Shown piece after piece: positions 1 through 36,643 of a stretch of DNA of 36,643 nucleotides (position 1 is the first letter of the stretch; the number at the start of each line of letters is the position of its first letter). The translations under genes and the position numbers were made by a program. This DNA is from an uncultured Nocardioidaceae bacterium (lineage in GTDB: Bacteria > Actinomycetota > Actinomycetes > Propionibacteriales > Nocardioidaceae), in contig CADCUJ010000031.1 of the NCBI GenBank assembly GCA_902805855.1, positions 5,909-42,551 of the forward strand, read 5' to 3'. Under the pieces are notes generated by a model that was given only the letters and a program-made list of their open reading frames with translations, did no database searches and was not told where the DNA came from.

Positions 1-1071
1 ATCAGTCTGGGCTTCGTGCCCCGGTTCGACTACGACCGGCTGCTTCGCCGTCATGCCCTCGGTCGGTTCGAGGACATGTTGGTCGAGGCCACTCTGCACC
101 CCTCGATGCTGATCTTCCTGGACAACTACAAGTCCATCCGCAACGCGCCGAACGAGAACCACGGTCGGGAGCTGCTCGAGCTGCACACCGTGGGGCGGAC
201 CTCGGGCTACACCGAGCAGATGGTCAAGGACGCCGCCAAGATCCTGTCCGGCTACACCGTCGACGCGAAGGGCACCTGGGAGGGCTTCTACAACCCGACG
301 CTGCACACCATGGGCCCGGTGCAGGTGCTCGACTTCAGCCACCCCAACAGCTCCAGCGACGGCAAGCAGATGGCGGTGGACTTCCTGCGCTACCTGGCCA
401 ACCACCCCGCGACCGCCCGGACGATCGCCTACAAGCTGGCGACCCGGTTCGTCTCCGACGAGCCGTCCGACGAGCTGGTCGTCCACCTGGCCCGGGTGTT
501 TCGTGACTCGGGCACCGACATCAAGACCACCTTGCGGGCTCTGGTGGCTCACCCGGAGTTCCAGGCGTCGGCGGGACGGAAGGTCCGAACCCCGGTCGAG
601 GATCTGGTCGCCACCGCCAAGGTGCTACAGGTCGAGGCCCAGAAGCCGACGAGCGGGGCCGCCTTCGCCCATGACATCTCCTTCGTGCACCAGGGGATGA
701 TCCTCTACCAGTGGCCGCGACCGGATGGACCGCCCAACCGCAACAGCGCTTGGTCCTCCGCCAGCCGGGTCCTCGGTTCCTTCCGGATGCACTGGCTGTT
801 CACCGGTGGCTACTACCCCGACGGCAACGTGGTCTACCGCACGCCGGGCAGCTGGATCCCGCAGCGCAGCCTGCGGTTCGACCAGTACGTCGACCACCTG
901 TGCCGGATGTTCCACGGGAAGCCGTCCACCTCCCGCGTCCTCCGGGCAGCTGTCGAGGCCACCGGCCTGACCCCCTCCACCACCATCACCAGGACGCACC
1001 GAGTCACCGGATACATGGGCGTCCGGCTCATCGGAGCCATCTTGGACTCACCCGCGCACATGAGCCGCTGA
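1..1071 (+). CDS. DUF1800 family protein, C-terminal part (5' end outside window)
   Basis: The reading frame is open from the first base, and 356 residues are visible before the stop, so the N-terminus lies outside the window. A GTG at base 16 is unlikely to be the true start because DUF1800 proteins normally run to 450-600 residues and the sequence enters mid-domain. Family hallmarks are visible: a leucine-rich HPSMLIFLDNY stretch, the conserved NENHGRELLELHTVG-type segment near visible residue 60, and an AAKILSGYTV segment just after it. The function of DUF1800 is not established. It is almost always encoded just upstream of a DUF1501 protein, as here, where the next gene starts 17 bases downstream, so the two probably form one exported pair. 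Identification of the family is firm; any biochemical role would be a guess. Confidence 0.85.
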   Translation: MSLGFVPRFDYDRLLRRHALGRFEDMLVEATLHPSMLIFLDNYKSIRNAPNENHGRELLELHTVGRTSGYTEQMVKDAAKILSGYTVDAKGTWEGFYNPTLHTMGPVQVLDFSHPNSSSDGKQMAVDFLRYLANHPATARTIAYKLATRFVSDEPSDELVVHLARVFRDSGTDIKTTLRALVAHPEFQASAGRKVRTPVEDLVATAKVLQVEAQKPTSGAAFAHDISFVHQGMILYQWPRPDGPPNRNSAWSSASRVLGSFRMHWLFTGGYYPDGNVVYRTPGSWIPQRSLRFDQYVDHLCRMFHGKPSTSRVLRAAVEATGLTPSTTITRTHRVTGYMGVRLIGAILDSPAHMSR

Positions 1072-1088
1072 CCAGCCGGAGAAGAACG

Positions 1089-2369
1089 ATGAGCACAGAA
1101 GAGAACTGCTGTCAGGAGTACGAGCGGGCCGCCGGGATGAGCCGTCGTCGGTTCATGCAGGGCGTGGCTGCGACCAGCACCGCCGCGGTGGCGACCACCA
1201 TGTTCGGCGACGCGGTGCGCCAGGCCTCGTTCGGGAACACCGGCGGCAACGTGCTGGTGGTGATCAGCCTGCGCGGCGGCATCGACGGTCTGGGCATGGT
1301 CGTCCCGCACGGTGACCCGGCCTACTACACCGCGCGCAAGGGCATCGCGGTTCCCGCCGCCTCGCTCCTGGCGAAGGACGCCATGTTCGGGCTGCACCCG
1401 GCGATGAAGCCGGTCGAGTGGCTGTGGAACGCGGGCGAGCTGGCCGCCGTACAGGCAGTGGGGATGGACGTCCCGAACCGCTCACACTTCCTGGCCATGG
1501 AGCAGATCGAGGACGCCGCCCCGGGCTCGGACGCCCGGACCGGATGGGTGAACCGGATGATCGGCCTCGACGCCGACGCCTCACCCAGTGAGGCGATCCA
1601 CCTCACCGACTCGATCGTCCCGACCATGCTCGTTGGGGAGGCACCCAGCCTGTCGTGCTCCAAGCTGTCCCAGATCAAGCTCTCCGGCGACAAGGACCAG
1701 TTCAGCACCGGGCGGCGGGCACAGATCCAGACGATGTGGGCTCTGGAGGAGAACCCGCTCGGTGACGCTGTCCGTTCGGCCCTGGCGACCGTCAGCCAGC
1801 TGTCGCCGATCGCCCAGCAGCAGGTCGTGCCGCAGAACGGCGTGGTCTACCCACGCGAGTGGCCGGCGACCGACCTGTCGGACGCACTCAAGGACACCGC
1901 CCACCTGATCCGGGCCAACGTCGGCACCGAGGTGATCTCGATCGACTTCGGTTCCTGGGACATGCACAGCAGTTACGGCCGCAACGGGTCCGGTGAGATG
2001 CACTGGATGGTCGGCGGCTTCGCGGCTGAGCTGGACGCGTTCATGCGCGACCTCGGTCCCGATCTCCGTTCGCGGGTGACCGTGGTGACGATCAGCGAGT
2101 TCGGCCGCAGAGTAGCCGAGAACGGCAACCAGGGCCTCGACCACGGCTGGGGCAACATGATGCTCGTCGCCGGTGCCGGGGTGAAGGGTGGACGGTACTA
2201 CGGCGAGTGGCCCTGGCTCAGCGCAGGCAACCTCGTCGACGGCGACCTGAAGGTGACCACCGACTACCGCCAGGTGCTCGGTGAGGTCGTCACCACACGG
2301 TTCCCCGACCGGTCCATCGCGAGCGTCTTCCCGAGCCTGGACTACCGTCCGCTCGGCCTGATGGGCTGA
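1089..2369 (+). CDS. DUF1501 family protein, Tat-exported
   Basis: A 426-residue protein starting at ATG 1089 behind a GGAGAAG ribosome-binding site. Residues 18-25 read SRRRFMQG, a twin-arginine motif, followed by an alanine/threonine-rich hydrophobic stretch, so export of a folded protein by the Tat pathway is expected. The mature part begins with VLVVISLRGGIDGLGMVVP near residue 57, typical of DUF1501, and has late metal-site-like motifs (DFGSWDMHS, SEFGRR, DHGWGN) of the alkaline-phosphatase/sulfatase-like fold to which DUF1501 is related. The substrate is unknown. The gene sits 17 bases after the DUF1800 gene and 4 bases before a secreted peptidase-like gene, so the three are probably one transcript. 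Confidence 0.88.
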   Translation: MSTEENCCQEYERAAGMSRRRFMQGVAATSTAAVATTMFGDAVRQASFGNTGGNVLVVISLRGGIDGLGMVVPHGDPAYYTARKGIAVPAASLLAKDAMFGLHPAMKPVEWLWNAGELAAVQAVGMDVPNRSHFLAMEQIEDAAPGSDARTGWVNRMIGLDADASPSEAIHLTDSIVPTMLVGEAPSLSCSKLSQIKLSGDKDQFSTGRRAQIQTMWALEENPLGDAVRSALATVSQLSPIAQQQVVPQNGVVYPREWPATDLSDALKDTAHLIRANVGTEVISIDFGSWDMHSSYGRNGSGEMHWMVGGFAAELDAFMRDLGPDLRSRVTVVTISEFGRRVAENGNQGLDHGWGNMMLVAGAGVKGGRYYGEWPWLSAGNLVDGDLKVTTDYRQVLGEVVTTRFPDRSIASVFPSLDYRPLGLMG

Positions 2370-2373
2370 GCCC

Positions 2374-2970
2374 GTGCTCCGCCACCTCGCCCGAGTGCTC
2401 ACCGCAGCAGCCGCGGCGGCGGGCCTCGTGGTCAGTGGTCATCCGGCGCAGGCCAGTGAGATCGAGGACTACGCCTCCTACGAGCCGCAGCGCACGTGTG
2501 CGAGCAAGACCGAGCCCGGCACCGAGTACCTGCTGGGCTGGCTGGTCAGGAAGTACCCGGGGACCGGCCGGTCATCGACCCTTCGCTCCTGCTCCAGCGG
2601 GGGTACCTCCGAGCACAAGGACGGCCGGGCGCTCGACTGGGCGGTCGACGCGGCCCGGGCCGACCAGCGCGCCCAGGCCGAGCACTTCCTCACCAGGATC
2701 TTCGCCACCGACGCCGCCGGGAACACCCATGCCATGGCCCGGCGGATGGGCATCATGTACATCATCTGGAACGACCACATGTGGGCGTCGTACCGCCGCT
2801 TCGAGAAGCGCGACTACCTCAGCCCTGCCTGCTCCTCTCGACAATTCTGCTCGAAGACGTTGCGACACCGCGACCACGTGCACATCTCCCTGTCCCACGC
2901 GGGGGCGGAGGCGCGGACGTCGTTCTACACTCGACGTGGCGTCCCGACCGGGGCGTCGAGCGCGCGCTGA
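2374..2970 (+). CDS. secreted M15-like (ARB_07466-type) metallopeptidase-like protein
   Basis: A 198-residue protein starting at GTG 2374, four bases after the DUF1501 stop, which suggests coupled translation because no good ribosome-binding site is visible. Residues 1-28 form a Sec signal peptide ending AQA before SEIED. The mature domain has the zinc-site pattern of the hedgehog/DD-peptidase (M15-like) superfamily: SEHKDGRALDWAVDA (H and D ligands in an SxHxxGxAxD pattern) and a late HRDHVHISL (HxxH). Four cysteines could make disulfides in the extracellular protein. Such domains are found on actinobacterial wall-associated hydrolases, so a peptidoglycan peptide bond is the likely substrate, but that is inference. 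It could instead be an inactive wall-binding relative. Confidence 0.75.
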   Translation: MLRHLARVLTAAAAAAGLVVSGHPAQASEIEDYASYEPQRTCASKTEPGTEYLLGWLVRKYPGTGRSSTLRSCSSGGTSEHKDGRALDWAVDAARADQRAQAEHFLTRIFATDAAGNTHAMARRMGIMYIIWNDHMWASYRRFEKRDYLSPACSSRQFCSKTLRHRDHVHISLSHAGAEARTSFYTRRGVPTGASSAR

Positions 2971-3177
2971 GCGGCCACGCGGCCGACCTGATCCGGCCGA
3001 TGACCCGCCAGGGTCGGCACACCGCCGAGAAGTTGGTACGCTGGGCTGGCAGCAGGATGCAAGTTCCAGCAGGTCGGACGCCCGCGGAGTTTGTGAATCC
3101 GACGGCGTTTCTTCTCAGATGGCCTGTGCAAGTGCTCGGTGCTTTTCGAGGGGGTACGGCGTTTCACCGCATCTGCT

Positions 3178-3210
3178 GCGGGGCCGCCGAAGTGGCGGTT
3201 CCTCGCCCCG
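3178..3210 (+). promoter_or_regulatory. hairpin in the 5' leader of the cold-shock gene
   Basis: An outer stem CGGGGC/GCCCCG encloses an inner stem CCGCC/GGCGG with loop GAAGT. It ends four bases before the AGAGGAG ribosome-binding site of the csp gene. The 258-base gap (2971-3228) otherwise holds no gene, and I could not fix the promoter. A structured leader close to the ribosome-binding site fits temperature-dependent translation as known for cspA-type mRNAs, but that role is inferred. Confidence 0.4.
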
Positions 3211-3228
3211 TTAGAGGAGTAAGTGAGC

Positions 3229-3432
3229 ATGGCTCAGGGCACTGTCAAGTGGTTCAACGCCGAGAAGGGTTTCGGCTTCATCGCGCAAGAGGACGGCGGA
3301 GACGACGTCTTCGTGCACTACTCGGCCATCCAGACGAACGGCTACAAGTCGCTCGATGAGAACCAGAAGGTCGAGTTCGACGTCACCCAGGGTCCCAAGG
3401 GCCCGCAGGCGGAGAACGTTCGCCCTCTGTGA
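3229..3432 (+). CDS. cold-shock protein (CspA family)
   Basis: A 67-residue single cold-shock domain, the standard length for actinobacterial CspA-type proteins. RNP1 is KGFGFI at residues 13-18 and RNP2 is DVFVHY at 26-31. These are the nucleic-acid-binding strands of the five-stranded OB fold, which melts secondary structure in mRNA. ATG 3229 is chosen over the in-frame GTG at 3223 because the GAGGAG site at 3214-3219 is nine bases from the ATG but only three from the GTG. The gene stands alone, with a structured leader upstream and a strong terminator downstream, as expected for a highly expressed monocistronic gene. Confidence 0.96.
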
Positions 3433-3470
3433 TCATCTCGTGATCTGGAGACGCCTGACCTAGGCATCGC

Positions 3471-3502
3471 AGAAGGCCCCGACTACCCAGTCGGGGCCTT
3501 CT
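3471..3502 (+). terminator. intrinsic terminator of the csp gene
   Basis: A perfect 13-bp inverted repeat (3471-3483 with 3490-3502, arms AGAAGGCCCCGAC and its complement) with a six-base loop, followed by CGTTTG. It lies 39 bases after the csp stop. The U-tract is short, as usual in high-GC actinobacteria. Confidence 0.85.
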
Positions 3503-3616
3503 CGTTTGCCCGAAAGTGACTATGGGTAGACCACAAGGTGTCGGGGAGAATACAGGGAGCACACGGTTACTTGGTCCGCCGTCGTGGGGACATCGGCGTG
3601 GAGGGAGAGCGGCGTC

Positions 3617-3796
3617 ATGGACGACCAGCTGAACGTCCCGCTGGAGGATGCGGAGCTCCTCGCGGAGGTTGAGCTGACCACGAACCTGATCATCGCCGCA
3701 TCGGAGTCCGAGGAATCGATGAGCCAGGACGAGGTGGACAGGCTGCTCGGGCTGGCGCACAGGATCCCGGCACAGCAGGGCCACAGCCGCTCGTAG
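3617..3796 (+). CDS. small acidic protein of unknown function
   Basis: A 59-residue protein from ATG 3617 behind a GAGGGAG site nine bases upstream. An upstream in-frame ATG at 3584 has no ribosome-binding site. The sequence is strongly acidic (LEDAELLAEVELTTNLIIAA near residues 9-28, then a Ser/Glu run and SQDEVDRLLGL) and looks like two amphipathic helices. There is no signal peptide or membrane segment. I do not recognise a named family. The C-terminal SQDEVDRLLG segment resembles short helical domains in other small actinobacterial proteins. It stands alone between the csp terminator and the phosphate genes, so context gives no function. Confidence 0.65.
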   Translation: MDDQLNVPLEDAELLAEVELTTNLIIAASESEESMSQDEVDRLLGLAHRIPAQQGHSRS

Positions 3797-3913
3797 GCAG
3801 CACCTCGAGATTCCCGGCGCGACCCGGCCCGATCGGCCCTCGCTTGCGGGCCGTGCCCCGGCACCGCCTAGCATGTGCGTGGCTCTGCTTCCCTTGCGAC
3901 CCAGGAGTTCGTC

Positions 3914-4531
3914 GTGCCCCTGCGCTTCCGGCCTGTCGACACGACGTTCTACGACCTGTTCGCCGAGTCCGCCGCCCACCTCGTCGACGGGGCCGCACTC
4001 CTTGCCGAGATCCTGGGGACCGGGAACGACCGGCACGCGATCGCGAAGCGGATGCGGGACGCCGAGCACGCCGCCGACGAGACCACCCACGCCATCGTCC
4101 GCCGCGTCAACAGCACCTTCGTCACGCCCTTCGACCGGGAGGACATCTACTCCCTGGCCTCCAGCCTCGACGACGTGATGGACTTCATGGAGGAGGCCGT
4201 CGACCTGGTCCTGCTCTACGAGATCCACGAGCTGCCAGGCGAGCTGGCCACCCAGGTCGAAGTGCTCCAACGAGCAGCCGACCTCACCTCCGAGTCGATG
4301 CCGCGTCTGCAGAGCATGAAGAACCTCGAGGAGTACTGGATCGAGATCAACCGCCTCGAGAACACCGGCGACAAGAGCTACCGCAGGATCCTCGCGAAGC
4401 TGTTCGGCGGCGGGTACGAGGCCTTGGAGGTGCTCAAGCTCAAGGACGTCGTCGACTCGCTCGAGGCGGCGATCGACGCGTTCGAGAAGGTTGCCAACAT
4501 CATCGAGCAGATCGCGGTCAAGGAGTCCTGA
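3914..4531 (+). CDS. DUF47/PhoU-like phosphate transport accessory protein
   Basis: A 205-residue all-helical protein of the DUF47 (PhoU-like, formerly TIGR00153) family. GTG 3914 is chosen because AGGAG lies six bases upstream. Family features include the early YDLFAE segment, the DAEHAADETTHAIVRRVN stretch that includes the PhoU-type metal-site acids, FDREDIYSLASSLDDVMDF in the middle, and a second repeat ending DVVDSLEAAIDAFEKVANI. These proteins are encoded next to Pit transporters and are thought to modulate phosphate entry. The Pit gene follows after three bases, so the two are cotranscribed. It is not classical PhoU of the Pst system; no separate phoU is present in this window. Confidence 0.9.
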   Translation: MPLRFRPVDTTFYDLFAESAAHLVDGAALLAEILGTGNDRHAIAKRMRDAEHAADETTHAIVRRVNSTFVTPFDREDIYSLASSLDDVMDFMEEAVDLVLLYEIHELPGELATQVEVLQRAADLTSESMPRLQSMKNLEEYWIEINRLENTGDKSYRRILAKLFGGGYEALEVLKLKDVVDSLEAAIDAFEKVANIIEQIAVKES

Positions 4532-4534
4532 CCG

Positions 4535-5560
4535 GTGGAGCTCGCGATCATCATCGCGGTCGTCGTGGTTGCCCTCGTCTTCGACTACACCAACGGGTTC
4601 CACGACGCCGCGAACGCGATCGCCACCTCCGTCTCCACCCGAGCCCTGACCCCGCGGGTCGCGTTGATCATGGCGGCGGTGATGAACTTCGTCGGTGCCT
4701 TCCTGGGCCAGAAGGTCGCCAAGACCGTCAGCGAGGTGATCACCCCACCAGCCGGCACCGCCGGGCTCATCGTGGTGATGTCCGGGTTGATCGGGGCCAT
4801 CGCGTGGAACCTGTTCACCTGGTACTTCGGACTGCCGTCCTCCTCCTCCCACGCCCTGATCGGCGGGCTCGGAGGGGCCGCGATGGCCTACGGCGCCCTC
4901 CAGGGCGCGGTATTCGACTCGGTGAAGTGGGACGTGATCCTGGACAAGATCGTGATCCCGATGATCGCCTCGCCCCTGTTCGGGTTCGCGGCGGCATTCG
5001 CGCTGATGCTGGCGATCATGTGGGCCTTCCGGCGCAGCAACCCCTCTCGCACCAACCGTGGCTTTCGCCTCGCACAGACCGTCTCGGCGGCTGCGATGGC
5101 GCTGGGGCACGGACTGCAGGACGCGCAGAAGACGATGGGTGTCATCTTCCTCGCGCTGCTCGCCGGCGGGTACGTGGCGAGCGGTGACCCGCTACCGGTG
5201 TGGGTGATCGTCGCCGCCGCGGCGGCCATCTCGCTCGGCACCTACTCCGGCGGCTGGCGGATCATGCGTACCCTGGGGCGCCGCATCATCCACCTGGACC
5301 CGCCGCGGGGATTCGCGGCGGAGTCGGTGGCGGCCGGTGTTCTCTACACCACCGCGTTCGCCTTCGAGGCGCCGATCTCCACCACGCACACGATCACCTC
5401 GGCGGTGATGGGGGTCGGTGCCAGCAAGCGCTTCTCGGCGGTTCGTTGGGGGGTGGCCCGCTCGATCGTGACCGCGTGGGTGCTGACCTTCCCGATGGCC
5501 GGGCTGGCCGCCGCGCTGTGCTACTGGCTGACGCACTACCTCCTCGAGGTCCTCCCCTGA
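4535..5560 (+). CDS. pit: low-affinity inorganic phosphate transporter (PiT family)
   Basis: A 341-residue polytopic membrane protein that imports metal-phosphate by proton symport. Both PiT repeats are visible: DYTNGFHDAANAIATSVSTR near residues 17-36 and, after the midpoint, HGLQDAQKTMG and FEAPISTTHTITSAVMGVGAS. GLPSSSSHALIGGLGG lies near residue 98. About nine to ten hydrophobic segments are visible. The GTG start is three bases after the DUF47 gene. The stop lies three bases from the pstB stop on the opposite strand, so low- and high-affinity phosphate uptake loci converge. The family assignment is firm; the transported ion could include arsenate or other metals as for other PiT members. 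Confidence 0.95.
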   Translation: MELAIIIAVVVVALVFDYTNGFHDAANAIATSVSTRALTPRVALIMAAVMNFVGAFLGQKVAKTVSEVITPPAGTAGLIVVMSGLIGAIAWNLFTWYFGLPSSSSHALIGGLGGAAMAYGALQGAVFDSVKWDVILDKIVIPMIASPLFGFAAAFALMLAIMWAFRRSNPSRTNRGFRLAQTVSAAAMALGHGLQDAQKTMGVIFLALLAGGYVASGDPLPVWVIVAAAAAISLGTYSGGWRIMRTLGRRIIHLDPPRGFAAESVAAGVLYTTAFAFEAPISTTHTITSAVMGVGASKRFSAVRWGVARSIVTAWVLTFPMAGLAAALCYWLTHYLLEVLP

Positions 5561-5563
5561 CCC

Positions 5564-6451
5564 TCAGCCGAAGCGGCCGGAGATGTAGGCCTCGGTGCGG
5601 CTGTCGTCGGGGTTCGAGAAGATCCGGTTGGTCAGGTTGTACTCGACGAGCAGCCCGGTCCGGTTCCCGGTGGTCTCGTCGGGCCGCGCGGTGAAGAACG
5701 CGGTCCGGTCCGAGACCCGCGCCGCCTGCTGCATGTTGTGGGTCACCACGATCAGCGCGTAGTCCTTGCGCATCTCCAGCATCAGGTCCTCGATGCGGGA
5801 GGTCGCGATCGGGTCCAGCGAGGAACACGGCTCGTCCATCAAGATCACATCAGGCCGGGTGGCGACCGTCCGTGCGATGCACAGCCTCTGCTGCTGGCCA
5901 CCCGACAGGCCGTACGCCGACTGCTTGAGCTTGTCCTTGACCTCGTCCCACAGCGCCGCACTGTGCAGCGCCTCCTCGACGAGGTCGTCCATGTTGTCGA
6001 CCTTCATCCCCGTCACCCGCGGGCCGTAGGCGATGTTGTCGTAGATCGACTTGGGGAACGGGTTCGGCTTCTGGAAGACCATGCCGATGCGGCGTCGTAC
6101 CTCGATCGGGTCCACCTTCGGCCCGTAGACGTTCTGCCCGTGGTAGGTGACCGCGCCGGTGACCCGGGCACCGATCACCAGGTCGTTCATCCGGTTCAGG
6201 CAGCGCAGCACCGTGGACTTGCCGCAGCCGGAGGGGCCGATGAGTGCGGTGATCTCACCCCGTCCGAACGCCAGGTTCACGTCGTGCACGGCATGGAAGT
6301 CGCCGTAGTAGACGTTCAGGTCGGTGGCCTCGATCACCGGCTCCTGCGGCAGGTCGGGCACGACGTGCTCCCCGGTGTCGGCGACCTCGGCGAGGTTGGC
6401 CGCTCCGTAGACCGAGTCGCGGGTGTTGGCGGTGGCGGGCTTGGTTGTCAT
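5564..6451 (-). CDS. pstB: phosphate ABC transporter ATP-binding protein PstB
   Basis: A 295-residue ABC ATPase that energises high-affinity phosphate import. Walker [10 protein letters not shown] is at residues 72-80, the PstB-typical [18 protein letters not shown] at about 126-143, signature LSGGQQQR at 182-189, Walker B VILMDEP at 202-208 and the switch His in VVTHNM. The start is ATG 6451; the first 40 residues are a poorly conserved extension that is longer than in most PstB proteins. It is the last gene of pstSCAB on the minus strand, 11 bases after pstA. The operon order S-C-A-B is standard. In M. tuberculosis the orphan homologue PhoT lies beside mshD, recalling the mshD gene found further along in this window. 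Confidence 0.96.
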
Positions 6452-6462
6452 CAGTTGGTTCC

Positions 6463-7383
6463 TCACCAGCGGCGCTGGTAGTGGTTGCGGATGTAGATGG
6501 CGAGTCCGTTCAGGACGAGGATCATGACCAGCAGCACGATGATCGCAGCCGCCGCGGCCGTCTGGAACTCCTCCTGGGGCTGGCTGGACATGGTGAAGAT
6601 CTGGATCGGCAGCGCGGTGAACTGGCTCAAGATCCCGTTCGGGTCGAACCGGATACCGGTGGCGACGCCGAGCAGCAGCAGGGGAGCGGCCTCGCCGATC
6701 GCGCGGGACAGCGCCAGGATCGTCCCGGTCGCGATGCCGGGGATCGCCGAGGGCAGCGACTGGCGCCAGGTGGTCTGCCACAACGTGGCGCCGAGCGCCA
6801 GCGAGCCGTCCCGGATCTCGCGCGGGACCGCACGGATCGACTCCCGGGTGGTGATGATGATGACCGGCAGGATCAGCAGGGTCAGCGCCAGTGCCCCGCC
6901 GATCACCAGGGACGTCTGCCGGAACCCGCGCAGCGCCAGCAGGCCGAGAGCCAGCAGGCCATAGATCACCGAGGGAACCGCCGCGAGGTTCTGCAGGTTG
7001 ACCTCGATCAGCCGGTTGTACCACCGGGTGGGGTTGGCGAACTCCTCGAGGTACAGGGCGGCGGCGATTCCCAGCGGGACGGACATCACCGCCGTGGTCA
7101 CCATCAGCCACAGGCTCCCGAGGATGCCGGCCCGGACGCCGGTCTCCTCCTCGAAAAGGGTCGAGGAGTACTCGGTGAAGAGGTTCGCGTCGAGCCTTGG
7201 CGCACCGTCGAGCGCCGTGCTCGCGATCAGGACCAGCAGCACCAGGACGCCGAAGGCGAGCGAGCACCAGAGCGCGACCAGGAACGCGAGGGACCCCGCG
7301 TTGCGCTCGTGGTTCTGGCCGGTGTCCAGCACGCGAGTGCCTTCTTCGCGCCGCCTGCCGGGCTTGATCTGGGTCGTGGTCAT
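6463..7383 (-). CDS. pstA: phosphate ABC transporter permease PstA
   Basis: A 306-residue inner-membrane permease with a basic cytoplasmic N-terminus and six hydrophobic segments. The ABC permease EAA loop is visible around [18 protein letters not shown], and [16 protein letters not shown] in the middle is typical of PstA/PstC. Its ATG overlaps the pstC stop (TGATG), which implies translational coupling and a fixed PstC:PstA ratio. It forms the channel with PstC and is driven by PstB. Family assignment is secure. Confidence 0.95.
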
Positions 7384-8345
7384 CAGTAGGCCTGCCGGTA
7401 GCGACGGACCAGTGCGATGCTGACGACGTTGATGACCAGGGTCATCAGGAACAGCAGCAGGCCGACCGCGAAAAGCGTGTTGTAGGAGGTGGAGCCGACC
7501 GGGTTCTCGCCGCCGGCGGTGGCCGCGATGAAACCGGTCATCGTCTGCATCCCCTCGCGTGGGTCAGCCGAGAGGTTGGGCTGCGACCCCGACGCGAGCG
7601 CGACGATCATCGTCTCACCGATGGCGCGGGACAGTCCGAGCACGACGGCTGCGGCGATGCCGGAGATCGCAGCCGGGAACACCACCCGCAGGGTGGTCTG
7701 CATCCGGTTCGCACCCATCGCGAACGAGCCCTGACGCAGTGCCTGGGGGACCGCGCTCATGGCGTCCTCTGACAGTGAGGCCACCGTCGGGATGATCATC
7801 ACCCCGAGCACGATTCCCGCACTGAGCGCGTTGGTGAACCCGACCTCCATGCCGAGCAGGTCCTGCAGCACGGCTGGCGTGACGAAGGACAGGGCGAAGA
7901 ACCCGTAAACCACCGAGGGGATGCCGGCCAGCAGCTCCAGGATCGGCTTGAGCCTCGCTCGGTTCCGGGCGCTGGCGTACTCAGAGAGGTACATCGCGGC
8001 GCCGAGTCCGAGAGGTACGGCGACGACCAGCCCGATGGCGGTCACCATCAAGGTGCCACCGACCAGCGGGAGCACCCCGAAGGACTGGGGCGCCAGGTTG
8101 GGCGACCAGTCGGTGCCGGTCAGGAAGTCCCACACCGACACCTTGCCGAAGAAGTTGACGACCGGGACGGCGAGGGAGACCACGATGCCGATCGTGGTGA
8201 AGACCGACACGAAGGCCGCCGCCCGCAGCACGGCCATGACCAGCGACTCACCTCTCCTGGGCTTTCGGGTGAGGTCGAGGTCTCCTGGGAACGGCCCAGA
8301 GCCCGTCGAGGCCGACGGGCTCTGCGCAGTGGTGTTGCTCGTCAT
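7383..8345 (-). CDS. pstC: phosphate ABC transporter permease PstC
   Basis: A 320-residue permease with about six membrane segments. Motifs include [19 protein letters not shown] in the middle and [19 protein letters not shown] in the EAA-loop region, both characteristic of PstC. The N-terminal ~40 residues are hydrophilic and Ser/Thr-rich. It lies 10 bases downstream of pstS and overlaps pstA by one base. It partners PstA to form the phosphate channel. Confidence 0.95.
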
Positions 8346-8355
8346 CGGATGCGGA

Positions 8356-9336
8356 CTACAGCTCCTCGTCGAGGGTGGACTGCGTCTTGGCGAGCTGGTC
8401 GTCGTTCAGCGGAATGAACTCGGCCGCCTCTGCGATGTCGACCAGGTTCGAGATGTAGAAGTCGACGTACTCCTTGACGGCCGCCTTGTCGGCGTACGAC
8501 TGCTTGTTCACGTAGATGAACAGCGGGCGGGACAAGGGGGTGTACTCGCCGCTCTGTGCCGACTCGACCGAGGGAGCCACGCAGCCGTCACCGGAGTCGA
8601 CCTCGAGTGCCTTCAGCGTCTCGGCGTTCTCCTCGTAGTAGCTGAAGCCGAAGTACCCCAGCGCGCCCTCGGTGTTGGCCACACCCTCGACGATCACGTT
8701 GTCGTCCTCGGAGGACTCGTAGTCGGAGCGGGAAGCGCCCTCCTCACCGTTGATCTCGTCGGTGAAGTAGTCGAACGTGCCCGAGTCGGTCCCCGGGCCG
8801 AAGAGGCTGAGCTCGGTGTCCGGGAAGCTGGGGTCGACCTGGTTCCAGTTGGTGATCTTGCCCTGGGCGGCCGGCTCCCACATCGTCTTGAGCTGGTCGG
8901 TGGTGATGCAGTCGACCTCGAAGTCCTTCGGGACGACGACAGTCAGGGCGTCGGTCGCCACCTGGAGCTCGGTGTAGTCGACACCGCCCTCCTTGCAGAG
9001 GGGAACCTCCTCCTCCTCGTCGATCGGACGGGATGCGTCGGAGATGTCGGTCTTGTCGGCGCAGAAGGCCTCGAAGCCGCCGCCGGTGCCCGACGTGCCG
9101 ACCGTCACCTTGATGCCCGGGTTCTCCTCGCTGAGCAGTTCGGCCGCGGCGTCACTGAGCGGGAAGACGGTCGAGGAACCATCGATGGCGACGGAGCCCG
9201 AGGCGCCGGTGGAGCCGCCATCGGAGCCGGAGCCTTCATCGCCGGCGCTCTGGCCGCCGCACGCGGCGAGGGTCAAGGCGAGCGACGCTGCGAGAGCGGT
9301 CGGCGCGAGTGCCCGGCGCGTAAGGTTGCGGATCAC
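8356..9336 (-). CDS. pstS: phosphate-binding lipoprotein PstS
   Basis: A 326-residue periplasmic-type phosphate receptor tethered as a lipoprotein. From GTG 9336 the signal peptide carries two arginines, a hydrophobic core and a lipobox ending LTLAAC, with lipidated Cys26. A Ser/Gly linker follows, then the PstS motifs VAIDGSSTVFPLSDA, TVGTSGTGGGF and GPGTDSGTFDYFT that bind phosphate. I prefer GTG 9336 to the upstream GTG 9384 because an AAAGG site lies eight bases before 9336 and because a likely -10 (TAGCGT, 9395-9390) would start the transcript almost at 9384. First gene of pstSCAB, preceded by a PHO box. Confidence 0.95.
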   Translation of the reverse strand: MIRNLTRRALAPTALAASLALTLAACGGQSAGDEGSGSDGGSTGASGSVAIDGSSTVFPLSDAAAELLSEENPGIKVTVGTSGTGGGFEAFCADKTDISDASRPIDEEEEVPLCKEGGVDYTELQVATDALTVVVPKDFEVDCITTDQLKTMWEPAAQGKITNWNQVDPSFPDTELSLFGPGTDSGTFDYFTDEINGEEGASRSDYESSEDDNVIVEGVANTEGALGYFGFSYYEENAETLKALEVDSGDGCVAPSVESAQSGEYTPLSRPLFIYVNKQSYADKAAVKEYVDFYISNLVDIAEAAEFIPLNDDQLAKTQSTLDEEL

Positions 9337-9400
9337 TTCTGGTGCCTTTCGTGGAGATCGTGGTTTCGCTGTCTGCGAAGTCACTGGTGACGCTAGGCAG

Positions 9401-9444
9401 GCCAGGTGAAGTGATGCGTCGGAGCAGATGAACGCAGGGTGAAC
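9401..9444 (-). promoter_or_regulatory. PHO box (PhoP operator) upstream of pstS
   Basis: Read on the minus strand, two adjacent 11-bp units, GTTCACCCTGC (9444-9434) and GTTCATCTGCT (9433-9423), match the direct-repeat unit of the Streptomyces PHO box. A degenerate third unit (9422-9412) and a good fourth unit, CTTCACCTGGC (9411-9401), keep the exact 11-bp register. The site ends just upstream of a TAGCGT -10-like hexamer. PhoP activation of pst under phosphate starvation is established for actinobacteria; binding here is inferred from the sequence. Confidence 0.8.
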
Positions 9445-9460
9445 GCTCGCCGCATATCGC

Positions 9461-9484
9461 GCCGCGGTGTTAACCTCCCGCGGC
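9461..9484 (-). terminator. possible terminator after mutT1
   Basis: Inverted repeat GCCGCGG (9461-9467) with CCGCGGC (9478-9484) and a ten-base loop, six bases past the mutT1 stop on the minus strand. There is no clear U-tract. It would insulate pstS from transcription arriving from mutT1/ppk. Confidence 0.4.
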
Positions 9485-9489
9485 CGGGC

Positions 9490-10371
9490 TCAGTGGAACG
9501 CCACCGCGTGCTGCTCCGTGGCGCGCACCTTCCCGCGGCGGTGGTGGGCCACCAGGATCGATCCGGGTTCGAGCTTGGGATCCTCCAGGCCGAGTGCCTC
9601 GAACACCCACGGCAGCACCGGGCGGTGCGTGCACAGCACCGAGGCTTCCTTGGCCGCCAGGAGCACGCCTACCTGCTCCCTCACCGACTCGGAGGTCGCA
9701 TCCTCCTGCGAGAGCGCATCGGTCACCTCGATCTCGGCGTCGACCACGTCGGCGTACGCGGACACCGTCTGCCAGCACCGCCGGCTGCTCGAGCTGAGCA
9801 GCCGTTGCGCACCGAAGGCACTGAGCACCGGGACCAGCTGCTCGGCCTGGAACTCACCAACCCTCGACAGTGGGCGTTTGCGGTCATCGCCCTTCCAGGA
9901 CCGTCGCGGGCGAGCGCGGGCGTGGCGCAGGACGATCAGTGGGTGGGTCTTCTTCCCGACCGCCTCCAGTACGGCGAGGGTCTCGCGGTCGCGGCGGTAG
10001 GTCAGTCGCTGCGCCGCCAGGTCCGCGGGAACCCAGCTGACCGCGTCGATCTCGTGGTTAGGGGAGTACGCCGACACGTCGTCCCCGCCCACGACCCGCC
10101 CCACCCAGTAGTGAGCCTCCTTGGCCTGGGTGCCGCCGGCCACGTGGTAGCGCTGGGTGCCGAGCGGCGGACCGAGCCGGATGTCGAGGCCGGTCTCCTC
10201 GGCCACCTCGCGCACCGCTGCTGCGGTGACGTGCTCGCCCGGGTCGACCTTGCCCTTCGGGAAGGACCAGTCGTCGTACTTGGGCCGGTGCACCAGCAGC
10301 ACCTCGTTGCCCGTCGACGCCTTGCGGCTGACCACGGCACCGGCCGCTGCGATCTCGGCGGCGCCTGGCAT
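9490..10371 (-). CDS. mutT1: MutT1-like Nudix hydrolase fused to histidine phosphatase domain
   Basis: A 293-residue two-domain protein. The N-terminal Nudix domain has a full Nudix box at residues 40-62 (GKVDPGEHVTAAAVREVAEE followed by TGLD). The C-terminal half is a histidine phosphatase (phosphoglycerate-mutase-like/SixA) domain whose catalytic motif is LRHARA with His150, and a later CTHRP. This fusion is the architecture of mycobacterial MutT1, which acts on 8-oxo-(d)GTP/diphosphate and diadenosine polyphosphates to sanitise the nucleotide pool. In mycobacteria mutT1 is next to ppk1, as here (ppk ends 86 bases upstream on the same strand), supporting the assignment. The RHG motif is RHA, a common variant. 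Confidence 0.88.
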   Translation of the reverse strand: MPGAAEIAAAGAVVSRKASTGNEVLLVHRPKYDDWSFPKGKVDPGEHVTAAAVREVAEETGLDIRLGPPLGTQRYHVAGGTQAKEAHYWVGRVVGGDDVSAYSPNHEIDAVSWVPADLAAQRLTYRRDRETLAVLEAVGKKTHPLIVLRHARARPRRSWKGDDRKRPLSRVGEFQAEQLVPVLSAFGAQRLLSSSSRRCWQTVSAYADVVDAEIEVTDALSQEDATSESVREQVGVLLAAKEASVLCTHRPVLPWVFEALGLEDPKLEPGSILVAHHRRGKVRATEQHAVAFH

Positions 10372-10457
10372 GCGGCTAGTCTCACACCAACTCGGGCGAA
10401 GAGAGGGTTAACCCCAGGTGTACAGAAGGGTCGCGGTCGGGCTGCTCGCACTGGCGG

Positions 10458-12596
10458 TCACTGTGCGGTACGACGCCGGCGGCTGGCGGTGATCAGGGTC
10501 TCCTGGAGGTCACGCAGCGGGGTGCCGTCCTGGTCGTGAGCGTGCCGGATCCAGTGGCCGTCGGACTGCAGCGCCCACGTCGCCGTCCCCTCGTCGAACG
10601 CGGCGTCCAGGATGCGGCCGACCTCCTCGACCTGGCGCTCACCCGGCAGCTGGACCAGGGCCTCCACCCGACGGTCGAGGTTGCGGTGCATCAGGTCAGC
10701 AGAGCCGATCCAGGCCTGCGGCTCGCCGGCGTTCTCGAACCAGAAGATCCTGCTGTGCTCCAGGAAGCGGCCCAGCACCGAACGCACTCGGACCGTCTCG
10801 GACAACCCAGGGACCTCGGGCCGGACGGCGCAGATGCTGCGGGTGAGCAGGTCGACCGGCACTCCGGCCCGGGAGGCCAGGTAGAGCTCGTCGACCACCG
10901 ACTCGTCGACGATCGAGTTCGCCTTCACCCTGATCCGCGCCGGCTTCCCCTCCCGGTGGTTGGTCACCTCCGACCGGATCCGCTCGATCAGCCCCTCTCG
11001 CAGTGAGTCAGGGGCGACCAGCAGCCGGTGGTAGTGCAGCTGCCGCGAGAACCCGGACAGGTTGTTGAACAGCAGGGCGACATCCTCGCCGATCTCCGGG
11101 TGCGAGGTGAGCAGGCCGAAGTCCTCGTAGTAGCGCGCGGTCTTCGGGTTGTAGTTGCCGGTCCCGATGTGCGCGTACCGGCGGATCCCCTCCGGCTCGT
11201 CGCGCACGACCAGCGCGAGCTTCGAGTGCGTCTTCAGCCCGATCAGGCCGTAGACGACGTGACAGCCGGCATGCTCGAGCTGCCGTGCCCAGCGAATGTT
11301 GGCGTGCTCGTCGAACCGGGCCTTGATCTCGACGATGACCAGCACCTGCTTGCCCGACTCGGCGGCGTCGATGAGTGCGTCGATGATCGGTGAGTCACCC
11401 GAGGTCCGGTACAGCGTCTGCTTGATCGCGAGCACGTGCGGGTCGGCGGCCGCCTGCTCGATGAACCGCTGCACGGAGGTGGAGAAGGAGTCGTACGGGT
11501 GGTGCAGGAGTACGTCGCGGCGCTGCAGGGCCGAGAACACGTCGACCGGCGACGACGACTCGACCTCGGCGAGGTCGCCGTGCGTGGTCGGGACGAAGGC
11601 CGGGTACTTCAGCTCGGCTCGGTCCAGCTCGACGATCCCGAGCAGCCCGCTGAGGTCGAGGGGTCCGGGAAGGCGCATCACCTCCGCCGCCGACACGCCG
11701 AGCTCGGAGACCAGCAGCTCGAGGATGTGCTCGTCGATCGACTCCTCCACCTCCAGCCGGACGGCGGGACCGAACCGACGCCGCAGCAGCTGGTTCTCCA
11801 GCGCCGCGAGCAGGTTCTCGGCGTCGTCCTCCTCCACCTCGAGGTCCTCGTTGCGGGTCACCCGGAACGTGTGGACGGCGACCACCTGCATGCCCGGGAA
11901 GAGGTGCTTGAGGTGCTCGGCCATCACGTCTTCCATCGGGACGAACCGCTGCTCGCCCACCGGTACGAACCGGGCGAAGATCGGGGGTACCTTGACCCGC
12001 GCGAAGTGCTCCTTGCCGGACTTCGGGTTGCGGGCCAGGACGGCCAGGTTCAGCGACAGGCCGGAGATGTAGGGGAACGGGTGCGCAGGGTCCACCGCCA
12101 GCGGAGTCAGGACCGGGAAGACGCGCTCCTTGAACAGCTTCTTGCACTGCTTCTGCTCCTCCTTGTCCAGGTCGGCCCACCGCAGCAGCTCGATCTCCTC
12201 CTTGGCGAGCGCAGGGACCAGGTCGTCGCGGAAGAGGGCCGCCTGCCGCTGCATCAGCTCACCGGTCGTGCGCAGGATCTGGGAGAGCACCTCGCGCGGC
12301 ATCAGCCCGGCGACGGTCGGTACGGCGACACCGGCGGCGATCCTGCGCTTCAGGCCGGCCACCCGCACCATGAAGAACTCGTCGAGGTTGGAGGCGAAGA
12401 TCGCCAGGAAACGTAGGCGTTCCAGCAGGGGGAGTCTGTCGTCCTCGGCGAGCTCGAGCACCCGGGTGTTGAAGTGCAGCCAGGACAGCTCCCGATCGAG
12501 GAACCGGTCGGGGAACTCCTGGTCGAGGGCGGCGGCACCGTCTTCGCTCAGTTCCGCGGAGGTGCCGGGCGCAGCCTGCTGCTCGCTGGTGGTCAT
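10458..12596 (-). CDS. ppk1: polyphosphate kinase PPK1
   Basis: A 712-residue enzyme that reversibly polymerises ATP gamma-phosphate into polyphosphate. The N-terminal domain opens with [17 protein letters not shown]; the head domain follows. The C-terminal phospholipase-D-like domains contain [20 protein letters not shown], with the autophosphorylated His at about residue 476, and [11 protein letters not shown] with the second essential His at about 637. The start is ATG 12596. A longer frame exists upstream but runs antisense into the neighbouring esterase and is rejected. The first ~30 residues (Gln/Ala/Ser/Asp/Glu-rich) look disordered. A degenerate PHO-box-like sequence lies just upstream, fitting PhoP control as described for Streptomyces ppk. 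Confidence 0.96.
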
Positions 12597-12604
12597 CTGC
12601 TCAT

Positions 12605-12624
12605 GGTGACACTTGTGGGTGAAC
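12605..12624 (-). promoter_or_regulatory. degenerate PHO-box-like site upstream of ppk1
   Basis: On the minus strand, GTTCACCCACA is followed by a second TCACC 14 bases later, within 28 bases of the ppk1 start. One unit is excellent; the second is out of the 11-bp register, so binding would be weaker than at pstS. The whole divergent ppk1/esterase spacer is only 58 bases, so the site may affect both genes. Confidence 0.4.
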
Positions 12625-12654
12625 GACGGGTTGCGACGAGTAGGTTGTGCTCGC

Positions 12655-13761
12655 ATGCGATCCGTCGAGGCCTGGCTGCTGCGGGCCCTGCTGCGGCTGC
12701 CCACGGCGGTGCAGCGGGCGCTCGCCGGCAGGTCGGTGGTCGTGGACGGCCAGCGGCTCGACGTGGAGATGCAGCTGCTGCTCCGCCTGCGACGGCTGCG
12801 CCGCGAGCCGGCGGTGGAGACCCTGTCCACCCAGGCCGCCCGCAAGGCGATGCGGCGCCAGACGCGGCTGGTCGGTGGGTCGCAGCCCATCGGCACGGTC
12901 TGCGACCTGCTGGTCCCCACACCGGACGGACCGATTCCGGCGCGGCTGTACGTGCCACGCTCCTCGGGCCCCATCTCAACGGGCACGGGCCCCATCTCAA
13001 CGGGCGCGGGCCCCATCTCAACGGGCGCGGGCCCCATCTCAACGGGGGCGGGGGCGCCGCTGCTGTTCTTCGTGCACGGCGGCGCGATGATGTACGGCGA
13101 CCTCGACAGCCACGACCCGGTATGCCGCTTCCTCGCCGAGAATGCCGACGTCCGGGTGCTCTCGGTCGACTACCGGCTCGCGCCGGAGCACCCGTTCCCG
13201 GCCGCTGTCGACGACTGCTGGGCGGCCTACCGATGGGTGACGGGCAACTGCGCGCTGCTCGGCATCGACCCGGACCGGATCGCCGTGGGAGGTGACTCCG
13301 CCGGTGGCTACCTGAGCGCCGTGGTCGCGACGCGTGCCGCCGAGGATGGCCTTCCGGTCAGGCATCAGCTGCTGGTCTATCCGGTGACGGACATGGCCGA
13401 GCGAAGCCGGAGCCGTCGAGTCTTCGGCGAGGGCTTCTACCTCACCACTGCCTTCATGGACCTGGCCGAAGATGCGTACCTTCGCTCCGGACCCGACCGC
13501 CGTGACCCGCGGGTGTCCGTCCGGTTCACCGCGCCCGTACCCGAGGGGCTGGCACCCGCTCACGTCGTCACTGCCGGGTTCGACCCGTTGCGCGACGAGG
13601 GCGAGGCCTACGCGCGGCTGCTTGCCGAGGCAGGAGTCCCCGTGGAGACCACCAGGTACCCGGGCCTGGTCCACGGCTTCTTGAGCATGGTGGGCGTGGG
13701 CCGCAGTGGCCGAACGGCCGCGATGGAGGTCGCCGGCAAGCTCAAGGCAGCGCTCGACTGA
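12655..13761 (+). CDS. HSL-family alpha/beta hydrolase (esterase) with internal heptapeptide repeat
   Basis: A 368-residue carboxylesterase of the hormone-sensitive-lipase family. The oxyanion motif is HGGAMMYGD (residues 141-149), the nucleophile elbow GGDSAGG (Ser215), the acid lies in [12 protein letters not shown] and the catalytic His in LVHGF. The N-terminal ~100 residues form the cap region. Just before the first beta strand of the core, residues 105-132 are four copies of GPISTGA/T, encoded by a 21-bp tandem repeat; ordinary family members have only a short loop here. The start is ATG 12655, divergent from ppk1. A TAGGTT -10-like hexamer at 12641 would give a nearly leaderless mRNA. 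The substrate is unknown. Confidence 0.88.
12966..13049 (+). repeat. four tandem copies of a 21-bp coding repeat
   Basis: Four head-to-tail 21-bp units (12966-12986, 12987-13007, 13008-13028, 13029-13049), each beginning GGGCCCCATCTCAACGGG. They differ by only two to three bases, at the unit ends. The period is seven codons, so copy changes preserve the reading frame of the esterase gene. This is a candidate variable-number tandem repeat. Confidence 0.95.
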
Positions 13762-13790
13762 CGTCGGCACCGAGCCGCGGCGCGTTGCGG

Positions 13791-14798
13791 CTAGCGCTGG
13801 TACATCACATCGGTGTCCTCGAGCGCGTGGGTGAACCCGAGCCGCTCGTACACTGCGATCGCCGGCGCGTTGTCCGACTCCACGTAGAGGATCACCTCGG
13901 ACACGCCGGTGCCGCGCAGGTGGTGCAGCCCGGCCAGCGTCAACGTCCTGCCCAGCCCGGTCCCCTGGGCGGCAGGCGAGACGCCGACCACGTAGACCTC
14001 GCCGTACGGCGGCTCGCCACCATGCTGCTTCGTCCAGTGGAACCCGACCAGCTCCGCGGGTCCTGAGCCCTGCCGCTCGGCGACCAAGAAGCCGGCCGGG
14101 TCGAACCACGGCTCCTCCATCCGGTGGTCCAGGTCGGCGCGGGTCATCGAACCCTGCTCGGGGTGGTTCGCGAACGCCGCCGCGTTCAGGGCCAAGAAGG
14201 CGTCCTCGTCCTGGCCTGGGCGGAAGGCGCGGACGACGAACTGATCGGGGACGGTGAGCGTCGGAAGGTCATCGGTCATCGAGCGGCGCATCAGCCACAG
14301 ATCCCGCACCCGCTCGAAGCCGAGCGAGGACGCCAGGGCCTGGGCCGCGGGATGGTTCCCGTGGGACCACGCCGACAGCCGGCTCTCCCCGAACGCCGTG
14401 AGCACCGCCTCCGCCAGTGCCCGACCGACCCCGTGTCCGCGGGCGGACGGTGCGACCACCAGGTCCGCTTCTGCGGCGTCGGCCCCGGCGTCCGGTTGTC
14501 CGGAGCCGCTCGGGGCGCCGGGCACCCGGTCCACCAGCGCGAAGCCGCTGATCTGGTCCCCGTCCGGACCCGCCGACCGGGCGCTCCACATGCTGGACCG
14601 GGACAACCCCTCATGGCGCAGCGACAGCAGTGCCTGCTCGTTCAACGGGCTCCGGCCGTCGGCCGAGGCCGCCTCGGCCAGGATCCGGCGAACCGCCTGG
14701 GCAGTCGCCCGACCCTGTGCTGGGTGCTCCCACGAGAAGTCGGCGGGCTCGACCCTGGTCACCGAGGGCTCGGCAGCGCCCGAGGGGTAAGTCGTCAC
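13791..14798 (-). CDS. mshD: mycothiol synthase (tandem GNAT acetyltransferase)
   Basis: A 335-residue protein with two GNAT domains that acetylates Cys-GlcN-Ins with acetyl-CoA, the last step of mycothiol synthesis. The N-terminal GNAT contains VVAPSARGHGVGRALAEAV; the C-terminal, catalytically important GNAT contains NHPEQGSMTRADLDHRMEEP, then FHWTKQHGGE, then VVGVSPAAQGTGLGRTLTLA and a terminal LGF...DVMYQR. These are MshD-specific. GTG 14798 is a tentative start; the open frame continues further upstream but no better ribosome-binding site was found, and an internal GTG about 12 codons downstream is also possible. The gene converges with the esterase. Linkage to glnR and pst genes matches other actinobacteria. 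Confidence 0.92.
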   Translation of the reverse strand: MTTYPSGAAEPSVTRVEPADFSWEHPAQGRATAQAVRRILAEAASADGRSPLNEQALLSLRHEGLSRSSMWSARSAGPDGDQISGFALVDRVPGAPSGSGQPDAGADAAEADLVVAPSARGHGVGRALAEAVLTAFGESRLSAWSHGNHPAAQALASSLGFERVRDLWLMRRSMTDDLPTLTVPDQFVVRAFRPGQDEDAFLALNAAAFANHPEQGSMTRADLDHRMEEPWFDPAGFLVAERQGSGPAELVGFHWTKQHGGEPPYGEVYVVGVSPAAQGTGLGRTLTLAGLHHLRGTGVSEVILYVESDNAPAIAVYERLGFTHALEDTDVMYQR

Positions 14799-14956
14799 CT
14801 GGGCACCATAGAACGTTCGTGTCGGCGACTCCTTTTCGTAGGCTGATGAGCCAGTATGTCCCGGGGCCCGCGCGACCAAGCCGCGTGTTCGCCCCTTGCT
14901 CTCGCCCGAGTCGTCCGGCGAAGCGAGCAACCAACCTGATGAGGAGACCACCGCCC

Positions 14957-16825
14957 ATGACCCGTCTCGGGACCAGGCGCCGCGCGTCAGCGCTCACCGC
15001 CCTGGCTGTCGCCGCCGCCACCTCGGCCGCGATGCTCACCACCACTGCCGCCGGCAGCGCGGCCACGCCGACCCAGACCACTGTCCAGGGCACTGACCAG
15101 CCCGCAGTGACCGAGGTGGCGGACGCGGAGCGCAGCGGTTCCTCCGCGCGCCACCAGAGCCGGAGAGTCAACTGGAGGCTGCTGTCGATCAACGACTTCC
15201 ACGGCCAGCTCGAGCCCAGCACATCGTCCTCGTCGGGCGCCGTCGAGGGCACTCGGGCGGGCGGAGCCGAGTACCTCGCCACGCACCTGCGTCAGCTGCG
15301 TCAGGAGGCTCGCGCCGAAGGCCGCCGTCCCGTCGGAGTCGCGGCCGGTGACCTCATCGGTGCCACCCCCCTGGTCAGCGCGGCGTTCCATGACGAGCCG
15401 ACCATCGAGGCGATGAACCAGATGAGGCTCAAGGTGGCCAGCGTCGGCAACCACGAGTTCGACGAGGGCTGGCGCGAGCTGGTCCGCATGCAGCAGGGCG
15501 GGTGCATCAAGGACGGGCCCGACGGCAAGGAAAACCAGAACTCCTGCCCGGACGGCCGGTTCGAGGGCGCGGACTTCCAGTACCTCGCGGCAAACGTGAT
15601 CCGTGACCGGACCGGGAAGACCATCCTCCCCGCGGTCGAGGTGAAGACCTACAAGGGCGTTCCGGTGGGCTTCATCGGGATGACCCTCGAGGACACCCCG
15701 AACATCGTCACCAAGGCCGGCGTACGCGGCCTGGAGTTCACCGACGAGGCGGACACCGCGAACCGGGTAGCACGCCGGCTGTACGCCCGTGGGGTCAAGT
15801 CGATCGTGGTACTCGTGCACGAGGGCGGATTCCCTTCAGCAGCCGCGTACAACGGCTGCCCGGGCATCTCCGGCCCGATCGTGGAGATCCACGACAACCT
15901 GAGCTCGCGGATCGACATGGTGCTGACCGGGCACACTCACCAGGCCTACAACTGCACGCTCGAGGACCCGGCCGGGGCGCCGAGGCTGGTCACCAGCGCC
16001 GCGAGTCTCGGGCGTGTGGTGACCGAGATCGACTTCACCGTCGACCGGCGCACCGGTGACATCGTCCGAGAGTTCGCACGCGCGAACAACCGGATCGTGA
16101 CCCAGACGGTGGAGAAGGCGCAGGCGCTCACCGAGCTGATCGCGAGGTACAAGGAGCTGGTGGCCCCGATCGAGTCGAAGGTGATCGGCTCGCTGAACGA
16201 GGCCGCGGCGTCCACGTGCGGCGACACCAGCTGTGTGACGAAGACTGCCGACCAGAGCGGGGAGTCACCCCTGGGCAACCTGATCGCCGACGCGCAGAGG
16301 GCCGACGAGTCCCTGCTTGCAGGCGGGCCGGCCCCGGAGGTCGCGTTCATGAACCCCGGCGGCATCCGTGCGGACCTCTTGGCCCAGGAGGACGGAGACG
16401 TCACCTACGGCTCGGCGTTCAGCACCCAGCCGTTCAACAACTACGACGTCGCGATGGACCTGACCGGGACTCAGATCCTGGCGCTGCTCGAGGAGCAGTG
16501 GTCAGGAGTGAACTCCGTGGCCGCACCGAAGATCCTGCAGGTCTCGGGGCTTACCTACACCTACGACTCCTCGCAGCCATCGGGATCTCGCGTCGTGCGG
16601 GACACCGTCGAGGTGAACGGTGAGCCGCTGGAGGAGGGCCGCACGTACCGGGTCACGGCCAACTCGTTCCTCTCCGACGGCGGTGACGGCTTCAGCGTGT
16701 TCGCCGAGGGGACCGACAAGTACTTCGGCGGGCTCGACATCGACGCTCTCGCGGCGTACCTGGCGAAGCCGGAGAACACGCCCTACACCCCGGTGGAGAC
16801 CAACCGCATCACCGTGCAGCCGTGA
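14957..16825 (+). CDS. secreted bifunctional metallophosphatase/5'-nucleotidase
   Basis: A 622-residue exported enzyme that removes phosphate from extracellular nucleotides. Residues 1-36 are a signal peptide (RRR, then an Ala/Leu core). The calcineurin-like N-terminal domain has INDFHGQLEP (metal ligands D80, H82), AAGDLIG, SVGNHEFDEG and LTGHTHQAYNC; the C-terminal 5'-nucleotidase domain has NPGGIRADL and the substrate-ring segment FNNYDVAMDLTG. ATG 14957 is chosen because GAGGAG lies ten bases upstream; an earlier ATG at 14939 has no site. No LPXTG or membrane tail is present, so it is released or loosely bound. It fits the phosphate-scavenging theme of the region, but I found no PHO box in front of it. 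A weak TAGGCT -10 candidate is at 14839. Confidence 0.92.
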   Translation: MTRLGTRRRASALTALAVAAATSAAMLTTTAAGSAATPTQTTVQGTDQPAVTEVADAERSGSSARHQSRRVNWRLLSINDFHGQLEPSTSSSSGAVEGTRAGGAEYLATHLRQLRQEARAEGRRPVGVAAGDLIGATPLVSAAFHDEPTIEAMNQMRLKVASVGNHEFDEGWRELVRMQQGGCIKDGPDGKENQNSCPDGRFEGADFQYLAANVIRDRTGKTILPAVEVKTYKGVPVGFIGMTLEDTPNIVTKAGVRGLEFTDEADTANRVARRLYARGVKSIVVLVHEGGFPSAAAYNGCPGISGPIVEIHDNLSSRIDMVLTGHTHQAYNCTLEDPAGAPRLVTSAASLGRVVTEIDFTVDRRTGDIVREFARANNRIVTQTVEKAQALTELIARYKELVAPIESKVIGSLNEAAASTCGDTSCVTKTADQSGESPLGNLIADAQRADESLLAGGPAPEVAFMNPGGIRADLLAQEDGDVTYGSAFSTQPFNNYDVAMDLTGTQILALLEEQWSGVNSVAAPKILQVSGLTYTYDSSQPSGSRVVRDTVEVNGEPLEEGRTYRVTANSFLSDGGDGFSVFAEGTDKYFGGLDIDALAAYLAKPENTPYTPVETNRITVQP

Positions 16826-16866
16826 GTTAGCCGACTCAGGGGAAACCGACAACTGCACATCGACCA

Positions 16867-16898
16867 CGTGGGCGGCTACGGGAACGTGGCCGCCCACG
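16867..16898. terminator. bidirectional terminator between 5'-nucleotidase and glnR
   Basis: A perfect 10-bp inverted repeat, CGTGGGCGGC (16867-16876) with GCCGCCCACG (16889-16898) and a 12-base loop, in the 80-base gap between two convergent genes. There is no U-tract on either strand, but the position supports shared termination. Confidence 0.6.
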
Positions 16899-16905
16899 GG
16901 TGCGC

Positions 16906-17610
16906 TCAGGTGTCCGCCGGAGAGGCGGCCTTGGCCGGCAGCACGAAGCGGTAGCCCACGTTGCGAACTGTGCCGATCAGTGTCTCGTGCTCCGGGCCGA
17001 GCTTGGCGCGCAAGCGGCGCACGTGCACGTCAACGGTGCGGGTGCCGCCGAAGTAGTCATAACCCCACACCTCCTGCAGCAGCTGGTCGCGGGTGAACAC
17101 CCGCCCCGGGTGCTGGGCGAGGTACTTCAGCAGCTCGAACTCCTTGAAGGTCAGGTCGAGCGGACTGCCTCCGAGCCTGGCGGTGTAGGTCGAGTCGTCC
17201 ACCACGATCTCGCCGGACCGGATCAGGTGCGCGTCGGGATCCTCGCGGTCGCGCGCCGACGCGAGACGGCCCAGCGCCAGCCGGAGCCGGGCATCGAGCT
17301 CAGCCGGACCCGCGGTGCACAGCACTACGTCGTCGACCCCCCAGTCGGCGCTCACCACGGAGAGCCCGCCTTCGGTCATCACCAGCAGCAGCGGCACGTC
17401 CAGCCCCGTGGTGCGGATCAGCCGGCACAGGTCGCGGGCATGGGCGAGGTCGTGACGGCCGTCGACGAGCAGGAGGTCGCAGTGCGGCGCGTCGAGCAGC
17501 GCGCTGCCCTCTGCCGGGACGATCCGGACCTGGTGCGGCAGCAGGCCGAGCGCAGGCAGCACCTCCGCCGACGGCTGGAGTGCGCTCGTCAGCAGCAGCA
17601 GGGTGCCCAT
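16906..17610 (-). CDS. glnR: orphan OmpR-type nitrogen regulator GlnR
   Basis: A 234-residue regulator with an N-terminal receiver-like domain and a C-terminal winged helix. The opening [20 protein letters not shown] and the mid-domain [20 protein letters not shown] are diagnostic of GlnR rather than of ordinary response regulators. Asp50 (LLLVDGRHD) is the conserved receiver Asp, which in characterised GlnR acts structurally rather than by kinase phosphorylation. The DNA-binding domain (about 135-228) contains [40 protein letters not shown] and a terminal VRNVGYRF. No histidine kinase gene is adjacent, as expected. It controls glnA, amtB and nitrogen assimilation genes elsewhere in actinobacteria. 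It is divergent from the MoaD-like gene. Confidence 0.93.
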
Positions 17611-17627
17611 GCGGCAGGATACCCAAC

Positions 17628-17927
17628 GTGCAGGAGGTTCCAGCGAGCTCTCAGGGCGTGGTCACCGTGCGCTACTGGGCGGCCGCGCGCGCGGCCGCCG
17701 GGACCGACCAGGACCTGTTCCCCCTCTCCTCGGACACCACTGTGGCCGCTGTGCTCGACCTCGCGCTGGCCAGGCACGTCGACCGTCCCCGCTGGCGACA
17801 GGTGCTCGGAGTCTGCTCGCTGCTCGTCGGGGACCGGCCGGTCGGCGCAAGGGATCGGCACCATGTCACCGTCCGGCCGGGCGACACCGTGGAGATCCTG
17901 CCGCCGTTCGCCGGTGGCGGCACCTGA
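17628..17927 (+). CDS. MoaD/ThiS-like small sulfur-carrier protein with extended C-terminus
   Basis: A beta-grasp sulfur-carrier-like protein of up to 99 residues. From the likely internal start (GTG 17658) it reads [15 protein letters not shown], the usual MoaD opening. An AGGAGG lies at 17632-17637 but no start sits at ideal spacing, so the start is uncertain (17628 or 17658). The end reads [14 protein letters not shown]. Functional MoaD/ThiS carriers end in a bare Gly-Gly that is adenylated and thiocarboxylated; here one more Gly and a Thr follow. Either a protease trims the tail, or the protein does not act as a standard carrier. It lies divergent from glnR and 684 bases ahead of the sulfurtransferase gene, a conserved neighbourhood in actinobacteria. 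Confidence 0.8.
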
Positions 17928-18038
17928 GTCCAGTCCCTTCCTGCGGCGGGCCTGCGAGCACCCACCGCGTCGTCTAGACCGGCGGCGTCTGCGCTACGGG
18001 TCGGCGTAACCGGCGAGCTTCTCGCACGTTGTATGGTC

Positions 18039-18270
18039 GGACCCAGGAAGTATCGGGCGCGACAGGGGAGTCGTAGTCCCGCCGAGGCGAGGCCGCCAGG
18101 CCAGTTTCTGAGTGGGGGTCCAGGGGAAGATCCACAATCATGCACCGGGCGCGTGCCGCGCGCCTGGGCGCTGAAGCGGGTTCGCGCAGTTGCTGACCTC
18201 CCACGGCTACTGCGACGAGCCTCTGAGGGGCCTCCGCGCCGACGTCCGCGTCGGGCGGGGGCCTCTCCCC
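18039..18270 (+). ncRNA. candidate structured RNA in the 684-base gap before the sulfurtransferase
   Basis: The gap 17928-18611 has no convincing protein gene in its first 420 bases but shows strong secondary-structure potential. A TATGGT -10-like hexamer (18032-18037) precedes GGACCC, which can pair with GGGTCC near 18116-18121. Local stems include GGGCGCG/CGCGCGCC around 18150 and CGCAGT/ACTGCG around 18185-18214. The segment ends in a 19-bp hairpin (18225-18267). No riboswitch consensus that I know (cobalamin, TPP, SAM-I/IV, FMN, c-di-AMP, Moco) fits, nor do RNase P RNA, SRP RNA or tmRNA. It could be a small RNA or an unknown leader element. Coordinates are approximate. Confidence 0.35.
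18225..18267 (+). terminator. long terminator-like hairpin
   Basis: Outer arms 18225-18237 and 18255-18267 pair over 13 bp, with two G-U wobbles. After one bulged G, inner arms CCGACG (18239-18244) and CGTCGG (18249-18254) pair around a TCCG loop. CCCTGTTCC follows. Its stability is far above what the local composition requires. It lies too far (about 300 bases) from the MoaD-like stop to be an obvious terminator for that gene. Confidence 0.55.
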
Positions 18271-18338
18271 TGTTCCGAAAAGTGAAACGCTTGTCCACAT
18301 CCCAAGACGTGCGTTACCGGGGTTACGGACCCAGCGGC

Positions 18339-18344
18339 TACCTT
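18339..18344 (+). promoter_or_regulatory. -10 element for a leaderless leader-peptide transcript
   Basis: TACCTT at 18339-18344 matches the actinobacterial -10 pattern TAnnnT. A start of transcription seven bases downstream would fall on the G of GTG 18351, making the leader peptide mRNA leaderless. I see no clear -35; TTACCG at 18314-18319 is 19 bases upstream. Confidence 0.4.
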
Positions 18345-18350
18345 CGTGGG

Positions 18351-18428
18351 GTGTCCTCGACCATGCTGACCAAGCGCCGAGCGGTGGATCACTGCCGCGT
18401 GCGCTCGGCGCTGTGTCGTAGGTCCTGA
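18351..18428 (+). CDS. cysteine-containing attenuation leader peptide
   Basis: A 25-residue ORF (GTG 18351) or 21 residues from ATG 18363, ending in TGA 18428, 183 bases ahead of the sulfurtransferase gene. Its tail reads TKRRAVDHCRVRSALCRRS. This matches the short actinobacterial leader peptides with a basic, RRAVD-type core and two late cysteines that precede sulfur-assimilation genes. In mycobacteria, leaderless Cys-rich short ORFs upstream of the cysA2 operon act as cysteine-responsive attenuators. Here too the GTG sits where transcription should begin, and a GC hairpin follows at 18558-18578. A longer in-frame ORF from 18033 exists but its Arg/Pro-rich composition argues against it. Confidence 0.7.
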   Translation: MSSTMLTKRRAVDHCRVRSALCRRS

Positions 18429-18557
18429 CGGGACCTCACAGCCCATCTCGGCTGAGTTCCGACGGCGGCCATCTCTGGCGAGCCGCGTCGGCACGTCCCC
18501 CCTCGTGAGTCTTCCGGCAGCTTTCTGACCGAGCTCACCTCCAGCCCATCGGATCGA

Positions 18558-18578
18558 CGCCGCCGGATTCCGGCGGCG
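18558..18578 (+). promoter_or_regulatory. attenuator-like hairpin before the sulfurtransferase
   Basis: A perfect 9-bp stem (CGCCGCCGG with CCGGCGGCG) and three-base loop ATT, ending 22 bases before the AAAGG ribosome-binding site of the sulfurtransferase gene. No U-tract follows, so it could act by Rho-linked or translational control together with the leader peptide rather than as a classical terminator. Confidence 0.4.
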
Positions 18579-18611
18579 CCCCGCCATCGAACCGCACACG
18601 AAAGGTCTCCC

Positions 18612-19463
18612 ATGAGCCGCGAAACAGCCCTGGTCACCGCCGACTGGGTCGAGCAGCATCTCGACGACCCGAAGGTCGTCATCGTCGAGGTCGACGAGGA
18701 CACCACCGCCTACGACAAGGGACACATCCGGGGCGCGATCAAGCTCGACTGGACCACCGACCTGCAGGACCAGGTCCGCCGCGACGCGGTGAACAAGGAC
18801 CAGTTCGCCGCCCTGCTCTCCGAGCGCGGGGTCGGCAACGAGGACACGGTCGTCCTGTACGGCGGCAACAACAACTGGTTCGCCGCCTATGCGTACTGGT
18901 ACTTCAAGCTCTACGGCCACCAGGACGTCAAGCTTCTCGACGGCGGCCGCAAGAAGTGGGAGCTCGACAGCCGCGAGCTGGTCGACGAGGTTCCCACGCG
19001 CGAGCAGACGACGTTCACCGCGCAGGACCAGGACACCGACATCCGGGCCTTCCGCGACGAGGTGGTCGAAGCGATCGGCGTGAAGAACCTGATCGACGTC
19101 CGCAGCCCCGACGAGTACGCCGGGCGGCTGCTCGCTCCAGCGCACCTGCCACAGGAGCAGGCGCAGCGGGCCGGCCACATCCCCACTGCGGGCAACGTGC
19201 CGTGGAGCAAGGCGGCCAACGATGATGGCACGTTCAAGTCCGACGAGGAGCTCAAGGAGCTCTACACCCAGGCCGGCGTCGACTGGGGCAAGGACACGAT
19301 CGCCTACTGCCGGATCGGCGAGCGCTCCTCGCACACCTGGTTCGTCTTGCACGAGCTCCTCGGGGAGCAGAGCACGAAGAACTACGACGGCTCCTGGACC
19401 GAGTACGGCTCCCTGATCGGCGTACCGATCGTCCTCGGCGACGAGCCCGGCACAGCAAGCTGA
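18612..19463 (+). CDS. thiosulfate sulfurtransferase (tandem rhodanese, CysA2/SseA type)
   Basis: A 283-residue cytoplasmic enzyme with two rhodanese domains. The N-terminal, inactive domain contains YDKGHIRGAIKLDW; the C-terminal domain carries the active-site loop CRIGERSSH, with the persulfide-forming Cys233. AGHIPTAGNVPWSKAAN near residues 187-203 is also typical. It transfers sulfane sulfur from thiosulfate to thiol acceptors. The start is ATG 18612 behind AAAGG. In mycobacteria the homologue CysA2 is cotranscribed with the DUF1416 protein SseC2, matching the gene that follows 109 bases downstream. The leader peptide upstream suggests induction when cysteine is scarce. Confidence 0.94.
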   Translation: MSRETALVTADWVEQHLDDPKVVIVEVDEDTTAYDKGHIRGAIKLDWTTDLQDQVRRDAVNKDQFAALLSERGVGNEDTVVLYGGNNNWFAAYAYWYFKLYGHQDVKLLDGGRKKWELDSRELVDEVPTREQTTFTAQDQDTDIRAFRDEVVEAIGVKNLIDVRSPDEYAGRLLAPAHLPQEQAQRAGHIPTAGNVPWSKAANDDGTFKSDEELKELYTQAGVDWGKDTIAYCRIGERSSHTWFVLHELLGEQSTKNYDGSWTEYGSLIGVPIVLGDEPGTAS

Positions 19464-19487
19464 TCTCGTCCCGGCGGTCGAAGGCGC

Positions 19488-19556
19488 CCGGTGGTTGAGG
19501 AGCGAGCGAGGCGGCCCCGGTGGTTGAGGAGCGAGCGAAGCGAGCGTCTCGAAACC
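19488..19556 (-). repeat. two copies of a dispersed repeat inside the sulfurtransferase-DUF1416 spacer
   Basis: A partial copy (19488-19510) and a full 40-bp copy (19517-19556) of the element also found in seven copies at 35616-35851, here in the opposite orientation (CCGGTGGTTGAGGAGCGAGC...GTCTCGAAACC). It ends just before the ribosome-binding site of the DUF1416 gene, so it has inserted within an operon spacer. Confidence 0.9.
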
Positions 19557-19572
19557 CCAGAGAGGAACTGAC

Positions 19573-19869
19573 ATGTGTGGTGCTACCACGGGCGGCGTCT
19601 CGCTCGAAGGCGTCGACGTCACAAAGGAGTCCGTGATCCAGGGCGTGGTGACCAGAGGCGAGCAGCCGGTGGGCAACGCCTACGTCCGGCTGCTCGACCG
19701 GACCGGTGAGTTCACCGCCGAGGTACCGACGTCGGTCACCGGCCAGTTTCGCTTCTTCGCTGCTCCCGGCGAGTGGACGCTGCGCACGCTGGCACCGAGG
19801 GCGGATGTCGTCGACCGGCGGGTGGTCGCACAGCAGGGCTCGATCGCCGAGGTCAACGTCTCGATCTAG
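19573..19869 (+). CDS. DUF1416 (SseC-family) protein
   Basis: A 98-residue protein of DUF1416, beginning MCGATTGGVSLEG, with a second-position Cys that is characteristic of the family. The rest is a small beta-sandwich resembling carboxypeptidase-regulatory/transthyretin-like folds (VIQGVVTRGEQPVGNAYVRL, then GQFRFFAAPGEWTLR). There is no signal peptide. The family is always next to rhodanese-type sulfurtransferases in actinobacteria and is thought to aid sulfur transfer or thiosulfate metabolism, but no reaction has been established. The start ATG 19573 follows an AGAGGA site. The gene converges with the LCP gene. Confidence 0.9.
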   Translation: MCGATTGGVSLEGVDVTKESVIQGVVTRGEQPVGNAYVRLLDRTGEFTAEVPTSVTGQFRFFAAPGEWTLRTLAPRADVVDRRVVAQQGSIAEVNVSI

Positions 19870-19939
19870 CGCCCGAGCGGACCCTCCGCCGGGCAGGCCG
19901 CTCGTCGAAAAGCCTTACCTACTGGACCAGACCAGTCGA

Positions 19940-19954
19940 GCGGCTGACAGCCGC
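19940..19954. terminator. possible terminator between DUF1416 and LCP genes
   Basis: A tight inverted repeat, GCGGCTG/CAGCCGC around a single A, in the 105-base gap between convergent genes. There is no U-tract. A second weak repeat (ACTGG/CCAGT) lies just upstream. Confidence 0.35.
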
Positions 19955-19974
19955 CCACCGGGCAGGGCGGGCAC

Positions 19975-21027
19975 TCAGCTGATGGACTTGGCCTTCCCCA
20001 GCACTTCCTGTCGTCCGTACTCGTCCAGGTAGTCGTCGAGCTCGTCGTTGCCCACGGCACGGAAGAGGTCTCGGGTCTGCTTCTGGTGCGCGAGGACCAC
20101 GCTCTGCCCGTCAATCGTGGCGTAACGCCGGCGAGGCACCGTGATGAAGGTGACGTCCTCCTCCGACAACGACCGCATCGACAGGGCCAGGCTGCGCATC
20201 TGTCCGTTGGTGAACTCGTCGTCCACGGTGAGGTACTTGACGATCGCCTCGACCGAGTTGGTCAGCTTGATCGGGTTCGAGGTGGTGCCGCTCGAAAGCA
20301 TCTTCTGCATGAAGGCACGCAGGAAGTTCTGCTGGCGCTTGATCCGGTCGAAATCGCCGTCCTCCAGGCCGTAGCGCATCCGGACGTACTGCAGGGCAGG
20401 CAGACCCTCCAGCTCCTGCCGTCCCGCCTCCCATTGGACGTGCTGGGATGGGTCGTAGATGTCCTCGGGGATGGTGATCGGCACACCACCGATCGCCGTG
20501 GTCAGCTCGCGAAAGCCTTCCCAGTCGATGATCGCCAGGTGGTCCATCCGCAGGCCGCTGAACTCCTCCAGAGTCCGCACGTACAGCGACGGCCCGCCCG
20601 CGGCGAACGCCGCGTTGATCTTGTTCATCCCGAGCCCGGGGATGCGGGCCCAGGTGTCGCGTGGCACCGAGACCAGGTATGCCTCATCCCGGTCCGCGGT
20701 GATGTGCAGGACGATGATCGTGTCACTGCGGTGGGCGTACGGCTCCCACTTCCCGCCCGCGACCGACTGGGCGATCGACGGGCCCTGCCCGGCGTCGGCA
20801 CCGGCCAGCAGGATGTTGACCGCCTCGGCCGCCTCGCCGGTGATGCGCTCGGGGCGTCGTCTCTCCTCGAGGTCGAGCGCCACCCGCGGCACGTTCGAGA
20901 TCTGGTTGTCCAGGTAGACCAGCCAGCCCCCGAACGTCGCCGCCACGATGGCGAGCACCATCCCGACCACCACCGCCACGCGGTGACGGCGGAACCACGG
21001 CCGCTTCGCGGTCGGCTGCACGCTCAT
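19975..21027 (-). CDS. LytR-CpsA-Psr (LCP) family cell-wall glycopolymer ligase
   Basis: A 350-residue type II membrane protein. Residues 1-16 are basic and cytoplasmic, residues 18-40 form one transmembrane helix, and the rest is an extracellular LCP domain. Conserved polyprenyl-pyrophosphate-binding features are present: HRSDTIIVLHI, VSVPRDTWA, KINAAFAAGG, and RYGLEDGDFDRIKRQQNFL with the catalytic Arg/Asp. LCP enzymes transfer lipid-linked glycopolymers (arabinogalactan, teichoic acid, capsule) onto peptidoglycan or protein. Which polymer is moved here is unknown. The glycan island 3-11 kb away offers a candidate but no direct link is shown. ATG 21027 is the only sensible start. Confidence 0.92.
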   Translation of the reverse strand: MSVQPTAKRPWFRRHRVAVVVGMVLAIVAATFGGWLVYLDNQISNVPRVALDLEERRRPERITGEAAEAVNILLAGADAGQGPSIAQSVAGGKWEPYAHRSDTIIVLHITADRDEAYLVSVPRDTWARIPGLGMNKINAAFAAGGPSLYVRTLEEFSGLRMDHLAIIDWEGFRELTTAIGGVPITIPEDIYDPSQHVQWEAGRQELEGLPALQYVRMRYGLEDGDFDRIKRQQNFLRAFMQKMLSSGTTSNPIKLTNSVEAIVKYLTVDDEFTNGQMRSLALSMRSLSEEDVTFITVPRRRYATIDGQSVVLAHQKQTRDLFRAVGNDELDDYLDEYGRQEVLGKAKSIS

Positions 21028-21115
21028 CGCTCTCCAAGTGCGCGCCCGTCAGGGCGGCAGGTGTCAAGGGGTTGCCCCGGTCGGACGGCGACTCTGCACG
21101 CCGTGGGCGTCCTGG

Positions 21116-21571
21116 TCATGTTACGGAATCGTGACCGGCTGTGCCGAATTTCTCCAGCAGGATCGTGACCGGCCCGTCGTTGACGAGTGAGACGAGCATG
21201 TCGGCTCCGAAGTCCCCCCGTGCCACGTTCGCCCCCATCCTCTCCAGCTCCTGGCACAGTTCGTCGAAGACCGGCTCGGAGATTGGTGCCGGGGCGGCTG
21301 CGGTCCACGTGGGCCGACGGCCCTTCCGTGCGTCGCCGTACAAGGTGAACTGGCTGACCACCAGCAAAGGCGCGCCGAGGTCGGCGGCCGACCGCTCCCC
21401 GCGCATGATTCGGAGCTGCCAGATCTTGCGAGCCATCCAGGTCACCTCAGCCGGGCCGTCGGAGTGCGTCATCCCGACCAGGACGAGCAGCCCGGGCCCG
21501 TCGATCGAGCCGGTCACCACCTCGCTCACGGTCACCGAGGCGGACAGGACTCGCTGGACGACGGCGCGCAT
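21116..21571 (-). CDS. dtd: D-aminoacyl-tRNA deacylase
   Basis: A 151-residue enzyme that hydrolyses D-amino acids from mischarged tRNAs. It begins [15 protein letters not shown], the standard DTD opening, and contains SQFTLYGD (residues 73-80) and NDGPVT (131-136), the cross-subunit Gly-Pro motif that gates chirality. The motif is usually NxGPVT, so Asp at the second position is acceptable. The frame is open to 21688, but ATG 21571 matches the family start. It is divergent from the BKACE-like gene, with only 22 bases between starts, so the promoters must overlap coding sequence. Confidence 0.95.
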
Positions 21572-21593
21572 CTCGACATGACACCATGCCCAG

Positions 21594-22436
21594 GTGGACC
21601 CGTTGCCCGACCCGAGCAAGCTGCTGATCACCGTTGCACCGACCGGCGCGGAGACGAGCAAGGCCGACTGCCCGCAGCTGCCGACCACGCTGGACGAGCT
21701 CCTGGAGACGGCCCAGCGCTGTCAGGCGTCGGGCGCAGCGATGATCCACGTACACATCCGCGACGACCAGCATCGCCCCACGCTGGAGCTGAGCCGGCTC
21801 ACCGAGACTGTCGAGGCGCTGCACGAGAACACCGATCTGGTCGTCCAGCTCTCCACCGGCGGCTCGGTGCACGATCGGCTCGAGGACCGGCTGAAGGTGC
21901 TCGACGCCGGGCCGGACTCCTGCAGCCTGACCATGGGCACCACGAACTTCGGCGACGACGTCTTCTCCAACCCGTGGCCCTTCGTCACCGAGCTCTACCA
22001 GCTGACCCAGGAGCGTGCGGTCGTTCCCGAGTTCGAGCTGTTCGATTTGGGCCAGGTCCACGCGCTGCACCGGCTGCTGGACAAGCACGGTCTGCCGTAC
22101 GGCGGCCGGGTGCACTGCGACCTGGTGATGGGCGTTCCCGGCGGTATGCCGGGCACGGCGGACGCGCTGGTTGCCGCGGTGAACGCGATGCCCGACGCGG
22201 TCACCAGCTGGTCTGCTACCGGGATCGGCCGGTCCACCCTGCCGGTCGCCTTGGCGGCGTTGTCCAAGGGTGGCCACCTACGGGTCGGCATGGAAGACGT
22301 CCTCACCTTGGCCAAGGGAGTTCCCGTCGAGCACAACTCCCAGCTGGTCGACCGCGTCGTCGCCCTGGCTGCCATCGGGCAGCGGCGGCCGATGACACCA
22401 GATGAGACCCGAGAGCTGCTCAACACACGGCGCTGA
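21594..22436 (+). CDS. BKACE (DUF849) family beta-keto acid cleavage enzyme
   Basis: A 280-residue TIM-barrel protein of the DUF849/BKACE family, related to 3-keto-5-aminohexanoate cleavage enzyme. The N-terminal strand [12 protein letters not shown] and HVHIRD with zinc-ligand His52 and His54 are present, as are [27 protein letters not shown] and a late [12 protein letters not shown]. These enzymes condense a beta-keto acid with acetyl-CoA to give a CoA ester and acetoacetate. The substrate varies with subgroup and cannot be read here; no lysine-fermentation genes are nearby. GTG 21594 is the first start after an in-frame stop. Confidence 0.88.
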
Positions 22437-22460
22437 CCGCCACCGGTAGACTCCGTCGGT

Positions 22461-22562
22461 GTGGAGGCCTTTGTCGTCGCGCTGATGGTCGCGATGGTGC
22501 TGATGACCGCCTACGTGTCGCTGCTGGCGCTCGTCAAGCTCTTCAGGGTCGACAAGCGCTAG
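22461..22562 (+). CDS. 33-residue single-span membrane peptide
   Basis: A 34-codon ORF from GTG 22461 to TAG 22562, two bases before the nitrobindin-like gene. It encodes one continuous hydrophobic helix (about residues 3-27: AFVVALMVAMVLMTAYVSLL and on) and a basic tail FRVDKR, so N-out/C-in topology is likely. Its position, flush between two real genes, and the clean membrane-helix composition support it being real. No named family is recognised; it superficially resembles KdpF-size accessory peptides. Upstream GGTGTGGAGG offers little ribosome-binding signal, and the start may be near the transcript 5' end. Confidence 0.5.
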   Translation: MEAFVVALMVAMVLMTAYVSLLALVKLFRVDKR

Positions 22563-22564
22563 GC

Positions 22565-23065
22565 ATGCCGTTCGAGATTCCGCAGAACCTGCACCCCGAC
22601 TGTGCCCCGATCGCATGGCTGCTCGGGACCTGGCGAGGCAACGGCCATGGCGACTACCCGACGATCGACTCCTTCTCGTTCGCCCAGGAGATCACGTTCC
22701 TCCAGGACGGTCGTCCCTTCTTCCACTACCTGAGCCGCTCGTGGGTCGTCGACGCCGAGGGCAACCGGCTGCGAAACGGCGCGATCGAGACCGGCTTCTT
22801 CCGGAGCAAGGCCGACGGCTCGCTCGAGGTCGTGCTGGCTCACGCGACCGGCATCGTGGAGATCTGGTACGGCAGGGCCGAGAGCGCCAAGGTGGAGATC
22901 GCCACCGACGCGGTCGCCCGCGTCGAGGACGCGGCGGCCTACGGGGCGGGCCACCGGCTCTACGGCCTCGTCGAGGGCGAGCTGCTGTGGACCTTCGACA
23001 TGGCTGCGGTGGACCAGGGCCTGCAGCCGCACCTGTGGGCGCGGCTCGTGCGCCAGGACACCTAG
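22565..23065 (+). CDS. nitrobindin-like heme-binding beta-barrel protein (FABP-like, DUF1794)
   Basis: A 166-residue ten-stranded beta-barrel protein. GTWRGNGHGDYPTI at residues 21-34 is the nitrobindin signature (GxWxGxGxGxYP), and QPHLWARL near the C-terminus holds His156, in the place of the proximal heme ligand. Characterised members bind ferric heme and isomerise peroxynitrite or scavenge NO. The mycobacterial relative Rv0813c lies in the same neighbourhood. It starts at ATG 22565, two bases after the membrane peptide, so coupling is likely. Its TAG stop shares the palindrome CTAG with the stop of the converging DsrE-like gene: each strand reads TAG there. Confidence 0.88.
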   Translation: MPFEIPQNLHPDCAPIAWLLGTWRGNGHGDYPTIDSFSFAQEITFLQDGRPFFHYLSRSWVVDAEGNRLRNGAIETGFFRSKADGSLEVVLAHATGIVEIWYGRAESAKVEIATDAVARVEDAAAYGAGHRLYGLVEGELLWTFDMAAVDQGLQPHLWARLVRQDT

Positions 23066-23424
23066 TAGACCAGCGCGCGCACGTCCTCAGCCAGCGCCTC
23101 CTCGACGAAACCTGACGCACCGGCGATGGACACGCCGTCGATCACGTCGCCTTCCCCGATGTCACGGCGCGCGGCGCACTGCGTGCACAAGGTCACCGTC
23201 CCGTCGGCGAGAACGGCTCCCAGAAGCTCTGTGAGCGGGGCCGCCAGCGGCAGCGAGAACTCCTCGGCGCGACCGGGCAGTGCGAACCACGCAGACTCCC
23301 CGGTCAGCCACAAGCTCACCTGGGCACCGGACGCCAACGCCGTAGAGGCCACCGTGAACGCCTGGTTGCACCGCTCGGGGTCATCCGCGCCGGCAGTCAC
23401 CTTGATCAGCAGCTTCGAGGCCAT
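23062..23424 (-). CDS. DsrE-like small protein
   Basis: A 120-residue protein of the DsrE/DsrF-like superfamily. It opens with ASKLLIKVTAGADDPERCNQ, then ASGAQVSLWLTGESAW and a mid VTLCTQCAARRDI whose two cysteines sit where sulfur-relay members have the reactive Cys. The frame is open to 23478, but ATG 23424 gives the family start. Function is unproven; members act in sulfur transfer or as peroxiredoxin-like proteins, which would suit the sulfur genes nearby. The last four bases overlap the nitrobindin-like gene tail to tail. Confidence 0.82.
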   Translation of the reverse strand: MASKLLIKVTAGADDPERCNQAFTVASTALASGAQVSLWLTGESAWFALPGRAEEFSLPLAAPLTELLGAVLADGTVTLCTQCAARRDIGEGDVIDGVSIAGASGFVEEALAEDVRALVY

Positions 23425-23612
23425 GGCAACAGCGTAGGCGCACGCTCCGGGATCGGGCAGCGCTGTGTCGCGTTGCACCCTGCCACGAGTCGGGGGGACT
23501 CTACCCCGGCATCCGGCAACTCGGAATGGGCCGTCTGTGCGGTGGACAGGTGCCGCGTAATGCCGTTAGATCGTCAGTCAACCGTCATTTTCAATCTGTC
23601 GCCGTGAGTCCT

Positions 23613-23628
23613 TGCCTTGGGGAAGGCA
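23613..23628 (+). promoter_or_regulatory. hairpin in the leader of the glycan operon
   Basis: Perfect TGCCTT/AAGGCA stem with a GGGG loop, about 40 bases before a short upstream ORF (ATG 23670) and 95 bases before the dehydrogenase. The 298-base gap 23425-23722 otherwise holds a second small hairpin (GAGTC/GACTC around 23490) and a TAGATC hexamer near 23567 that could be a -10. The role is unknown. Confidence 0.3.
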
Positions 23629-23669
23629 GTGTCGGGCACGCGGTAGGTCTTCACCGAGGGGGTCGGGGG

Positions 23670-23726
23670 ATGAGTTTCGCACGCGAGCGCTCGTCGTGCG
23701 CGCATGTCAGCGGGTCGCGCGGGTGA
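23670..23726 (+). CDS. possible 18-residue upstream peptide coupled to the dehydrogenase gene
   Basis: ATG 23670 follows a GAGGGGG site seven bases upstream, and the short frame MSFARERSSCAHVSGSRG ends in TGA 23726, overlapping the GTG of the dehydrogenase as GTGA. The dehydrogenase itself has no good ribosome-binding site, so termination/reinitiation from this peptide could supply its ribosomes. It may equally be a chance ORF. No homologue is recognised. Confidence 0.3.
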   Translation: MSFARERSSCAHVSGSRG

Positions 23727-25003
23727 GCGTCGTTGCAGTGGTCGGACTCGGCTACGTCGGGCTGCCCCTCGCGACTCGGGCGGCTGAGGTCGGCCACACT
23801 GTCATCGGCCTGGACTCCGACGAGACCAAGCTGTCCGCGCTGGGTCTCGGTTGCTCGCACGTGGAGGACGTCTCGGACGAGCGGCTCGCAGCCGTCATGC
23901 GCGAGGGGCGGTTCCGCCTGGTCCTCGCCACACCCACTCAGGGTGATCCTGCCCGCTACGACTACGGATTCAACGGCTTCGACATCGGCATCATCACCGT
24001 GCCCACTCCTTTGGAGGACGGCAAGCCGGACCTGTCCTACGTGGAGGGCGCTGCTCGCACCTTGGGCAGGAGGCTGCGCCCCGGCGGTGTGGTCGTCCTG
24101 GAGTCCACGTCGTACCCCGGTACGACCGAGGGGCTGGTGGCCGACGTGCTCCTCGAGGAGTCCGGTCTGCAACCCGAGGTGGACTACCACCTCGGTTTCT
24201 CCCCGGAGCGGATCGACCCTGGCAACGAGCAGCACGACTTCGAGACCACGCCGAAGCTCGTCTCCGGCACCGACGCCGCTGCCCTGGCCGCGGTCGAGTC
24301 GTTCTACGCGGGCCTGGTGAAGGAGACCGTCCCGGTCTCGTCTCCTACCGTCGCCGAGTGCGCGAAGCTCTTCGAGAACATCTTCCGGCAGGTCAACGTG
24401 GCGCTGGTCAACGAGATGGCGACCCTGGCGCACGACCTGGACATCGACTTCTGGCAGGTGCTCGACGCCGCTGCGTCCAAGCCCTACGGGTTCATGAAGT
24501 TCACCCCTGGTCCCGGCGTCGGCGGACACTGCATCCCGGTCGACCCCGGCTACTTCACGTGGTTCGCGCAACGCCGTCTCGGCAGGTCCTCGCGCTTCAT
24601 CGAGCTGGCCCAGGAGGTCAACGAGGGGATGCCGGGGTACGTCGTCGAGCGGGCTGAGGAGATGTTGGGCAGGAGCGGGCTCCTGGGCGCGCAGGTCCTG
24701 GTGCTCGGCGTCAGCTACAAGAAGGGCACCGCCGATCAGCGGAAGTCGCCCGGCCGCAGCATCGTCGATCTGCTGCTCGACGCGGGCGCCTTGGTCACCG
24801 TGACCGACCCGTATGCGCGAAACTGGACCGCCACGACGTCGCTGGACGCCTCCGAGGCCGCTGGTCGAGCGGCCGACTTCGACCTGGTGATCTTGGCTAC
24901 CGACCACGACGAGTTCGACTTCGAGGCGATCGGCCGCTCGGCCCGGCTCGTCTTGGACTGCCGTCGCCGGATGCCGGCGAACGAGAGTGTGCACACGCTG
25001 TGA
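23723..25003 (+). CDS. nucleotide-sugar 6-dehydrogenase (UDP-GlcNAc/UDP-Glc type)
   Basis: A 426-residue NAD-dependent enzyme that oxidises a UDP-sugar to the uronic acid. The Rossmann motif VVGLGYVGLP is at residues 6-15; the central helix and second domain follow; the catalytic motif GPGVGGHCIPVDP has Cys270. The PVDP ending is more typical of UDP-GlcNAc/ManNAc dehydrogenases (WbpA/WecC group) than of UDP-glucose dehydrogenases (Ugd/HasB). An insertion of roughly ten residues (PTQGDPARYDYGFNG) follows the second Rossmann strand. GTG 23723 is chosen because it places GLGYVG at the usual distance. Its stop overlaps the next start (GTGA). It would supply a uronic-acid donor to the downstream synthase. 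Confidence 0.9.
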   Translation: MSVVAVVGLGYVGLPLATRAAEVGHTVIGLDSDETKLSALGLGCSHVEDVSDERLAAVMREGRFRLVLATPTQGDPARYDYGFNGFDIGIITVPTPLEDGKPDLSYVEGAARTLGRRLRPGGVVVLESTSYPGTTEGLVADVLLEESGLQPEVDYHLGFSPERIDPGNEQHDFETTPKLVSGTDAAALAAVESFYAGLVKETVPVSSPTVAECAKLFENIFRQVNVALVNEMATLAHDLDIDFWQVLDAAASKPYGFMKFTPGPGVGGHCIPVDPGYFTWFAQRRLGRSSRFIELAQEVNEGMPGYVVERAEEMLGRSGLLGAQVLVLGVSYKKGTADQRKSPGRSIVDLLLDAGALVTVTDPYARNWTATTSLDASEAAGRAADFDLVILATDHDEFDFEAIGRSARLVLDCRRRMPANESVHTL

Positions 25004-26097
25004 TCGCACGGTTCCTGGTGGCGGTCGCGCTGGCGCTTCTCGCGGCTGCGGGTGTTCCACCGTCGGCCACGGCGGCGGAGTCCGGGACCCCGACGCAGAC
25101 AGTCGTGACGCTGACCTTCGACGACGGTTGGCGGTCACAGCTGCCGGCCGCCGAGGCGATGGCGGCCCGCGGAATGGTGGGTACCTTCTTCATCGCCTCC
25201 GGCCAGGTCGGTTACCCGGCGTTCATGACGGTCAAGGAGCTGCGGGACCTGCAGAGCGCCGGTCATGAGATCGGCGGGCATACGCTGAGCCACCCGCGGC
25301 TGACCGAGATGCCGCTGGACAAGGCCCGCCACCAAGTGTGCAGCGACCGCACCGGCCTGCTGCAGCTGGGTCTGCAGGTGACGTCGTTCGCCTACCCGTA
25401 CGGCGACCACAACCGGGCGGTGCGAAGGCTCCCACAAGAGTGCGGCTACAACAGCGCCCGGCTGGGTTGGGGGCTCTACAGCGGCCGAGATCGCTGCAGC
25501 TTCTGCCTGACGGCGGAGAGCCTGCGCGTCTACGATCCCTGGTCGGTCCGCCCAGTGGCGCCGCACCTCTTCGTCGGGAAGCAGGCCCTTCCGCAGCTCA
25601 AGCGGGCAGTCCTGGACGCAGAGGTCAGAGGCGACTGGCTGCCCCTGGTCTTCCACCACGTGTGCGCTCCGAAGTGCAAGGACCCGGGGATCGCCCTGTC
25701 CGACCTCGAGAAGTTCCTCGACTGGCTGGGGGCCCGTGCACCCACCACGGTGGTGCGCTCGGTGGAACAGGTCGTCTCCGGCTCGGTGCAGCCTGCCGTC
25801 GGCCCTCCGCCCTGGCAGATCGGTGGGGTCTCCCTGCCGCCGCCTGACAAGGCGGAAAAGGCAGCCATGGCGGCCGCCCGCGGAGTCACCCCCAAGCAGA
25901 AGGCGGCGATCCTCGCCAACGCACGGGAGCGTCGACAGGAGCAGGCGCTGGCCCGAGACGCGGCGGCGAACACCGCCTTCACGATCCCGTCGATCGACAT
26001 CGGCCAGCTCGAGGTGATCGTGCTCTTCTGCGGGACCGCCGTGATCGGTGTCACGGTGTTCCGGCTCGGCACTCGAAGAAGGCGATACGAGTGGTGA
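25000..26097 (+). CDS. membrane-anchored polysaccharide deacetylase (CE4, NodB-like)
   Basis: A 365-residue extracellular deacetylase. Residues 1-26 are a signal peptide. The NodB domain shows motif 1 TFDDG (39-43) with the metal Asp, and motif 2 HTLSH (94-98) with the two metal histidines, then FAYPYGDHN. After a helical, Ala/Lys-rich stalk (about 285-325), residues 333-355 form a membrane helix followed by RRRRYEW, so the enzyme faces outward with its C-terminus inside. Substrates of this family are N-acetylated glycans such as chitin oligomers, poly-GlcNAc or peptidoglycan. Its overlaps with the dehydrogenase (GTGA) and the next synthase tie it to the same polymer. Several cysteines in the middle may be disulfide-bonded. 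Confidence 0.92.
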   Translation: MIARFLVAVALALLAAAGVPPSATAAESGTPTQTVVTLTFDDGWRSQLPAAEAMAARGMVGTFFIASGQVGYPAFMTVKELRDLQSAGHEIGGHTLSHPRLTEMPLDKARHQVCSDRTGLLQLGLQVTSFAYPYGDHNRAVRRLPQECGYNSARLGWGLYSGRDRCSFCLTAESLRVYDPWSVRPVAPHLFVGKQALPQLKRAVLDAEVRGDWLPLVFHHVCAPKCKDPGIALSDLEKFLDWLGARAPTTVVRSVEQVVSGSVQPAVGPPPWQIGGVSLPPPDKAEKAAMAAARGVTPKQKAAILANARERRQEQALARDAAANTAFTIPSIDIGQLEVIVLFCGTAVIGVTVFRLGTRRRRYEW

Positions 26098-27458
26098 GCA
26101 GCCGCACAGGCCGCAGTCGGCCGCTCTCAAGGCGGCAGCAGACGCTCACCGCGGTTCTTCTCACGACCTTCGTGCTCTACGTTCTCTGGGCGAACCTCCG
26201 CTGGTCGGTGCTCGAGGTGTGGCCACTCGTCGCCTTCTACGGTGGCGTTGCCCTGGTGGCGTTCGGGACGATGCTGGCGGGCACCCGTTGGCGCCGGTTC
26301 GCGCACCTGCCGCCCGCCACCGGCCGGATCATCGCCGTCGTCCCCACCTACAACGAGGCTCCGTCGAGCCTTCGGGAGACCATCCTGGGGCTGGCGGAAC
26401 AGACCATCCCCCCGGACGAGATCCATGTCGTCGACGACGGCTCACTGGAGCCGGTGGTGGCTTTCCACCACCCGCTGGTGCGGTGGCACCGCCAGGAGAA
26501 CCTCGGCAAGCGCCACGCCCAGGCCAACGCGCTACGCCGCTTCGATGCCAGTGAATGGGACTACGTGCTGACCGTCGACTCGGACTCGGTTCCGGACGAG
26601 GACGCGGTCGAGCACCTCTTGCGTGCGATGAGCGACTCGAGGGTGCAGGCCGCCACCGGCATGATCTTGATGCGCAACTGGCGGGACAACCTGCTCACCC
26701 GTCTGGTGGACATCAACGTGGTGATGACCTGCCTGACCTTCCGGATGGTCCGGTCCTGGCTGGGCGTGGTGTCGCCGACATCTGGGGCGCTGGCGCTCTA
26801 CCGTGCCGGGGTCGTCTACGACAACCTGGAGGACTACGTCCGGTCAGGCAACATCGGCGACGACAGGAGGCTGAGCTTCTACGCCCTGCTGCGGGGCCAG
26901 GTCGTGGGCGTCAGCGACGCGGTCGTCGAGACTCAGCTGCCCGCCACCTTCCGAGGTACCTTCAAGCAGCGGCTGCGGTGGAGCAAGTCGGCCTGGCTGG
27001 GCGTCCCGTTCGTAGCCCGGGACCTGCGCCCACTCGCGGTGCTGTTCTACATGTTCCCGCTCGTGTTCACCCTGATGTGGCCACTGGTGGTCGTGATGCT
27101 GGCCAGGGTGCAGTACCTCTATGACAAGCCGGCTCTGCTCTACGGCTTCCTCTACTGGGAGGTCGTGGCGATCGCGATGACCGGCATCTGCGCGGTCTAC
27201 CGCCCTGACTTCTCGGTGCGGGACAAGCTGTTGATGTGGGCCCTGGCTCCGCTCTACCCGCTGCTCGGGGCCCTGCTGCTCCGGCCAGCCGCCTTCTGGG
27301 CGCTGGCCAGGCTGAGGTCCCAGTCGTGGGACACCCGGGGGAGCGCTCCCGCCGCAGAGACAGGTGTCGCGCCGGTGGTACCCCTGTTCCCCACGCAGCG
27401 CACTCCTAGCGAGTTGGAGATGCCGGGCGTGGTCATCGAGCAGGAGACCACCGGCTGA
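26094..27458 (+). CDS. processive membrane glycosyltransferase 2 (hyaluronan/chitin-synthase-like)
   Basis: A 454-residue integral membrane GT2. Two N-terminal helices precede the GT-A domain: VVPTYNE, VVDDGS, TVDSDS (the DxD), SGALALYR, GDDRRLSFYAL and QRLRWSKS (QxxRW), the set that marks processive synthases of the HAS/NodC type. GDDR with LSFYALLRG is especially HAS-like. Three to four C-terminal helices follow and would form the export channel, then a cytoplasmic Pro/Thr tail. GTG 26094 gives a GTGA overlap with the deacetylase stop; GTG 26091 is an equal alternative. With a uronate-forming dehydrogenase and a deacetylase alongside, it probably makes a GlcNAc- or uronate-containing polymer. 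The actual repeat unit cannot be read. Confidence 0.9.
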   Translation: MSSRTGRSRPLSRRQQTLTAVLLTTFVLYVLWANLRWSVLEVWPLVAFYGGVALVAFGTMLAGTRWRRFAHLPPATGRIIAVVPTYNEAPSSLRETILGLAEQTIPPDEIHVVDDGSLEPVVAFHHPLVRWHRQENLGKRHAQANALRRFDASEWDYVLTVDSDSVPDEDAVEHLLRAMSDSRVQAATGMILMRNWRDNLLTRLVDINVVMTCLTFRMVRSWLGVVSPTSGALALYRAGVVYDNLEDYVRSGNIGDDRRLSFYALLRGQVVGVSDAVVETQLPATFRGTFKQRLRWSKSAWLGVPFVARDLRPLAVLFYMFPLVFTLMWPLVVVMLARVQYLYDKPALLYGFLYWEVVAIAMTGICAVYRPDFSVRDKLLMWALAPLYPLLGALLLRPAAFWALARLRSQSWDTRGSAPAAETGVAPVVPLFPTQRTPSELEMPGVVIEQETTG

Positions 27459-27559
27459 GCTGCCGCCCGGACTGACGGCTCGACCCGCAAACGCCCACTT
27501 TCAGATCCGCGAGATTGGCCGGCAGCGCTTTGGGGTAGACGGCGTTGCGGACATATCCC

Positions 27560-27589
27560 AGTGGGTGTGCGTCCTCATTGGTACGGTAT
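27560..27589 (+). promoter_or_regulatory. candidate promoter/operator motif before the LamG gene
   Basis: AGTGGG (27560-27565) and ACGGTAT (27583-27589) are 17 bases apart, followed by TTTA and GACATC. The same words in the same order precede the LPNTG peptide gene on the other strand (spacing 18). The 161-base gap 27459-27619 is less GC-rich than its surroundings and holds no gene. Which sigma factor or activator would read this is unknown. Confidence 0.35.
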
Positions 27590-27619
27590 GTCTGTTTACG
27601 ACATCCCGGAGAGTTCTCA

Positions 27620-28456
27620 ATGCGCCGTTCGTCCGCTGTCGGTCGCCTCGTACTGGTTCTGGCCGCCTTGTCCGTCATCCTGGCCGGGCAGGCCGCGGCC
27701 TCCTTCTCGGCGACCACTTCGGCGACCACTTCCTCGTCGGTCACGTCGCGCTACGAGCGAACGGTGCTGGCGGACCGGCCGGCGGCGTTCCTCCAGCGTG
27801 GCCGGGACATCACCGGCCGGGGCGGCAACGGGGTGTTCGTGGGCGCCTACCGGACGACGCACCTGCCCAACGGCGACCCCGCCGTCGCCTTCGCCGGCCG
27901 CGGGCAGTTCCTCCGGTTCGCCGACCGCCCGGCATTCCGCGTCACCAGCAGGGGGGTGCTCACCGTCGAGTACTGGATCCGGCCGGACACCTTGCAGTTC
28001 TCCGACGAGGAGGGCAGTGGGTACGTCTATCTACTGGGGAAGGGTGACCCGGGCCAACACGAGTGGTATGGCCGGATGTACTCACGGGTCAACGCGGAGT
28101 CACGGCCGAACCGGCTCAGTGGCTACGCCTTCAACTCCTCCGGCGGCCTTGGCGCTGGCAGCTACTTCCAGGACGCTGTCGTTCTCGGCCGGTGGATCCA
28201 CGTCGTGCTCGTGATCAACAGCGTGCACAAGAGCCGGCAGTACCCGATGGGGTACACGAAGATCTACAAGAACGGCGATCTGCGGGACAAGGACTCGCTG
28301 GCCGACTACGACATCCGGCCCAGGTCCGGAGACTCACCGCTGCGGATCGGGACCGGCTACCGGGACAGCTTCTTCGAAGGTGCGGTCGGAGACGTGGCGT
28401 TCTACAAGTACGAGCTTTCGGCCACCCGCGTGCGTACGCACGCGGACGCCATGTAG
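27620..28456 (+). CDS. secreted LamG/concanavalin-A-like domain protein
   Basis: A 278-residue exported protein. ATG 27620 is six bases after GGAGAG. Residues 1-27 are a signal peptide ending AAA, followed by a short Ser/Thr linker. The rest is one LamG/jellyroll (Laminin_G_3-type) domain: AVAFAGRGQFLRFADRP, LTVEYWIRPDTLQF, WIHVVLVINS, MGYTKIYKNGDL, RIGTGYRDSFFEGAVGDVAF. Such domains bind glycans or act as glycan-display modules; no catalytic residues are evident. There is no LPXTG or membrane tail. It follows the synthase by 161 bases with its own promoter-like motif, and ends 35 bases from the converging sortase gene. A glycan-binding role in this locus is inferred. Confidence 0.82.
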   Translation: MRRSSAVGRLVLVLAALSVILAGQAAASFSATTSATTSSSVTSRYERTVLADRPAAFLQRGRDITGRGGNGVFVGAYRTTHLPNGDPAVAFAGRGQFLRFADRPAFRVTSRGVLTVEYWIRPDTLQFSDEEGSGYVYLLGKGDPGQHEWYGRMYSRVNAESRPNRLSGYAFNSSGGLGAGSYFQDAVVLGRWIHVVLVINSVHKSRQYPMGYTKIYKNGDLRDKDSLADYDIRPRSGDSPLRIGTGYRDSFFEGAVGDVAFYKYELSATRVRTHADAM

Positions 28457-28491
28457 GTCGCACAGCGTTCCTCGCGACGCACCGAGTTCGG

Positions 28492-29214
28492 CTATTTCAT
28501 CTCGACACCAGCGAGGTGTGCGAAGGCGATCATCCTGTTGTCTGTGTGGAACAGCTCCGAGCAGGTCACCAGGGTCAGCAGCCGTTCGTGGCCGCGAGCG
28601 GGATTCAGGCCTCCCGGGTCTGGATTGGCGGGTCTGCGGTGTAGGACCCAGGTTTCCTGGAAGTCGACGATGAGGCCATTGGGGTCGGTGTCGAGCCGGT
28701 AGGTGTAGATCGCGCGCCGGCTCTCCACGATCACCTTGTCGCCGGGGCGAAGCTTCGGCATCTCACGCAGCGGCTCTCCGTTAGTGACGCGGTGGCCGGC
28801 GATCACGAAGTTTCCCCTGCTGCCCAGCTGCGCGGTGGCCGGGATGTGGCCGTAGCCTGCCGCCAGCTCCCGCTCGCGCACGCCCTCCAGCAGAGGGACT
28901 TCGTAGTCGTCGCCGAACCTCGGGACACGAACGAGCGCGTAGGCCTCGCCGAGCTGCGGCGCGGGAGTCGGTGCGGCCCGGGCAGGTCCGCGGTCGCTGC
29001 TGGTAGCGGGCTTCGGGTCGGCCGAGACGACCCGCGGCGTCGCGTCGGCGCTCCAGACGGCTGTCAGCTCGTCGGCCGTGCGCTCCTGTACCTGTCGGGA
29101 CACGTAGTTGGTCCCGTACAGCTGCCAGCCGAGGTATCCCAGGACACCTATGCTGCTCAACAGCAACGTCGTCCACAACGCCAGGCGGACCGACCGCTTC
29201 GGTTGGGTCAGCAT
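28492..29214 (-). CDS. sortase (class E-like)
   Basis: A 240-residue membrane-anchored transpeptidase. Residues 11-33 form an N-terminal helix, residues 60-90 a Pro/Ala-rich linker, and the sortase barrel follows. Catalytic residues are all present: His141 in VIAGHRVTNGEPL, Cys218 in LVTCSELFHTDNR and Arg227 in the same motif. The TCSELFHTDNR signature is typical of actinobacterial class E-type sortases, which usually prefer LAxTG substrates; the only sorting signal in this operon is LPNTG. ATG 29214 lies 13 bases after the GT2 stop; an upstream ATG at 29283 would add 23 residues overlapping that gene. The third gene of the minus-strand operon. Confidence 0.9.
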   Translation of the reverse strand: MLTQPKRSVRLALWTTLLLSSIGVLGYLGWQLYGTNYVSRQVQERTADELTAVWSADATPRVVSADPKPATSSDRGPARAAPTPAPQLGEAYALVRVPRFGDDYEVPLLEGVRERELAAGYGHIPATAQLGSRGNFVIAGHRVTNGEPLREMPKLRPGDKVIVESRRAIYTYRLDTDPNGLIVDFQETWVLHRRPANPDPGGLNPARGHERLLTLVTCSELFHTDNRMIAFAHLAGVEMK

Positions 29215-29227
29215 GGTCGTTCGCCGG

Positions 29228-30316
29228 TCAGGCCGCTGCGCGGACAGGTTCGGAGGTGTCTGCGCGTCCCTTCTCGTAGTCATGCATGCCCTGGGAGACA
29301 CCAAGGGGCACCAGGACGAGCTCGACGATCAAGGCCTTCCACGCGTAGGCGAAGTTGATCGCCTTGACGACGTAGAGCGCCGGTATGCACGCGATCACAT
29401 GAAGGACAGGTACTCGCCGCCGGATGGCGCCGTACAGCAATGGCGGCCCCAAGAGAGCGAACTCCGCACCGAAGAACCAGATCGCGGCGGTGGTCGGTGA
29501 CCAGTCGAACACGAAGAGGAACACGAGCGGCATCGCGTACCACAGCGGCACCGTCAGGATCTCCCAGACCGCGAGGAAGACCCACAGGGCCAGCAGACGC
29601 TTGCGCAACACGAGATCCTTGCTGTGGATCCGCACATTCTGGAAGAAGCCCGCCATCCAGCGCCACACCTGCTTGCGCAGGTAGGTGAAGTCCTCCGGGT
29701 CGGCGGCATACGCGACCGCCGAGCCCACGTAGACCGCACGCTTGCCCGCGATCTGTTGGCTCCACGTGTAGTCCATGTCCTCGACGATGGTCCGCTCCGG
29801 GAAACCGCCGAACTCCACCAGCGCCAGGCGGCGGAACGCCGAGTTGCATCCCGAGCACACCACCGGCGAGTTGGCCGCGTTCTGGATGGGCCGGTGCCAG
29901 TGGAAGCCGAACAGGTACTCGATCATCCGTCCCCGCTCGGGGGTGCTGCGAGAGTGCTTGGGCAGCACGCATCCAGCCGCGATCACAACCGCGGGGTCGT
30001 GGAACGGCTTCTTGATCCGCTCGACGTAGTCAGGCGCGAGCACCGTATCCGCATCGATTGCCAGGACCAGGTCGGTCTTGCAGTGCGGAAGCGCGAAGTT
30101 CTGCGCTCGAGCCTTGCTCCCGAGGTTGTGCGGCGGAGTCAGGACGGTGACGCCATGCGCCAACGCCACGTCCCGCGTTCGATCAGTCGAAGCGTCGTCA
30201 GCGACGATGATCTCGTCGAAGGGCACAGTCTGAGCCAGCAGTGACTCGAGAGTCTCAGAGATGCCGTCTTCTTCGTTGTACGCCGGGACGATCGCCGTGA
30301 CCGTCAGGGCGGTCAC
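29228..30316 (-). CDS. membrane glycosyltransferase family 2 (second, sortase-linked)
   Basis: A 362-residue GT2 with the GT-A domain first: VTAIVPAYNEEDGI, IVADDAST, AIDADT (DxD), CSGCNSAFRRLAL, VEDMDYTWSQQ and QVWRW (QxxRW), followed by three to four hydrophobic helices from about residue 235. The pattern is that of processive polysaccharide synthases, but it lacks the two N-terminal helices of the synthase at 26094. The start is GTG 30316, which overlaps the stop of the 39-residue LPNTG peptide gene as GTGA. The long open frame upstream to 30778 runs through the promoter region and is rejected. Its polymer or acceptor is unknown; co-translation with an LPXTG peptide and a sortase suggests that the product ends up at the cell wall. 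Confidence 0.88.
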   Translation of the reverse strand: MTALTVTAIVPAYNEEDGISETLESLLAQTVPFDEIIVADDASTDRTRDVALAHGVTVLTPPHNLGSKARAQNFALPHCKTDLVLAIDADTVLAPDYVERIKKPFHDPAVVIAAGCVLPKHSRSTPERGRMIEYLFGFHWHRPIQNAANSPVVCSGCNSAFRRLALVEFGGFPERTIVEDMDYTWSQQIAGKRAVYVGSAVAYAADPEDFTYLRKQVWRWMAGFFQNVRIHSKDLVLRKRLLALWVFLAVWEILTVPLWYAMPLVFLFVFDWSPTTAAIWFFGAEFALLGPPLLYGAIRRRVPVLHVIACIPALYVVKAINFAYAWKALIVELVLVPLGVSQGMHDYEKGRADTSEPVRAAA

Positions 30317-30432
30317 TGCTTCCAGTGCTCCCGCAGCAGAGCGGTGCCAGCGATGATCAGGCCGACCAGCGCCACCAAGAGGTAGATGGGCGTGCTGATG
30401 TTGAGCCCCGTGTTGGGAAGTGCGCCATACAT
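30313..30432 (-). CDS. 39-residue LPXTG micro-peptide (sorting signal only)
   Basis: ATG 30432 is preceded by a GGGGGA site seven bases upstream. The peptide reads MYGALPNTG at its N-terminus, then a ~22-residue hydrophobic helix and the basic tail LLREHWKQ. These are all three parts of a cell-wall sorting signal, with almost nothing in front. There is no signal peptide; the basic tail predicts N-out/C-in insertion, which would place LPNTG outside. TTG 30519 (68 residues) and TTG near 30459 (48 residues) are possible longer starts but have no ribosome-binding site. Its TGA overlaps the GT2 GTG. Sortase cleavage between T and G would leave an eight-residue peptide. It might be a substrate, a regulator or an assembly peptide. 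Confidence 0.7.
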   Translation of the reverse strand: MYGALPNTGLNISTPIYLLVALVGLIIAGTALLREHWKQ

Positions 30433-30455
30433 ACGATGTCCCCCATAAATGTTCA

Positions 30456-30486
30456 ATACCGTTATCTGAGCAAACGGTTCCCCACT
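30456..30486 (-). promoter_or_regulatory. candidate promoter/operator motif of the LPNTG-GT2-sortase operon
   Basis: On the minus strand AGTGGG (30486-30481) and ACGGTAT (30462-30456) are 18 bases apart, followed by TTTA and GACATC, the same words as before the LamG gene. An inverted repeat CCGTT/AACGG (30477-30473 with 30463-30459) overlaps it and could be an operator. GGAACC just inside the left element also resembles an ECF-sigma -35. Confidence 0.4.
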
Positions 30487-30638
30487 CGGAAGGGTGACTA
30501 CTGTGAGCCGGCCAGTCAAGGCAGTAGGGCACCGACAGCACGCGTCCGACGGTCCCGGCAGCGGCGTTGGGATCGCGCCGGAGTGCCCAGTTCCAGGCTG
30601 TTTCGGGCTCCAAGACGCTCGCTAAAACGGACCTAATC

Positions 30639-30653
30639 GTCCAATAGATGGAC
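30639..30653. other. gene-free stretch 30433-30785 with small inverted repeats
   Basis: The 353-base gap between the LPNTG peptide and the GH18 gene has no convincing ORF. It is less GC-rich than its surroundings. At 30639-30653 it contains a GTCCA/TGGAC inverted repeat with loop ATAGA that looks like a small operator. Confidence 0.35.
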
Positions 30654-30715
30654 AATCCTTCAGGGGTCAGTGCTCGACCGCCTCGACCGCACGGGACGTC
30701 ACCTTGGCTGCGAGA

Positions 30716-30783
30716 GACCGATGAACTTTTACCCTGTGGGAGCAAGGTGGCCCGGGTCGGGTCTCCTCCTCGGCTCATCGGTC
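30716..30783 (-). terminator. possible terminator stem after the GH18 gene
   Basis: Nine-base arms GACCGATGA (30716-30724) and TCATCGGTC (30775-30783) lie immediately 3' of the GH18 stop, enclosing 50 bases that can form an alternative GAGACC/GGTCTC pairing. There is no strong U-tract. Confidence 0.35.
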
Positions 30784-30785
30784 AG

Positions 30786-31934
30786 CTAGCGATCGAGCTC
30801 TGTGCGGACCGCGCGCCACATGCGCGGATCCTCGCCTCCGAGACGCCAGAAGAAGATGCCCCGCAGCCCGTAGCTGCGCACCACGCGCGCCCGCTTGACC
30901 AGCGCCCCACTGTCCTCGTACCACACGTGGTGCCTGGTGCCGCTCTGCTGGAACGAGTAACGGGCCGATCGAGTGGCGCGGTCGAAGACACGACTCGCCC
31001 CCACCTGGTTGCGCAGCGTTTCGATCGAGCGCCATTCCAGGTCCTCCACCGGTGACTTGTCACCGGCCCAGTGGTAGCCGTACGTGGGTGCCCCGAGCAT
31101 GATCTTGTCAGCAGGGATCTGGGTGACCGCGAACTCGGCCTGCTCCTTCCACCACCACAGCGGCGACTGTGAGCCATGTCCGTTGTCAGGCCAGTAGTCG
31201 TAGAGCATGATGTGGACCTCATCGGCGACCGCTCCGATGGCCTTCCAGTTCTGGATGTGGTGGCGAGGCTGGTTTCCAGGTTCCGACAGCTTCGGTTGCA
31301 CGGTGACCGAGAGCTTCTTGCCTGCCGTGTGTAGCGCAACGGCAAGCTCTCGCACGAAGAGGCTGAACACGGCACGGTCCTCAGAACGCGTCCCGTGTTC
31401 GTAGTCGACGTCGATCCCGACGTATCCCTTGTCGACGGCCAGGCGCACCAAGGCTCGCACGTGGGCCGCTCGCAGTGACGCGTCGTTGAGAAGCTTGCTC
31501 ACGGTGTCCCAGCGCCACTGGCCCTTGCCGTAGTAGTTGGCGACTACTCCCCACACTGCGGTCCCGGCCTCGTTGGCCTCGTCGACGAACAAGGTGTCCT
31601 CGACCGTCACCCCTGGCTGCTGCAAGGACAGGCTGCCGTCGGCGGCATCTGAGGGCCGCCACCATGAGGGCGAGATCTCGTCGATGAACTGGCCGTGCTG
31701 GCGGTAGGACGCCTTGCCCTGGGCGGCGGCCGTGTAGGACAGGTACGCCATCATCTTCGGGCGCGACACGGGTTCGGCCGCTGCCTCTTCCAGTGCAGCG
31801 TCGGAGATCGTCGTCGTGCCGATGGTGACCAGCGCCCCTACCAGCAGCGAGAGGAGAAGAGCTCGACCGCACGTGCGGCTTCGCGACAGACCAGACAAGC
31901 GGACCACTCCTCCTATGCCACTCATAACGGGCAT
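30786..31934 (-). CDS. secreted glycoside hydrolase family 18 (YaaH/chitinase-like)
   Basis: A 382-residue exported hydrolase. After a signal peptide (about residues 20-46) comes a GH18 barrel: PKMMAYLSYTAAAQ, a mid GYVGIDVDYEHG with the DxDxE catalytic motif (acid Glu179), VTVQPKLSEPG, EVHIMLYDYWPDNG, IMLGAPTYGYHW and a terminal GIFFWRLGGEDP. The set resembles the YaaH/SpoVID-associated GH18 group more than classical chitinases, and substrates with GlcNAc linkages are expected. ATG 31934 follows AGGA; TTG 31898, ten bases after a perfect AGGAGG, is a real alternative that would leave a compact signal peptide. Next to GlcNAc-type synthases and a deacetylase, it may trim or release the polymer. 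Confidence 0.87.
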   Translation of the reverse strand: MPVMSGIGGVVRLSGLSRSRTCGRALLLSLLVGALVTIGTTTISDAALEEAAAEPVSRPKMMAYLSYTAAAQGKASYRQHGQFIDEISPSWWRPSDAADGSLSLQQPGVTVEDTLFVDEANEAGTAVWGVVANYYGKGQWRWDTVSKLLNDASLRAAHVRALVRLAVDKGYVGIDVDYEHGTRSEDRAVFSLFVRELAVALHTAGKKLSVTVQPKLSEPGNQPRHHIQNWKAIGAVADEVHIMLYDYWPDNGHGSQSPLWWWKEQAEFAVTQIPADKIMLGAPTYGYHWAGDKSPVEDLEWRSIETLRNQVGASRVFDRATRSARYSFQQSGTRHHVWYEDSGALVKRARVVRSYGLRGIFFWRLGGEDPRMWRAVRTELDR

Positions 31935-32038
31935 ATCGATCCTACGATGCGAAGGGGGTCCCCAGGACCGGAAAGAGCTGATTGCGGGTAGTGGTCCGGC
32001 TGGAGGGGCGAGGGCGAGCACCGGTTACGGTGCGTGAC

Positions 32039-33247
32039 ATGGCGAACCCGCTCCAGGCACTGCGGTTGGAAGAGCTGCGTGAACGCACCAGCACGAAGTG
32101 GCGCCGCTATCCCGCGGACGTGCTGCCGCTGTGGGTGGCGGAGATGGACGTGCCGCTCGCGGAACCGCTCGTCGACGCGGTCACCGACGCCATGCGGCGC
32201 GGCGACACCGGCTACGCCGACCACGCGACCTACGCCGAGGCAATGGCGGCGTTCGCAGCGAACCGGTGGGGCTGGACCTTCGACCTCGCCGACTCGGCAC
32301 TCGTCCCCGACGTGATGCTGGGCATCGTCGAGGTCCTCAAGCTGGTCAGCTCCGGCGGTGACGCGGTGGTGGTCAACTCGCCGGTCTACACGCCCTTCTA
32401 CCAGTTCGTGGGCAACCTGGGCCGACGCGTCGTCGAGTCACCGCTGACCCCCGGACACCGGATCGACTTCAAGGACCTGGAGGCCACGTTCGCGCGGGAG
32501 CGGCCGGCGGCGTACCTGCTCTGCAGCCCGCACAATCCGACCGGCACGGTGCACACCAGGGAGGAGCTGGAGGCGGTCGGACGGCTGGCCGGGGAGTACG
32601 ACGTGCGGGTGGTCGTCGATGAGATCCACGCGCCCCTGGTCTACCCGGACGCGATCCACGTCCCGTACCTGTCGCTGCCCACTTCGCAGGACGCGTTCGC
32701 GCTGCTGAGCGCGTCGAAGGGGTGGAACCTCGCGGGCCTCAAGGCGGCTTTGGCCGTCGCTGGTGAGGCAGCGACCACCGAGCTTCGGGCGATGCCCGAG
32801 GAGGTCTCCCACGGCGCCAGCCACGTTGGTGTGATCGCCCATCGCGCCGCCCTACTGTCGTGCGCGGGCTGGCTGGACGACCTGCTCGCCGGACTGGACG
32901 AGAACCGGCACCTGCTGGCGAGTTTGCTGGAGGAGTACCTGCCCGAGGTCGGTTACCGGCTGCCCGAGGCGACGTACCTGGCCTGGCTCGACTGTCGACC
33001 GATCGGCCTCGAGGACGACCCGGCTGAAGTGTTCCTGCAACGCGGGCAGGTCGCGGTCGTGCCCGGTCCCAGCTTCGGCACCGGTGGCACCGGGCACGTC
33101 CGGCTGAACCTGGCGACGTCGCGGGAGGTGCTGGAAGAGGCGGTGCGCCGAATGGCGAGCGCCGTGAGCCGGGACGAGGAACAATCCCAGGCTGCAGCGG
33201 GTTTGGCAGGACGGAGTCGAGGGGTGAGGATGAGGCGTGGACGTTGA
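32039..33247 (+). CDS. PLP-dependent aminotransferase-fold C-S lyase (MalY/PatB type)
   Basis: A 402-residue fold-type I PLP enzyme. The early TSTKWRRYPADVLPLWVAEMD matches MalY/PatB cystathionine beta-lyases rather than general aminotransferases. VVNSPVYTPFYQF, LLCSPHNPTGTVHT and VVVDEIHAPLVYP are present, and the PLP lysine is Lys227 in LSASKGWNLAGLK. It would cleave cystathionine or cysteine conjugates to pyruvate, ammonia and a thiol. ATG 32039 is chosen; GTG 32030 is a near alternative. The last ~15 residues are a basic, poorly conserved tail. Its 3' end overlaps the YgfZ start by 11 bases. Confidence 0.88.
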   Translation: MANPLQALRLEELRERTSTKWRRYPADVLPLWVAEMDVPLAEPLVDAVTDAMRRGDTGYADHATYAEAMAAFAANRWGWTFDLADSALVPDVMLGIVEVLKLVSSGGDAVVVNSPVYTPFYQFVGNLGRRVVESPLTPGHRIDFKDLEATFARERPAAYLLCSPHNPTGTVHTREELEAVGRLAGEYDVRVVVDEIHAPLVYPDAIHVPYLSLPTSQDAFALLSASKGWNLAGLKAALAVAGEAATTELRAMPEEVSHGASHVGVIAHRAALLSCAGWLDDLLAGLDENRHLLASLLEEYLPEVGYRLPEATYLAWLDCRPIGLEDDPAEVFLQRGQVAVVPGPSFGTGGTGHVRLNLATSREVLEEAVRRMASAVSRDEEQSQAAAGLAGRSRGVRMRRGR

Positions 33248-34202
33248 GTATCGAAGCCCGCTGCTGGGGTTGCCGGACGCCGTGGGTGGGGACGGGATCG
33301 ACGCTCCGGTCCCGGCACACTACGGGTCGTTCGTCGCCGAGCAGCGCGTGCTCGAGTCAGGTGAGGGCTTCGTCGACCTGTCCCACCGCGGCGTCGTACG
33401 CATCGAGGGTCCGGACCGACTGGGCTGGCTGCACTCGCTGACCACCCAGCATCTGGAGCGGCTGGTGCCCGGGACGCCCACGGCCACGCTGATCCTCAGC
33501 CCGCAGGGGCATGTGGAGCACGCGATGTACGGGGTCGATGACGGCGAGGTGTTCACCGCACACGTCGAGCCCGGGCGTGCCGGTGCGCTGGTGGAGTGGC
33601 TGGACCGGATGCGGTTCATGATGCGGGTCGAGGTCCACGACGTCACCGACGAGGTCGCGGTCACCTGGCGACCGGCCGCGCGAGTCGCCCGGGCGCCGTA
33701 CTCCGGCTACACCCTGGTCCCGCGCGCCGACCTGGCCAAGTACGCCGACGCCGCCGGGCCCGCCTGCGGCACCTGGGCGTTCGAGGCGTTGCGGATCGCC
33801 CGGGGTGAGGCGCGGCTGGGGCTGGACACCGACCACCGAACGATCCCCAACGAGGCCGGCTGGGTCGGGACGGCGGTGCACCTGGACAAGGGCTGCTACC
33901 GCGGCCAGGAGACCGTTGCCCGGGTGCACACGCTGGGCCGGCCGCCCAGGCGGTTGACCCTGCTCCACCTCGACGGATCAGCCGACCGGCTACCCACCCG
34001 GGCCGCACAGCTGCATCACGACGGACGCGCAGTCGGCTTCGTCGGCACCAGCGCCCGTCACCACGAGCTGGGCCCGATCGCGTTGGCCATGGTGAAGCGC
34101 AATGTCGGCACTGACGCGCCGCTCGAGGTGGACGGGCTCGCGGCGAACCAGGAGGTCATCGTCGACCCGGAGATCGGCATGCACGTCCGCCCGGTCCTGT
34201 GA
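33237..34202 (+). CDS. ygfZ: YgfZ/GcvT-like folate-binding protein
   Basis: A 321-residue protein of the YgfZ family, which uses tetrahydrofolate to support iron-sulfur cluster assembly or repair. The signature KGCYRGQE is at residues 218-225 with the conserved Cys220 (bacterial consensus KGCYxGQE). The N-terminal GcvT-like domain has VDLSHRGVVRIEGPDRLGWL. GTG 33237 overlaps the upstream gene by 11 bases, and the family start is matched. In M. tuberculosis, from memory, a homologue lies in the Rv0811c-Rv0813c area, the same neighbourhood as the other conserved genes here. It is upstream of the epimerase by 19 bases. Confidence 0.9.
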   Translation: MDVEYRSPLLGLPDAVGGDGIDAPVPAHYGSFVAEQRVLESGEGFVDLSHRGVVRIEGPDRLGWLHSLTTQHLERLVPGTPTATLILSPQGHVEHAMYGVDDGEVFTAHVEPGRAGALVEWLDRMRFMMRVEVHDVTDEVAVTWRPAARVARAPYSGYTLVPRADLAKYADAAGPACGTWAFEALRIARGEARLGLDTDHRTIPNEAGWVGTAVHLDKGCYRGQETVARVHTLGRPPRRLTLLHLDGSADRLPTRAAQLHHDGRAVGFVGTSARHHELGPIALAMVKRNVGTDAPLEVDGLAANQEVIVDPEIGMHVRPVL

Positions 34203-34221
34203 GGGGCGAGGCGACTGCCCG

Positions 34222-35226
34222 GTGAAGGTCCTCATCACCGGGGGTGCCGGTTACATCGGGTCCACCACCGCGAAGGCCCTCGAGGCCGCGGGCCACGAGC
34301 CCGTCGTCCTCGACTCTCTGCTGAGCGGACCCGCGGCGTTCGTGCGCGATCGGGTCTTCTACAAAGGCGACATCGCCGACCGCGCGCTGCTCTCGCGGAT
34401 CGTCGCGGAACACCCGGACATCGAGTGCACGATCCACATGGCAGCGCGGATCGTGGTGCCTGAGTCGGTCGAGAAGCCCTACGAGTACTACCGCGACAAC
34501 GTCGCCAAGTCACTGGAGCTCTTCGACCAGCTCCATGCCCTGGACAAGCCGCGGGTGCTGTTCTCGTCCTCGGCCTCGGTCTATGCATCCGTCGAGGGTT
34601 TCGAGGTCTACGAGGACTCGCCGCTGGATCCGCCGTCGCCATATGCCCGTACGAAGCAGGTCATGGAGATGGCGCTGGCGGACATGGCCGCCGCCAGCAG
34701 CCTGCGGGCGATCATGCTGCGCTACTTCAACCCGATCGGCTCGGACCCCGACCTGGACTCGGGCGTGTACGTACGTGCTCCATCGCACGTTCTGGGCCAG
34801 CTCGTCGCAACTGCCCGCGGCGAGCAGGAGGCGTTCACGATCACCGGCACCCAGCATCCCACCCGCGACGGAACCGGCATCCGGGACTACATCCACGTCT
34901 GGGACCTGGCTCGCGCGCACGTCGCGGCGGTGGAGCGGTTCGACAGCGTGCTCGCTGAGGTCGGTGCTCCCAGCACGGTGATCAACGTAGGGACCGGCCG
35001 GAGCGTGACCGTGCGTGAGCTGGTCGCGGGGTTCGAGAAGGTGCACGGCGAGCCGTTGCCGGTGCGCGAGGCTCCGCCCCGACCCGGCGACTCGGTCGGA
35101 GCGTTCGCGAACGTGGACAAGGCACATGAGCTGCTCGGGTGGCGCGCGGAGTCGAACATCGACCAGGCCATCGAGTCGGCGCTGAAGTGGTCCGACCGGC
35201 GGGCGCAGGTCCTCGGCTACGAGTGA
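34222..35226 (+). CDS. galE: NAD-dependent sugar epimerase (UDP-glucose 4-epimerase-like)
   Basis: A 334-residue extended SDR enzyme. The NAD motif GGAGYIGS is at residues 7-14, SSSASVYAS gives the catalytic Ser/Thr region, and YARTK is the YxxxK pair (Tyr141, Lys145). HMAARIVVPESVEKPYEYY, RDGTGIRDYIHVWDLARAH and NVGTGRSVTV are strongly GalE-like. It would interconvert UDP-Glc and UDP-Gal or the N-acetyl forms, a donor supply useful to surface glycans. GTG 34222 is the start, 19 bases after ygfZ. Substrate range cannot be settled; a 4-epimerase for UDP-GlcNAc is equally possible. Confidence 0.87.
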   Translation: MKVLITGGAGYIGSTTAKALEAAGHEPVVLDSLLSGPAAFVRDRVFYKGDIADRALLSRIVAEHPDIECTIHMAARIVVPESVEKPYEYYRDNVAKSLELFDQLHALDKPRVLFSSSASVYASVEGFEVYEDSPLDPPSPYARTKQVMEMALADMAAASSLRAIMLRYFNPIGSDPDLDSGVYVRAPSHVLGQLVATARGEQEAFTITGTQHPTRDGTGIRDYIHVWDLARAHVAAVERFDSVLAEVGAPSTVINVGTGRSVTVRELVAGFEKVHGEPLPVREAPPRPGDSVGAFANVDKAHELLGWRAESNIDQAIESALKWSDRRAQVLGYE

Positions 35227-35248
35227 CGCTCGGGTAGCGTACGGCGAC

Positions 35249-35608
35249 GTGGGCCTGGAATCCGAGCAGCGGCCGTGGGGCTCTTGGCACGTCATCGATG
35301 CCGAAGAAGGCTTCAAGATCAAGCGGATCCACGTGGACGCGGGCTGCCGGCTCTCCTACCAGCAGCACGAGCACCGCTCCGAGCACTGGGTGGTGATCTC
35401 GGGTATCGCGACGTGCACGATCGACGGCAGGATCGTGATCGCCGGCCCGGGGGAGTCCGTGGACGTGCCGCTGGGGGCCAAGCACAGGTTGGCCAACGAG
35501 GGCAGCGAGGAGCTCGTCGTCGTCGAGGTGCAGCGCGGTGTCTACACCGGCGAGGACGACATCATCCGGATCGACGACGACTACGGCCGCTACGAGTCTG
35601 CGCCGTGA
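35249..35608 (+). CDS. cupin, mannose-6-phosphate isomerase type II-like
   Basis: A 119-residue single cupin. The RPWGSW opening and CRLSYQQHEHRSEHWVVISG metal-binding motif match the isomerase (C-terminal) domain of ManC-type GDP-mannose pyrophosphorylase/phosphomannose isomerase; the second cupin motif holds GPGESVDVPLGAKHRL. Only the cupin domain is present, not the nucleotidyltransferase. Stand-alone copies may isomerise mannose-6-phosphate or another sugar phosphate. GTG 35249 is 22 bases after the epimerase, so the two are probably one sugar-nucleotide transcript. Confidence 0.85.
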   Translation: MGLESEQRPWGSWHVIDAEEGFKIKRIHVDAGCRLSYQQHEHRSEHWVVISGIATCTIDGRIVIAGPGESVDVPLGAKHRLANEGSEELVVVEVQRGVYTGEDDIIRIDDDYGRYESAP

Positions 35609-35615
35609 CGGGGTG

Positions 35616-35851
35616 GGTTTCGAGACGCTCGCTGCGCTCGCTCCTCAACCACCGGTCGTGAGGCTGCGCTCGTTCCTCAACCACCGGTCGAGACGCTCGC
35701 TTCGCTCGCTCCTCAACCACCGGTCGTGAGGCTGCGCTCGCTCCTCAACCACCGGTCGTGACGCTGCGCTCGCTCCTCAACCACCGGTCGTGACGCTGCG
35801 CTCGCTCCTCAACCACCGGTCGTGAGGCTGCGCTCGCTCCTCAACCACCGG
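35616..35851 (+). repeat. seven tandem copies of a dispersed repeat
   Basis: Units at 35616-35655 (40 bp, complete), 35656-35687, 35688-35723 (36 bp), 35724-35755, 35756-35787, 35788-35819 and 35820-35851. The last four are exactly 32 bp and each ends CTCCTCAACCACCGG. Units differ by one or two bases. No unique spacers separate them, so this is not CRISPR. It fills the 253-base gap between the converging cupin and cysN genes, with one partial and one full copy elsewhere at 19488-19556. An eighth partial sequence (TAGGTGGG) trails the array. Confidence 0.95.
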
Positions 35852-35861
35852 TAGGTGGGAC

Positions 35862-36643
35862 TCAGGAACCGCTGTTGATCATCCCCGCGCCGACGGTGAC
35901 GCCGGTGGCCTCGTCGATCAGGATGAACGAGCCCGTGGTCCGGTTCTTGACGTAGGGGTCGCACAGCAGCGGAACCGTGGTGCGCAGCTGCACGCGACCG
36001 ATCTCGTTGAGGCCGAGCTCCTTGGTGTCCTGGTCGCGGTGCAGGCTGTTCACGTCGAGGCGGTACTGGATGTCCTTCACCAGCGCCCGGCCGATCCGGG
36101 TGGTGTGCTTGATCGCGAGCTTCTGTCGCGGCCGCAGCGGCTCGTTGACCATCCAGCAGACCATCGCGTCGATGTCCTGGCTGGGCCGGGGAGCGTTCTG
36201 CGGCCGACAGATCATGTCACCGCGGGAGACGTCCACGTCGTCCTCCAGCCGGACGGTCACCGACATCGGTGGGAACGCCTCGTCGATCTCGGTGTCGAAC
36301 ACGTCGATCCCGGCGATCTTGCTGGTCATCCCGCTCGGCAGGACGAGCACGTCGTCGCCAGGCTTGAGGACGCCGCCGGCCAGCTGGCCGGCGTAACCAC
36401 GGTAGTCGTGGAACTCGTCGGACTTCGGCCGCACGACGTACTGCACCGGGAAGCGCGCGTCGACCAGGTCGCGGTCGGAGGCGACGTGGACGTTCTCGAG
36501 GTGGTGCATGAGCGTGGGCCCGGAGTACCACGGCATCGACTCGCTGCGGTTGACGACGTTGTCGCCCTGCAGCGCCGAGATCGGGACGACCTGGAGGTCG
36601 GGGATGTTGAGCTTCGTCGCGAAGGCGGTGAACTCGTGGTGGA
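35862..36643 (-). CDS. cysN: sulfate adenylyltransferase large subunit CysN (5' part outside window)
   Basis: The minus-strand frame is open to the window edge; 260 residues are visible and the N-terminal GTPase domain lies outside. VVPISALQGDNVVNRSESMP marks the end of the G domain (G5-type SALxGDNV), followed by the EF-Tu-like domains II and III: PVQYVVRP, YRGYAGQLAGGVLKPGDDV, VTVRLEDDVDVSRGDMI, and a terminal RVQLRTTVPL...GSFILIDE. CysN with CysD forms ATP sulfurylase, which activates sulfate to APS. The ATG at 36536 is internal. The gene ends ten bases beyond the repeat array and converges with the cupin gene. It complements the sulfur genes at 17.6-19.9 kb. Confidence 0.94.
   Translation of the reverse strand, partial: HHEFTAFATKLNIPDLQVVPISALQGDNVVNRSESMPWYSGPTLMHHLENVHVASDRDLVDARFPVQYVVRPKSDEFHDYRGYAGQLAGGVLKPGDDVLVLPSGMTSKIAGIDVFDTEIDEAFPPMSVTVRLEDDVDVSRGDMICRPQNAPRPSQDIDAMVCWMVNEPLRPRQKLAIKHTTRIGRALVKDIQYRLDVNSLHRDQDTKELGLNEIGRVQLRTTVPLLCDPYVKNRTTGSFILIDEATGVTVGAGMINSGS

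Follow-up and report, generated by a model that had tools for sequence, protein, structure and literature searches.

A membrane microprotein encoded directly upstream of a processive-type glycosyltransferase (GT2) appears to be the constant partner of this enzyme, most likely as a small subunit with its N-terminus outside and its C-terminus inside, and in those lineages in which its short outer stub carries the motif L-[PA]-x-T-G this stub would also be a sortase substrate. We give this reading a little better than an even chance, and the physical partnership between the microprotein and the GT2 is what we infer from the evidence presented below. The operon concerned is located on the minus strand of the stretch of DNA analyzed here, 36,643 nucleotides of an uncultured Nocardioidaceae bacterium, which we refer to as the window.

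The layout of the operon is given in Table 1. An earlier note on this DNA had described a 39-residue micro-ORF with its own ribosome-binding site and the pattern LPNTG, helix and basic tail, a GTGA overlap of this micro-ORF with the GT2 gene, and a class E-like sortase gene in third position, and all of these elements were found. The frame of the micro-ORF stays open up to a TTG at 30519, and the ATG given in Table 1 is favored as the start because relatives conserve the beginning M-Y-G. AG-rich stretches resembling a ribosome-binding site are present at the equivalent place upstream of the micro-ORFs of relatives. The window peptide has an uncharged N-terminal tail of eight residues, the LPNTG motif, a single membrane helix and a basic tail, and it exceeds the cut-offs of the sorting signal models PF00746 Gram_pos_anchor of Pfam (21.1 versus 20 bits) and TIGR01167 of NCBIfam (19.9 versus 15.9). 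The motif starts at residue 5 and the peptide has neither a signal peptide nor an exported mature domain; in agreement with what had been noted before, the predicted cut between Thr8 and Gly9 would leave eight residues, MYGALPNT. The sortase, whose ATG is located 13 nt 3′ of the GT2 stop codon, exceeds the cut-off of the NCBIfam model NF033747 class_E_sortase (171.9 versus 160 bits), contains the catalytic His, Cys and Arg motifs, and is one of five sortases in the same genome.

Table 1. Features of the minus-strand operon in the window (positions are those of the window).
Feature	Position	Strand	Details and basis
Ribosome-binding-site-like GGGGGAC, 5′ of the micro-ORF ATG	30439..30445	(-)	Read from sequence
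Micro-ORF, 39 aa, MYGALPNTGLNISTPIYLLVALVGLIIAGTALLREHWKQ	30313..30432	(-)	ATG at 30432; stop TGA ending at 30313
GTGA overlap of micro-ORF stop (TGA) and GT2 start (GTG)	30313..30316	(-)	Read from sequence
Processive-type GT2, 362 aa	29228..30316	(-)	GTG start at 30316; motifs, family models and predicted fold
Class E sortase, 240 aa	28492..29214	(-)	ATG at 29214; NF033747 and catalytic motifs AGHR, TLVTC and NR

Searching for GT2s closely related to that of the window yielded about 64 loci (57-76% identity) from Nocardioidaceae, Streptomyces, Actinomadura, Actinoallomurus and Nonomuraea. Using a profile based on 16 seed peptides, we found a micro-ORF upstream of the GT2 gene and on the same strand in 62 of the 62 loci with enough upstream sequence; L017 and L047, whose upstream regions are cut by contig ends, were left out of this number. 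A search of 296 Streptomyces genomes, some of which are also represented in the first set of loci, identified the GT2 in 18 genomes and the micro-ORF in all 18 of these. The presence of the micro-ORF ahead of the GT2 gene in every testable relative points to a partner of the synthase. Profile matches such as L090 and L085, which do not adjoin a GT2 of the window family, were rejected as chance matches. Clustering of the neighborhoods of the GT2 loci revealed no third gene common to most of them. Since neither Thr-Gly, nor a sortase, nor a third gene is constant (see below for the former two), the unit that has been kept in evolution is the microprotein plus the GT2. A literature search found no description of this pairing.

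The commonest arrangement in the relatives is a 4-nt overlap (ATGA or GTGA); in a few loci the micro-ORF ends tens of bases to about 350 nt ahead of the aligned GT2 start. One Streptomyces group has another arrangement, in which the micro-ORF continues for about 30 to 160 nt, tens of codons, past the start of the GT2 gene, resulting in a dual-frame stretch and a microprotein with a His-rich or Ser-rich tail (loci L011, L014, L016, L027-L029, L037, L042-L044, L052, L054, L061, L062 and L064-L066).

Alignment of 37 of the peptides showed that M1, G9 and Y17 are invariant and that G3 and S13 are nearly so. For the micro-ORFs of the window and its nearest relative, L003, pS was 0.66 and pN 0.19 (pN/pS about 0.3), and for the clade in which the microprotein lacks Thr-Gly (the non-TG clade) pN/pS was 0.44 over 27 disjoint pairs; partial saturation of pS between distant sequences makes these ratios rough. 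The excess of synonymous over non-synonymous changes, and the conservation of the short N-terminal tail, the helix and the basic tail across orthologous loci, are contrary to the two outcomes that the earlier note had named as refuting its proposal, and show that the micro-ORF is under purifying selection. Charges are distributed asymmetrically: none of the 72 peptides has a K, R, D or E before the helix Tyr, and the tail is net-basic in 68 of them. Together with the positive-inside rule, this pattern implies that the microprotein is oriented with the N-terminus outside and the C-terminus inside.

The window GT2 contains the motifs DxD, ED and QxxRW followed by membrane helices C-terminal to the catalytic domain, and stays below the cut-off of the TIGR03937 PgaC_IcaA equivalog model (93.7 versus 422.3 bits). 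In its AlphaFold2 model (pLDDT 88.5, pTM 0.84) a strand of the catalytic domain begins at residue 6, and there is no N-terminal membrane helix. VIA-align aligned 325 residues of the model to Chlorella virus hyaluronan synthase with a Z score of 28.6 and an rmsd of 3.1, and residue 1 of the model fell on residue 79 of that enzyme. Z scores were 25.2 for PcManGT, aligned from residue 40, and up to 25.1 for BcsA. All three of these enzymes have a membrane helix ahead of the catalytic domain, whereas the chain of the window GT2 lacks such a helix; the microprotein may supply or stabilize it. At locus L026 the micro-ORF and the GT2 gene share one frame, with a TAG between them. Reading this TAG as Gln, we modeled the fused chain from an alignment of two fused rows only, and the microprotein helix was placed on residues 44-71 of hyaluronan synthase and, in PcManGT, on the helix at the N-terminus (residues from 9); this placement is suggestive only, because the pLDDT of the helix is about 50 and the covalent join biases its position.

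The earlier note had labeled the product of the micro-ORF an LPXTG micro-peptide. This label fits the window peptide, which passes the anchor models, but not most of the relatives, which encode a related microprotein without the scissile Thr-Gly (LPFIG, PPTLG, LPMIG, LPGLG). Forms with Thr-Gly (TG forms) are a minority: LPNTG in the window and L003, and LAHTG, LAYTG, LAQTG and LATTG. Such LP/LAxTG peptides score above or close to the cut-off of the LPXTG-anchor models. Among the TG forms T and G are fixed, P alternates with A, and x is N, H, Y, Q or T, or else V or I in a second family described below; across the large non-TG clade L-P and G are retained despite the absence of Thr-Gly. In a tree of 59 GT2s, 52 are paired with a non-TG microprotein and seven with a TG form, and a single branch with support 100/96 separates these two groups. 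With distant GT2s as the outgroup, the tree showed the non-TG forms as nested (98/94), so that the TG form is probably the older one, on a weakly supported root (63/47) with very long outgroup branches. Because TG versus non-TG corresponds to one event in the tree, the first family contains no independent replicates of the link between TG and sortase. The pairing of 52 out of 59 GT2s with a non-TG microprotein rules out cleavage by a sortase as what the family is basically for, so that a role independent of sortases must exist.

Only the window and L003, the two LPNTG loci, have an adjacent sortase gene, in both cases directly after the GT2 gene, and no sortase was found within the fetched flanks of the Streptomyces LA-x-TG loci. 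We therefore rejected an adjoining sortase as a general rule. For the L003 sortase the nearest model is class E, yet its score is below the cut-off (141.3 versus 160 bits). In the window and L003 the sortases of the operon are only 38% identical and did not group together in a poorly resolved tree, which counts against the reading favored here; independent recruitment of the two was considered and not adopted. LA-x-TG is found in Streptomyces, and LAXTG is the signal that class E sortases of this genus act on, which favors recognition by a sortase; either Ala or Pro is tolerated by SrtE1, and Tyr229 has been linked to the preference for LAXTG (PMC5148588). At the position equivalent to Tyr229 the window sortase reads GHI and that of L003 reads GHY, each of them being encoded next to an LPNTG peptide; this residue did not consistently tell LP from LA.

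A phylum-wide search with a 37-position profile, for which only some candidates were scored and most of these were chance matches, brought to light a second family of microproteins, with LPVTG, in another class (MYGVLLPVTGVAIGLYALVAVTCVIIGSLMRMRGKGTNR and relatives). Here the order of genes is UDP-GlcNAc 2-epimerase, microprotein, a gap of 30-100 nt, and a fusion gene in which DUF2334, a deacetylase-like domain, is followed by a membrane helix and then by a GT2 that carries QRTRW. Profile comparison of the second family with the TG microproteins gave a score of 46.0 (probability 97%), above the scores of 25.3 and 15.8 obtained when either family was compared with ordinary LPXTG tails. One close pair of second-family members differs by 20 synonymous and three non-synonymous changes. 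The existence of a similar LPVTG microprotein in another class indicates that the motif is probably old. Among the DUF2334-GT2 loci the microprotein is present in seven or eight, and absent in at least three that have intact upstream sequence. Hence, the pairing of microprotein and GT2 is not obligate in the second family. Provision of a missing helix is not a general role, since the second-family GT2 has its own helix and some of its genes lack the microprotein.

The second-family genomes have one to three sortases, which are located away from the pair and for which the nearest model is class E, with scores below the cut-off. In each of the five that were read (L179-L181, L183 and L184; genomes G557, G629 and G674) AGDR replaces AGHR at the position of the catalytic His, and the Cys (TCD) and Arg are retained. 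Genome G798 encodes a second microprotein at L194:7218-7418 (-), with LPITG and 66 aa long (MYGAMLPITGVSIGIY...); it is located near an ArsR-like gene, some 11 kb away from the first one, and its tail is longer and charged.

The mechanism that we favor is as follows. The microprotein would supply or stabilize the helix that hyaluronan synthase, BcsA and PcManGT carry ahead of the catalytic domain, and in the L-[PA]-x-T-G lineages, including the window, its eight-residue outer stub would probably also be acted on by a sortase. The class E sortase encoded in the operon and co-transcribed with the microprotein could cut between Thr8 and Gly9 and hand MYGALPNT to an amine of the wall or of the glycan, and the partner of the synthase would be turned over or marked in this way. 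One large clade would have dropped the sortase step and retained the partner. Sortase processing is then probably a lineage-specific layer on the partner role, and it may be that the glycan becomes tethered or primed. A more elaborate version, in which the N-terminal helix of the synthase is a separate microprotein that also serves as substrate for the sortase and whose stub becomes joined to the emerging glycan or the wall, so that ending or anchoring the chain would be tied to making it, we regard as improbable.

The earlier note had itself proposed sortase transpeptidation as the mechanism. Part of what this proposal presupposes is found, in that the product is real, translationally coupled and linked to a GT2 and, where Thr-Gly is present, its motif shows the kind of variation seen in sortase signals; as a general mechanism it falls short, given the 52 of 59 non-TG pairings. 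In its strict form the microprotein would be a dedicated sortase substrate, cut at Thr8-Gly9, of which the eight residues are joined to an amine of the wall or glycan and prime, tether or cap the glycan made by the GT2. The invariance of T-G at variable x among the TG forms of two families argues for this, as do the scores with the anchor models, the operon sortase in both LPNTG genomes and the probably greater age of the TG form, and the deacetylase-like DUF2334 domain of the second family could expose sugar amines. However, most members have neither Thr-Gly nor an adjoining sortase, no sortase is present in the fetched flanks of the Streptomyces LA-x-TG loci, the second-family sortases that were checked sit elsewhere and have AGDR where the catalytic His is expected, and no glycan-linked peptide is known. 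We consider a dedicated substrate a tentative possibility, although rather an unlikely one.

The opposite view, that LPNTG is vestigial or coincidental, takes L-P-x-x-G as a structural turn and assumes that no sortase acts on the window peptide. It would explain why L-P and G persist in the non-TG clade, and it is consistent with an N-terminal tail of just eight residues and no cleavable signal peptide; that T is invariant among the TG forms while x changes in at least five ways, and that a class E-type sortase gene comes next in both LPNTG genomes, makes this view unlikely in our estimation. The least credible is that the micro-ORF acts as a leader ORF whose translation only couples or times that of the GT2 gene, the peptide itself being without a role. 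The position directly upstream and the 4-nt overlap in most loci are what would be expected of a leader, but selection at the level of amino acids, invariant residues, a strictly asymmetric distribution of charges and a membrane helix found across families would not be, and overlap coupling is not universal, as some micro-ORFs end tens to hundreds of bases early.

The window peptide shares with LPXTG/LAXTG sorting signals (PF00746, TIGR01167) the motif, the hydrophobic helix, the basic tail and the adjacent class E sortase. Unlike these, the window peptide lacks a signal peptide and any extracellular domain beyond eight residues, and the microprotein of the first family is always paired with a GT2 and mostly lacks Thr-Gly. 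Small LAXTG proteins are also curated in NCBIfam NF058583 LAXTG_small_WW. This model did not match the window peptide and matched L006 weakly (16.8 bits versus a cut-off of 65); a search of Streptomyces with it gave matches below the cut-off, none of which was taken as a member of the window microprotein family. As judged from these comparisons, the two are different families. PEP-CTERM/exosortase is a precedent for a transpeptidase-type sorting signal linked to exopolysaccharide loci, but its substrates have signal peptides and large domains and are handled by an EpsH-type exosortase in outer-membrane bacteria (PMC1569441), whereas in the present operon a very small peptide is combined with a sortase of class E.

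With hyaluronan synthase, BcsA and PgaC/IcaA the window GT2 has in common DxD, ED, QxxRW and a membrane bundle after the catalytic domain; the N-terminal helix in the same chain sets those synthases apart. IcaD, PgaD and BcsF are small accessory membrane subunits encoded beside a processive GT2. The non-overlapping forms of the microprotein are 29-42 residues long and contain a single helix, and a comparison of limited depth found no homology to these subunits.

A conserved partner of this size is easily missed by gene finders. If it is a true partner, the GT2 gene alone may be inactive, and the way in which these actinobacterial synthases are expressed and assayed would change. In addition, a sorting signal present in some lineages and lost in others constitutes a natural experiment as to whether glycan synthases can be acted on or regulated by sortases.

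Several other genes in the window may be mentioned. A GH18-family gene (30786-31961) shares the minus strand with the micro-ORF and lies about 350 nt upstream of it; L003 has a 39% identical relative of it about 2 kb downstream of the GT2 gene, on the opposite strand. The regions 1-2369 (+), 5564-9384 (-) and 10458-13037 (-), as read from their translations, appear to contain a DUF1800/DUF1501-like secreted pair, a phosphate-transport (pst-like) operon and a polyphosphate-kinase-like gene. Finally, a cluster at 23612-28456 (+) converges on the operon and encodes a nucleotide-sugar dehydrogenase, a polysaccharide deacetylase with a C-terminal helix, a NodC/hyaluronan-synthase-like GT2 with QRLRW, and also a LamG-domain protein; a possible source of a uronic acid sugar is the dehydrogenase.
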